Shown in pieces: positions 1 through 64,000 of a stretch of 64,000 nucleotides of DNA. The DNA is from Arenicola marina. Its lineage: Eukaryota; Annelida; Polychaeta; Arenicolidae. The notes below the pieces were generated by a model, which saw nothing but the letters and a program-made list of their open reading frames with translations, ran no database searches and had not been told where the DNA came from. Numbering within the stretch: position 1 is the first letter of the stretch; every line of letters begins with the position of its first letter. The DNA lies in assembly GCA_964019135.1 (NCBI GenBank), contig OZ025257.1:19743971-19807970 (forward strand), in the 5' to 3' direction. The translations under genes and the position numbers were made by a program.

Positions 1-23
1 AACCTAAGCGAAGAAACATAACA
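1..23 (+). repeat. 3-prime end of the left LTR of the gypsy relic
   Basis: The first 23 bases end in ACA and are followed directly by a primer-binding-site-like sequence, so the window appears to open inside the left LTR. Only this edge is visible, so the LTR length is unknown. Confidence 0.45.
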
Positions 24-38
24 TGGTGGCAGCGGTGG
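24..38 (+). promoter_or_regulatory. Primer-binding site of the gypsy relic (tRNA-Leu-like)
   Basis: The 15-mer TGGTGGCAGCGGTGG starts with TGG, the complement of a tRNA CCA tail. From memory it fits the 3-prime end of a tRNA-Leu. Its place just before the gag remnant supports a reverse-transcription primer site. Confidence 0.5.
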
Positions 39-539
39 AATAGGTGAATACTGGTAAATAAACTAGGACTCCTAAAACGCGACGAAACGAGTGATAAGAA
101 AACGAGTTTAACGTTCTCAGAGACAGTATGCGGTAGGCTATTTAGGTCAAGGCCATAGCCTGGAGCCACGCAGGCCGGCGTATTACGACGCAGTAACAAA
201 CGTTTAAGCATCTTCCGCGACAAACCCCGCACTGCAGGCTTCGTCCTAGGCTCTTCCACAGCCCCACCTCCGCTCGCTACCATCGTCGGTACTGTGCTGC
301 AGGGACCCATCATTCTATACCTAAAGGGGTGAATCTGAAGTTGGGCAGCATCCCAGGGATGAATTAGACTGCCGCGGATCGTATCCAGGAGTTCGCCCGC
401 TTTAAACAGAAGTGTGTTTGTTAGAACTAATGTTCAAAATCACAAAGATGCCAACGCTGAACAAAGGTCACATGCATCCTGCTATGTATGGCCAGGGGAT
501 GAAGGCATGCACTATTTAACTGCCTAAAATGATCTCGCC

Positions 540-870
540 GAGGCACAGACGAAGGAGCCTGACGAGACATTTAACGGCCTGTAAAATCATTTGGATTCTT
601 GCTTCCGATTGTGCAGATACCAACTACAATCCATGAAACAGGGTGACCTTCCGGTGGATAACTTAATGAAAGAAATGCGATCCGAGTGCAACTTTACGTC
701 AGATGCGATGAAAGACGACCGGCTACTGGATCAATTAATTTGGGGATGACAGCAACAGTTAGTCTTCCAAGAGGCGATCAGTAAAATACGATTGAAGGAA
801 GTACCACGAAGACAAATGCAGTGTTTGATTGCTTCCAACAGCAATCTGAATAGCACACAGCGGATGGACG
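540..870 (+). pseudogene. gag-like remnant of the gypsy element
   Basis: Conceptual translation gives a capsid-like stretch (a D-x-L-M-x-E-x-R segment followed by a D-R-L-L-D-Q-L-I-W-G segment) of the kind found in gypsy gag proteins, interrupted by stops. It precedes the protease and RT remnants in the expected order. Nothing here can encode a full protein. Confidence 0.45.
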
Positions 871-949
871 CCACGTGCGGTCAATATGGAAGGCATCATG
901 TAAGATTCCATCGTTTAAATTGCTTGGCGTTCGGTTGGTTGCTTGTTTG

Positions 950-1130
950 GTTGTATATCTCGCAATGAGAGAAGTAAGGGAAGAGCGGAGTCATGTCCCC
1001 GGGTGTAACCCCCTACTCTATGCGAAGAAGGACATTTGATCTTTATCTTGCGACCACACATACATGACCAAAGCGGGGTTCGAACCACCGATCTACGCGT
1101 CGTTATATATGGTCTCAGGTGGCCGGCGTT
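950..1130. repeat. Interspersed repeat with a tRNA-like B box inside the gypsy relic
   Basis: Bases 961-1,015 recur at 10,570-10,625: both share the block ATGTCCCCGGG followed by a GTAACCCCC tract and CTACT. At about 1,076-1,093 there is a GGTTCGAACC core, which matches a pol III B box on either strand; read on the minus strand it looks like a tRNA T-arm. I infer SINE-derived sequence inserted between gag and protease remnants. No clear A box or poly-A tail fixes the ends. Confidence 0.4.
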
Positions 1131-1479
1131 CGGAACCACACCCCACAAACGCTGCAAGAAGAATAGCCACTGGGCGGTAATGTTTAAATCTACCGAGCAA
1201 CGTCCCTGCCATGAGAGCAAAGTGAAGCAGGGACAGTCAAATGATATGTATGGGATGTACACAGATAGACGGTCACCCAGCCGTCGATACGACGGACCTC
1301 AGTCTCAGGCCCATGGCATGCTGAAGCATTCACAACGTACACCCCGAAGAGGATTTAAAACGGCAGACTTTGATTCCTTGTTGCAACGCACCATGGCAAC
1401 AATGAGTGTGACAAGGACAATAGGGAAGAAGTCGACGCCATTCGGCAGATCATACAGACGGAAAAGAAGCGATTAGTAA

Positions 1480-1560
1480 ATCTGAAAAGCAAAATTGATG
1501 CCGGAGCTAGCCGTAACATTATGCTCCTTGACGTGTACGGCAGATTCTCACAAACGTGAA
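1480..1560 (+). pseudogene. Aspartic protease remnant of the gypsy element
   Basis: A short frame contains a D-A-G-A active-site-like motif followed by a hydrophobic N-I-M-L-L-D-V-Y segment, the layout of retrotransposon aspartic proteases, which normally have D-T/S-G. The Thr/Ser is replaced by Ala, which would disable the enzyme even without the nearby stops. Confidence 0.45.
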
Positions 1561-2129
1561 GTAAAACTATTAAGGAACTTGTCCGGGAGACTCGAGTTTA
1601 AGGCCTTAAAGGTCGCTGGCGCTAGAACCACCCAAAGAAACGCTCTAGCCACACCGTGATGGATACCCTAAACTCGGTGCATTGGCGAAAGGTAACATGA
1701 GCTTAACCGCTCACGTTGGTCCTTATATCACGCAACTCGGTAAAACCGTACTGCCATGTAAGTAAGGTCACTGAAGTGTCTGTTACAAAGTTCACTGTCC
1801 TGGACCAACATTGATATGTCTATCTGCATCACGGTCATGACATTCATGAGATCTCTTGACACTACATTGCCCTGTTGAAGCGCACAATGCCACAGAACCA
1901 ATCATTGCACATTGAGCAGAGTCACTCACGACAAGACGCCAGCATGGCCAGCGTGTACGCCTCTCCAATAGCGATCCCTGAGCGATTGCAGTGCCACAAG
2001 AATGAAAGTCGGCACCCACAGCCAGATGGAACCAGCAGAACAGACGTGATACGCTGCCAGTGGCCACTGTATCATCGCCTATCGATACAAAGCAGGGAAG
2101 ACATAACGAAAATGTATCATGGGTGTTTT

Positions 2130-2640
2130 TATGGTATTGGTTGTTTCCACGACTACAGCTGCAACATTACACTAGATATGCAACGGTGAAGCCCGCCAAA
2201 CACGCCCCAAGGAGAGTACCACTCGAGCTAAAAGACAAGCTCCAGGTGGGACTGAGATCATCAGAGTCGACAAACCCATTGATTGGGTGAATTCCTTGGT
2301 ACTGCGCGCGAAGGATAATGGCCAATTAAGAATATGTTTGGACTCAAAGGATCTGAACAGAGCTATCAGACGCGAGCACTATCCAATCCGGACATAGGAA
2401 GAGATGAAGCCACGACTAGTTGACGCGAACTGTTCAGCCAGCTATAGGCGCCAGACAATGGTACTGGAAAATACAGCTGGACAACGAATCCTCCTTGCTG
2501 ACAACCTTCGATACCCCGTTTGAGAGTTATTTGAGAGATTTATGTGCATGCTATTCGGCCTCCATATGTCACTTTATTTTCCAGCAGAAAATCGATCAGG
2601 CATATCGATCATGCAGCGGAACCGTAGGCATTGCCGATGA
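2130..2640 (+). pseudogene. Reverse transcriptase remnant of the gypsy element
   Basis: The stretch carries the gypsy linker (K-P-x-x-H-x-P-R-R-V-P near 2,190-2,220), then a W-V-N-S-L-V segment, an L-R-I-C-L-D-x-K-D-L-N segment near 2,330-2,360, and a Y-W-K-I-Q-L-D block near 2,460, which are RT motifs upstream of the catalytic YxDD. Several stops and frame changes break it, and no clear YxDD box follows. It fits Ty3/gypsy better than BEL or copia because of the linker. Confidence 0.7.
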
Positions 2641-2819
2641 GCTGCAGGCTCCCGTTCAGCCCCAACTTGTCCGACGAAACAGCGACGCTGCGACCGCTAT
2701 TGAAGCAAGACGTAGATTTCATTTGGTCTTTAAGCCAGCAAAAGGCTTTGGCGAAAGTCAAAAGTTTAACCTTCAATCAACGACACTGGCGTTCTACGAC
2801 CGGTCCAAGCCAGTCATAT

Positions 2820-3140
2820 GGAGGTTGATGCCAGCCAGGATGAACTGAGCGTGCTAGTGTTTGTACAAAACAACCGTCCGGTCGCATTCGCGAGTAAAGC
2901 CTTTACAGACACGGAGGGTAGGGGGAAAGGGGGGGGGGCACTACTTATTTAAGTAATATCCCGTGAGAAACTTGCGAACTGTCGCAACATGGCACATGCC
3001 CCCTGTGTCCCACCCCTGGATCCGCCACTGTCTATGGAAGAAGTTTCCTCAAACCATGAGACGCTCGAGCAAATAGAACGAAATCTGTTTTAGGCCTGAC
3101 AAACATATGATTCTTGCAGATGCATTGTCAAGACTCGGCT
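2820..3140 (+). pseudogene. RNase H remnant of the gypsy element
   Basis: The frame near 2,822-2,915 reads as the start of a Ty3-type RNase H (V-D-A-S-Q-D-E-L, then R-P-V-A-F-A-S-K-A-F). A terminal I/L-A-D-A-L-S-R-L motif lies near 3,115-3,138. Between them, roughly 2,920-3,035, sits G-rich sequence ending in a GGATCCGCCACTG block, which looks like a separate inserted repeat. Confidence 0.6.
2920..3035. repeat. GGATCCGCC-family MITE-like fragment
   Basis: The interval starts with a long G run and ends with CCCCTGGATCCGCCACTG. Related pieces occur at 36,470-36,525, at 41,764-41,880 and, best preserved with inverted ends, at 61,028-61,252. It interrupts the RNase H remnant, so it is younger than the gypsy copy. 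Confidence 0.45.
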
Positions 3141-3289
3141 AGAAAGATCATGCCCCTACCAATATGACATGAAGATTCAGGAAGAGAACCATCGACGTCC
3201 TTGTGCTCATACTGCAATTTTGAGTCATCAACGGCTGTCCAAGTAGCATCAAGCAGATCCAACCCATGCTGAGACCCCATTGCTCGATC

Positions 3290-3560
3290 CGAAATGATGG
3301 CGGGGTGTTGCGAGCTGGCATTCGTCTCATTATACCCGACGCTGTGAGATGTGACATTCTTTAAAAAAAATCACAAAAAACACGAATTCTGGTTATTAAA
3401 TTAACTGAAGTTAGCAGAACAAGGAAGCCTACGGACGATCATCACCGATAATGGAACACATTTCACCTTGAAAGTGTGGTCGACAAAAATGGTTCGAACT
3501 GATTACGTCGTCGCCGCTTTACCCGACACGGTGCGGCGGGGTCATTGGATCGCCCGTTGT
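3290..3560 (+). pseudogene. Integrase fragments of the gypsy element with internal deletion
   Basis: Near 3,290-3,358 the frame resembles the pre-integrase linker ending in an I-I-P-D-A-V-R-x-D-I-L block. At about 3,440-3,470 it jumps to an I-I-T-D-N-G-T-H-F motif containing the second catalytic Asp of the integrase core. The zinc-binding HHCC region and first half of the core, normally between them, are missing, so an internal deletion occurred near 3,360-3,410. Confidence 0.55.
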
Positions 3561-3769
3561 AGGCCATATTTAGCGTTTAAATTGCAGAATGCGAACGTTT
3601 TCTCTAGGCTCGATAACTAGGCAGTAGGGACAGTAGTCATTCAGTTATGGCTTGACGAAACCACCAACAAATTGCTATACTTCACCATTATTGAACGTTG
3701 ATCAGCGAAGGAAAGTAGAAAGCACCACATTTTAAGATCAACTACGACCAAAAGAATCACAATTTGAGC

Positions 3770-4500
3770 CATCATATCAGGATTTTATCCATAGGATCCA
3801 CATTTGACCGATTTGATCCTTGGGATTTTACCCCTACGGTTCGGATAGACCCACCATTCGACCCCTAGTATCCGGATTGACGCTTAAGATCCCGATTTGA
3901 TCCATCATATTAGTATTGACCCTATCATCTCCATATGACACCGAGCATCAAGATTCATTCCTCAGATCCCGATTTTACCTTTTAGATTCTTGTTGGACCC
4001 CTAGGATCCGGATTGACCCCTCAGATCTCGGTTTGACCAATGTGATTTATATTTGCGCCCCTAGAATTCGGATCCGTCCCCAAGTATCCCGATTGACCTT
4101 ACGATCCCGATTCGACCACTCAGATTCTGACTGGACCCCTAGGATCCGGATAGGACCCATATTATCCGGAATGGACCAATTTGATCCATATTTATCCCAT
4201 GGGTCCAGTCATCCTTCTGATCCATATTTGAACCCTCAGATCCCGATTAGACCTTACTGATCCATATCTGAACCCTCAAATCCTGATTTGACCCTAGCAT
4301 CCGGATTATAGTATTTCGATCAACCCGTCTGATCCTGATTTGACCCATCAGATCCAGATTTGACCCTGAGATCCCGATTGACCATTAGGATCCCGATTTG
4401 TCCCTTCTGATCTTTCTTTGAGCCCTAAGATCTGGAATGGACCCCTAAGATCCGGATTGGGTCTCTTGCATCCGGATTCGACCCCTAGAACCCCTTCAGA
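3770..4500 (+). repeat. Degenerate GATCC tandem repeat (family shared with 48.5-49.1 kb)
   Basis: About 35 diverged copies of a motif of roughly 20-24 bases built on GATCCCGATTTGACCC and GGATCCGGATTGACCC follow one another. Copies vary in length and are strongly mutated, so the array is old. The same motif recurs at 48,540-49,090. Short open frames here are by-products. Confidence 0.8.
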
Positions 4501-4540
4501 TCCCTAACCATAAATCTAACCCAGTCAGTAACCCTAGAGT

Positions 4541-5910
4541 CATCCTCTCATTTGGTTCAATGTTAAGGTTTGGGAATTTTTTGCAAAAACACTATTAGGG
4601 CGATTTGTAGGCTTTAAAGTTAAATACTAGGTACCTATAGGCCCAATACGTGTAATAGTTCTCAGCGTGATTAAATGAAAACTGTGAACGTTATAACGAT
4701 TTCTCCGGTGTTCTACAAACTCGATCTGTCGATGGGCCATCGTAATGTTTTTTTGTAAAAGGAGAGGTCGATATCTTAAGGCATTCCCGAACATGTGATC
4801 TACACCACTGGATACAAAAGCTGGTTAACCGGCTGAGCTGCTCCATGGACCACGAGTTTACCGAAGCACACTGCATGCAAAGAGTCCGGTGCCGAGAGAC
4901 AGAGAGAGACAGCAGAGCGCCTGCAGCAGATGGAGAACAATATGAATAACAGCTGCAACTTGGGCAGTCGATAACTGCCTGAACGTCTCCAATGACAACC
5001 AGTCAGGATGAGGAGTCTCTATGGGATTAAAGTACTGCTATGACGTCATTCTATTGTCTAAACTGTACATTATTTTTCACGCATGTACTGTTTTAGCGAG
5101 CTGATGAATTGCGATTGACTCAAGGAGACCAAACAATTTTTCTGTTGAACAATCGTCCTTCTGTTACGAAATCGACCATCGCAGTCAATGCCAATCATGA
5201 GCAATAAGTGAGCTTGTCTGAAATAGGTCACAACCACAATGGATGATGAACTGGAAACTTGACGCCCGACGGAAAGCCCCAACAAAAACAGATACAAATT
5301 TCTCATCAAAACAAGCACAGATCAGAAAATCCACTTTAAAAACTGAATTTGAGATCATATGTAATTCATATGTAAAATACATACCGACATTTCCTTATAT
5401 CCTATAATCACACAAGAAATCATTTTTCTTTCTCGTGAATCCCACGAAACTCGTTTGCAAAGCATATCCTATCCATCAACAACGCACTGGGTGTGACTTA
5501 TGTCAAACACCATGGCAACATCGCTGCGTATCATATCCTTTCAGTATCCAATAATGTGAACCATTGTATCCTATTCCACATTTAAATGACCATTATCGTC
5601 TGTATAAAAACGCGCCTTGATGCGAAACACGACTTCATTCTTGCAATCTGAAGATGAACTAAACTGACTTGTGGCTGCAGCGTCCGACGTTCTTCCATGT
5701 CAGGGCAAACCACTGTTTCAGCTTAGCTCACTTATGACTCAAGTTTACCATTGCTACAACAATACATTTCATGGGTTCTCAGATAGAATATGAACGGACT
5801 TCAGTCAGCTATTTTATTGGTTTCGGAAGCGAGAGATGCAATGTACATCTTAAAAGAACTCTTATTCACGCTTCATGGACCGCGTGAGGCTCACCGACCG
5901 TACTTTAAGT
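4541..5910. other. No recognisable feature
   Basis: I see no coding region, RNA gene or clear repeat here. Open frames are short, without recognisable motifs or convincing splice context. Confidence 0.5.
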
Positions 5911-5913
5911 CAG

Positions 5914-6008
5914 AGAATACCCGTGTAACAGTTCATTCTTGAAAAGATATGTACTCGGCTTGCGCCTCGTACATTCTTTTTCAAGAATGTACTGTTACAT
6001 GGGCATTC
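5914..6008. repeat. Foldback (hairpin) element 1
   Basis: Two arms of about 40 bases (5,914-5,953 and 5,969-6,008) are nearly perfect inverted copies, built on GTAACAGTTCATTCTTGAAAA and its complement, around a short loop containing TCGGCTTGCGCCTC. The structure resembles the core of a small foldback or MITE element. Confidence 0.75.
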
Positions 6009-7029
6009 TCCTTACCAGAACTGGACATCAGCAACGATTGTGGAGAAGGAAGTGCTATCAAGATCATCGAACAATCCGATGGACATGTCCTGAGGAGAAA
6101 TAGAGTTCGTGCCCGGGAACCAAGCATCGTGTAGCAACCACCCTTCTCCCAGTGCAGGGGATAGGAGTAACGATGGAGCCCAAAGTCCCCAGACCAGAGC
6201 AGCGTAAGGCGCCCCAGAGCTACTGAGAGCCAGAGAAACCGCTCTGGTCGCGTTGTCAAACAACCTCAGAGATTTGAGCTTTAGAGTGCTGGTGCCACGA
6301 TTTTGTTTAGCTCAGAGTTAACTTCGCTTCGAAGATAAACAGATAGAAGATAAATGAAAGTTTCTTTTACTGGTAGTTGACAGTTTTTATTCCATGATAT
6401 CACTATAAACGCCTTCGTCATAAGGTCCGGCGGGTTTTTTTCTGTGAGCATTGTATCTGAGCGTTATTTAGAAATTCACAAGGTCACAAGATTGACAGGC
6501 GAGCCTTGATGCAGTGCGTTGGCATCGGTTGTCGAGGGCGTGTATTCTCATGGTTGAGTGCTTTTCGTTGAGTTCAAGCTAATGAGCAGAGAGTCTCAAT
6601 GTAAAAGCACGTATGTTTTATTCCCCTTCGGCGCCACTTTCCTCGTTCCCAGAAAAAAATAATTGGGAGGTGCGAAAACAAGTGAAAAAAGTATTCCCTT
6701 CTACTATTTGGGGCGTTATAACTTGATAAGCGTGGAAACAAAGAAGATTAATATGAGCTAAAGTTGTTTTGGCGTGACACCAACTGTTTAAGATCCCAGT
6801 ATTAGCCACTGTGTGACCAATTACAAAGGAATGCCTGGGATCAATATCATTTCAAAGAGAGGGGTGTGTTATATATTAGCTATAAACGTTAACCTTCCAC
6901 TTACTAATGAGCAATAGTCTGTCTCTAGACTATCAGGAGTGACACAGCCCCAAGAGCAGGCCCCGGCATTAGATAGACAGTAGTCATGATATACCATATA
7001 AGGTATACATGTGAAGAACAAAGATTCAG
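6009..7029. other. No recognisable feature
   Basis: No gene, RNA or repeat is supported here. Open frames are short and unsupported. Confidence 0.5.
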
Positions 7030-7326
7030 TGATTTTAATGCATACTTCTATTGTTTCCTCGGAGTCGTGTTTTGCCAGTAAGGACCTGCGAAGCATGAGT
7101 TGGAGGTTATTATTGTACCAGGGGGGGTCATTATAGTTCCGTCACAATAATGACTCCTCGCTCACATACTCCATGCCATCGCCGCCTCCTCGGAGGAAAC
7201 AATAGAAGTATGCATTAAGCCAGATAAGGAATGAGTTGTAGGTCATTATTGGGATCTCACAACTTCTCGGCTACGCCTCGAAGTTCTTGGATCCCAATAA
7301 TAACCTACAACTCATTCCTTATCTAA
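7030..7326. repeat. Nested foldback element 2
   Basis: An inner hairpin has arms of about 35 bases (7,222-7,256 and 7,290-7,324) around a loop with CTCGGCTACGCCTCG. A second inverted pair lies at about 7,034-7,062 and 7,190-7,218 (TGCATACTTCTATTGTTTCC and its complement). The loop motif is close to that of the hairpin at 5.9 kb, suggesting one foldback family. Confidence 0.75.
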
Positions 7327-9131
7327 TACAGAACACACCTTGGGACGTGCGTGGCAGTGAGCATAAGCGAAGGAACCAACTGAGCAGGGAGGGGGACGGG
7401 GAAGAGGCTGGGGGACTCCGGACTCCCCAATAAACCAATCCAGGCTCCGACACTAAGCCCCGCCCACGCTTGAGTCCTTTTTCCTTGCTCGTGGGTATGA
7501 AATTGACAATCATAGGTTATGGTAGGTACAAGTGAGAAGTACTCATCTCCGAAGCTGACAAGAAAGTAACATGCTGCTTTGTTTGTCCGACTTATTTGTC
7601 CGACATAACGCACGTGGATGACCACGTGAAGACCACATGATTGGATAAAAGTAACATTGACGTCAGTGAATGATTGCCAGCCTGGATCGGTCTATTCCAA
7701 ACGACTGTTGCCTGCCTGCTAAAAGTCATTGTCGACAATGACTTCATTGTCGACATGTTCCCAAGCCTTATGGCCTGCTTATTGCGGGAATAATTCCTGT
7801 CGCTAAAATTCACTGACTGTTTATCGTCCGTAAAACAGTGCATTGCGTCAGTCAAATAGACGTACATACTAACCTGCCAATTTATACACATAAGTTTCCA
7901 AAATCTGTCTATTTGCTTGGCCACATTAATCGTCATATTTGGTCCACATCAAAACTTGTAGCACTGTATACGTAGACCGGGCACAGGCAGAGCGTAAAGC
8001 TGCATGCGGACAACAGCGATTATCACATGACAATTATATTAAATGGCAGTTAAACTGAATTATATCCAGTCACTGCAAATATAATTCATGCACATATATA
8101 GTGTACTAACAATATGTAAACTAGCATATCGTTAAACACATTGCCTGCCAAAATAGTGTCGGAACATGTGCCTTTTTGCTTAAGGCCATACATCCTAAAA
8201 GACTTCAAGATACGGAAGTCCTTTGTTTCGTCTTTAACGTGGAGGTAGAATTTAATTGATACTATTAACATACGGCAATATTCGTTGTAGGCATGTTGCG
8301 AAGTCATTATTTCGGTCTATGCTTGTTATGTACAGCCATCGAGTCCTTTACCGGACAATTAACAATAGATGAAATGAATTCGTGGGCGATTTTTTGTTTA
8401 AAAAATGTTTTATTTAGCCGGAGTACCATTCAGCTACAGACAATAACACTATACAGCCCGAACGAAATAAGAACCGCGTCAAGACCAATTTGTATCCCGA
8501 TTCTGTTCCAAACCTTAGACAAATGCTAAGACTTACATCGTGAATCACGACCCCTACCCTGAAGGTAGTCTGCCCGTATGAATAACATTTGATTAATCTG
8601 TTTTCACGTCATCCAAGTTTAATGGAATAACCAACTGGTTGAATAGTTGGGACTCATGCCAGTATGAGTTTTCCTCAATATGGATTCGTCCAATTAGTGT
8701 ACTTAAAGCTGAACACTATGACAGATTTGTCGTATATATAAAATAATATGAGTCTATGATATATGCCTTTATATATGAGTCTAATACCACTGCGCTTATA
8801 CCAACCGAACACTAATACGCATTGTTAGGTTTAGAATAAACCTGGACATATACGCTCATAATACTAACATTAACAATTGGGCAATGGTGTCGTATGATAA
8901 ATATATCTATCGTGTTAATCTTAAACAATGAATTGTTCATGCAAGCTTCTTATGCAAACTTTACACAATATAAGAAACTGGTATCGCCGCCGTGGTCTAC
9001 ATAATACTTCGACGATAATAGCGAATAAGGACATTCTCACAATAGTGGACATGTCATTAAAGTTTTCATGTAGCCTCTCTTTTCGCCTTATATAGGTTTA
9101 CAGAAAACTACTGTCTGTGGAGAAACCTTTC
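7327..9131. other. AT-rich stretch without supported genes
   Basis: Short frames occur, for example one at 8,293-8,529 starting with a hydrophobic segment, but none shows a domain, a conserved motif or splice logic. A small palindromic patch containing repeated CATTGTCGACAATG lies near 7,725-7,760. Confidence 0.45.
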
Positions 9132-9593
9132 TTAGAAACGACAAACGAAGCAATAAATGTCGCCACTGCAACACCACACAACTTCCCGGCGTCTCCGTCT
9201 CTTTGACCTTTTCATGATGGCTCTGGCGTGACCTTCCCTCGGTCCGGACCCAGGCAAGGTTATGGGGTGTCTGGTGGCATCCAAAATAGCACGTCCAAGG
9301 CTCCGACTGATCGACTTGGAATGCCTGAGTGGGACATCCAAGTATCTGGACAATATATCCAGAATGATGCTATCCAAGTCGGAATCATCTACTTCTGGAG
9401 ACGTGCGGGACTGATTATCCTCTGTTGCCATATTTGGGAGATCCATAGACCACGTTTTAACCATAACAGGTTGTCCTTCGGTGGGTGAAGGATGACGGAA
9501 TCCACGTGGCGAGATGGTCCGCATGTTCACCAGAAGTGGGTGAGTTAAAAGCACCAGACAACAGATTAATATTTGCTGCCCTTTCCTCTCCAT
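9132..9593 (-). CDS. Putative secreted cysteine-rich peptide (neuropeptide-like) precursor
   Basis: A 153-residue open frame has the architecture of a secretory prohormone. An ATG at 9,593 is followed by a hydrophobic signal peptide (about residues 8-23, rich in Leu, Val, Ile and Cys). A variable acidic spacer of about 100 residues follows, then a strong basic processing site (K-R-S-K-R-R-R-R-R) near residues 127-136. The last 17 residues, starting Glu-Val-Val-Trp, have the pattern CC-x5-C-x2-C and end in Arg-Phe directly before TAA; there is no C-terminal Gly, so no amidation is predicted. The first and third Cys are separated by six residues and the third is followed by Phe, a spacing that recalls allatostatin-C/somatostatin-type peptides, but the extra Cys pair is atypical. 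Secretion and cleavage are inferred. I do not recognise an exact family; a short Cys-rich effector peptide is an alternative. Confidence 0.55.
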   Translation of the reverse strand: MERKGQQILICCLVLLTHPLLVNMRTISPRGFRHPSPTEGQPVMVKTWSMDLPNMATEDNQSRTSPEVDDSDLDSIILDILSRYLDVPLRHSKSISRSLGRAILDATRHPITLPGSGPREGHARAIMKRSKRRRRREVVWCCSGDIYCFVCRF

Positions 9594-10560
9594 TAATAAT
9601 CCTGGTGTAGGTCACACTGGGATTTCGTTCAAAAAGTCAATCCGCGATCAACAGTATTAGTTGCGCAGAGTTCCAATGTTGCCGCAATGGTTATACGAGG
9701 GAAGATTTAAAAGTCGTCACAAAACTCCTCATAGAAACATAAACCATAGATATTACCTCATTTCGTGTACTGCCGATGATGCAGTTTCAAATGTCGCAAT
9801 AGTTCATGCACTATATCCGTTAAGACTGAGCTTCGTGATCTCTGTCTCCGGCGAAAGTATCTGGAATCCGGCCAAGAAACGGACCACGTGACCAGTTTGC
9901 ACCAATGACATCACTTCCAGTTTGTTGAATATTTAGCAGGCCTACTTTTGTTTTGCTTTACGCCGCGATACCATTGAGTGGGTGATTACGTTCCATAGCT
10001 GGTCACAACGCTCCTCACTGCAATCATAAACCGTTCCTTCCTCCTCTCATATAATGATTGGGCCCGCAATGTAGCTCTACATTTGGTCGGAGCCGCGTGG
10101 CAGCAAAACTAGCACACGCAGACTGGAAGACGCAGTAAACATCAGTAGGCGTTATTAGGCGTTGCTGCCCGACATACCAGTTGCGTCGTTAAGCGTATAA
10201 ATAACCAGGCATGATTTATTAGGCTCAGCCTGCAAATACGCATTGTCATATTGCGGTCAGCGATATTGTAGAAAGAAAGCCTAAACTTGCCAAGGGAGTT
10301 TTTGTGGACCACCGCTCTTTTCGGGTTTAACACCATCCCCCGGCGTATAATTGTCGAAGAACTTTACGTTGCTATTTTGTTTGGCTCCCCTGCCGTTCCC
10401 TTTTCTCAAAAGCCTGAATCCGCCCTTATTTGTATCTCTGTACCATTAGTTTTATCACTTGAGACCAAGGTTAATGCCTCCCGATGTTAGTGCTTTGACC
10501 GGTCTCACACAATAGATGTTGGTTGTATATTCAGGACGCTTTAACCACTTTGGTCATACC
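9594..10560. other. No recognisable feature
   Basis: This is the upstream side of the secreted peptide frame. An acceptor-like CAG lies about 12 bases before its ATG on the minus strand, so a 5-prime non-coding exon could lie here. I cannot place it, and no other gene is evident. Confidence 0.4.
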
Positions 10561-10569
10561 GCGTCAATG

Positions 10570-10625
10570 CGTGAAGGAAAGAAGAGTGGAGCCATGTCCC
10601 CGGGGGTAACCCCCCTACTGTCGCA
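10570..10625. repeat. Second copy of the ATGTCCCCGGG interspersed repeat
   Basis: This segment matches 961-1,015, including GAGCCATGTCCCCGGG and the CCCCCCTACT end. The flanks differ, so it is a dispersed repeat fragment. Confidence 0.6.
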
Positions 10626-11880
10626 CAATACAGGTGACAGCCCTGTGCAGCATTAAAAAAATACAGCTTAATCCGGAGGTCGGATGCTAAATATTGCGGA
10701 TTGTATCGGGCAGCGTTGTACGGGACAGTGCGGCCGTTTCACAATCGAGTTTCCTATCTTTGTTGTTTGATATGAATGACATTATATGGGTGACCATAGC
10801 CGGTGTCCACCCCGCCCACACTGTGTTCATTACCCCTTCACGGTGAGTCGCCTGCCCTCGAATTGCCCCGCCTTGCACAGCCAGTAGCCAGGGTCGGACC
10901 CCGCCCTAAAGGTGGTTGGCTCTGGGCCAAGCCGACCTGCTACATCTACTGATATCGCCACTGGGTGACCTCGGTGTGACCGTGGGTGTACTAGTGGACC
11001 GTTGACAGATCTGGTCTTCTCCCACGACGCGTCTGCCGTGGCCTACGCATCACATCGATGTAACGACGTGGCGTGGAAACCCAAGCTCCCCGCACGGCTA
11101 CAGAGTGAGTGCGAAAAGGCATTGCGGACGTAGGCGACAACAGAGATATAATAGAGCCCTAGCGGAGTGAGTCGAAGGCAGAGAGTAGTCGAAACCGTGT
11201 GAAACCGGCAGTGCCGCAAGTTTTTACCTGGCCTGTTTATGACGACTTCACACGCTGCCCAACCACATCCCCATCACGGTATTTACATAGTGATCCATTG
11301 ACGTCATTTTTATATTGTGGGCAAGAAAAATAAGGTGTCACGCTGTATGAAGAAACATCTAGGCGTGGTTATTTTTTTCTGAATGAAACAGATATCGTAG
11401 CGTCATGTGACCAGCATTCTTCAGCACGGTAATTGCAGTAAGATATGCGGTCAGGACAAAGACAAGGTCACAGAGGAGAAAACTGCGACGCAGAGGGCCG
11501 GTAATAAGGCCAATACAGGGCAAAGTCAAGGGCAAAGTTCACCATATGAAATGTAACTTTGTTGACGGCTAGAGCCATACTGACTCACGTCTCGAGAATT
11601 TCAACTGAAGCCCGGCCGCTCCATGCAGGAAGAAAAACAATTATCAATATGGTGATTTTGTGGCCTATATATTTGGTGTTTTGCGTCTGCTCTCAAACTT
11701 CGTATTTGGCAGCGCACGCTGTGGTACTGTGGATAGCATATATGTTTATATTTGGTATTGAACTGTTTATTACGCTTCTAGGCGTAACAAACGGGAGAAA
11801 CAGGTGTGGAGAGGCGATGGTGGGGGTGCGTTGGGGTCCATAGACCAGACTCGTCGGCAGCAAAATGAAGTGTGGGGGGG
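10626..11880. other. No supported gene
   Basis: One plus-strand frame at 11,559-11,843 contains hydrophobic segments, but it has no recognisable domain and ends in low-complexity G-rich sequence. I do not call it a gene. Confidence 0.4.
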
Positions 11881-11884
11881 GGGG

Positions 11885-12185
11885 GGAGCAGAGCCCACGA
11901 ACAAAAAAATTGCGGTATTTGCCTCGTGAATAGGGATTTCATGTCACCATGAACGTGGGGATGAGGAAAATAATTCTTCGTGAACTGGGAATGAGGAAAA
12001 TAATTCTTCGTGAACTAGGAATGAGGAAAATAATTCTTCGTGAACTGGGAATGAGGTATCAGTGGACCCTCGTGAACAACCAATTTCCTTAATCGTGAAC
12101 TGGAAACTGGGGGATATTAAATAAGCGTGACTCGTAAAATCCACAATTTATATCGTGTATCCACCTTTCCTTTAGATGCCGAAAT
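11885..12185 (+). repeat. Interspersed repeat with internal 30-33-bp tandem copies
   Basis: A unit containing AATAATTCTTCGTGAACTGG occurs about four times in a row. It is followed by a unique tail through AATCGTGAACTGG to ATATCGTGTATCC. A single-unit copy of the same element, in the same orientation, lies at 53,385-53,560. This marks a dispersed family with a variable internal tandem region. Confidence 0.7.
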
Positions 12186-12649
12186 GAGTTCTCCTTCTAC
12201 CTTCTCTCTTTCTACTTCATCGACGAAATTTATTCTCCCCCTCCCCCCCCCCCCTCATTGGCCCCCCCATATCGTTTGACTCGCAGTTCACAAATTAGCT
12301 AATAATTCTGAACTGAGCGTGCCATAATCATGGTACAAAGTCAGATTTATGCGTAGGCAATGCTTTTGCAGGGCGTGACAGCCATTTAATCTATTGTCTT
12401 GCATGTTTAAAGTCCAAAAGTCATTTTGATACTAAAACATGTACCACTGGTGGGCTATCCGAATTCCGAGTGCCGCTTCTTCTGTTCTTAGAATGCTCTC
12501 TGGCTCTCCTGACACTCCCAGGCGCTAGTCATTCTCCGGTTGTGTGGTTCTCTTACTCATTTCTCTTCCAGCTCTCCAAACTCGCGTTTCGCCTCATTTG
12601 GTGTCCCGAACAACACATAATTTTCTGAAGTCCTCTTACTTACCCTCTC

Positions 12650-15600
12650 ATTACCAATCCCTGTATATAATACTCTCCTGGAACTCTCATTCCTTCCATA
12701 TATACTCTCTTTGCACTCCCATTCCCTACATATACTCTCCTGGCACCCCGATTCCCTCCATATACTCTCCTGGCACTCACATTCTCTCCATATACTCTCC
12801 TGGCACTCTCATTCCCTCCTTATACTCGCCTGTCACTCTCATTCCCTCCATATACTTGCCTGTCACTCTCATTCCCTCCATATACACTCCTGTCACTCTC
12901 ATTCCCTCCATATACTCTCCTGTCACTCTCATTCCCTCCATATACTCTCATTCCCTCCATATACCCTCCTGGCACTCTCATTCCCTCCGTATACTCGCCT
13001 GTCACTCCCATTCACTCCTGTCACTCTCATTCCCTCCATATACTCTCCTGTCACTCTCATTCCCTCTATGTCTCTCCTGTCACTCTCATTCCCTCCATAT
13101 ACTCTCCTGTCACTCTCATTCCCTCCATGTACTCTCCTGTCACCCTCATTCCCTCTATATACTCTCCTGTCACTCCCATTCCCTCCATATACTCTCCTGT
13201 CACTCTCATTCCCTCCATATACTCCCGTGGCACTCCCATTCTCTCCATATACTCGCCTGTCACTCTCATTGCCTCCATATACTCGCCTGTCACTCCCATT
13301 CCCTCCGTATACTCGCCTGTCACTCCCAGTCTCTCCATATACTCTCCTGTCACTCTCATGCCCTCTATGTCTCGCCTGTCACTCTCATTCCCTCTATATA
13401 CTCGCCTGTCACTCTCATTCCCTCCATACACTCTCCTGTCACTCTCATTGCCTCCATATACTCGCCTGTCACTCTCATTCCCTCCATATACTCGCCTGTC
13501 CCTCTCATTCCCTCTATGTCTCTCCTGTCACTCTCATTTCCTCCATATACTCTCCTGTCACTCTCATTCCCTCCATATACTCGCCTGTCACTCTCATTCC
13601 CTCCATATACTCGCCTGTCACTCTCATTCTCTCCATATACTCTCCTGTCACTCTCATACCCTCCATATACTCTCCTGTCACTCTCATTGTCTCCATATAC
13701 TCGCCTGTCACTCTCATTTTCTCCAAATACTCTCCTGTCACTCTCATTCCCTCCATATACTCTCCTGTCACTCTCATTGCCTCCATATACTCGCCTGTCA
13801 CTCCCATTCCCTCCGTATACTCGCCTGTCACTCCCATTCTCTCCATGTACTCTCCTGTCACTCTCATTCCCGCCATATACTCTCCTGGCACTCTCATTCT
13901 CTCCATATACTCGCCTGTCACTCTCATTCCCTCCATATACACTCCTGTCACTCTCATTCCCTCCATATACTCTCCTGGCACTCTCATTCCCTCCATATAC
14001 TCTCCTGTCACTCCCATTCCCTCCATATACTCTCCTGTCACTCTCATTTCTTCCATATACTCGCCTGTCACTCTCATTCCCTCCATATACTCGCCTGTCA
14101 CTTTCATTCTCTCCATATACTCGCCTGTCACTCTCATTCCCTCCATATACACTCCTGTCACTCTCATTCCCTCCATATACTCGCCTGTCACTCTCATTCT
14201 CTCCATATACTCGCCTGTCACTCTCATTCTCTCCATATACTCGCCTGTCACTCCCATTCCCTCCATATACTCGCCTGTCACTCTCATTCCCTCCATATAC
14301 ACTCCTGTCACTCTCATTCCCTCCATATACTCGCCTGTCACTCTCATTCTCTCCATATACTCTCCTGTCACTCCCATTCCCTCCATATACTCTCCTGTCA
14401 CTCTCATTTCTTCCATATACTCGCCTGTCACTCTCATTCCCTCCATATACACTCCTGTCACTCTCATTGCCTCCATATACTCGCCTGTCACTCTCATTCC
14501 CTCCATATACTCGCCTGTCCCTCTCATTCCCTCTATGTCTCTCCTGTCACTCTCATTTCCTCCATATACTCTCCTGTCACTCTCATTCCCTCCATATACT
14601 CGCCTGTCACTCTCATTCCCTCCATATACTCGCCTGTCACTCTCATTCTCTCCATATACTCTCCTGTCACTCTCATACCCTCCATATACTCTCCTGTCAC
14701 TCTCATTGTCTCCATATACTCGCCTGTCACTCTCATTTTCTCCAAATACTCTCCTGTCACTCTCATTCCCTCCATATACTCTCCTGTCACTCTCATTGCC
14801 TCCATATACTCGCCTGTCACTCCCATTCCCTCCGTATACTCGCCTGTCACTCCCATTCTCTCCATGTACTCTCCTGTCACTCTCATTCCCGCCATATACT
14901 CTCCTGGCACTCTCATTCTCTCCATATACTCGCCTGTCACTCTCATTCCCTCCATATACACTCCTGTCACTCTCATTCCCTCCATATACTCTCCTGGCAC
15001 TCTCATTCCCTCCATATACTCTCCTGTCACTCCCATTCCCTCCATATACTCTCCTGTCACTCTCATTTCTTCCATATACTCGCCTGTCACTCTCATTCCC
15101 TCCATATACTCGCCTGTCACTTTCATTCTCTCCATATACTCGCCTGTCACTCTCATTCTCTCCATATACTCTCCTGTCACTCTCATTCCCTCCATATACT
15201 CGCCTGTTACTCTCATTCCCTCCGTATACTCGCCTGTCACTCCCATTCCCTCCATATACTCGCCTGTCACTCTCATTCCCTCCATATACACTCCTGTCAC
15301 TCTCATTCCCTCCATATACTCGCCTGTCACTCTCATTCTCTCCATATACTCGCCTGTCACTCTCATTCTCTCCATATACTCGCCTGTCACTCCCATTCCC
15401 TCCATATACTCGCCTGTCACTCTCATTCCCTCCATATACACTCCTGTCACTCTCATTCCCTCCATATACTCGCCTGTCACTCTCATTCTCTCCATATACT
15501 CTCCTGTCACTCCCATTCCCTCCATATACTCTCCTGTCACTCTCATTTCTTCCATATACTCGCCTGTCACTCTCATTCCCTCCATATACACTCCTGTCAC

Positions 15601-17415
15601 TCTCATTCCCTCCATATACTCGCCTGTCACTCTCATTCTCTCCATATACTCGCCTGTCACTCTCATTCTCTCCATATACTCTCCTGTCACTCTCATTCCC
15701 TCCATATACTCTCCTGTCACTCTCATTGCCTCCATATACTCGCCTGTCACTCTCATTCTCTCCAAATACTCTCCTGTCACTCTCATTTCCTCCATATACT
15801 CTCCTGTCACTCTCATTGCCTCCATATACTCGCCTGTCACTCCCATTCCCTCCGTATACTCGCCTGTCACTCCCATTCTCTCCATGTACTCTCCTGTCAC
15901 TCTCATTCCCTCCATATACTCTCCTGGCACTCTTATTCACTCCATATACTCGCCTGTCACTCTCATTCTCTCCAAATACTCTCCTGTCACTCTCATTTCC
16001 TCCATATACTCTCCTGTCACTCTCATTGCCTCCATATACTCGCCTGTCACTCCCATTCCCTCCGTATACTCGCCTGTCACTCCCATTCTCTCCATGTACT
16101 CTCCTGTCACTCTCATTCCCTCCATATACTCTCCTGGCACTCTTATTCTCTCCATATACTCGCCTGTCACTCTCATTCCCTCCATATACACTCCTATCAC
16201 TCTCATTCCCTCCATATACTCTCCCGGCACTCTCATTCCCTCCATATACTCTCCTGTCACTCTCATTCCTTCCATATACTCTCCTGTCACTCTCATTCCC
16301 TCCATATACTCGCCTGTCACTCTCATTCCCTCCATATACTCGCCTGTCACTCTCATTCTCTCCATATACTCGTCTGTCACTCTCATTCCCTCCATATACT
16401 CGCCTGTCACTCCCATTCCCTCCATATACTCTCCTGTCACTCTCATTCTCTCCATATACTCGCCTGTCACTCTCATTCTCTCCATATACTCGTCTGTCAC
16501 TCTCATTCCCTCCATATACTCGTCTGTCACTCTCATTCCCTCCATATACTCGCCTGTCACTCCCATTCCCTCCATATACTCTCCTGTCACTCTCATTCTC
16601 TCCATATACTCGCCTGTCACTCTCATTCTCTCCATATACTCGCCTGTCACTCTCATTCTCTCCATATACTCGTCTGTCACTCTCATTCCCTCCATATACT
16701 CGCCTGTCACTCCCATTCCCTCCATATACTCTCCTGTCACTCTCATTCTCTCCATATACTCGCCTGTCACTCTCATTCTCTCCATATACTCTCCTGTCAC
16801 TCTCATTCCCTCCATATATTCTCCTGTCACTCTCATTCCCTTCATATACTCGCCTGTTAATCTCATTGCCTCCGTATACTCGCCTGTCACTCTCATTCTC
16901 TCCATATACTCTCCTGTCACTCTCATTTCCTCCATATACTCGCCTGTCACTCTCATTCTCTCCATATACTCGCCTGTCACTCCCATTCCCTCCATATACT
17001 CGCCTGTCACTCTCATTCTCTCCATATACTCGCCTGTCACTCTCATTCCCTCCATATACTCTCCTGTCACTCTCATTGCCTCCATATACTCTCCTGTCAC
17101 TCTCATTCTCTCCATATACTCGCCTGTCACTCCCATTCCCTCCATATACTCGCCTGTCACTCCCATTCCCTCCATATACTCGCCTGTCACTCTCATTCTC
17201 TCCATATACTCGCCTGTCACTCTCATTGCCTCCATATACTCGCCTGTCACTCTCATTCTCTCCATATACTCTCCTGTCACTCTCATTTCCTCCATATACT
17301 CTCCTGTCACTCTCATTGCCTCCATATACACTCCTGTCACTCTCATTCCCTCCATATACTCGCCTGTCACTCCCATTCCCTCCATATACTCTCCTGTCAC
17401 TCTCATTGCCTCCAT
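12650..17415 (+). repeat. 30-bp minisatellite, left half of a split array
   Basis: About 158 copies of a 30-bp unit (consensus in two pieces: CACTCTCATTCCCTCC and ATATACTCTCCTGT, with T/G variation in TCTCC/TCGCC) run head to tail. Units are diverged at the left edge and homogeneous inside. Blocks of units are duplicated as a whole: about 630 bp from 13,500 reappear identically from 14,519, and the match resumes after a four-unit indel. Because 30 is divisible by three and the unit lacks stops in several frames, open frames above 1,000 codons appear on both strands. They lack gene context and I treat them as artefacts. The array stops abruptly at the terminal repeat of the 17.4-32.2-kb element. 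Confidence 0.97.
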
Positions 17416-17455
17416 CCCAGATAGCATGCAAACATTAACTTAACGTTAAATTATC
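17416..17455 (+). repeat. Left terminal inverted repeat of the 14.7-kb element
   Basis: The sequence begins CCCAGATAGCATGCAAACAT and continues into TTAACGTT. It matches the reverse complement of 32,118-32,157 with a handful of mismatches over about 40 bases. Confidence 0.85.
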
Positions 17456-17880
17456 GTTTGCAGTAGCGTTAATGCAACGTTTTAGACGAACGTTAAGAAA
17501 ATATTTTTTTGCTCATTGACTTAACGTTATATTAATGTTGACAATTTAACGTTAAATGCTAATCATTATCTAACCATGTTTGAACCGTTAAATCAAAAAC
17601 GTTATATTAATTAATGTTTAACGTTACATGCAAACCATGGTTGAACCGTTATATCAATAACGTTATATTAACGCTCATTATTTAACGTTAAATGCTAATC
17701 ATTATCTAACCATGTTTGAACCGTTAAAACAAAGATTAACGTTAAATGCTAACCATGGTTGAACCGTTATACCAATAACATTATATTAATGCTCACTATT
17801 TAACGTTAAATGCTAACCATTATCTAACCATTGTTGAACCGTTATTTCAACCTTATATTAATGTTCACTAGCAAAGATAC
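17420..17880. repeat. AACGTTA-rich subterminal repeats, left side
   Basis: Roughly 120-bp units containing AACGTTAAATGCTAACCAT and TTGAACCGTTAT recur about four times, with many palindromic AACGTT cores. The right end has a different array that also carries AACGTTA-type cores. Such subterminal repeats are often transposase-binding regions, which is inference here. Confidence 0.75.
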
Positions 17881-18030
17881 AGTTTGTAGCCCAGTGGAGG
17901 ATCCAAGGGGCGGGGAAACGCTTTTGGATGGCAAACAAACACCGGCTAATACCCTGGCCCCTAGAGCCCTTGCATTCAATTCAATATAAGTAAAACAAAG
18001 AAATACATTCACAATATAATAGGATAATAC

Positions 18031-18380
18031 ATGTATATGGTATTTTACCATGGTTACCGTGGTATACCATGGTGTTTTAACATGGTTACCATGGTATGCC
18101 ATGGTGTTTTGGCGAATGTATTTTACCATGGTAATATTATATGGTATACCATGGTAAATTACCATGGTAATATCATATGGTATACCATGGTAAATTACCA
18201 TGGTAATATTCTATGGTATACCATGGTAAATTACCATGGTAATATTATATGGTATACCATGGTAAATTACCATCGCCAAAACACCATGGTATAATGTACC
18301 ATGGTATGCTAATGTAACATGGTATCTTACCAAGGTATGTATACCATGATACTTTACTACATGGATACCATGGTATGCTA
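18031..18380. repeat. TACCATGGTA palindromic repeat cluster, left side
   Basis: About 36-bp units built from the palindromes TACCATGGTA and ATGGTATACCAT are repeated with few changes around 18,121-18,270, flanked by looser copies. The cluster can fold on itself extensively. A shorter cluster of the same palindrome lies at 30,660-30,705 near the other end of the element. Confidence 0.85.
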
Positions 18381-19096
18381 AAGCACTAATAGACATCAAG
18401 TCTGAAAAATACAAGAATAAAGAATACAAAGATTCACAATCCGCTTTCATATATGTATTATTATAAAAAGGTGCAGTATGTGAACATGTGACATGCACAT
18501 TATATACATATATTTAGCTCATATAGATATATTAGAAAAATAAGCTACCATTATGTAAAGAAATGTTCATTGCTTATATGCATATTGACGTACAAAGTAA
18601 ATCAACAAATAATATTATACACCATACAGCAGCATTATTTTTACGCACATTTTCCACACATTACATTTTAAATTTTACATAATTTTTTTTAAAGTGACAG
18701 GACTTTGCCAAATAAAAACAATGCTTGTTTAAATATTGAAATTCAATTGTGTTCAGTTTACAATGTATACATTTGAATGAATTGAAAGAAAATGCCATAA
18801 TGGAAAAAAACAGCTGTATTGGATATCTACCCAAATAATATGTATACTCTAACTCATATGCAGGAATCTACTTATAATCTAGTTATAATTGAATTGATAA
18901 AGTAATCTTTCTTATTCCTAACTGATACATACAAATTCCACCTCAGAATGAGATGCACTACCATGCAGTACTTTGGAACTACCACATAACTACTACTCAA
19001 CTTTTAAATGACTACTACTCAATGCATATAACATATATATAAACAATACTTTATATACAAATATATTCATTTCAATTGATAAAACAAGTAGATCCT
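18381..19096. other. AT-rich interior of the element, no supported gene
   Basis: I see no repeat structure or coding frame I can support here. It lies downstream of the possible terminal exon at 19,097-19,197. Confidence 0.45.
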
Positions 19097-19197
19097 TCAG
19101 TTCTTCTTTCCAGTCTGCACCACATTGCTGATCTTCTCTCGCATTAACTTGCAAATTTCTTTTACATCTTTGCCACAAAATTTTCTCCTGACTTGAT
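19097..19197 (-). CDS. Possible 3-prime terminal exon of an unrecognised gene inside the element
   Basis: On the minus strand a good acceptor (pyrimidine-rich, ending TTACAG) at 19,198 is followed by 33 codons read in phase 1, closing with TGA at 19,097. The peptide is basic and helix-prone, with R-R-K-F-C-G-K-D-V-K-E-I-C-K and L-M-R-E-K-I blocks, and looks more protein-like than its AT-rich surroundings. The partner exon would lie at higher coordinates but I could not place it. I do not recognise the family; chance is a real alternative. Confidence 0.3.
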
Positions 19198-20009
19198 CTG
19201 TAACAAAGGATACACTTATCATCTTGGTAAATTATTATTCACCAGTGTTGTTTAGCATTATAAGACATGGATGGCAATATGTTGGAAAGATATCATACAA
19301 AAGTTTGTACCACATTTATTAATACATTACGTAAAACGGAAAATAAATACCAAAGATAATTTTATAAATGGTATAGCCTAAAACCAGGACCATACCGTGG
19401 CACATGGTTCCCACATGAAACACTAAAATAATTCCCTGGTTTTTCCCTGAGCCATTGAAAGTTTCCCTGAGTTAACAGAACAGCATGTGGCCTTCAACCT
19501 CGGAACATCAACATCACCAAATAATTAGGGCCAGGCATGCAACAGGGTCAGGGCTAAGGTTGAGGCACTCGTAGACACATGTACATACAAAGGAACCAAT
19601 AAAGTAACTTATGTTAACGAGGGAAATAGGCCTTATTGGTCCCAATCTCTGTACAAAGGTTCATACACATAAGAACAGATGATGCTTTCACTGGGTGTGC
19701 TCTAGAAATTCATTTTAATTAGCCACTGTGGCTAAACACCTTCAATTTTCTTTAGCCACACACAGATCCCTTTAGCCACATATATGTTGTATTTTTCCCC
19801 TCCGTATCACTGCAGGCAATCAGTTTCGCTAAGTTGTGTTTTGATCGTTGATAAAAAAAACCAGGCCATTTTCTTTTTTTTCGTCAATGTGGCGACATGT
19901 ATGGGCCAGCCTGGCGCCCCATACAATTTGCTTTCGCCATTGGCGATAAGGCAAACGGCTAGCGCGCACCTAGGTTCCATGAAAATGGCCCCAGGCTAGT
20001 GTGGCAGTA

Positions 20010-20150
20010 TAGCCTATACTATAGGGCACAGGCGCTCAGATTTGTTGACAAACAATACACCAAGGGTCAAGCACCTTTCTTTATAGGTGCTTGACCCTTG
20101 CCTTGGGGTATTGTTTGTCACCAAATCTGAGCGCCTGTGCTATAGCCTAC
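20010..20150. repeat. Long hairpin (inverted repeat) inside the element
   Basis: Arms of about 60-65 bases (about 20,010-20,076 and 20,085-20,150) are near-complementary around a 6-8-base loop. The outer part reads GCACAGGCGCTCAGATTTG and the inner part GGGTCAAGCACCT. It may be a foldback MITE or a structural part of the element. Confidence 0.85.
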
Positions 20151-20494
20151 AAGCTCCAGATCGACCTCGGGCGTTTGCCATTTCACCCGGCGCTTGGGGT
20201 TCCTGTACTGTATCAACTGACACGGGCCGGTGGCGGGAAGGGGTGGGGGGGGGGGGGCGAGGAGTGGTATGTCCCCCGTATGACCAGTTGACAAGACTGT
20301 AAACAAATTTCCATTTATAAAGGCTCCTTTTGTCCTTATGTTAAGGTGTCACGCTCAAACCTGGGTGTTTTCAGGTGCTATACAGTATAGTATTTATAAA
20401 TACACACCTTTCATTCATATACATAAGCAAATATTCGTGAATATGAGCTAATCGTATACTCATGCCACAGAACTGATGAGATATTCGGCGTCAT

Positions 20495-20680
20495 GGAAAA
20501 CGTGTTACGTCTTAAACAGAACATTTTGGAAAAATGGATATATGGGTACAACCAATAAAATAATGCCATTAAATAGGTCATGTATTTGCGCAACTTATAC
20601 TAAAAGGAAGAGATAACGCATTAGCGGAATCAATAGTAAAGTCGTTTTGAAGGGTAGCGCAGAAGACGTAACTAGGACGC
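20495..20680. repeat. GACGTAAC motifs, left side of the element
   Basis: Two copies of the motif that is frequent at 28.0-30.3 kb occur here, one on each strand (GTGTTACGTCTT near 20,500 and AAGACGTAACTAGGACGC near 20,665). They could mark the left border region of the transposase-bearing segment. Confidence 0.4.
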
Positions 20681-21539
20681 AAAAAATGTTTCGCTTTCAG
20701 CCATAATGCCAGAACGGCAACGGGAATTCGTATTTATTTTGTACCGAATCATAGAACAAACAGACCTGAGAACATTTCTTGTTGGCCTAACCAATAAATT
20801 CAAAATCCTTAATTTGCGGGTATCTGTAAGTTCCAGATGTAACAGGACACGATTTTTAAGGTTTAGCCATCCATTTGTCTATAAATGTGAAGTCAGTGCT
20901 GATCAATGCTGATTCATTTGCGTGCAGGTTATAAACACAAAGTTTTTAAAATATATTGTTTCTACTGATTTGTGGCTTTTTAATAATTCATGGCCCCCTA
21001 TGTTCTCTCACGCATTCCGAGGGCCGACAACTGGACTTGTAGACGTTGCATGACTAATATGAAATTTAAGTGTGCAAAGATATATATATTGCCACGTAAA
21101 CATAATTAAATCCCTGCAATTTTGCCCCTGAACATACCCGTACATTAGGCCAAAAATAGTAGGGCCCCCCTATGCTTGATTTGTTTTATTGGTTCTGTGC
21201 CACTCCACAGTCAATGAGGCAAAGGCGAAGAAAGAATGACCCTTTGATCCGACTCATGTACCGAATATTACAAACGGTAAACCCACAAACTATCGACCCA
21301 AATTCCAGTTCGCTACCAACTGAAGATGCTACCAATCCATAATTCACAGAAATTCAGTGAAAGTCTAATAACTTTATAAAGTTACATATATTTCAAGCAA
21401 TTGAAACAAAAAATAACAAGATAAATATGTACCACTAATATTTATTATTTAAGCAATTTCTTGCTGATTATAAAGGGAACAAAATTGCTTGCTGGAAGCT
21501 TCGAACGTCAACAGCTCCTAATCAAATCTGTAACGAAAT

Positions 21540-21893
21540 AAAATACACAATAAAAATATGTTATAAAACATAATTTCGCATCATACTGACATAAAGATAC
21601 AATTCTTTGCACTTTGTCAGGCGTTAGCGTTGAAGTATTTAGCAATCGTTTTAGTCCGCCTGCAGTGAATTTATTGGGGTACCTTAATGAAGTTTCGTAC
21701 AGGCGCCTGTGAATCCCACCTGTAAAATTGGCGTCTCCCACACATCACAACGGAAGGTGGCGTGATCTCGGAACCCTCCGCTTCATATATTTGGAAGCGG
21801 ATGTCTCCCAAAGTCCGCATGCCCTGCGAAGTTCCACGCTTGCGGTGATAACACAGAACCCACCAGCTAAGCGGATCTGAAGCAGGTTCCACC
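21540..21893 (-). pseudogene. Possible broken exon of unknown function inside the element
   Basis: A GC-richer island in AT-rich DNA has an acceptor-like TTGTTTAG at 21,894 (minus strand). A reading frame of about 50-60 codons follows (W-W-V-L-C-Y-H-R-K-R-G-T-S-Q-G-M-R-T near its start). Near the GGG at about 21,738 the protein-like signal passes to another frame that continues about 50 codons (H-R-R-L-Y-E-T-S-L-R-Y-P-N-K-F). This suggests a one-base indel in a once-coding exon. No family recognised. Confidence 0.3.
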
Positions 21894-22674
21894 TAAACAA
21901 TAGATGTATATTTGCTTACGCACAAATCATTTTTCTCTTATGAAAGATGTTACATAAACTGGTACAAGAGACATGTTCAGTAAGTTGTGCTACATCCAGT
22001 CGAAAATCGAAAAAACAAAACAAAAACATAGTTGATCACATCAGCCAAATATTTCTACAACATAACGAACACCAAATAACAAAAGCATAGCATAAATTAA
22101 GATTTCAAACAAAACAGGCTGCCAAAGTGAATGCAATCAGACACGTTCGTTGATCGCACACACTCGTAAAAACACTTTTAAACGTTACTTTTTTACCTAA
22201 TAGAAAAGCAGGAATTGCTAATATCAATTCTGGCTTCATATTAAATATCATATACAGCATCAGGTAAAGGGTTCACGTCCAACATATTAAACCATTAAAA
22301 TCGATGTGAAGGAAAGAATTACAGGTGTTGAGATTACATTAGGGGTCTTCCGACTGGAGCGTCAGCGTGGGGTGGCAAATATCTTTCACATACGATTCTC
22401 TTACATTCTCAAGTTATAAATAAAACCTAAATGAACGTATAAACATCGAACGCGAATAATTGTCCCTTATTAAGTAACTACTAACGATGATGGCTGGGTA
22501 GGATTCCTGTCCATGGCGTATACACAGATGTGTACCCACTTGAAACCGTCTAGCACCCATACAAAAGAAATGAATTGACATGTAGAAGAATACACGTTAT
22601 CTGGAATACTTTAGGCATCTGCAATGCTCAACGCGGGAATCAATATTACAACTGTACGAAATTATTAAATTTAA

Positions 22675-25347
22675 CTAGGCCAGGACTCCGATGGAATCAA
22701 TATGACGGGTTGACATCCGTAGACATATATCTATTGTTATGACAGGGACATTATACCTGACTATTTCATCTCCTGGCTTTTGGTCTTCTCCCGTCTCATC
22801 CCCTTGTCCCTGGTCTTCTCTCATATCATCCTCTGCTTCCTGGTCTTCGCTCGTCTCATCCCCTTGTCCCTGGTCTTTTCTCGTCTCATCCCCTGCCCCC
22901 TGGTCTTCTCTCGTGTCATCCCCTTGTCGTTGGACCTCTCTCGTCTCATCCTCTGCTTCCTGGTCTTGTCTCGTCTCATCCTCTGCTCCTTGGTCTTCGC
23001 TCGTCTCAACCCCTGGTTCCTGGTCTTCTTTCGTGTCATCCCCTGGTTCATGGTCTTCTCTCGTCTCATCCTCTGCTCCCTGGTCTTCTCTCGTCTCATC
23101 CCTTGGTCGTTGGACTTCTCTCGTCTCATCCCATGGTTCCTGGTCTTCTCTCGTCTCATCCCCCGGTCCCTGGTCTTCTCCCGTCTCATCTCCTGGTCCC
23201 TGGTCTTCTCCCGTCTCATCCCCTGGTCCCTGGTCTTCTTCCGCCTCATCTCCTGGTCCCTGGTCTTCTCTCGTCTCATCCCCTGGTCCCTGGTCTTCTC
23301 CCGTCTCATTCCCTGGTCCCTGGTCTTCTCTCGTCTCATCCCCTGGTCCCTGGTCTTCTCCCGTCTCATCCCCTGGTCCCTGGTCTTCTCCCGTCTCATT
23401 TCCTGGTCCTTGGTCTTCTCCCGTCTCATCCCCTGGTCCCTGGTCGTCTCTCGTCTCATCCCCTGGTCCCTGGTCGTCCCTCGTCTCATCCCCTGGTCCC
23501 TGGTCTTCTCTCGTCTCATCCCCTGGTCCCTGGTCTTCTCCCGTCTCATCCCCTGGTCCCTGGTCTTCTCTCGTCTCATCCCCTGGTCCCTGGTCGTCTC
23601 TCGTCTCATCCCCTGGTCCCTGGTCTTCTCTCGTCTCATCCCCTGATCTCTGGTCTTCTCTTCTCTCATCCCCTGTACCCTGGTCTTCTCTCGTGTCATC
23701 CCCTGATCTCTGGTCTTCTCTTCTCTCATCCCCTGCTCCCTGGTCTTCTCTCGTCTCATCCCATGGTTCCTGGTCTTCTCTCGTCTCATCCCCTGGTCCC
23801 TGGCCTTGTCTCGTCTCATCCCCTGGTCCCTGGTCTTCTCCCGTCTCATCCCATGGTTCCTGGTCTTCTCTCGTCTCATTCCCCGGTCCCTGGTCTTCTC
23901 CCGTCTCATCTCCTGGTCCCTGGTCTTCTCCCGTCTCATCCCCTGGTCCCTGGTCTTCTCCCGCCTCATCTCCTGGTCCCTGGCCTTCTCTCGTCTCATC
24001 CCCTGGTCCCTGGTCTTCTCCCGTCTCATCCCCTGGTCCCTGGTCTTCTCTCGTCTCATCCCCTGGTCCCTGGTCTTCTCTCGTCTCATCCCCTGGTCCC
24101 TGGTCTTCTCTCGTCTCATCCTCTGGTCCCTGGCCTTCTCTCGCTTTATCCTCTGCTCCCGGGTCTTGTGTCGTCTCATCCACTGCTCCCCGATCTTCTC
24201 TCATCTCATCCCCTGGTCCCTGGTCTTCCCTCAATTCATCCTCTGGTCTATTAGCTTCTTTCGTCTCATCCACTGCTCCCTGGTTTTCTCCCGTTCCATC
24301 ATCTGGTAGCTTGACTTCTACTGCCTCATCCTCTGATCCAATTGTCACGTTCGGGCTTGTTACAGACTGTAACATGTCCTCGAAAGGCATATTGATGACG
24401 TCTTTCAAGGAGAATGAGATGTCGTCGTCAAATAAGCTGGCGTCTTCTGCACTATCACTACAGGAAATGGGCAACAAGAGCACGAAGTGATTGGGCTGCC
24501 ACACAGCCTCTGGCAGGTCACAACCCCTCGTGTGTATCCACATGATATGGATTGGTCCTGAGGATTCTTCAGTCCTGGGATGAAATATCCTCTGTGTGTC
24601 TCTTCTCACTGTATGTCCCCCATATCTCGGATAGACGGACACAATCCGCCGGCCCAGTACGCTTGATAGCGCTGCGAGCTGCCAAAGCCCCATGTAACTC
24701 CCCAGTTGGGTAGTAACACGCACTTCCCTGGAGAAGATAATCTTCTCCACTTCCTTGGTCAACTTCTCTCCTGGTTCATATACTTGCGAATACATGGCGA
24801 ATGTTCGGGTCACATTAGGATTGCCTCCTTTGCTTGCACCTTTTCGCATGCATTTGTTATTCAAGTAGAATTGTCTCTGTGTAGCCAGTTCAATTGCTAC
24901 CCGCGCTCGAATCTCTCTGTGGTTTTCCTCATGTCCATACAAAGCTAGACTACCGCACCTTGCCAAGCAGTTGCCATCCCCATACACATTGGCCGGGAAA
25001 AGCGGCAGATCTTCTAACGGTACATCGTTTGGCTTCAGTTCCAAACTAACACCGTCTACCGATGTTTTGCAGTTACGGAGACACAGGTTCTCGAAGCTTG
25101 GTGGTGATGGGGGCAACAATTTCTCCAGCATTGTCGACAGTTGTAGCAGGTTCTCGAAGGATTCACACTGTTGCAATACTGCCAATATGTCCTCGAACTG
25201 TGTAGCATCCCCCACCACAGTTTCGTTTGACAATGTTCTGTCTCCGTGGTTTCTCCATGAACTGTTTTGGGTTTTGTTCTCCTCTGCCGGTGTGTTACGA
25301 CTTTTTCCTTTTCTAGATTTATTTTCTTGCTCCTTGCATCGCCATTC
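22675..25347 (-). CDS. OTU-like cysteine protease with acidic decapeptide-repeat tail (transposon-encoded)
   Basis: The frame is open from 25,347 to the stop at 22,675. It has no ATG at its start (25,233 is only a TTG), which suggests it is read as a continuation of the transposase frame by a -1 shift or splicing. Counting from 25,233, residues about 75-260 form an OTU-like domain: Y-G-D-G-N-C-L near 84-90 gives the catalytic Asp and Cys, and N-H-F-V-L-L near 248-253 gives the catalytic His. Residues about 315-810 are some 50 copies of a ten-residue unit like G-P-G-D-E-T-R-E-D-Q, encoded by a 30-bp tandem repeat, strongly acidic and probably disordered. A unique 30-residue end follows. OTU enzymes cleave ubiquitin linkages; substrate and role here are unknown. 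Opposite-strand open frames are shadows of the repeat. Confidence 0.7.
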   Translation of the reverse strand, partial: EWRCKEQENKSRKGKSRNTPAEENKTQNSSWRNHGDRTLSNETVVGDATQFEDILAVLQQCESFENLLQLSTMLEKLLPPSPPSFENLCLRNCKTSVDGVSLELKPNDVPLEDLPLFPANVYGDGNCLARCGSLALYGHEENHREIRARVAIELATQRQFYLNNKCMRKGASKGGNPNVTRTFAMYSQVYEPGEKLTKEVEKIIFSREVRVTTQLGSYMGLWQLAALSSVLGRRIVSVYPRYGGHTVRRDTQRIFHPRTEESSGPIHIMWIHTRGCDLPEAVWQPNHFVLLLPISCSDSAEDASLFDDDISFSLKDVINMPFEDMLQSVTSPNVTIGSEDEAVEVKLPDDGTGENQGAVDETKEANRPEDELREDQGPGDEMREDRGAVDETTQDPGAEDKAREGQGPEDETREDQGPGDETREDQGPGDETREDQGPGDETGEDQGPGDETREGQGPGDEAGEDQGPGDETGEDQGPGDETGEDQGPGNETREDQEPWDETGEDQGPGDETRQGQGPGDETREDQEPWDETREDQGAGDERREDQRSGDDTREDQGTGDERREDQRSGDETREDQGPGDETRDDQGPGDETREDQGPGDETGEDQGPGDETREDQGPGDETRDDQGPGDETRDDQGPGDETGEDQGPGNETGEDQGPGDETGEDQGPGDETREDQGPGNETGEDQGPGDETREDQGPGDEAEEDQGPGDETGEDQGPGDETGEDQGPGDETREDQEPWDETREVQRPRDETREDQGAEDETREDHEPGDDTKEDQEPGVETSEDQGAEDETRQDQEAEDETREVQRQGDDTREDQGAGDETRKDQGQGDETSEDQEAEDDMREDQGQGDETGEDQKPGDEIVRYNVPVITIDICLRMSTRHIDSIGVLA
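22760..24350 (-). repeat. 30-bp coding minisatellite in the OTU-like gene
   Basis: About 50 units of 30 bp encode the acidic decapeptide on the minus strand. Variants group in blocks (CCTGGTCCC, CCTGCTCCC, CCATGGTTCC types on the plus strand), showing expansion by block duplication while the frame was kept throughout. Confidence 0.9.
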
Positions 25348-27497
25348 TTAAACCTTTCTTTCTGTTGTGCATTGGTTCCACGACATGGTTCTGTCTTGCT
25401 GTCAGCGCCAGCCTGGTCTCTTGGTTTCCGTTCGTGCATGCCTTCACGATCTTTTTTTGCGATTTTTTTCTCCACCTTGTTCTTAGGTTGGCCTTGGCGC
25501 CTTTTTTCACCTTTTTGGATTACATGGTCTTGCCAATCGGTGGCATAGTCCGTGTTGATACACACATCCACATTTTCTGCTCTTGTACAGTTTTGGCAAT
25601 AGCATGAAAGATTCCTTGCCTGAACTACACCCATTTCCACGGAACGAACCGAGTGAACCTGTTGTGTGCCTGCCAAACTTCGGAGTCTTTGTTCTGCAGT
25701 TGGGCGCTCAATATCTTCTACGTAGAAGAAATATCTTCGTTTGTGCAAGCAATCGTCGGTTTTGTCATCGATGACGAGGTTCGCGTCACAGAAGTCATAC
25801 AGTTCTCTTGCATCCCGAATGACACCATGTCTGGACTTCACATGCATTGATGCAGCTTTTTTCACAATACCTCCCAATGCGTCGCACGGCCCCTTCCCGT
25901 GCCGCGAACCAAAATAGGCCCATTCAAAGACAACACCATGTCCGCCTTGCTCATACAAATGTGCGAATGGGACTTTGGATTTGTACTGTGCGGCACACCC
26001 GTCGCTAAATTGGACTTCGTGGTTGAAGGCAAAGCCCTTGTCTCTAATATAGCTGTCTTGTTCACTGACAAATCTTTTGACAGCATATGCGTCGTGTTTT
26101 AGATCTGGAGAAATGAAGACTGCAGAATCCTCTACAACTGCAGACTGACAGGTGGGACACCTGTAGTATGCAATTGTTGGGTGGATTGTAGCCTGTTGAT
26201 ACATGTCATATGCAGACTGAACCTCGTCCTGGTGATTACATCGATAATTCTCGGCAAAATCTGCTATTGTCAGCAGCCAATCCGGCGGCAAAGTCGCCTT
26301 GAGTTGTTTGAACTGTTGCCGCTGCCAATGCGCTACGAATAGATGCTTCGTCAGAGTAACTGCTTCTTCCATCAGTTCTGCAATGCAGTCTGTTGCTGTT
26401 CCAAATTTGTCAACAAGGATTTTGCGTTTTGAGGTGTTGCCCCTGCTGTCTGTTACAGTTCCGTTTTGCCATTTCTGCCATGCAAGTGTCTTCTTTCCCA
26501 ATACCTCAACCGTGGTAGTTAGCTTTTCCTTTATCTTATGCACACCGCAATGGGCGCAAGTTCTGTCGATGCACCTCTTATCATTGTACATTCCTGTTTT
26601 CTCACACATACTGAACGCACTGACATCATATTTGTCTTTCAGAACAGCCGACTGGCCTTGTTTGTTCGCAGCCTCATTTAATGTCTTCAGTTTCAGCTCA
26701 ACATTAACGCAATATTCGCAGAGACACGCATTGAATTTCGCGTGGTTCGCCGTCAAGCACTCTTTAGGGCGCAGCTTGCTGAAATGGCTGAGAGAAATTC
26801 CACTTTGTTTTTTGTTTGCGATGAAATCTGCATGTAACTTCTGTATGGATTTTGACAGTACAACTTTCTGAACTAGGGTCTTCGCTTTCACTGTCTGTCT
26901 CCCAGGTAGAGTAGTTGATTCGTCCCTGTAGTAACCTTCGACGGTTTTCTTTTCCGCATCTGACATTCTGTTGAACCTCGGTGGCATATCATCATGACCC
27001 AGGCAAGAGGCAGACCTCCAAAAGTGCAATTGAAGGTCTAACATTTTTCTCATTTTACTGTCGCGACCACTTTTCGCGGCGATACAACTAACGATGAAGC
27101 GATATTTGTTCCTCCCCTTTAACGATTTATCGCTTTTCAAGCATTTCAGAGACTCTTTCAAATTGTTAACAATTCTGGCGGAGACTCTGTGTCTATCCTT
27201 GGATGTAGGTGTGCAAATTATGCCTCTCTTGTTCAAAAGTGTCTTCTTCTTGGGAGTGACATTGGAAAGCTGGTCCTCTATTTGAGAAACTAAGTCATGT
27301 GCTGAGACTGAATTGTCAAAATCTAACTTCTTCTGTGCTTTGCAGGTTGTGTAATGTTGTCTTCTTCTTTCCAGTTCCCGACGTCTTGCCTGTGACGACA
27401 TCTGGCTTCGTTGTTTCCGTTTTGCCTCTCGCCACTTCTCTCGCATTTTTTCTCCCTCCTTCCTTGTGTTAACACCAACCGTTGACTTGTCCCCCAT
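25056..27497 (-). CDS. Putative DDD/E transposase (DFAENY / SDG / HGKG family)
   Basis: From the ATG at 27,497 an 813-codon frame runs to 25,056; the last 80-100 codons are probably out of frame, because the OTU-like frame overlaps them. A basic N-terminus (residues 1-60) leads to Cys pairs near 258-263 and 314-320 that could bind zinc. The core has L-T-I-A-D-F-A-E-N-Y near 409-418, V-Q-F-S-D-G near 495-500 and H-G-K-G-P-C-D-A-L-G-G near 533-543. Asp413, Asp499 and Asp539 are my candidate catalytic triad for an RNase-H-like fold. I remember this motif set from multicopy uncharacterised invertebrate proteins but cannot name the superfamily. Upstream sequence at 27,480-27,767 continues the protein in another frame, so this copy may be mutated, spliced or frameshifted. 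Confidence 0.7.
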   Translation of the reverse strand: MGDKSTVGVNTRKEGEKMREKWREAKRKQRSQMSSQARRRELERRRQHYTTCKAQKKLDFDNSVSAHDLVSQIEDQLSNVTPKKKTLLNKRGIICTPTSKDRHRVSARIVNNLKESLKCLKSDKSLKGRNKYRFIVSCIAAKSGRDSKMRKMLDLQLHFWRSASCLGHDDMPPRFNRMSDAEKKTVEGYYRDESTTLPGRQTVKAKTLVQKVVLSKSIQKLHADFIANKKQSGISLSHFSKLRPKECLTANHAKFNACLCEYCVNVELKLKTLNEAANKQGQSAVLKDKYDVSAFSMCEKTGMYNDKRCIDRTCAHCGVHKIKEKLTTTVEVLGKKTLAWQKWQNGTVTDSRGNTSKRKILVDKFGTATDCIAELMEEAVTLTKHLFVAHWQRQQFKQLKATLPPDWLLTIADFAENYRCNHQDEVQSAYDMYQQATIHPTIAYYRCPTCQSAVVEDSAVFISPDLKHDAYAVKRFVSEQDSYIRDKGFAFNHEVQFSDGCAAQYKSKVPFAHLYEQGGHGVVFEWAYFGSRHGKGPCDALGGIVKKAASMHVKSRHGVIRDARELYDFCDANLVIDDKTDDCLHKRRYFFYVEDIERPTAEQRLRSLAGTQQVHSVRSVEMGVVQARNLSCYCQNCTRAENVDVCINTDYATDWQDHVIQKGEKRRQGQPKNKVEKKIAKKDREGMHERKPRDQAGADSKTEPCRGTNAQQKERFKNGDARSKKINLEKEKVVTHRQRRTKPKTVHGETTETEHCQTKLWWGMLHSSRTYWQYCNSVNPSRTCYNCRQCWRNCCPHHHQASRTCVSVTAKHR

Positions 27498-27767
27498 TCA
27501 GCCTTGCGACGTTCCCTCATTGCGCGCATCCGTATCTTCGATTTTTCAGCCATCAGTTTCTTCCGCGTAGGTGAAAGCGATTGACGATAGTTCCGAGACT
27601 TCCACGCGTCAGCAGCTTTGTACATGGCATAAGCATGTTCATCCGCCTTCAGGGTCGCCCGGCTTTGCTCATAATACTGATGCCTGGATTGTCCTGGTGT
27701 TTTCTTACACGATATGGGTTTCTCAGTGTGCAGCCGCACTCTTAATTGATATGAAGAATTTTCCCTG
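27480..27767 (-). CDS. Upstream exon of the transposase gene, in a shifted frame
   Basis: A splice acceptor (TATTTGCAG at 27,768 on the minus strand) opens a frame rich in Lys, Arg and Tyr (R-H-Q-Y-Y-E-Q-S-R-A, then M-R-A-M-R-E-R-R-K-A-E-W) with the same composition as the basic start of the transposase. The protein-like signal passes into the transposase frame at a run of five G near 27,482-27,487. One extra G would join the two frames, so a single-base loss, or a start at the internal ATG, is likely. Confidence 0.5.
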
Positions 27768-28014
27768 CAAATATTGTTATGTTAAAACTACATGTGGTCA
27801 ACAACTAATCCCAAAATATAATATGACAACATCTGAAAATGCTCAATTGAAACTACCATCAACCTATTTGCGCCTAAGGATTTGAGTTACATCTCGTCGC
27901 GTCTTGCTCGATCAGGCCAATTCGACATGCTCAATAGCTTCAAATCCTCAAGTTTGTTTCATAATCTTTCTTTTCTAAAGCACAGCCACTAATATTTCCA
28001 GGAAGGTCGGTGTA

Positions 28015-30250
28015 AGTTGCACAAACAACCACCTTACGACAAGACGCAACAGAGACACCAGAGACATGGTGTCCCTGTTACATATCGGATCAACAATAAA
28101 GGTCAAGGTACAAACTACTCAGACAATTAATATGTCAAGTTCCAGTTACACAAGGTATTGATAAGATAGCGACAAGATATTGCTTATAGAGGAGTAATTT
28201 CATTGGTGGGTGTAATTTCGAACGTGTTCTGACACAAACTAAGGTGTAACAAAGACACCAATACTTAAATTGTAGGACATCACAGGACGTAACGAAGACG
28301 CAAAAATAATGGCTCTCTTATATATGTTCGTAAATCTCGCAGTTCATTTATGCAGACCCTTCTCACATTATTTAGGCCAGCATGCCATTAACATGTATCT
28401 TTACGCTGACATAGCGGTGAAGATACATGTGATGCGTATATGACGATACTCGCAATGATGTAACATTGACTCCGAAACAACTTGAACAGATTGTGTCTCA
28501 GTTACGTATTTGCAACACGAAGAGCCACAACTACTGGTACTCACAAAGGAAATAAATATGAACATAAAATCTACATGGCGCTCTTTGTACACATCAACTA
28601 GACCTTCTACTAATATATTATAAAGTCTGTAGTGAAATAAATTGGGTTTCTGTCCTAGACGTAACGAAAGAAACTATCAGGATGGAATTGTGTAATGTCT
28701 CAGTTACATCTCGCCGAAACATGATTAAACAGTCCGATCAATATACTCATACGACTATGGCATCGGTTTCTTCCTTTTAAAGTAAGCAGTTTGTATCTTA
28801 AATAGAAGTATTTTCACCAGGAAGTCGCCCAAGTTGATCCGATATAGTTTCTTTTACGCAGACGCAACAAAGACGCCAAAAAAATGTGTCCCAAGTTACA
28901 CCTTGGTCGTAAACAAAGAAATACACAATAAAATATCAAATGACAGTGTTTCACTCACATCAATCATGTCGGTATAGCTAAGGGATATAGAACATCTATG
29001 TCACTGGTGTTCGATTTTTAGAAAACGTGCCTACTTGGTTAGAATTAAAATGTTTAAAGCCAGATGTAACACAGACTCTAACCCTGGGATTGCGTCTTTG
29101 TTGCACCTCAGAGACACCTGAATACATATAAATACTTCAGGGTAGTATTGTTTTTTTTAACAGCGAAGTGCATACCTTTATCCTATATTCTTTGCAGAAC
29201 TCTGATTAAAAGTTTCGATATAACATAAATATTAGACAATTCCCATACGTCATGCAGACGTAACAATGGACACAATATGATCACAGCAGTTGCAAGTAAA
29301 CGTTAGTCAAATTACTCGCTGTGCGCCCACTGAGTTCCCCAATAATCTATTAAGCTCCCATAGTTCAAGTCAGAAACACTAAAGCTTCACAGACAATATC
29401 AAAGAAACATGACTACAATTATTGCCTAATAAGTATTGCATAAAAATGACAGCATATACATAGTTTTACTGAGACGTAACACAATCAAATTGTACTTACA
29501 TTGATAAGCTGGTCATCCATTTGTTGCCGCGGCAGGATAATGGCTTCCCGGTTCGCGCCAAAAACGACGACACTCGGCATAACCCATTGTTGTAAAAAAA
29601 AAAACAGTCACGCGCTCTCTGTACATTGGTTTGTTACGTCATAAAGTTTCATTATCCTTGGCGAGTCAAAGACGTAACATTATGACGCGAAAATGGTTGA
29701 CGGTATTTGAAGTTCGAAAACAGAAAACTGCAGATCGTGCAGATTATAAACACTTGCTGATAAGCATTTTTGACGGCTCTTGGCTCATTTGGGGGGCGAT
29801 ATTTCTAAATACGCACTGGATGAATTGTAAGCGCTTCTGATCTTCGGGACGTAACGAAATTGACACCATTGTGTTACGTCTGGTAAGAAAAAGTTATAGA
29901 AACGTTTCGACCTACTTTTGGGTAGTTATTACATACTAGAATCCATCATGTCGCTTCCCCGTCCCATTTTGACTCGTTTTAAACTCTTGTAGAGTTTATA
30001 CGCCAGTTTAAAACTTGGCATTATCATATTGAATCTTGCTTGCTTGTTTCAAGACACGAAAAAAAACCGACTGACGTCCACCACTTTTGTACTCAAAATA
30101 TGTCTCTCCGTTTACCTCGTTCAACCTAAATCAATTTCTTTCATTCAGATATAACCCACTATGGGACTCTCTTGAGAGCGCATGAAAAGTGGACGTTTTC
30201 TTTATTGGCACGAGTCCTAGGGGTGAACATACGCGACGTAACAAAATGTT
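28015..30250. repeat. Dispersed GACGTAACAAAGAC subterminal motifs
   Basis: At least ten imperfect copies of GACGTAACAAAGACRCC occur on either strand, for example near 28,020, 28,230, 28,270, 28,660, 28,860, 29,065, 29,255, 29,470, 29,670, 29,850 (followed by an inverted GTGTTACGTC) and 30,236. They are spaced by 50-300 bases and are not a tandem array. Scattered short motifs next to a transposase gene are typical of transposase-binding sites, which is inference. Confidence 0.6.
29499..29582 (-). CDS. Candidate first exon of the transposase gene
   Basis: On the minus strand an ATG at 29,582 opens 28 codons that end exactly at a strong donor (AAT followed by GTAAGT) at 29,498. It could splice to the acceptor at 27,768, but the phases do not match (0 versus 2), so a missing middle exon, another acceptor or chance must be considered. 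Confidence 0.25.
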
Positions 30251-30659
30251 CATGACATCGAATTGTGCATCAACTCCTCTCGCTTTTCCGCAATATTTTT
30301 AAAACTTCGCGCATGCGCCGTGGGATCTCCGCTGCGCATCTCCGCTAGGCGGCAGCGTAATATGCCTCCTGGTGGCGCACTGCTCACTTCGCGCACTGTG
30401 GCACGGGGTGGGGGGACTCAGTACATTATTGGGTTTGCGGCTGGGGTGGGAGGGGGGCAGAGGGAGTCCGCGGTAAACCCCTACTTGACCGCCAAAATAC
30501 GCTTGTAAGGGGCGTTTCACCCCGAAAATCGGCTCATACGTTTGAACGCGAAAATATCCGCTCGGAAGGGGATTTTTTTTCCTTGGACCGAGCCCGCTCG
30601 GTTTATTATATTCCCCGGGAAACTCGCTCTACAAACGCACATTTTCAGAGTCCTCCTCT

Positions 30660-30705
30660 GGAGGTATACCATGGTAAGGTATACCATGGTAAACCATGGT
30701 ATATT
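30660..30705. repeat. TACCATGGTA palindromes, right side of the element
   Basis: Three overlapping copies (GTATACCATGGTAAGG and related) match the cluster at 18,031-18,380, linking both sides of the 14.7-kb element. Confidence 0.75.
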
Positions 30706-31094
30706 TTCCTAAGGGTAGGACGCCATCCCCTCTTTATATTCAGTCCTTAAATGACGGTTCCATACAGTGAGCACTTTGTTTCAAGCAAACATGTTTTCGT
30801 ATATTGAATTTTCCTTGAATTAAATAAATGCTAAATCTGACAAATATTGGAAATATATTATTCCGCGTAAGCTAGTACTCCGCTTAAACTGAGCGGGAAT
30901 CGGTCTATAGCTCAACGGATTTCGTAGCCCGCCCGAGCTCGACTTTCACACCTCGCTTACACATTGCAGTTAGCGTCAATCTGATCGATTTCATAGTCGC
31001 AATCGAGATATTAGTAAACGTGAAAAAGGAGCATTTTGGATGAATGCAAGTATAGGCTTATATCCCATACCCGAGCCCGACCAAGTTAGCTAGG

Positions 31095-31245
31095 ACAGAC
31101 GTGGGACGTCTGAATTATGACGTACGTGGGACGTCTAAATTATGACGTACGTGGGACGTCTAAATTATGACGTACGTGGGACGTCTAAATTATGACGTAC
31201 GTGGGACGTCTGAATTATGACGTACGTGGGACGTCTGAGTTAAGA
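31095..31245 (+). repeat. 25-bp tandem repeat (GACGTACGTGGGACGTC type)
   Basis: Six nearly identical 25-bp units containing TATGACGTACGTGGGACGTC follow each other. The unit contains the palindrome GACGTACGT and would pair with itself. It is part of the right subterminal region. Confidence 0.9.
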
Positions 31246-31379
31246 CCACATTGCGACCAGACTAAATTGGTCTTGACCTGGTCTTCATGTGGTCTTCGAC
31301 CGACCGACCAATATAAGACGTCCCGACGTCGGGTGCCCACTGGGTATCTATTTTTGCCAAAACGTTCTCGATGCAAACA

Positions 31380-32085
31380 TTAATATACAAACTGTTATAT
31401 AATATTGGGGTAACGCTCTCAATGAAAACGTTAATATGCGAACTGTAATCTAATGTTGTGGTACCGTTCACGATGCAAACGTTAATATACAAACTGTTAT
31501 ATAATGTTGTGGCACCGTGCTCGATGCTAACGTTGAAATGCGAATTGTTATACAATGTGGCCAAAACGTTCTCGATGCAAACGTTAATATACAAACTGTT
31601 ATCTAATGTTGTGGTACCGTTCTCGATGCAAATGTAAAAATGCGAATTGTTATCTAATGTTGTGGTAACGTTCTCGATGCTAACATTAATGGGCGAATTG
31701 TTATCTAATGTTGTGGTAACGTTCTCGATGCTAACATTAATGGGCGAATTGTTATCTAATGTTGTGGTAACGTTCTCGATGCTAACATTAATGGGCGAAT
31801 TGTTATCTAATGTTGTGGTAACGTTCTCGATGCAAACGTTAATATACAAACTGTTATCTAATGTTGTGTTAACGTTCTCGACGCTAATGTTAATATGCGA
31901 ATTGTTATCTAATGTTGTGGTACCGTTCTCGGTGCAAACGTTAAAAGGCGAATTGTTATCTAATGTTGTGGTAACGTTCTCGATGCTAACGTTAATAGGC
32001 GAATTGTTATCTAATGTTGCGGTAACGTTCGCGATGCTAACGTTAATATGCGAATTGTTATCTAATGTGGTAGTAACGTTAGCAT
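31380..32085. repeat. 51-bp tandem repeat, right subterminal region
   Basis: About 13-14 units of 51 bp built on GTTATCTAATGTTGTGGTAA and CGTTCTCGATGCTAACGTTA run to within 75 bases of the right terminal repeat. Four central units (about 31,640-31,850) are almost identical. A 17-residue repeating open frame on the minus strand follows from 51 being divisible by three and is not evidence of a gene. Confidence 0.9.
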
Positions 32086-32117
32086 GCTAACGTAAACCAA
32101 AAAACAACCAATCTAAC

Positions 32118-32157
32118 CATGATAAAACGTTAAACTAACGTTTACATGCTATCTGGG
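32118..32157 (-). repeat. Right terminal inverted repeat of the 14.7-kb element
   Basis: Read on the minus strand it begins CCCAGATAGCATGTAAACGT and continues TTAACGTT, matching the left end. It abuts AT and then the minisatellite. Confidence 0.85.
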
Positions 32158-35100
32158 ATATACTCGCCTGTCACTCTCATTCTCTCCATATACTCTCCTG
32201 TCACTCTCATTTCCTCCATATACTCTCCTGTCACTCTCATTGCCTCCATATACTCGCCTGTCACTCTCATTCTCTCCATATACTCTCCTGTCACTCTCAT
32301 TTCCTCCATATACTCTCCTGTCACTCTCATTGCCTCCATATACTCTCCTGGCACTCTCATTCTCTCCATATACTCGTCTGTCACTCTCATTGCCTCCATA
32401 TACACTCCTGTCACTCTCATTTCCTCCATATACTCTCCTGTCACTCTCATTGCCTCCATATACTCTCCTGTCACTCTCATTTCCTCCATATACTCTCCTG
32501 TCACTCTCATTGCCTCCATATACTCGCCTGTCACTCCCATTCCCTCCGTATATTTGCCTGTCACACCCATTCTCTCCATGTACTCTCCTGTCACTCTCAT
32601 TTCCTCCATATACTCGCCTGTTACTCTCATTCCCTCCATATACTCTCCTGTCACTCTCATTCTCTCCATATACTCGCCTGTCACTCTCATTCCCTCCATA
32701 TACACTCCTGTCACTCTCATTCTCTCCATATACTCGCCTGTCACTCCCATTCCCTCCATATACTCGCCTGTCACTCTCATTTCCTCCATATACTCTCCTG
32801 TCACTCTCATTCCCTCCATATACTCGCCTGTCACTCTCATTCCCTCCATATACTCGCCTGTCACTCTCATTCCCTCCATATACTCTCCTGTCACTCTCAT
32901 TGCCTCCATATACTCGCCTGTCACTCTCATTCTCTCCATATGCTCGCCTGTCACTCTCATTCCCTCCATATACTCGCCTGTCACTCTCATTCTCTCCATA
33001 TACTCTCCTGTCACTCTCATTCTCTCCATATACTCTCCTGTCACTCTCATTGCCTCCATATACTCGCCTGTCACTCCCATTCCCTCCATATACTCGCCTG
33101 TCACTCTCATTCCCTCCATATACTCGCCTGTCACTCTCATTCTCTCCATATACTCTCCTGTCACTCTCATTCTCTCCATATACTCTCCTGTCACTCTCAT
33201 TGCCTCCATATACTCGCCTGTCACTCTCATTCCCTCCATATACTCGCCTGTCACTCTCATTCCCTCCATATACTCGCCTGTCACTCTCATTCCCTCCATA
33301 TACTCTCCTGTCACTCTCATTGCCTCCATATACTCGCCTGTCACTCTCATTCCCTCCATATACTCGCCTGTCACTCCCATTCCCTCCATATACTCTCCTG
33401 TCACTCTCATTCTCTCCATATACTCTCCTGTCACTCTCATTCTCTCCATATACTCTCCTGTCACTCTCATTCCCTCCATATACTCGCCTGTCACTCTCAT
33501 TCCCTCCATATACTCGCCTGTCACTCTCATTCCCTCCATATACTCTCCTGTCACTCTCATTGCCTCCATATACTCGCCTGTCACTCTCATTCTCTCCATA
33601 TACTCTCCTGTCACTCTCATTCCCTCCATATACTCTCCTGTCACTCTCATTGCCTCCATATACTCGCCTGTCACTCCCATTCCCTCCGTATAGTTGCCTG
33701 TCACACCCATTCTCTCCATATACTCTCCTGTCACTCTCATTCTCTCCATATACTCTCCTGTCACTCTCATTCCCTCCATATACTCGCCTGTCGCTCTCAT
33801 TCTCTCCATATACTCTCCTGTCACTCTCATTCTCTCCATATACTCTCCTGTCACTCTCATTCCCTCCATATACTCTCCTGTCACTCTCATTCCCTCCATA
33901 TACTCGCCTGTCACTCTCATTCTCTCCATATACTCTCCTGTCACTCTCATTCTCTCCATATACTCGCCTGTCACTCTCATTCTCTCCATATACTCTCCTG
34001 TCACTCTCATTCTCTCCATATACTCTCCTGTCACTCTCATTCTCTCCATATACTCTCCTGTCACTCTCATTCCCTCCATATACTCTCCTGTCACTCTCAT
34101 TCCCTCCATATACTCGCCTGTCACTCTCATTCTCTCCATATACTCTCCTGTTACTCTCATTCCCTCCATATACTCTCCTGTCACTCTCATTCTCTCCATA
34201 TACTCTCCTGTCACTCTCATTCCCTCCATATACTCTCCTGTCACTCTCATTCCCTCCATATACTCGCCTGTCACTCTCATTCTCTCCATATACTCTCCTG
34301 TCACTCTCATTCTCTCCATATACTCTCCTGTCACTCTCATTCTCTCCATATACTCTCCTGTCACTCTCATTCTCTCCATATACTCTCCTGTCACTCTCAT
34401 TCTCTCCATATACTCTCCTGTCACTCTCATTCTCTCCATATACTCTCCTGTTACTCTCATTCTCTCCATATACTCTCCTGTCACTCTCATTCCCTCCATA
34501 TACTCGCCTGTCACTCTCATTGCCTCCATATACTCGCCTGTCACTCTCATTCTCTCCATATACTCTCCTGTCACTCTCATTCTCTCCATATACTCTCCTG
34601 TCACTCTCATTCCCTCCATATACTCGCCTGTCACTCTCATTCCCTCCATATACTCGCCTGTCACTCTCATTCCCTCCATATACTCTCCTGTCACTCTCAT
34701 TGCCTCCATATACTCGCCTGTCACTCTCATTCTCTCCATATACTCGCCTGTCACTCTCATTCCCTCCATATACTCTCCTGTCACTCTCATTGCCTCCATA
34801 TACTCGCCTGTCACTCTCATTCTCTCCATATACTCGCCTGTCACTCTCATTCCCTCCATATACTCTCCTGTCACTCTCATTCCCTCCATATACTCTCCTG
34901 TCACTCTCATTGCCTCCATATACTCGCCTGTCACTCCCATTCCCTCCGTATAGTTGCCTGTCACACCCATTCTCTCCATATACTCTCCTGTCACTCTCAT
35001 TTCCTCCATATACTCTCCTGGCACTCTCATTCTCTCCATATACTCGTCTGTCACTCTCATTCCCTCCATATACACTCCTGTCACTCTCATTCCCTCCATA

Positions 35101-36392
35101 TACTCTCCTGGCACTCTCATTCCCTCCATATACACTCCTGTCACTCTCATTCCCTCCATATACTCTCCTGTCACTCTCATTGCCTCCATATACTCGCCTG
35201 TCACTCTCATTCTCTCCATATACTCGCCTGTCACTCTCATTCCCTCCATATACTCTCCTGTCACTCTCATTGCCTCCATATACTCGCCTGTCACTCTCAT
35301 TCTCTCCATATACTCGCCTGTCACTCTCATTCCCTCCATATACTCTCCTGTCACTCTCATTCCCTCCATATACTCTCCTGTCACTCTCATTGCCTCCATA
35401 TACTCGCCTGTCACTCCCATTCCCTCCGTATAGTTGCCTGTCACTCCCATTCTCTCCATATACTCTCCTGTCACTCTCATTTCCTCCATATACTCTCCTG
35501 GCACTCTCATTCTCTCCATATACTCGTCTGTCACTCTCATTCCCTCCATATACACTCCTGTCACTCTCATTCCCTCCATATACTCTCCTGGCACTCTCAT
35601 TCCCTCCATATACACTCCTGTCACTCTCATTCCCTCCATATACTCTCCTGGCACTCTCATTCCCTCCATATACTCTCCTGGCACTCTCATTCTCTCCATG
35701 TACTCGTCTGTCACTCTCATTCCCTCCATATACACTCCTGTCACTCTCATTCCCTCCATATACTCTCCTGGCACTCTCATTCCCTCCATATACTCTCCTG
35801 TCACTCTCATTCCTTCCATATACTCGCCTGTCACTCCCATTCCCTCCATATACTCTCCTGTCACTCTCATTCTCTCCATATACTCGCCTGTCACTCTCAT
35901 TCCCTCCATATACTCTCCTGTCACTCTCATTCCCTCCATATACTCTCCTGGCACTCTCATTCCCTCCATATACTCTCCTGGCACTCTCATTCCCTCCATA
36001 TACTCTCCTGTCACTCTCATTCCTTCCATATACTCGCCTGTCACTCTCATTCTCTCCATATACACTCCTGTCACTCTCATTCCCTCCATATACTCGCCTG
36101 TCACTCCCATTCCCTCCATATACTCGTCTGTCACTCTCATTCCCTCCATATACTCTCCTGGCACTCTCATTCCCTCCATATACTCTCCTGTCACTCTCAT
36201 TCCTTCCATATACTCTCCTGTCATTCCCATTCCCTCCGTATACACTCCTGTCACTCTCATTCCCTCCATATACTCGCCTGTTACTCTCATTCCCTCCATA
36301 TACTCGCCTGTCACTCTCAGTCCCTTCATATACTCTCCTGTCATTCTCATTCCCTCCATATACTCTCCTGTCTCTCTCATTCCCTCCATATC
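32158..36392 (+). repeat. 30-bp minisatellite, right half of the split array
   Basis: About 141 copies of the same 30-bp unit as at 12,650-17,415 run in the same orientation and in register with it once the element is removed. A 480-bp block (16 units) at 34,681-35,160 is repeated at 35,161-35,640 with a single visible difference, so a very recent tandem duplication occurred. Units decay toward 36,390. Long open frames on both strands are artefacts of the period. Confidence 0.97.
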
Positions 36393-36995
36393 CTCTCAGG
36401 AACGAGCCAAATAGCACTGTTAAAGTCGAATTTCTTAGGAAAAAAATAATTTTGTATGTAAAATATTTTCACGCGGGGCATGGCGCTCCCCATTTTTATA
36501 AATTCTTAGCTCCGCCACTGTATAGGTACCTCTGGTCATACATACCACCCAACGATCGGCCGATCTCACTACTTTATAAATGAAAACAACTCATTTATCA
36601 CCGAGGGCTTAATCATGACCAAGTGTCACGATGTGATTAATATGGGGAATCTGCATCCATTAGATAGCTTCATCAATTACTGGACACTGGAAAGTGATTC
36701 CCGTTGATGGGTTTATGAGGTTATTTACTGTACTATGGGCCAGTTAGGGAGAAGTTGGCAGCTAGCTAGATCGGCAGCGAGCCGGTAATTCCCAAGTGTA
36801 AAGATGACGCAAACAACGCGAGTTGTAATGTAGCTTTGGTGGAACACGTCGGTGAACCCTCAAGGCACTTAAGTCCCACAACATCTTGTGCAGACGGACT
36901 TTGGCAAACATTCATGACTCTATACCAATTAACTTTGCCCTCCTTTCCGCTGAAGTGGTTGTAAACCGGAGGTAGGCCTACCAGGATGCCAAGTG
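36393..36995. other. No gene; contains a short MITE-like fragment
   Basis: At 36,470-36,525 there is a GCTCCGCCACTGTATAGG block related to the GGATCCGCC family. I see nothing else here. Confidence 0.45.
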
Positions 36996-38910
36996 GAGGG
37001 AATCATTGGAGGCGGGAGATGGGGGGGAGGGGGGACCGAGAGGCGGAAAGAGGGCATGGGGCACAGATATCGGGGCTAAGGTACGGACAAAGGGCCTGAG
37101 ACCCGGGAAAATAGTTTAAAAACCCAGAAGACACGGAAAGGGGGGATGAGACGCGGGAAGGGGGACTGACACCCGGGAAGGGGGGCTGAGACCCGGGGAG
37201 GGGGCTGAGACGTAGGGAAAGGGGGCTGTGACCCAGGGAAGAGGGGCTGTAAGCCGGGACGGGGGGCTGAGACACGGAAAGGGGGACTGAGACCTGGGAC
37301 GGGGGACTGTGACCCGGTAAGAGGGGCTGAGACCCGGGAAGGGGGGTTGAGACCCGGGAAGGGAGGGCTGAGACCCGGGAAGGGGGGCTAAGACCCCGGG
37401 AAGGGGGGCTGAGACCCGAGAAGGGGAGCTGAGACACGGGAAAGGGGCCTGTGACTTGGAAAGGGGGACTGAGACCCGGGAAGGGGGGTTGTGACCCAGG
37501 AAGGGGGACTGTAACCCGGAAAGGAGGGCTGAGACACGGGAAGGGGGGCTGAGACACGGGAAAGGAGGGCTGTGACCCGGAAAGGGGGGCTGTGACTCAG
37601 GGAAGGGGGTCTGTGACACAGTGAAGAGGGATTGCAAGCCAGAAAGGGGGGGCTGAGACCCGGAAGGGGTGTTAAGACCCAGGAAGGGGGGCTGTGACCC
37701 AGGAATGGGGATTGAGACCCAGGAAGGGGGACTGAGACTCTGGAAGGGGGGCTGTGACCGGAGAAGGGAGGCTGAGACCCAAGGAAGTGTGGCTGCGACC
37801 CGGGAATGGGGGCTGAGATCCGGGAAGAGGGGCTGTGACCCGGGAAGCGAGGGCTGTGACCCGGTAAGGGAGGGCTGTGACCCGGGAAGGGAGGGCTGAG
37901 ACCCGGAAAGGGGGCCTGAGACCTGAGAAGGGGGGCTGAGACACGGGAAAGGGGGCTGTGACCCAGGGAAGGGGGGCTGAGACCCGGGAAGGTTGGCTGA
38001 GACCTGGAAAGTGGGGTTGTGACCCGGAATTGAGGGCTGAGACACGGGAAAGGAGGGATGTGACCCGGGAAGGGAGGCTGTGACCCAGGGAAGGGGGCCT
38101 GTGACCCAAGGAAGAGGGGTTGTAAGCCAGAAAATGGGGGCTGAGACCCGGGACGGGGGGTTGAGACCCAGGAAGGGGGGCTGTGACCCGGGAAGGGAGG
38201 CTGATACCCAAGGAAGTGTGGCTGCGACCCGGGAATGGGGGCTGAGACCCGGAAAGAGGGGCTGTGACCCGGGAAGCGAGGGCTGTGACCCGGGAAGGGA
38301 GGGCTGTGACCCGGGAAGGGAGGGCTGAGACCCGGGAAGGGGGGCTGAGACCTGAGAAGGGGGGCTAAGACACGGGAAAGGGGGCTGTGACCCAGGGAAG
38401 GGGGGCTGAGATCCGGGAAGGTTGGCTGAGACCTGGAAAGTGGGGCTGTGACCCGGGAAGGGGGGCTGTGACCCGGGAAGGGGAGCTAAGACACGGGAAA
38501 GGGGACTGTGACTCAGGGAAGGGGGGCTGTGACCCGGGAAGGGGGGCTGAGACACGGGAAGGGGGGCTGAGCCCGGGGACGGGGGGCTGTGACCAGGGGA
38601 TGAGGGGCTGTGATCCGGGAAGGGGGGCTGTGACTCGGGAAGGGGGGCTGTGACCCGGGAATGGCGGCTGAGGCACGGGCAAGGGGGCTGCACAGTGACC
38701 CAGGAAGGGGGCTGAGGCACCGGCAAGGGAGCTGTGACCCGAAAAGGGAGGGCTGCGACCCCGTGAGGGGGGCTGTGATACGGGTAGGGGGGCTGAGACC
38801 CGGAAAGAGGCTGAGACCCGGGAAGGGAGGCTAAGACCCGGGAAGGGAGGCTGAGACCCGGGAAGGGGGGCTGAAACTTGGGAAGGTGGGTTGAGACGCT
38901 GAAAAAATGG
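36996..38910 (+). repeat. G-rich 20-bp minisatellite
   Basis: Some 90 diverged units of about 20 bp with the core GGGCTGAGACCCGGGAAGG (and a GGCTGTGACCC variant) follow each other. Larger blocks are duplicated: 37,660-37,990 resembles 38,110-38,440. Many G runs could form quadruplexes. Pro/Ser-rich open frames on the complementary strand are by-products. Confidence 0.95.
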
Positions 38911-39500
38911 GTTGAGGCCGGAAAATGTGGTCTCGCGTTCTCGCCTCGCCCATTCGCGTTCTCGTCCTCGCCTCAGGCTGTGCCAGGCGAGAATGCGAGA
39001 AAGCAAGTGGCACATGTGTGCCACCGCAGAATCTGGCCTACCATGCGGTGTCGCCATCTAACGGTTAACGAAAAGACTCTGGAGACCCACTCCATTGGGT
39101 CTCGGTTCCAGTCTGTATTTCCCATATAGATCTTCAAACAAGAATGGGCGCATTTAGAAATATCGACTTATCAAGAGACACACTGGAGCTAAATATCACG
39201 TTTCCATATAATTTAATCCTTTAGTTATCAATTGCTTCCGAACAAAGAAATTTCTCACCTGAATCTGTGTTTGCAACACCTATTACGGAGCACCAACGTT
39301 CGATGCGGGCGCCATATTTGTTTTGGCCGCATCGTGGTGCCCGTGATGGATGCTGGGCTGATAGAATTCATACATTTATAGCAGCCAATAATGAGATATT
39401 ATCTCCTAATTAAGATATGCGGGCGCAACAATCACCGGAATATGCGAGGAAAATACGGAGCATTTTCTTTGCTTGAGGATGAGCACATTAAGAGATAGCC
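38911..39500. other. No recognisable feature
   Basis: No coding region, RNA or repeat is supported here. Confidence 0.45.
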
Positions 39501-39504
39501 ATTA

Positions 39505-39595
39505 AAATATAGATTTCTGCTTCGAGGGAAGAGAAAAAACAGGCGAAAAAAAGGTAATTGGGCCGGCACATATGTGTATGCAGTGCGCGCCACTT
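39505..39595 (+). repeat. Interspersed repeat copy A (pair with 43,088-43,185)
   Basis: The block GATTTCTGCTTCGAGGG, then a GGCGAAAAAA tract, then GGCACATATGTGTAT is shared in order with 43,088-43,185. Both are in the same orientation. Confidence 0.55.
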
Positions 39596-39840
39596 TCTCG
39601 CACTTCGTTTAATCGCAACTTCCGCTTAATCGCAACAAATCTCAAATCCAAACGCCATGTCCTATGCATTCCCATATTCGCAACTTCGGTTAGTCGCAAC
39701 TTCCGTTAATCGCAACTTCCGTTAATCGCAACTTCGGTTAATCGCAACTTCCGTTAATCGCAACTTCGGTTAATCGCAACTTCTGTTAATCGCAATTTCG
39801 GTTAGTTGCAAAAGCCGCTTAATCGCAACACAAGCTTCGG
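39595..39840 (+). repeat. 16-bp minisatellite (TTAATCGCAACTTCSG)
   Basis: About ten units of 16 bp, alternating CTTCCG and CTTCGG variants, form a compact array, clearest from 39,680 to 39,800. Confidence 0.85.
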
Positions 39841-40084
39841 AAAATTGCGAGATTCGAGGCCAAAACAGGTGTTAGCCGGCATATAGAGACAATGCGCTTT
39901 CAGCTGACACTTAACGCGTGGTGACGCCCCCCCCCCCCTCCCCCCTCCGGGGGAATCACCATTTTCCAATTTAGGTTAACACGTGGTACAAGGTGAAGTC
40001 GTTAACTAGCTGTGGTTTCATACGGATAAGCCACAATATCTACATGGAAGCAGGGAAATAGAGCCGTATTGTTCACCCCGAAAG

Positions 40085-40090
40085 TTTATT
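40085..40090 (-). promoter_or_regulatory. Likely poly(A) signal of the carbonic anhydrase gene
   Basis: TTTATT on the plus strand reads AATAAA on the minus strand, about 190 bases downstream of the carbonic anhydrase stop codon. Chance occurrence is possible in AT-rich DNA. Confidence 0.4.
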
Positions 40091-40282
40091 TTGCCTTAAG
40101 TACAAGTCATCTCCATTTCCATCAATTTTTATAACCAAATGACATGGGAATTAATGATTAAACGAGACGTTATTTTTCAACATTTCGCCTTCATCGATAG
40201 ATATGACCAGAGGGCTCACTCACGATGTCATATCAACCGCATTACGATATTCTCTTGTTTCTTCACATCTCCAGTGTTTTGA

Positions 40283-40405
40283 TTAACGAACAGTGGAGTA
40301 AATGACGTTCCTGTCACCTTGAGGCAACGTGTGCCGGAAGTTGTCAGCGAGACGGTGTGCTCCGTGGCCGTGGTCGCTGGCAGACAGCTTGCGGAACTGT
40401 TCCAG
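40283..40405 (-). CDS. Carbonic anhydrase exon 8, terminal exon
   Basis: The acceptor CGCTCACAG at 40,406 opens 40 codons in phase 0 and a TAA at 40,283. It starts L-E-Q-F-R-K-L and contains A-D-N-F-R, the family's conserved F-R-x-L and D-N-x-R motifs, at the expected distance after exon 7. It lies 12.6 kb beyond exon 7 across repeat-rich DNA. Confidence 0.88.
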   Translation of the reverse strand: MEQFRKLSASDHGHGAHRLADNFRHTLPQGDRNVIYSTVR

Positions 40406-43400
40406 CTGTGAGCGAAAATAATATATAATGTACGATACAGAATCCGGATATTATTTGTCATGGCATCTATAATAAGATATAGATGGGTATTATATATATA
40501 GGTTATATATGGGTATTATATATAGGTTATAGATGGGTATTATATATAGGTTATAGATGGGTATTATATATGTTATAGATGGTATTAAATATAGGTTATA
40601 GATGGAAATTATATATAGGTTATAGATGGAAGTTATATATAGGTTATAGATGGAAATTATTTATAGGTTATAGAATAATAACACCGAATTATTTGAAACC
40701 GGAATAACCAGATGTGGTGCGATGCCAAGACAGCAGGCCGGAGTTACAATGTGGTAACCCCGGCCCACACGAGTTCAGGCTCGTGAGAAATGGGTAGGCC
40801 GCAGTTATCCGCGAACAACCCCGGCCCACTCAAACGGAGACTCGCAAGGAATGGCTAGGCCGTAGTTATCCGAGCCCATTCGAACCGAGGCTCGTGAGCA
40901 ATGCCTGGGCCGTGGCTGTCAACCATTCGCTTACAGGAACTACAGCTTTATATTTGAATGAATATTAATTACTGACAATAATCAACACTGTTTCCTGGGT
41001 AATACATCGTATGGGTTGGATGGATGGGCTTGGGCCACTCGAACCGAGGCTCTTGAGCTGTGGCTGGGCCGGAGTTGTCCGTGGCAACCCCGGCCAGTCG
41101 CTGTCAACCATTCGCTTATAGGAGGTACAGCTCTACATTTGAATGCATATTAATTACTGACAATAATCAACACTGTTTCCTGGGTAATACATCGAATGGG
41201 TTGGATGGATGGGCTTGGGCCACTCGAACCGAGGCTCTTGAGCTGTGGCTGGGCCGGAGTTGTCCGTGGCAACCCCGGCCAGTCGCTGTCAACCATTCGC
41301 TTATAGGAGGTACAGCTCTACATTTGAATGCATATTAATTACTGACAATAATCAACACTGTTTCCTGGGTAATACATCGAATGGGTTGGATGCATGGGCT
41401 TGGGCCACTCGAACCGAGGCTCTTGAGCTGTGGCTGGGCCGGAGTTGTCCGTGGCAACCCCGGCCAGTCGCTGTCAATCATTCGCTTATAGGAGGTACAG
41501 CTCTACATTTGAATGCATATTAATTACTGACAATAATCAACACTGTTTCCTGGGAAATACTTCATATGGGTTGGATGCATGGGGGGTTCGGTGTTAGTGG
41601 TGCGTGCGGTTAAACAAATGCTCGCATATGATTATACACGGTTTAATTTAAGACAATCATACTTTATTTTGATGAACAAGCGGTCTGGGATCTGTATCAT
41701 ACAATGTATTCCTATCATAACTGCAGACTTGTGACATGATGTTGGACAAAAGACTCCGACATAATTTGTTAGGGGCGGATCCAGGAATTAAAAAATGGGG
41801 GGGTGGGTATATTCAAACTTGCGACTGGGGGGGCGGGCACGCCTCAGATAGCGTTATTCTTTAAAAAAAAGGGGGAGGGGGGTCCACCAATCAACCTACC
41901 TCACAAAATGAAAGTTTGTACTTCGTAAACATAAAAACAACTCTGTGCTACACATATAGACCTCGTGGGTTTCTCTCTACTTCCCCGGCCCAGCGTCTAT
42001 CCTCAATCCGCCCCACAGACTCCCTCCTCCCTCCTCCCTCCTCCCGCTGAGAAGTCATTCCAGCTTTGCCTGACGGCGTCGCGGTATTTCACACCATTGG
42101 TGACAGCTTTATCGTCTCCAGTTTCGTTTCGACATGCAGCGACAGTTCTGTGTGTGGACTCGCCTGCCTCTGCTAGACGGCGGTATAGTCGCATTGGCTA
42201 TCGGGCAAGAGCGAACGGTTAAATTTGGCGCCCAAACTACGTTATGTCCATGATACACATAGCGAACTTTGGTGCTCGGTCGCAATATATCAATCAATGT
42301 AGGGGATGCAATGTAGAGGAACGACTGGAAGCAAGGAAACATCCTACACTAGAAGACTATGTATGTCTCTTTCTCTCTATTTATGCCTACTAATAGCTCC
42401 GTTTTTATCTCTATTACGTCTCTCCCTCTTTCCATCGTTGCCCATGTGTGTATCCCTTTCCTTCTCTCGATCTGTCTCCCACATTGTCTGCCCCTGCCCA
42501 ATGTATGGTTCTCTCTCCCCCTCTCCACTTGTGTCTCGCTATCACTGTCCGCTTCTAGGACAACTCCCCCCCCCCCGGAAAATTCCCCCCCGGACAACTC
42601 CCACCCCCCCGACAATTCCCCCCCGGACAATTCCCCCCTAGGACAATTCCCCCCCGGACAATTCCCCCCTAGGACAACTTCCCCCCGGACAACTCCCCCC
42701 TACGAGACAACTTCCCCCCAGACAATTGCCCCCGGACAATTCCCCCCCAGTCAGTTCCCCCCCGGACAACCGCCCCCCCCCCCACTACAATCCCCCACCT
42801 GGAAAATGTTCCCCTTGGGCCAGTCCCCCCCGGCAAGTTGCCACCGGACAATTCCCCCCTGGACGATAACCACCCCCTGGAAACACACACCCACAAACGG
42901 ACAAGCCCCCCCCCCCTTCTCCTTCCGACACGTGGGAATACTTCGGGAGGACATCCGGGAGGGATAGACACTGGCAATCATGGCGAAGTTTATGGTGGTT
43001 AATTATTTGAAAACTTTCGACATGAACTGGAATATATAGTCAATAGCTGCAATTAAAAAAAATATTTCAGTCTCAGATGGGCACATCGAGAGGAATTCCA
43101 GATTTCTGCTCCGGGGATTGAGAGAAAAATGGCGAAAAAAGTCATTTGGGCGACACATATGTATATACCTAAATACATCTAGTGCCCCCCCCCCCCTTCC
43201 CCGCCAATGGGGTGCGAGTGGTGCCTGAGAAAATATGTATTTCCTTCCACCTTGGCACGCCATGTGCGCAGCCACGAGTGAGGTAACACCCATATAAAAA
43301 ATTATGGGCTTCTGCCCACGTTGTGACAAAAAGTCATATGGTGAACCAAATTTACTTCCGTCCAAACCAAACTGTATTTAATGTAACACATTTACTTACT

Positions 43401-46400
43401 AAAGTACCTAAAGTGCATTTTTTCAACGAAAGTTACTTTCGTCTTGACGACTAAGCGACCGCCGAGGCGGGGGGGGGGGGGGTGCGAGGGGCACTATGTA
43501 TAGCTAGGTAAACAAATACGTATCACACAAATAACACATTTTTTCCCCTGTTCTTCTTTCCCCTGAGCAGAAACCTGCATTTTCCATCGATGTCGTATGT
43601 ACCCATTATCTCTATCGTCCGTGGCTCCGCTGTATGTGTTGTTCGCTCAAAATACAAGCTATGTGTCCTCGCAAATATTAGACCAGCGCTTATTAGAGAT
43701 CAGGACGCCTGACTGAAGTATTAACCAACATATATACAGATATATATTTATATAGATACTTATATATTATAACTTATAATTAGCTAGTCTCGCTTAAATT
43801 TAATGCGGTCATAGGCATTGTTGGTACGTGTTTGCTGGGGCTTCGTTCGGTAATCCCCCCCCCCCACCCACCCTACATGTGTATACTACCCTGCGCCATA
43901 ATGCTGAGTGCTGATAATGAAGGACATGTTTCATGGTATTCAACCACCATGCATGCACATTAGCGAACCGTTGACCAGTTTCCCGCCCTCTGCACTGGCT
44001 GACCTGCGTCCGACGTCCATCTTATCTGGATAGAAAGGTGGCGGCCGGGCGCAGACGCGCCAGAGAGTACGCTACATGACACAGGGGTCTCTACGGGGCT
44101 GCGTTTCACGCGGCGTGGGGTGGGGGGGGGGCAGCTATTAGAGCGTGTGTGTGGGTTCAGACGAAGGAGAGATGGGGGAGTTGCGGGTGGGATGGGCTAT
44201 TATAACGTTATTATGGAATGGGGCGGGGTGTGGAGGGGCTAAGAGAGCATCTGGTTTATGTTTCCTCTGGTTTATGTTTCCTCTGATATGGGTGTCAGGC
44301 GTGATCAAGCTACTACAGGAGTGAGTGCATCAACCCTGAAAGAAACTACTTATGAAATCATAGTGATGGTAGCTGTTGCCTAAGTAGGTGAAAATGAACC
44401 AACTGCACTATTTGCTTCAGTAACGAGAACAATATTGGAACGGAAGTCAACAAAACGTATGATAACAGAGCAATAGAATACGCAAAACTGGGATGTCATA
44501 TATAGCGCCATCAGCCGGAAATATGCACGCTATGCGCGATATTTAGGGTTACGATTGTCGTTTTTTGTGCATATTGGGACCTCATGTTCTACATTAGACT
44601 GTGACCTCATTTGTTATAGAATAAGGGCCCAAATACATTGGGCGGCTAAAAAGTATTATTAAACATACTGTGAAATTGCTTGTTTAACTGGCTTACTTTA
44701 GCTACCATAACGCATTTTCCATTAACAACATTGACTTTCTTTGAACAAAAATTTGACTCTTTGAATTTTCATCTTTAATCAAACCTCATATTTTCCGAAT
44801 AGGAACATGAAAAGACAGTGTTCTATCCAGAACATGTAAAGACAACTGTGTTACCCTCAAAATTACGGTTTTTTAATTCCCTAAGATCCACAACACCTAT
44901 TCCCTATGTTCTGGCCCTATACAATGTTTATAATACTATTCCTCATTGTCATTTATCACTTATTTAAAGCATGCAATACATATTCGAAGAAAAAGACATA
45001 TTTTTTCCCTTTGCGATGGGTCGAATATGTAATTATTACAAGGATAAGCACCAAGGTCAATGGCAAGGGTAAGAAAACATTGCAACATGCCGTTTTTGTG
45101 CTTATTGAGACCCCATTTTCGACATTTGACTGTTACAGTAATCTCATTTGGTCTAGGATAAGAGGGCCCAAATACACACATTTACCGGTCAGGAAATATT
45201 ATTAAACATAATGTGAAAAGTACGATAATGGCAAAATCTCTGCTAGGGCTGCTAGGTCCAGACAGATATGTTGTGGAGGGAGGGGCGGGGGTGTGGGAGG
45301 GGTATATAAGGAGGCGCGGCTGCCAGATGTCCTGATACCCTCTTGGTGAGCTTGATTTAAGACATGAGGTAGGGTAGATAGATAGTAATTAACTCAAACA
45401 TGGGGTGTGTAGGTGCCTGGTGATTAGTGGAGGGCGAGAGGGATGGGGGGTGGGGGGGGCACGTACGCTTTGGCAGCGCTTCAACCTGGCCGCCGATTAA
45501 GTTGGCCGCGGAGAAGTGTGGCGGAGGAGTGTGGCGGTGAAGGGAAGGGGAAGGGGGGAGGGGGGGGGGGCTAGGGATTAGCAGCATTAGCATGATGTAA
45601 TTGAAAGGCAATGTGTTGTGTAATCGTGCATCCTGTTACTAGTGTTAGTGTCAGCTTAATAAATAGTTTTCACATCATCTCTTTTTTGTCTTGAAAAACC
45701 GCTTAATACCATCTCTAGCGACGTCAAACGATTTCGCCGGCTGAAGTTTGCCTTCTGAGACAATGTACTACAAGCCACATTTTTCTGGCGTGATTCACCC
45801 AACCATACGATTATTGCACTCTCGCCTCAAGTATTTGTATTGGCCAACATGCAGTAAATCGGCGGCCAGGTCGCACGTACACTGACGGGAGGGCGGGGCG
45901 GGATGGGTGGTGGCACTTAACTTAATAGGCTGATAGCGACAGGCCACATGCGGAGAGGTGAAGTGGCTTGGGCTGGATACATTGTGGCTCCGCCACGCAT
46001 CTCGATCCACGAGGCCCGGGTCTCAAAGAATATGAGAAACCCAATGGAAATAGGTGACACGGGCCAGATTTGAAAACAGGAAAACATTTCATACAAATCC
46101 CAATTGCTTAAGAAATCCCACTTGAAATAAGAAGGTGTTTTAACTAATTAACCAGTTGTAACCCATCTGACAGACCCGTGGTGGGCAAGTGTCCCGTCCT
46201 ACCCAATGACCAGTTGTAACCCATCTGACAGACCCGTGGTGGGCAAGTGTCCCGTCCTGCCCATTGACCAGTTGTAACCCATCTGACAGACCCGTGGTGG
46301 GCAAGTGTCCCGTCCTACCCATTGACCAGTTGTAACCCATCTGACAGACCCTTGGTGGTCAAGTGTCCCGTCCAACCCATTGACCAGTTGTAACCCATCT

Positions 46401-49400
46401 GACAGACCCGTGGTGGGCAAGTGTCCCGTCCTACCCATTGACCAGTTGTAACCCATCTGACAGACCCGTGGTGGGCAAGTGTCCCGTCCTTCCCATTGAC
46501 CAGTTGTAACCCATCTGACAGACCCGTGGTGGGCAAGTGTCCCGTCCTACCCATTGACCAGTTGTCAACCATCTGACAGACCCGTGGTGGTCAAGTGTCC
46601 CGTCCTACCCATTGACCAGTTGTAACCATCTGACAGACCCGTGGTGGGCAAGTGTCCCGTCCTTCCCATTGATCAGTTGTAACCCATCTGACAGACCCGT
46701 GGTGGGCAAGTGTCCCGTCCTGCCCATTGACCAGTTGTAACCCATCTGACAGACCCGTGGTGGGCAAGTGTCCCGTCCTACCCATTGACTAGTTGTAACC
46801 ATCTGACAGACCCTTGGTGGGCAAGTGTCCCGTCTTACCCATTGACCAGTTGTAACCCATCTGACAGACCCGTGGTGGGCAAGTGTCCCGTCCTTCCCAT
46901 TGACCAGTTGTAACCCATCTGACAGACCCGTGGTGGGCAAGTGTCTCGTCCTACCCATTGACCAGTTGTAACCCATCTGACAGACCCGTGGTGGGCAAGT
47001 GTCTCGTCCTACCCATTGACTAGTTGTAACCATCTGACAGACCCGTGGTGAGCAAGTGTCTCGTCCTACCCATTGACCAGTTGTAACCATCTGACAGACC
47101 CGTGGTGGGCAAGTGTCTCGTCCTACCCATTGACCAGTTGTAACCATCTGACAGACCCGTGGTGGGCAAGTGTCCCGTCCTACCCATTGACCAGTTGTAA
47201 CCCATCTGACAGATCCGTGGTGGGCAAGTGTCCCGTCCTTCCCATTGACCAGTTGTAACCCATCTGACAGACCCGTGGTGGGCAAGAGTCCCGTCCTTCC
47301 CATTGACCAGTTGTGACCCATCTGACAGACCCGTGGTGGGCAAGTGTCCCGTCCTTCCCATTGACCAGTTGTAACCCATCTGACAGACCCGTGGTGGGCA
47401 AGTGTCCCGTCCTACCCATTGACCAGTTGTAACCATCTGACAGACCCGTGGTGGGCAAGTGTCCCGTCCTACCCATTGACCAGTTGTAACCCATCTGACA
47501 GACCCGTGGTGGGCAAGTGTCCCGTCCTACCCATTGACTAGTTGTAACCATCTGACAGACCCTTGGTGGGCAAATGTCCCGTCTTACCCATTGACCAGTT
47601 GTAACCCATCTGACAGACCCGTGGTGGGCAAGTGTCCCGTCCTTCCCATTGACCAGTTGTAACCCATCTGACAGACCCGTGGTGGGCAAGAGTCCCGTCC
47701 TTCCCATTGACCAGTTGTAACCCATCTGACAGACCCGTGGTGGGCAAGTGTCCCGTCCTTCCCATTGACCAGTTGTAACCCATCTGACAGACCCGTGGTG
47801 GGCAAGTGTCCCGTCCTACCCATTGACCAGTTGTAACCATCTGACAGACCCGTGGTGGGCAAGTGTCCCGTCCTACCCATTGACCAGTTGTAACCCATCT
47901 GACAGACCCGTGGTGGGCAAGTGTCCCGTCCTACCCATTGACCAGTTGTAACCCATCTGACAGACCCGTGGTGGGCAAGTGTCCCGTCTTACCCATTGAC
48001 CAGTTGTAACCATCTGACAGACCCGTGGTGGTCAAGTGTCCCGTCCTGCCCATTGACCAGTTGTCAACCATCTGACAGACCCGTGGTGGGCAAGTGTCCT
48101 GTCCAACCCATTGACCAGTTGTCAACCATCTGACAGACCCGTGATGGGCAAGTGTCCCGTCCTGTCCATTGACCAGTTGTAACCCATCTGACGGACCCGT
48201 GGTGGGCAAGTGTCCCGTCCTACCCATTGACCAGTTGTAACCATCTGACAGACCCGTGGTGGGCAAGTGTTCCGTCCTGCCCATTGACCAGTTGTCAACC
48301 ATCTGACAGACCCGTGGTGGGCTCCCGTCCTGCCCATTGACCAGTTGTAGCCCATCTGACAGACCCGTGGTGGGCAAGTGTTGACCAGTTGTAACCATCT
48401 GACAGACCCGTGGTGACGTCAAAGGGGCCCATCCTGGCCGGTAATTAATTATCGTCAATCTAAGAGACCCGTCACCCGTAGGGTACATTCATGGTGTTCA
48501 TCCCTACCGTAGACCCTTTCGTAATGTGGTTTATGATTTAACCGTTGTCCGATATAGAAGCCGGAGTTCAATCGTCATCCGAGGGATCGAATATGTAGCC
48601 ATTGGGTCCAATACTGAATCTCGGAGTCGAATCAGAACCACAGGGATCCAATCAAGATCCGAGGGGTCTAATAAGGTACAATTCTGATGTCAACGGTCTA
48701 GATCCGTATGATCGAACGGGATCCGGTCGAATCGAGATCCGTAGGATCGGGGTCGACCCTAGACATCCATGGATCCCGATTCGACCATGTCGAATGCAGC
48801 ATCTGGATCCCGATGTGCTCGACTCCTTCTCGATTCGATCCCTCGGATCCCAATTCAAACCCTCGGATCCCGATTCGACTCCGGAACCCGATTTTACCAT
48901 ACTTGTCTGTCCTACCACTCCCGAGTGGCCCCTCCGGACCTCGATTGCTTTAGATCCGATTGTACCCTATGAGTCCCGATGAAACCCTACCTATCCCTAT
49001 TCGACTGATCGGATCCCGATTCCACTGATCTCGATTTGCACATCAAATACCTATTTGACCCCTCGGATCACGATTGACCCCCATGCTCTGCCGGATCTCC
49101 ATGTGCCTGCCGTCCCGGGTCATTAGCCAATGATTTTGGCGTATGTGTACACCGGAAATATTTGTACAAATGTCTAATTCTACTTGGAACTATGTCAAAA
49201 TGAATTGCGCATGTGTACAATTGATTTGGACATATATGTGCACACATTTAAAGATATTGGCAAAGCCTTCACGTTGCCTAGCCGACCCTGACTATGCCAC
49301 CCTTTTCTGGCTTGTAAATGGCTTTTGCAAATTGAATTTCCCGCCATGTTTTTGGGCGCGCGGCAACAGACCGTTGGCTGGGGTCGGTGCGTCCACCAGT

Positions 49401-52400
49401 GTAACCTACATCAATGTGCGCGGCGTCCGTGAATGGATCCAGCCCACTAAATGACCTCGTTCCATGGAATGCTATGTATTTAAGTTGCATGTAGTGACAG
49501 TCACATCAAGTCGTCTGGTTCAGATCACTTCACACCTCGCGCTAATCTGGCAGCCTCAAAAGTAGCCTGCCCAGCATTGCTCGTACCCACATGCGCCGCA
49601 AAGCGACGAGTGAAAGGGGGGTGGGGGGACATGCGGAGGGGGTATTATACAATATTTGGTTCACTTCACTATGAAACCTAAAGCTCTATCCAAAGGAAAG
49701 GGGTTACCCCCCCCCGCCTCCCCCTAGCAAACACAGCAACCGTAACCCTATACGTGTTGCGGAAATACATTACATTAGGTTAGTCACCTGGAATCGAACA
49801 TCCACGTCTTCGAAATTGTTTGGTTTGGCCGTAGAAGCGTTCTAGCTATTGATTTGGATGATTTGTGACGTTTTTAATTAACCGCCATCAGTGATGAACA
49901 AGATTATGTGGTAATGTTAAAACAGCCGGGTGCATGCGGGCCTGTAGGACGTCAGCCGCCAGCCAGGCTGGGCTGGGATCAGAGCTAGGTCAGGCTGACT
50001 GCCTGCGTATCTGGATTGTTACACGGGCCGGGCTAATGGATCCTGCAGTCGCAATACGTGGGGTACTTTGTCTCAGGTGTCGCGCGCGACGAACCTACAT
50101 TTCAATTGCTAAAGGTCCGGACTTTCTCTAACACTAGCCGCCTAGCGTCTAGCGTTCGTAGTAATAAGCGAAAGAAATAACAGTATGACAGTATTTTGTT
50201 TTATACGTCAAATAGTAGCAGGCAGTAGGTAGACATTGGGCAGAAATAATATTGATAATTATATTGACATAAATTGAGACCGGGAGTTACGGAATAACGG
50301 GACATAAATGTTAAGGATATTTAAACCCTGTGCAATTATTGTGCATCCAGTACAGAATACTCAAATTGCGGCTAAAACACGATAATAAACGAATATCAGT
50401 CCAGTAAAACTAAGGCCCAAGCTCATAAATTGATTGAGTAAAAAAAAGGGTTGATTGGGTTAAAAAAGGGGCTGTTTCCCGTCCGTTGTTCGTCATTTAA
50501 CGTAGTACTACTACCTTCAGTGGATAGAATCTGCCTGACGTCCTGGTTGATCTATAGAATTGACGTGTAGTCCGTTTAACCATCCTGTAAAATTGGATCA
50601 AAGATCAAAAAGATCAAATCAATTCAAATAGGCATGGTTCCCCGGGCAGAGTTCGTTCACTTGCTACTGATGGGAAGTTGTGAGCGCGAGACAGTACGGG
50701 ATTTGTTTGCTTTGATGACGGTTCGGGCGATAAGGCGTTGGGAGAAATATTATTACTGTTGGCGCCAAGCCAAGTAGCCCGCCGCTAATCACCCGAAAGC
50801 GATATTATGCGCGGGATAAGGTGATAAGCACCGAGCGGTGGTGGTGACACATGCGATAGCGTTGACACATCTAAGAGCGACAATTTTGATACATCCAAGG
50901 CGGACCATGGTTTGGTTGGATATACGTTCAAGGGGGCTGCTGGTCCCAATGTGCTCTTGCATATGCAGCGGCATAGTGGGACAGACAGCTTAATCTTATT
51001 AGTATAGAAATGCAGGGTCTCGCAGCCTGAGCCTAGCCAGGCCTGTCTCCGGATTTCGTCGGCCCGCTGGTTTGAACACTGCGATCATCAGGAACGGACC
51101 ATATTATGCTACTAGCCGCCCCGCTCGCTCCGTTCGCGGGACGTCTAGCGTTTGTAGTAGGTAATCAGCGAAAGAACTAACAGTATGACAGTAGGCCTAT
51201 TTTGTTTTATACGCCAAATAGTAGCAGGCAGAAGGTAGACGCCCCTTTTCTATTGCAAAACGAGAATGCAAAGTGCAAAACAACCCCATTTCCTATATCT
51301 CATTTGCATGTGGTGACTCGCGCCCTGAAAACGGACAACCAGGCAGGGTGGGGGCGGGTGTCGGGGTGTGGGGGTGGAGAGTCGGGCGACCGCGTGCTAG
51401 CGTGGCCTTGAAAGTTACAGACGGGTTGACTGCTGCTGCTTGTAGGGTGCGAAAGCGTACACACGGCGAACGACTGAGTCCCGCCATTTCGGTACCAACG
51501 GAGGGCATAGAACTGTTAGATAGAGTTGGGACAGATATCAAATCTGGCGCCCCAAACCTCCCTACAAGCAGCTTCGGTGCTCGACCCCAAGACATCAATC
51601 AAGCTAGGCGCAATGTTACCAAGCCTGCCTATAGATATAAGCAGACTGTGCGCGCCCCGTGATAAGTTAAGAGAGTGGCCTGGCAATATAGATGGACCCC
51701 GTGAGGAGGGGGGGCATTATTACACACAACTGGTGGGGGGCGGGATGGGGGGGGGTGGTCCCCGGGTGCCCCTGAGAGGGGGGCGGGGGCCATTATTACA
51801 CACACCTGGCGGGGAGTCGGGGAGGGGGGGGGGGGGGTGCCCCTGAATGTCTGAGAGCGGACATTAAAAGAATGTTGTTGTTTGCTAAACTGATTTTCCG
51901 ATATATGTGATCTAGTCCTAGATTGGAAATAATTTCGAGCGATTAATAGCCGGATGTAGCTATATATATACAGGTGCTTTTCAAGCCACGCTCGACTAAT
52001 ATGTTTTGTCTCCTCATTTCCCAAACATCAACGCCAACGCCATACGGCACTGATGGGTGAATAAGATCTTTCATTTTACGCGGGAGACCAAGATTAAATA
52101 TTGCTATCATCAGCGCCACATGGAGTTGTCGTAACACATACGAATTATAAGACATCAGCCCAAGTCCATGCATCCAACCCATACGATGTATTACCCAGGA
52201 AACAGTGTTGATTATTGTCAGTAATAAATTTTCATTCAAATATAAAGCTGTGGTTCCTGTAAGCGAATGGTTGACAGCCACGGCCCAGGCATTGCTCACG
52301 AGCCTCGGTTCGAGTGGGCTCGGATAACTACGGCCTAGCCATTCCTTGCGAGTCTCCGTCTGAGTGGGCCGGGGTTGTTCGCTGATAACTGCGGCCTACC

Positions 52401-55238
52401 CATTGCTCACGAGCCTGAACTCGTGTGGGCCGGGGTTACCACATTGTAACTCCGGCCTGCTGTCTTGGCATCGCACCACATCTGGTTTCCCGTGTCGGCC
52501 AGGCCATTTAAATTTTTGGCGCGAACGCGTGATTCCGGAGATTTCGTTATTCCGGTTTCAAATAATTCGGTGTTCAGATGGAAATTATATATAGGTTATA
52601 GATGGAAATTATATGTAGGTTACAGACGAATATTGTTTTCCTAGCATCTCTAATAGGTTATAAACGGACATTATATATAGGTTATAGATGGATATATTGG
52701 TATTTGATGCTATTGTTGGGAACATGCACATGGCTAAATCGAATCAATAAACCTATAGTACAATTAAATGAATGGATGCCACGGCCTCAGATCCAGGTGG
52801 GATTTTACTCCTAATCTGCTGTTGTTTCCCAGTCCAATACGCGGTCTTTCGACCACGGCGCCCCCATGTAATATATGTAATATGTAAAATGGATGCCTCG
52901 GATGAGGGACATCAGTGTCAGCAGCCTGATACGACACCCACACTGTGACTAGCATTCATGCCATGGATTATAGCAGAACTTACCTGGCTCTCCGATATTG
53001 GGATAGGGTTAGTTAACACGGTCCAGACAACACTCTCGAAGCAGGGGGGAGTGGTCAGACTTCCGGAATAGCGGAAATAATTGCTTGGGAAGGAAGATAT
53101 CAGGTCACCCATCGTGAACGGGTCCAACTCTGTTTCCGATCCTGCAAGTTGTAACGGGAGAAATGGTTCAGTAGTAAACTTGTTGATGATATTACAACGG
53201 CGTGCCATAGAGAGTACGTTCTCGATCAGTCCGACGAGGGCGTTCCGCTTACGCTATAGTCCTTCCGTTCTAGGTGAAACTAGATCAAATTTAACCATCA
53301 TAACTATCATTCATACGCGAGAATGTAAAATGAATGTAACTAGAGGGGGGGCGGGGGCAAGGAGTATTTGCGTTGCTCGGGATGGGGCTTTTTAAAATAA
53401 TTCTTCGTGAACTGGGAATGGGGTATTAGCGGACCGCCGTGATCAAGGATTTTCATTAATCGTGAACTGTGAATTTTAATATTAAATAAGAGTGAATCGG
53501 GAAATCGTCAATTTAATATCGTGTATCCGCCCTTCCATTGCATAGGCAGAGAGTTCTGCCTTAAAGTCATCGTAACCTGGGAATAAAGAAAATTTATTCT
53601 TCGTGATCTGGGAACACGACCCCCCCTACGTTAACGTTAACCTGTTTGCTGGAGACCTCCATCTTATGAGTGGCTTTTGTTCCTCATTGTACAATAATAT
53701 TATTTCATACCTTTCAGGCCATGGGTCTATAGTATCAGTTCAATGCAAAACTGCAATACATATGAGTGTCCTGGTACATTTGGAAAATCATTGTATAGAG
53801 AAATATTATCAATGAGATGGTTTATATCTTGAATTATTACTATTATAAGTATTTTGTCTCAAGCGACAAGCAGTGCCTATCGTCTTACCGGCTTCCGTCA
53901 CGCTAGACAGCTTCTTGATGATGAAGTCCAACTTGAGGTTTTCACTGGGTGAAACCTGTGTATATAAAAAAAAAGGAAGTAGACAACAATATACATTTTT
54001 GGTGTCTTTAAGAAAAAACCTATATTTCATAAAAATATTTATAAAAGAGTTATATACGTCCGCGTGATCGATATGCTAATATGATATGCTAGTTTAACAA
54101 AAAACCTTACTTGTTTCGCACGGAGCAAGCTATGGAGGGCCGGTAATGTAAATATTATTACAATTACAATATTTTTGGATTATGTCAGATAAGGAACAAA
54201 CTGTCAAAGTAAAGTTCTAGGCGATTCTTACATTTTATAAGATGAGAAAATTAGATTATATTAGATAATATATTAAAGTCTGAATGCATACACATATTTA
54301 TATATCAGAATATGTTGCTTCGTGTTGATAAGTGTCAAGTAATTTTCTATCATGACAAGGCCTTGTTATGTGATGGTGACCTTTTTGTTGTTGTGTAAGT
54401 TACTTTACTTACATAAAAGAAGAATCCGAAGACGGCCAGCCCCTGTGGTTTGTCGACAGCCTCCCCGATGCTGTCATAACGGGTGTTGTAATGTACGATA
54501 TGCATCTAGAGGCAGGAGATGGGAGATGGAGTTAACCAACATGCGTAGGCAATACGGGCAAACAAGTACGACATAAATATGGTTCAATCTGGTCACAATA
54601 TATGTTTCATGTTATAGAAAGGTGGGGGGGGGGGGAGGGGCGGGGGAGATCCAATTCGGATGGGGGGTGTGGGTTAATTTGTAATGCTTTATATTGCTGT
54701 AGCAGTTGTATGGCTGGAATAAATAACATTTGAAAGACACATTAATATTTTTTTCTTTTCATGTACACGATGCTTCATTCGCTTATAGATTATATTGTGC
54801 TACACAGCGCGCCCATAATAGTATCATACAATCATATACACATAATAAAATGATAGACGACGCCTTAATATTGACAAAAATGAGGAGAAATGTTTCAAGA
54901 AAAGATTTTATTAAGTACAAAGGGTAATACGTATGAGTGTACTGAAAAATGTGCCACTGACGAACACGGGAATAAAACTGTTTGTTGGCGGGTATCAGTT
55001 ACCTCCATGGGGTAGCGGCGTCCGTTGACGGTGTGCTCAGAACCCCTAGAACTGTCGTCACCCCAGTGAAAGTGAAACTGGGCCGCCTCGTATTTACCCG
55101 GAAGTTTCATTCCGGAAATGGCCATAGGGGGATCGTTGACTCCCAATTTGACCACGGCTGGAAGGTTAATAAAGTAAGTAACACACAACATGAGTAACAC
55201 GTAAGAGGGTTATAGCATCCTCGGCTCAAACCGGTAAT

Positions 55239-55273
<35 letters not shown>

Positions 55274-58200
55274 GCGTATCTAGGTTGAGAGACTTTACGG
55301 CATTTGGATTTGCTATTTTAAAAATGTCTTGTTTGTTGCAAATTAAATATTTCTATTTTTCTACCATGGGCCTGGTGCCTACAGGGGGGGGGCATTATAT
55401 TATTATTAGTAGTATATTATGGCTTATACTCGATCAAAGACTTAAAATACATAAATAAAGCGCTAGCATTCACATTGCAAAAAGTATTTTCATCGAATGA
55501 GATTATTTAATGCCCTTTACTGCATGTGTGAGTTAAAGGGAGAAAGATCACTTCATTTCATTATTATCTAGCCCGTATACCGTACAGTACAGAATGCAAC
55601 CCTCGGAGCCAAGTCACCTAAACGTAGGGCCCGGACTGTTGTACTGGGTATGTGTGGGTGATCCCTTAACCCAGAGCACACCACGGTTCAATGTTGTGTC
55701 TACGGCATTCTACGGACACTGAAGTATCAATCTTGACCATGCCCTATTGAGTTAAACTGTTTCACAGCCGCCGTTATGACACCATCCAATGACACAGTGA
55801 GAACGTTATGATTTCGATTAACTTAATAATTTTTGCATCGTAAATGCAACAATAATAACGTGGCCAATGTTTGCATCATGATCGCGCTTCCGTTATGATT
55901 TCGGCTACCACTACCAACACCCAGACATGGCGGGTGGTGGTTGGGGTGTGTGTGTGCGTGGATGATGGGGGGGGGGGGGGGGCTGTGATTGCGCTTCTGT
56001 TATGATTTCGGCTACTTTATGGCGGGTGGTGGTTGGTGTGTGCCTGTAGGGGGGGGGGGGGCGGCACACGTCTTCTGCCGTCCTTTATAGCGTTACCCAC
56101 CGCTATGGCCGTTGTTGGCGAGTACGGCTCGTCTCCGGACGTAGTAGCCCTCCGTGACCAGGGTAGCTTGGGGATAATCGACAGTGATGGACGCCGCTGT
56201 GCGAAGGTTAATCGGAGACTGGGAGCTTCCGCCGCAGGTCGGCACGCACCGGTTCCAACACCTGTCGCCTGCGGAGTTACAGAGCCGGGATGGCAGATTA
56301 ATTAACCAACCATATTGAGCCATATTTGTTTGATATCATATATACCAGCAAAGATAAAGAGAGGGCGCGGAATCACATATTAACAAGGCATATATAGAAC
56401 CAGTATTCCAGGTTAACTGGCATCCTTCTTTTGACCTGTAATTTTAATTTATATATCTATATATTTCAGTGACAATGCAATACATATACTTCCTATCAAT
56501 ATATTTATGTCACAGTAATATCATTTTCACAGTAATATCATTGTCACAGTAATATCACTGTCACAGTAATATCATTCTCACAGTAATATCATTGTCACAG
56601 TTATATCATTGTCACAGTTATATCATTGTCACAGTAATATAATTCTCACAGTAATATCATTGTCACAGTTATATCATTGTAACAGTTATGTCATTGTAAC
56701 AGTTATATCATTGTCACAGTTATATTATTGTCACAGTTATATCATTGTCACAGTAATATCATTCTCACAGTAATATCATTGTCACAGTTATATCATTGTC
56801 ACAGTTATATCATTGTCACAGTAATATAATTCTCACAGTAATATCATTGTCACAGTTATATCATTGTAACAGTTATGTCATTGTAACAGTTATATCATTG
56901 TCACAGTTATATTATTGTCACAGTTATATCATTGTCACAGTCATATCATTGTCACAGATATATCATTGTCACAAATATATCATTGTCACAGATATATCAT
57001 TGCCATAGTTATATCATTGTCACAGTTATACCATTGTCACAGTTATATCATTGTCACAATGTCACGGCTATATCATTGTCACAGTTATATCATTGTCACA
57101 GGTGTACCAGTTATATCTTTCACAATGCTCTGCCCGCAAGACGATATCTGGCGTCAAAACATTGTCGCTTTGTTTAAAATATTTCCGAAGCTGCGATTTC
57201 AAGAATGCAACAAAGGAATCTAAGCTTGAAATCTATGGAAGCTCCAAAATTGCATACCCAAATGTACCCAAAAAAATCCAAGATACCCTGTCTTTCTTTG
57301 CAAAGAATATGGGTTTTCTCCATGAGACATGGTTTGTCTCTACATTGAACCTTCAAATTATATCGATATGAACTTAAATCAACCAACATGCGAATATGAC
57401 GCACTTGTTTAGTCACCTTTTCCAACTCAGCTTACATTACACTTGTCTTCATACTGATTTACTGGCATCAGACCTTTTTAATCTATATATTGGAAACTCG
57501 CCCGCAACTCTAAAGTATTTCTATGTATCTCATTGGCGAAAATGACGCTCACCAACTTCCTATTAGCTGTATCATATATTCCACACGGTTGATTTGCAGA
57601 AGACGATATATTATTGTCGGTTAAATTGACGTCATGTAAGCACTCCCATTGATTCGGCGACAGCGGCGTCTGTAGCTGAGCAAGCCAATCTGGCCCTGGC
57701 AGACTTTTTTCAAAGTCTTCCCTCCTCGGTGTATTTTCTTTTGATCAGGACTATTGCCTTAATGTTCTATAGCGTTTTGTCCAATTCCAGGAAACACGAA
57801 GTTAAACCCCCGGGGTTAAACCTATCCTCATAGAAAGACCAATTACAAGAGTACTACGAAATTGTATCGCATTTCATACTGGAATAGATGAAAAGAAGTA
57901 AATCTAGTTTTAGCATTTTATTGGACATGGGGAAAGTATGTCAGGTTCATACGCGGACATTTAAGCTATTTTCGGATTTTGTGGTCTCATCCTTGTGATG
58001 ACGTGCAGTACAACGTCTGGTCAGACAGGAAAATTACTGCCACAAAAAACGTTTCCGATATAAGAGGTGCAGAATGGAATTTGTGGAGCGAATTGTTTAC
58101 TATTGTAATGCCACGATCGTTGAGTACAATTGCCGCTTCTGCAACTTCCGATATACGTAGGGGTGGGAAGAAGTGAGGGCGGAGGGGAGGGGGGGGGGGA

Positions 58201-61200
58201 GAGTCACCCCGAACCCCAATTCGTAACCACCTGCCCCCACGCCCCGTCGCCCCCCCCCCCACCTCCATCCCCACCCCCGCCCCTCTATCGGCATGGCACC
58301 GACGTCCACGTCAGCAAGTGCGATGGCCCCTGCTTACCATTGGTTTCGCCGTAGCCCCAGTGGGTTTTGCCACCTGGAATGTCAGAAAGTCAATAGGTGT
58401 ATGAGGTGCATTAGGCAAGTGTGACAAACTCCACGATATAAAGCAATGATAAAGGGGCGTACGTGCCTCATACAGATCTTGATACGAACAGAATTATCGC
58501 TTATAAACAGGTGCCTATCGAAGGTCACAAAATCTTAATCGTCCTTAATGCAAGTATTACGAGTGATATTACAGTTTTCTGTGCCTCGTTTGAAGTATGT
58601 GCCAGCAGCGATGTCCCATTGTGGACGCATTAATATGTACTCACCATGGCATTTAATGTCACAGCTATGTTTCATTGGGGACGCATTTAGTATGTACTCA
58701 CCATGGCATTCAATGTCACAAGCTGCCGAGTGAGCCGCTGAAAACGGAAATATACCGACCGTCAGCATCTCCAAATTCAACATTCTACACTTGCATTTTG
58801 TATTGTATATGCCCCATTTCCTTAAATAAATGCTACTTAAATAAAACATCTACTCACGCTCATATCAGTCAAATGGGAAATGTTCGATATTTTTTCTATG
58901 GCTGCCATATTATTTTCCTAGATAGCACGACCGCTATGGATGGTTTCTACGGCATACGGCCCCGAAAAGAAACTTCTGATCATCTGATCATTACCAGATA
59001 TTCATGAAGTATTTTACGTCGCAAGACCAATATAAGTTAAATGAAGGAAAACCAATTATAAAACATAATCCTGATATCAAACAGAACATATCGCAAATAA
59101 TATAAAACATAAGTTATTGTTTCATAAGATGACTGTCGCTTGAAAGGTAGTTTGTATCCTTTGTTCTGACATCTTGAAGAAGACATATTTAAATTTTGTG
59201 AAATATTCAACAAAAACATAATATAGTAAAGAAGATTTATGCACGGCATAAAACCAGTTCTCGACCAGTCTCAGACAATACATTTCACTTCAATGCGATC
59301 GCCGGGTCTAGAGGCAACGGTACAATTATTGTATTACACTATGGTCATCTCGGATTCTAACCTTTCATCTTTCTACATACGGAATATTTCTTGTTTGCCT
59401 GTCCCATGTTGTATAGCTTTATCATTGTATGTCATTGTGCGCTCATAGGGTTATCAGCGTTATATCGTATGTCCACTGAAAACTTGCATCACGCATTTTT
59501 GAGGGCGATAATGGAAATCGTTGACTGCTACAATGTTCATTGATAGTGGATAGATATAATATCAGGCAAATACACGTTTCATAACGTTCTCAAAACTCGC
59601 GTCATTGTATATTACAATCGCCGTTAGCAGGCATGTATTCATATCTTATTTTTGATGAACTTTACTGGGAGTTAAATATGCATGCCTAGCATGCAGCATC
59701 ATAGATTTATAATACACATTCACTAATTCAAAGATTGCTATTACACCGTCAAATGCATAAAGTCGTTTGTGTGCCTGTTCGCATGCATCCGAGTTTAAAT
59801 GGCACATTCAATGATATTATATTTGATAAATTAAGTATCCAATATTCGCCGCATTTACGTCACAGCTGACGTCATTCCCCGCTCCCGGGACAGATTATAA
59901 CTTGTCTCAGGGACCTTTTGTACCGTTAGCTGAGTGGGATTACGCGTTGATTGGAGCGGAGAGCGATCATATCGACCATCAGTTTTATTCTGCTTAAAGG
60001 GCGAACACATCTTTGCTTTTAAAGCACGAGTGAGTGAGATTCTATCTGTGGTCAGTGGGTGGGGGGCGGGGGGAGGGAGTATTTTTCTTTCAAAGATCGT
60101 TTTTACGGGGTTATAAATGCAACACTTCGGTGGTCTTCGAACGAAAGTTGCGGCAAACCACGCCATGAATGGCACAGGAAATGGTCTGCCGTGCGGTGGT
60201 ACGTGTTGTAGATGGGGTAAAGGATAAAATTTTGATTCGATGATCGCCATAGATACATAATGCAGAATCTCGCTCCAACGAACCTACAGTAAACCGAAAT
60301 CCTGGCAATATCGGACCTGTTTCCAATCTGGGGCAAGTTTCATCCAACTTCATGTGCACAAAAGCGGCCTAAAACACCAATATTTCGTTTTAGACCTTTT
60401 TCCCGTGGCTCGATTTTTTATTAGCTCTGCTAGTGTCCTGCTAATGCCCTGCCCCAAGCCCATGCTGTATATTATAGCAGCCACTGTATAGCGTAATAGG
60501 TTATATTGACATTATTAGTTAACAGTGGGACAAGGAAATAAATGATGAAATGGATGATGCATGCCCCAGATTAGGTGTCTAGGTCCGGGACTCGAATCCA
60601 GGAGCTGCGGTCCAGTGCGCTAACCACAACACCAGAAAGGCCCCCTCGACAGTATTAGAGGAGTCTCCGAGTAGTACGGGTTTGTCAGCGTTAGAGAAGT
60701 GTGGTGAGAGGGTGCTCGCATAAGGTGGGTGCAAGGATGGTAAGAGGAAGAGAGAGGCAGGGGGGGGGGGGGCGGGGGCTGACCGCATAATAAAATACCT
60801 CACCAACATTGTCCTCATTCTTTAAAACATTCCCTGCCGATCTGAATAAAATAAATAAATAAAGGATAGGAATTCCTTCATAAATTGTTGGGGAGGAAGG
60901 GTGATCTCTCTGTAGGGGGGTGGGGCGGCTTTGGGGGCTTGCCCAGGTGGCGGAGCTAGGCTTCGGGGGCCTGACTACCGCACTAGGGTGGGAGGTGTAT
61001 TACGTTGGATCCGCCGTTATAAAAAACCGATATACCAGGGGCGGATCTAGAAATTTGCAAAGGGGGTTTCTGACAACTTGTGACCGAACGGGGGGGGGGC
61101 GAGATGCTCTCTGAAAACGTGAGACCGGAGGGGGGGGGGGGGTGGGGGGAGGGGGTGGGTGTGCTCGGAGAACCCGATTTTTACCGTGTATGCTCCTGTT

Positions 61201-61621
61201 CACAAGTAAACCCCCCTAACCCCGCCTCCTAGATCTCCCCCTGATATACGGGTACTGGCAATGCTGATCTGCGTTAGTCGCGATCCAGCTGAGCTTACGG
61301 ATGGGATACACATGTGTAGATATATATGAATATAGTAATCTATGTGTCATTCAAACCATGGTGCTGCTCCCCGGCCTCGTCCTCCTTGGGTGGCACGGTC
61401 AGGTTCTCGAGGCGGTGTTCGACATCCTCCACCCGGGTCTCCAGTGTTGCCATCCTGCGGCACGCCTTGGCATTCCCCTGGCGATCATAGCTGCCCCAGG
61501 GACTGGGCGCATAGTATCCCGACAGGTCACACACGCAGGTAGTGGCCGCCGAATGATCCAGATACTGCAGCAGCAGCAAAAGGATGCTCGGCAGGAGGAG
61601 CATGTCGCGGTTGGTCGTCAT
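40283..61621 (-). CDS. Secreted alpha-carbonic anhydrase gene, eight coding exons
   Basis: Exons 61,357-61,621, 58,338-58,373, 56,101-56,268, 55,003-55,157, 54,413-54,505, 53,889-53,955, 52,984-53,141 and 40,283-40,405 join with matching phases into 1,065 bases (354 residues plus stop). The enzyme interconverts CO2 and bicarbonate. In human CA II numbering it keeps the His64 region (N-N-G-H-S), Gln92, zinc ligands His94 and His96 (Q-F-H-F-H-W), Glu106 (S-E-H-T-V), zinc ligand His119 (M-H-I-V-H) and Thr199 (S-L-T-T-P-P), so it should be active. A signal peptide, a Cys before Q-S-P-I-N and the Cys in T-T-P-P-C (the usual extracellular disulfide) indicate secretion. No C-terminal membrane anchor is seen. 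Between signal peptide and catalytic domain is a coiled-coil-like segment, which is unusual. The last intron is 12.6 kb and repeat-filled. Roles in shell or skeleton formation or acid-base balance cannot be told apart here. Confidence 0.9.
40470..41600 (+). mobile_element. Pearl-like repeat element, left copy with 185-bp core repeats
   Basis: A 24-bp AT-rich microsatellite-like array (AGGTTATAGATGGAAATTAT type, 40,470-40,680) is followed by a unique block (CCGAATTATTTGAAACCGG onward) and then about three to four tandem copies of a 185-bp core ending near 41,580. An inverted single-core copy lies at 52,115-52,690. Variable core number plus a simple-repeat tail resembles the bivalve pearl-type non-autonomous elements, some of which are linked to Helentrons; that assignment is inference. 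Confidence 0.65.
41036..41590 (+). repeat. 185-bp tandem core repeats
   Basis: Three nearly identical 185-bp units (CACTCGAACCGAGGCTC through GGGTTGGATGCATGG) run from 41,036. A more diverged related unit precedes them. Units differ by single bases, so the expansion is recent. Confidence 0.93.
41764..41880. repeat. GGATCC-family MITE-like fragment
   Basis: It begins AGGGGCGGATCCAGGAATT and continues into G-rich and A-rich tracts, matching the start of the element at 61,028-61,252. Confidence 0.55.
42215..42300 (+). repeat. Interspersed repeat copy (pair with 51,535-51,605)
   Basis: Blocks GGCGCCCAAACTAC, GGTGCTCGGTCGC and ATCAATCAATG recur in order, with changes, at 51,535-51,605 in the same orientation. 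Confidence 0.45.
42560..42930 (+). repeat. C-rich low-complexity repeat
   Basis: Irregular units of about 17-20 bases containing CCCCCCGGACAATTCCCC fill the interval. Proline-rich and glycine-rich open frames on the two strands are by-products. Confidence 0.85.
43088..43185 (+). repeat. Interspersed repeat copy B (pair with 39,505-39,595)
   Basis: It shares AGATTTCTGCTCCGGGG, a GGCGAAAAAAGT block and GACACATATGTATAT with the copy at 39.5 kb. Confidence 0.55.
43190..44540. other. Intron sequence with poly-G/C runs, no gene
   Basis: Several G or C runs of ten or more bases occur (near 43,190, 43,470, 43,860 and 44,120). I find no gene or RNA. Confidence 0.45.
44545..45215 (+). repeat. Two direct copies of a dispersed repeat
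   Basis: About 120 bases at 44,545-44,665 and 45,080-45,215 share TTTTTGTGCATATTG/TTTTTGTGCTTATTG, a GACCTCATTTG-like block, AAGGGCCCAAATACA and TATTATTAAACATA in the same order. Confidence 0.6.
45216..46139. other. Intron sequence, no gene
   Basis: G-rich stretches and a short inverted repeat around CGGCGGCCAGGT (about 45,485 and 45,860) are visible. Nothing coding is supported. Confidence 0.4.
46150..48420 (+). repeat. 58-bp minisatellite
   Basis: About 39 units of 58 bp (ATTGACCAGTTGTAACCCAT, then CTGACAGACCCGTGGTGGGC, then AAGTGTCCCGTCCTACCC) lie head to tail. A one-base deletion variant (57 bp, ACCATCTG for ACCCATCTG) recurs. The right end at about 48,315-48,415 is rearranged with a partial unit. 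The array sits in the last carbonic anhydrase intron. Reading frames there are artefacts. Confidence 0.97.
48540..49095. repeat. GATCC tandem repeat, second locus, with inversion point
   Basis: The motif of 3,770-4,500 returns. From 48,540 to about 48,750 it is in reverse orientation (GATCCGAGGGGTC type). From about 48,770 to 49,095 it is forward (CCTCGGATCCCGATTCGACC). The switch lies near 48,745-48,770, making a large imperfect inverted repeat. Confidence 0.8.
49096..50140. other. Intron sequence, no supported gene
   Basis: Short open frames on both strands near 49,140-49,490 have no recognisable motifs or splice logic. A G-rich patch lies near 49,615 and a C-rich one near 49,708. Confidence 0.4.
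50145..50235 (+). repeat. Direct repeat pair, copy 1
   Basis: About 90 bases (AGCGTCTAGCGTTCGTAGTA through AAATAGTAGCAGGCAG) recur at 51,140-51,242 in the same orientation with small indels. Confidence 0.8.
51140..51242 (+). repeat. Direct repeat pair, copy 2
   Basis: This copy matches 50,145-50,235, with short insertions (for example GGCC after ACAGTA). Copies about 1 kb apart suggest a duplicated or dispersed element; an LTR-like pair is possible but no coding region lies between them. Confidence 0.8.
51535..51605 (+). repeat. Interspersed repeat copy (pair with 42,215-42,300)
   Basis: TCTGGCGCCCCAAAC, GGTGCTCGACCCC and ACATCAATCAA occur in the same order as at 42.2 kb. Confidence 0.45.
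52115..52690 (-). mobile_element. Pearl-like repeat element, inverted right copy
   Basis: This is the reverse complement of about 40,560-41,030: core segment, unique block and 24-bp AT-rich tail in mirrored order. It has a single core unit and an extra stretch of about 60 bases (near 52,490-52,550, containing CGCGAACGCGTG) absent from the left copy. Both copies lie in the last carbonic anhydrase intron. Confidence 0.75.
52984..53141 (-). CDS. Carbonic anhydrase exon 7 (S-L-T-T-P-P-C)
   Basis: The acceptor CAACTTGCAG and donor GTAAGT bound 158 bases (phase 1 in, 0 out). It encodes Y-F-R-Y-S-G-S-L-T-T-P-P-C with the Thr199/Thr200 equivalents and the disulfide Cys, then V-V-W-T-V. Confidence 0.95.
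53385..53560 (+). repeat. Second copy of the repeat at 11,885-12,185
   Basis: AATAATTCTTCGTGAACTGG, AATCGTGAACTG and ATATCGTGTATCCGCC follow in the same order as at 11.9-12.2 kb, with only one copy of the internal unit. Confidence 0.7.
53889..53955 (-). CDS. Carbonic anhydrase exon 6
   Basis: The acceptor ATATACACAG and donor GTAAGA bound 67 bases (phase 0 in, 1 out). It encodes the amphipathic helix region (E-N-L-K-L-D-F-I-I-K-K-L) between the core strand and the L-P block. Confidence 0.92.
54413..54505 (-). CDS. Carbonic anhydrase exon 5 (zinc ligand His119)
   Basis: The acceptor TGCCTCTAG and donor GTAAGT bound 93 bases in phase 0/0. It starts M-H-I-V-H-Y-N, giving the third zinc ligand, and contains L-A-V-F-G-F-F-F-Y, the conserved core strand. 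Confidence 0.95.
55003..55157 (-). CDS. Carbonic anhydrase exon 4 (zinc ligands His94/His96)
   Basis: The acceptor AACCTTCCAG and donor GTAACT bound 155 bases (phase 1 in, 0 out). It encodes Q-F-H-F-H-W-G-D-D with two zinc-binding His and S-E-H-T-V-N-G-R-R-Y-P-M-E with the Glu106 equivalent. Confidence 0.95.
55239..55272. repeat. TA dinucleotide microsatellite
   Basis: About 15 TA repeats lie in the intron between carbonic anhydrase exons 3 and 4. Confidence 0.95.
56101..56268 (-). CDS. Carbonic anhydrase exon 3 (Q-S-P-I-N, N-N-G-H-S)
   Basis: The acceptor CTCCGCAG and donor GTGGGT bound 168 bases in phase 1/1. The exon encodes W-N-R-C-V-P-T-C-G-G followed by S-Q-S-P-I-N-L and ends at N-N-G-H-S with the proton-shuttle His. 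The Cys before Q-S-P-I-N would pair with the Cys of exon 7. Confidence 0.92.
56505..57115 (+). repeat. 17-bp minisatellite (ATATCATTGTCACAGTT)
   Basis: About 36 units of 17 bp follow each other in the intron between carbonic anhydrase exons 2 and 3. A block of about ten units near 56,560-56,740 is repeated at about 56,750-56,930 with the same variant order, indicating block duplication. Confidence 0.95.
58170..58290. repeat. Poly-G and poly-C tract
   Basis: A G-rich tract (58,175-58,200) and a C-rich tract (58,225-58,285) face each other just downstream of carbonic anhydrase exon 2 and could form a G:C hairpin. No coding content is likely. Confidence 0.7.
58338..58373 (-). CDS. Carbonic anhydrase exon 2 (H-W-G-Y start of the catalytic domain)
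   Basis: A 36-base micro-exon with acceptor CATTCCAG and donor GTAAGC encodes G-K-T-H-W-G-Y-G-E-T-N. It corresponds to the conserved W-x-Y segment that opens alpha-carbonic anhydrase domains. Both ends are phase 1. Confidence 0.85.
58702..58737 (-). CDS. Optional 36-bp exon of the carbonic anhydrase gene
   Basis: A strong acceptor (CCGTTTTCAG) and donor (CATG before GTGAGT) bound 36 bases that are phase 1 on both sides, so the exon can be included or skipped without changing frame. It would add 12 residues with two Cys between exon 1 and the W-G-Y exon. Its donor half is tandemly duplicated about 60 bases downstream (near 58,640). Confidence 0.4.
60574..60645 (-). repeat. tRNA-derived SINE head
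   Basis: On the minus strand TGGTTAGCGCACTGG resembles a pol III A box region and GGATTCGAGTCCC a B box at roughly the spacing found in tRNAs. The acceptor arms do not pair, so this is not a functional tRNA gene but probably the head of a tRNA-derived SINE. It lies in the first carbonic anhydrase intron. Confidence 0.6.
61028..61252. mobile_element. Short MITE with GGGGCGGATCTAG inverted ends
   Basis: The left end ATACCAGGGGCGGATCTAG and the right end, read in reverse as ATATCAGGGGGAGATCTAGG, form inverted repeats around 180 bases of G-rich filler. The flanks carry TAT-like bases, so a short AT-rich target duplication is possible. Related fragments lie at 2,920-3,035, 36,470-36,525 and 41,764-41,880. 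Confidence 0.65.
61357..61621 (-). CDS. Carbonic anhydrase exon 1: signal peptide and coiled-coil segment
   Basis: The ATG at 61,621 is followed by a Leu-rich signal peptide (about residues 6-20), a short Cys-x-Cys segment, and a heptad-like stretch around residues 55-72 (L-E-T-R-V-E-D-V-E-H-R-L-E-N-L) with an N-glycosylation site (N-L-T). The exon ends at CATG before a GT, in phase 1, exactly what the next exon needs. Its link to the enzyme rests on phase, strand and signal peptide. Confidence 0.7.
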
Positions 61622-63655
61622 GGCAATGCCGGATGCTGACCACGCACAGACAGGCAGGCAATGTTCAGTCTCCTTCGCCTCTGCTTCCAGTTGTTGGAGT
61701 GATATGGCGATCTGGATTTATTCCGGCTACGCGGCTCGGATCAGGATCGGACACGGGGGGTCGGCTTGGGTGGACCCGAGGTCCAAGGTCCAACTGCTAC
61801 GTATCGTATCGGCTGATATCGGGGGCGTTATCGAAGAGTCGGTCGTAATCTAGGGTCGAATTGACCCGACGTAAGACTGGGTCTGGATGGATAAGGGGGG
61901 GCGGGGCGATAGGGGGCGGGCGGGGTGGGGGGGGGGGGAGGTAGGTAGAGGGGTGTGATGGGATAATAGGGCAAAGATCGACGTGGGAGGTCGACTTGTG
62001 ATTGACAAGGCAACCATCGATCTTTACGAGGTTGATTTATAATGGGGACATGTCAGGAAGGCGGTGGGAATTAGGTCGAGTAGAAATTCGTTTACTGCCC
62101 CAGTTCATTGCTGACAATAAACAATAGACCGACAACGCAGATTAATACTTATTATATAAAAGCGCTAATTATCGTCCAGAGCACGGAGCACAGGCAGACC
62201 GTTATGTTCACGTGACCACCATGCATTCACCATTCGGAACAGGACAAAAGCGACCCCAGTTGCAAGGACAGCGGTCGGGTTCAAGCGAAGCGAACGGAAC
62301 GTAAGCATGCATCCTGTCATGGTTACCTTTTTCAGGTTTGCTACTTTTAGTGCAAGCGTAATGTGTCGCTGTGTCAAGTGTCCTTTCCATCAAAATAAGA
62401 ACGAAAATCCAATGCATCTAGAAGCTAGTTCACGATCAACAACAACTCAACAACTATGTGACAAGACTCGAGCCGAACCTGTCAAAACACTCTCCATATA
62501 TAAGACCTGCCATATCGATTTTCATGACTCGCAACTCATAATTAGAGCATAATTATCCGAATTGATTATAAACGAGAGGCTCATCCGTTATCATATTAAA
62601 TTACGTAGTAAAAATATATCTAAAAGATAAATTATCTAAAGTATAAAATACACAACATTCAATTCATGTTGACAGATAATTTTGCAAGTTGCGATACGGG
62701 CCTCTCAGGGAGGGAGGTCACTATATTACTACGGTGGTGGGGGGGGGGGAGTGTGCCGCAGAGCAACAGAGGGCATATATGAAGAACGAGAGAATAATGC
62801 GTGATTTCGTGGTTAAAAAAGGTTTCTAAAGTAGTCACTGATAGTCATTGCAAAGTATACGTAGGTCCACGTGCACCTACCTGTATTCCTCGCTCTCAGT
62901 TCACACTCTTCAAGATTCGTGACGCATATCTTTCAAGCACGGACGTAGGAATACATCATTTCAAAACTGCTTTGACCTGTGTACGATACCATTTCATTTA
63001 CGAGTCATATTGAGTGACGACATTTCGTTTTCATTAAAGTTAAACATCTTATTGAATAAGGAATCATTACTGATAACGTTCATTTGTGTTAATCAAAGGA
63101 GGAGGGTATTAATGGTTTATAGTTTAATAAAAAGGCATCAACATCAAATGAACTGACCACTTAATACTTTATGTATTGATGCCTCTTAATTTATACACAT
63201 CTGGTGTGAGATCTGTATTATCTTTCATTATATCTGTAACACGGTTTATGTAACACATCATGAGGCATAAATTAAATAAACCCCTGCGCTATCGGGGCAA
63301 TCTTATCGAAAGTTGCCTGATTAGGCGAAAGCTATGGCAGAAACCCCGACCCTTGGCTTTGGACTTAGTTCACATAATTCAAGTTTGTACAGACCTAATC
63401 ACGGTCACTGTACATATACCTTGTCGTAATTACCCGCCCAATCGTATAAAGTAACACAACAAAAAACGACCGAGGTGTGTGCTCCCCACCCCGTACCCGA
63501 AAAAATAGGGGGGCAAAGTTGACGGCCCAAACATATTCACCAAAGGACCGATAAGCCTGCGTATGTACCAAACTGGATTTTGCCGACTCAAACAAATACC
63601 AGATTACTCAATTACTCTCGCAGTTACCGGCCCTATCGGAAACGTCCGTAAACCT
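61622..63655. other. No supported gene; upstream region of carbonic anhydrase
   Basis: The promoter of the carbonic anhydrase gene should lie just above 61,621, but I see no convincing core element. A minus-strand frame at 62,208-62,417 ends in a small Cys-rich stretch without an acceptor I trust. G runs occur near 61,930 and 62,742. Confidence 0.4.
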
Positions 63656-63658
63656 AAG

Positions 63659-63684
63659 CCATATATATATATATATATATATAT
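63659..63684. repeat. AT dinucleotide microsatellite
   Basis: About 12 AT repeats occur here. A short TCAGAT hexanucleotide repeat lies at 63,892-63,913. Confidence 0.95.
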
Positions 63685-64000
63685 GACACATGATAGACCC
63701 TCCCCCCCACCTCCTCCATTCCGCTCGCTCAATCGGCCGGTAAACTGTATGCGCTCTGTTTTCTCCATGGGTAGGAATACTATAGGATCTATGATTTGAG
63801 CTAGCTCGTTGCTAGCATTAGTGTCAACGGGCGCTATCCACCGGAAGATTCGGGGACGACATATAAAAATAAATGACGTAAACCGGAAGTCAGATTCAGA
63901 TTCAGATTCAGACCTTTTATTTCCAATCTATAATGAATTAATACATTTTACATGTTATATTTGTACTACATATGTCGGAGGAGACCATCACTAAGGCATA

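Follow-up and report, generated by a model that had tools for sequence, protein, structure and literature searches.

CACTA-related transposons mostly have CA..TG ends (PMC12730594), and the TRC elements of animals depart from this rule (PMC1636069). The TRC elements, namely SmTRC1 of Schistosoma, the TRCs of Aedes and Tribolium and Spongebob of Hydra, are described as possessing inverted repeats that begin with CCC (CCCAGTCAAC in Aedes and CCCAGCCAACATTGAC in Hydra), 2-bp target site duplications, given for 7 of 14 copies of SmTRC1, and the protein motif D-x-M-H-x3-L-G (PMC1636069, PMC4298943). The hallmarks listed for the Sola superfamily (Sola1-3) are a DDD triad, 4-bp duplications, a length of 2-9 kb or longer and variable ends (PMC10741241); Sola elements have been reported from bivalves (PMC10294476), and AWWT target sites are given for Sola2 (PMC3627910). 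Kolobok transposons are described as TTAA-specific (PMC9587614). An OTU domain has been reported for Ginger1, in which the OTU protease is C-terminal to the transposase, and for some Helitrons (PMC2836005).

The window analyzed here is a 64,000-bp stretch of the Arenicola marina genome, in which a 14,742-bp insertion (17,416-32,157) lies within a 30-bp minisatellite in exact phase and with an AT/AT duplication. These 14.7 kb are best explained as two nested transposons, the outer of the CACTA/TRC type, with a probability of about 0.9. The target and the outer element comprise the following features.

12670..17415, no strand: minisatellite, left half (target), from TRF and phase test
17414..17415, no strand: 2-bp target site duplication AT, left, read at the joint and by pair comparison
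17416..20474, plus strand: putative CACTA/TRC-type outer element, gene-less, left part, with its inverted repeat starting at 17416, from alignment to family copies and the joint in 12 copies
17416..17915, plus strand: AACGTT 11 times in 500 bp as a subterminal repeat, against a mean of 0.17 after shuffling, from count against shuffle
30276..32157, plus strand: outer element, right part, which follows the second AACT (30272-30275), from alignment to family copies and the joint in 12 copies
31316..32157, plus strand: AACGTT 20 times in 842 bp within subterminal 51-bp tandem repeats, against a mean of 0.31 after shuffling, from TRF and count against shuffle
32158..32159, no strand: 2-bp target site duplication AT, right, read at the joint and by pair comparison
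32158..36397, no strand: minisatellite, right half, in phase once one AT is discounted, from TRF and phase test

The left array (12,670-17,415) and the right array (32,158-36,397) have a common 30-bp unit according to TRF. Against one consensus unit, the final 300 bp of the left array lie at phase 0 with a 94.7% match, and the initial 300 bp of the right array lie at phase 28 when read from 32,158 and at phase 0 when read from 32,160; a single extra AT therefore separates two array halves that are otherwise in phase. The base-exact boundaries claimed in a preliminary description of this DNA were thus borne out, as were its inverted repeats of about 40 bases: both outer ends begin with CCC, reading CC..GG, and are identical in 13 of 13 bases (CCCAGATAGCATG), 36 of 45 and 40 of 60. 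The outer element totals 4.94 kb, has CCCAGATAGC ends and contains no genes; its alignment to family copies was inspected in the rows of 9 of 12 copies.

The exact outer 13-mer occurs 218 + 208 = 426 times in the 867-Mb genome and its reversed control 12 + 3 times, so that the shared ends are not due to chance. Further paired CCCAGATAGC ends at a consistent distance had been proposed as a check: at least 18 close plus/minus pairs, picked by eye, are present among 100 of the 426 places (contigs C1-C3), which leaves the insertion reading standing; the pairs lie 0.8-10.2 kb apart and none at 14.7 kb. A cut-and-paste-type insertion with a 2-bp duplication is supported by identical 2-bp flanks in 17 of 19 pairs (18 fetched and that of the window), with identical 3-bp flanks in none; the fetched pairs were selected by the 13-mer itself, and the duplications directly adjoin CCC on its outside. 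The two pairs with unequal flanks are L047 (TA/CA) and L054/L055 (AA/GT). Since L051 and L052 have common flanks and represent a duplicated locus, the count by distinct sites is 16 of 18. The duplication is AT in the window only and elsewhere GT, CA, AA, CG, TA, AC or GA; these seven dinucleotides rule out AT-specific insertion of the outer family.

By its CCC ends, 2-bp duplications and the protein motifs of gene-bearing copies, the outer element fits the animal TRC branch of the CACTA superfamily. Its CC..GG ends speak against CACTA-related elements in general, although not against TRCs, and the lack of a Pfam match above cut-off and of equal flanks in L054/L055, described below, also weakens the assignment. 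Two longer fetched copies with outer-family ends, L050 and L054/L055, encode an EnSpm/CACTA-type transposase ORF, which in L054, a copy whose 2-bp flanks differ, is an uninterrupted reading frame of 699 aa and one of four genomic copies at 99-100%; the copy in L050 has a stop. The L054 ORF contains LDYMHLACLG, corresponding to D-x-M-H-x3-L-G as in TRC proteins (PMC1636069, PMC4298943), together with CxxC and HxxxH, all read by eye according to the definitions given in PMC1636069 and PMC12730594. It reaches the Pfam cut-off for no CACTA model, with no direct PF02992 match and a match to DUF4218 (E 2e-5) that lies below the cut-off; some of its relatives are named Transposase domain-containing in UniRef, and one, P0073, has PF02992. 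A Transposase_21/CACTA-type transposase within outer-family ends is accordingly recognized by motifs and relatives only. In contrast to the described TRC elements, the outer copy in the window is gene-less, hosts a second transposon and has dense AACGTT repeats at its ends.

A second insertion, equally base-exact and absent from the preliminary description, sits inside the 14,742 bp. The claim of a single large 14.7-kb element was not supported: inside the 4.94-kb outer element lies a distinct transposon of 9.8 kb, which has ends of its own and a 4-bp duplication. Its features are as follows.

20471..20474, no strand: 4-bp target site duplication AACT, left, from comparison with uninterrupted copies
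20475..30271, minus strand: inner transposon of 9797 bp with its genes on this strand, from uninterrupted sites and the unique exact end pattern
20475..20511, plus strand: inner inverted repeat, left (GATGAGATATTCGGCGTCATGG...TGTTACGTC), matching the right end in 26/40 bases, where 20000 random pairs reach at most 24
22675..25347, minus strand: ORF of an OTU-like cysteine protease that contains DGNC and NHF motifs and, after them, a 10-residue repeat in about 50 copies (30-bp coding minisatellite, 22781-24294), from ORF, domain scan and TRF
25056..27497, minus strand: transposase ORF with D413, D499 and D539, from a 26-sequence alignment
27323..27781, minus strand: transposase N-terminal part, read in a different frame that changes near 27500, resembling the N-terminus of P0001
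27825..30271, minus strand: inner non-coding stretch containing GACGTAAC (7) and GTTACGTC (2) motifs, which occur neither in the gene block nor in the outer element, from motif count
30235..30271, minus strand: inner inverted repeat, right (GATGCACAATTCGATGTCATG...TGTTACGTC), 26/40 identical to the left end
30272..30275, no strand: 4-bp target site duplication AACT, right, from comparison with uninterrupted copies

The region of the inner site is present in 12 of the 18 fetched outer pairs and is uninterrupted, with a single AACT, in all 12, whose total size is 4.7-6.2 kb; genome-wide, 78 uninterrupted AACT joints were found and none with the control. The exact inner-end pattern occurs once per orientation in the genome, both times in the window, and a genome-wide search with it found no second copy of the inner element; the next best-scoring genomic match to the inner transposase is 34% identical. 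The inverted repeat is imperfect and known from a single insertion, which counts against the inner element.

DNA transposons often give rise to deletion derivatives, and the 5-6-kb copies, which have both ends and no genes, could in principle be internal-deletion derivatives of one autonomous 14.7-kb element, as is common for CACTA. Such a deletion, however, must match an inverted-repeat pair flanked by a 4-bp direct repeat in 12 of 12 copies with the region. Moreover, the two fetched gene-bearing copies with outer ends encode the CACTA-type protein and show no match to the inner transposase, which has no apparent relation to that protein (hhalign probability 0.1%) and is akin to that of another family, whose ends differ and whose duplications are of 4 bp. 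This explanation is very improbable and was rejected on the AACT empty sites. A misjoining of separate minisatellite loci or of two repeats during assembly could be suspected in a repeat-dense region with arrays of more than 4 kb on both sides, but both joints are exact to the base, have the duplications to be expected and preserve the phase, which would hardly arise twice from a chance join, and the outer family obeys the same 2-bp rule elsewhere; an artefact is likewise very improbable. Two nested insertions remain the preferred reading, and the classification of the whole 14.7-kb unit by its inner transposase was dropped because the unit is a nest.

In the alignment of the inner transposase with 25 of 35 matching proteins, D413, D499 and D539 are the sole invariant acidic residues and no Glu is invariant, and this pattern may be that of a DDD-type transposase with a putative RNase H fold. 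Pfam scans of the window ORFs and of a set of relatives found no transposase or integrase family. Against PDB sequences, the protein matched nothing but carboxylesterases, weakly and at no better than E 0.35; the profile of alignment A1, which also covers the OTU part present in relatives, matched OTU proteins best (OTUD5, E 3e-4), and its other matches were weak and unrelated, including Helraiser, a protein of Helitrons, at E 0.07 over an N-terminal stretch only. The OTU domain lies in a separate frame from the transposase in the window and in a single protein with it in relatives, of which the named ones, a minority of the 35 matches, come from scallops, hard clam, mussel, a nemertean and a sea cucumber. 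The related L061 family, whose transposase matches that of the inner element at hhalign E 5e-32 and whose OTU domain is 37% identical, shows duplications of 4 bp at all 9 of its 9 complete pairs (8 distinct sites), comprising TTAT, ATAT and GTAT besides TTAA; these AT-rich sites resemble those described for Sola2 (PMC3627910), in contrast to the inner AACT. Around ten loci of related transposases (L060, L011-L018 and L020), no inverted repeats with 4-bp flanks were found at settings that also missed the inner element.

With three invariant Asp, a 4-bp duplication, a length of 9.8 kb and its own inverted repeats, the inner element works like members of the Sola superfamily and is on balance probably a relative of them, the likeness being one of description; contrary to Sola as described, it has a linked OTU domain and a duplication that is not AT-rich. 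It is rather unlikely that the element stands outside every named superfamily as a new lineage whose DDD transposase bears OTU at its C-terminus. The lack of a Pfam transposase speaks for such a lineage, as do a literature search on OTU with Sola and EnSpm that returned nothing, which is no proof of absence, and the report of OTU for Ginger1 and some Helitrons (PMC2836005). The DDD triad, 4-bp duplications, size and variable ends are, however, the Sola hallmarks (PMC10741241), Sola occurs in bivalves (PMC10294476), and the absence of a Sola match carries little weight in a comparison by description. The linked OTU recalls the C-terminal OTU protease (PMC2836005) or Ulp1 protease of Ginger1, whereas the Gypsy-type integrase of Ginger1 was absent from the Pfam scans of the inner transposase and the relatives scanned. 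Kolobok shares the 4-bp duplication, and both Kolobok and piggyBac were rejected because the duplication here is AACT and not TTAA. CACTA/CMC was rejected on the above hhalign probability of A1 against the L054 ORF and the lack of a Pfam match.

Based on these results, a possible course of events can be proposed. A gene-less 4.94-kb CACTA/TRC-type transposon entered the minisatellite and left the AT duplication, as the joints show, with transposase probably supplied in trans by gene-bearing copies elsewhere. The 9.8-kb transposon entered AACT within the outer element and left the 4-bp duplication, as the uninterrupted sites show, and in the simplest order this came second. It may have been mobilized by the DDD-type transposase that it encodes, to which a deubiquitinase-like OTU domain is linked, with target cuts staggered by 4 bp producing the AACT duplication. 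The GACGTAAC and GTTACGTC repeats are candidate binding sites for the inner element, as the AACGTT repeats are for the outer one. The nest is well resolved and its members are of kinds already known, except that the inner lineage with its linked OTU may be new; that this is an unnamed animal DDD-transposon lineage, its transposase often fused to a deubiquitinase-like OTU domain in a single protein, so that integration is tied to ubiquitin-signal control at the break, is a doubtful proposition. The tandem repeat and the multicopy transposon each record an empty site, whereby two insertions are resolved to the base in one genome, and a family without a Pfam transposase model can now be assigned its exact ends, the length of its duplication and a linked OTU domain. 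Element size and gene content inferred from outer ends should be treated with caution, as they may belong to a nest.

The reading frame of the inner gene block changes near 27,500 and near 25,340; P0001 reads through the former site in one frame and P0002 through both. One intact product is therefore unlikely from the window copy as it stands, and the two changes, which could be indels, assembly errors, a short intron or programmed frameshifting, argue against present activity of the inner element, as judged from its sequence. A possible upstream exon, the frame of which does not plainly join the next one, lies near 29,500-29,580.

The structure is a 9.8-kb transposon within a 4.94-kb transposon within a minisatellite, as follows from outer-family copies with an uninterrupted joint, a pair of AACT duplications and the inverted repeats of the inner element. 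The features of the window, which spans C10:19,743,971-19,807,970, are listed below.

12,670-17,415 and 32,158-36,397: two halves of the 30-bp minisatellite (repeat finding)
17,416-20,474 and 30,276-32,157: outer element, gene-less
20,471-20,474: left AACT duplication of the inner element
20,475-30,271: inner element, 9,797 bp
30,272-30,275: right AACT duplication of the inner element
22,675-25,347, minus strand: OTU (deubiquitinase-like) ORF, with a 10-residue repeat, present about 50 times, at its end
25,056-27,497, minus strand: inner transposase ORF
37129-38897, 46147-48381 and 56508-57101: other long minisatellites (periods of 20, 58 and 17 bp)

The minisatellite halves are separated by 14,742 bp, the inverted ends of which start with CCCAGATAGCATG, and phase analysis placed the halves in phase once a single extra AT is discounted, which confirms the boundaries proposed from the sequence alone in the preliminary description. 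The end 13-mer has 426 exact matches in the 867-Mb genome (15 for the reversed control), and the search for further paired copies suggested there yielded 18 close plus/minus end pairs, which were chosen by eye from 100 listed 13-mer places on contigs C1-C3. Among these 18 pairs and the window, the 2-bp flanks were identical in 17 of 19, as the proposed 2-bp duplication predicts, and 3-bp identity was found in 0 of 19; the exceptions are L047 and L054/L055 (AA/GT), and L051/L052 are one duplicated site. AT-specific insertion is ruled out because the duplicated 2 bp differ in sequence among copies. L041 has a tandem pair of outer-family left ends (101-645), spaced by 544 bp and upstream of a single right end; the 2-bp flank matches for the left end closer to that right end and not for the other.

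When family copies were compared with the window element, using alignment rows for nine of the 12 long copies, the first ~3.06 kb and the last ~1.9 kb aligned and the intervening part was absent; private segments are present in some copies. A joint probe matched 12 of the 18 pairs, the region around the joint being absent from the other six (L045, L047, L050, L051, L052 and L054/L055). All 12 joint-bearing copies, 4.7-6.2 kb in total size, read ...CAGAACTC... with a single AACT and small differences nearby, so the single 14.7-kb element of the preliminary description is not borne out. Across the genome, the uninterrupted-joint pattern was found 78 times and its control not once. The AACT copies enclose 9,797 bp that carry imperfect inverted repeats, GATG....ATTCG..GTCATG....TGTTACGTC, at both ends (26 of 40 positions identical; best of 20,000 random pairs, 24). 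The exact inner-end pattern, which would miss diverged copies, occurs twice in the genome, both times inside the window.

With both insertions, both duplication lengths and the empty sites established, the outer element would have been moved by a transposase supplied in trans and the inner element by its own, the outer probably having inserted first and the inner second. Possibly, the inner element instead entered an outer copy elsewhere and the whole nest then moved as a unit; however, a second nest was not found, and the genome showed no exact pair of inner ends besides that in the window. Candidate transposase binding sites may be represented by motif repeats: GACGTAAC and GTTACGTC were counted solely in the two ends of the inner element, mostly at 27,825-30,271, and none in the inner gene block or the outer element, and AACGTT is clustered at the outer ends (11 in 500 bp against a shuffle mean of 0.17, and 20 in 842 bp against 0.31). 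CATGGTA-rich tandem arrays lie in each half of the outer element (18037-18325 and 30662-30692).

The best reading of the outer element is a CACTA copy of the TRC type that lacks genes, judging from its CCC ends, its 2-bp duplication, and the motifs and relatives of the protein encoded by L054. L050 (9.6 kb) and L054/L055 (10.2 kb) are longer, ORF-bearing members of the family, and the L054 ORF runs for 699 aa without interruption. At least 67 genome matches to it were found (64 of 284 candidates scored), comprising four copies at 99-100% identity, including L054 itself and one with a stop, and 63 at 37-76%. By eye, the ORF contains LDYMHLACLG, which fits the D-x-M-H-x3-L-G motif of animal TRC elements (PMC1636069, in part), and CxxC and HxxxH, which fit the description of the CMC group in part of PMC12730594. 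The protein matches DUF4218 at E 2e-5, short of Pfam's cut-off; some of its relatives bear the name Transposase domain-containing, and PF02992 is present in one relative, P0073. CCC ends and 2-bp direct repeats, as in the outer element, are described for TRC elements of Schistosoma (repeats in 7 of 14 copies), Aedes and Tribolium and for Hydra Spongebob (parts of PMC1636069 and PMC4298943). Against this assignment, the L054/L055 flanks are mismatched, the Pfam comparison gave no direct PF02992 match for the L054 protein, and the ends are unlike the CA..TG of most CACTA-related elements (PMC12730594, in part).

The inner transposase matched no Pfam family (weak CcmH at E 0.013, below the cut-off), and D413, D499 and D539, but no other acidic residues, are invariant in an alignment of the window with 25 of 35 database proteins. 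OTU is weak in the window (Pfam E 0.048) and clearer in relatives, seven of 26 scanned reaching E 0.01 or better (best, 1.4e-13). The window ORF keeps the DGNC and NHF motifs; among 38 relatives, several of which are short or lack that region, DGNC follows the core in 19 and NHF is also present in 16 of those. The gene changes frame near 27,500 and near 25,340; the database protein P0002 reads through both positions in one frame, and P0001 reads through the first and ends ahead of the OTU part. The coding minisatellite at 22781-24294, which encodes the 10-residue repeat, has the same 30-bp period as the target minisatellite and a different unit.

A family in the same genome, including L061-L063, encodes a transposase related to the inner one (hhalign E 5e-32) and an OTU 37% identical to that of the inner element. 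Its ends, GGGTSATTCTATAATTRCGGTGCAT, occur 23 times (control, 0), giving nine complete pairs and five single ends, and all nine pairs are flanked by 4-bp duplications (TTAT, ATAT, GTAT or TTAA) at eight distinct sites, because L061 and L075/L076 have common flanks. Together with the inner AACT, these pairs make a duplication of 4 bp look typical of the lineage, as judged from two families. In the GGGT family, the copies at C18:31,777,431 and C18:31,923,332 have the same flanks, which implies a segmental duplication ~146 kb apart. By description, the inner element would move in the manner of Sola, of which it is probably a relative: Sola has a DDD transposase, 4-bp duplications, mostly 2-9 kb lengths with some >15 kb, and variable ends (PMC10741241, in part), and the 4-bp target sites of Sola2 are AT-rich (PMC3627910, in part). 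Ginger1 shares the OTU (PMC2836005, in part) and is disfavoured for want of an integrase match, and CACTA is disfavoured because the profile match with the L054 protein failed.

18S rRNA fragments (L011, 1151-1346; L012/L013, 1150-1346; Rfam matches in L011 and L012) adjoin a degenerate sequence related to the inner transposase directly after GATAACGAACGAGACTCT, possibly marking an rDNA-inserted member of the lineage. The junction is present at three of the seven exact motif places of the assembly, namely the three examined; L012 and L013, at 99.6% identity, possibly represent a single locus. Just before 1151/1150, differing sequences in L011 and L012 adjoin the same 18S position, GGAAT.GACGG (contigs C458 and C450), which suggests another 18S insertion site.
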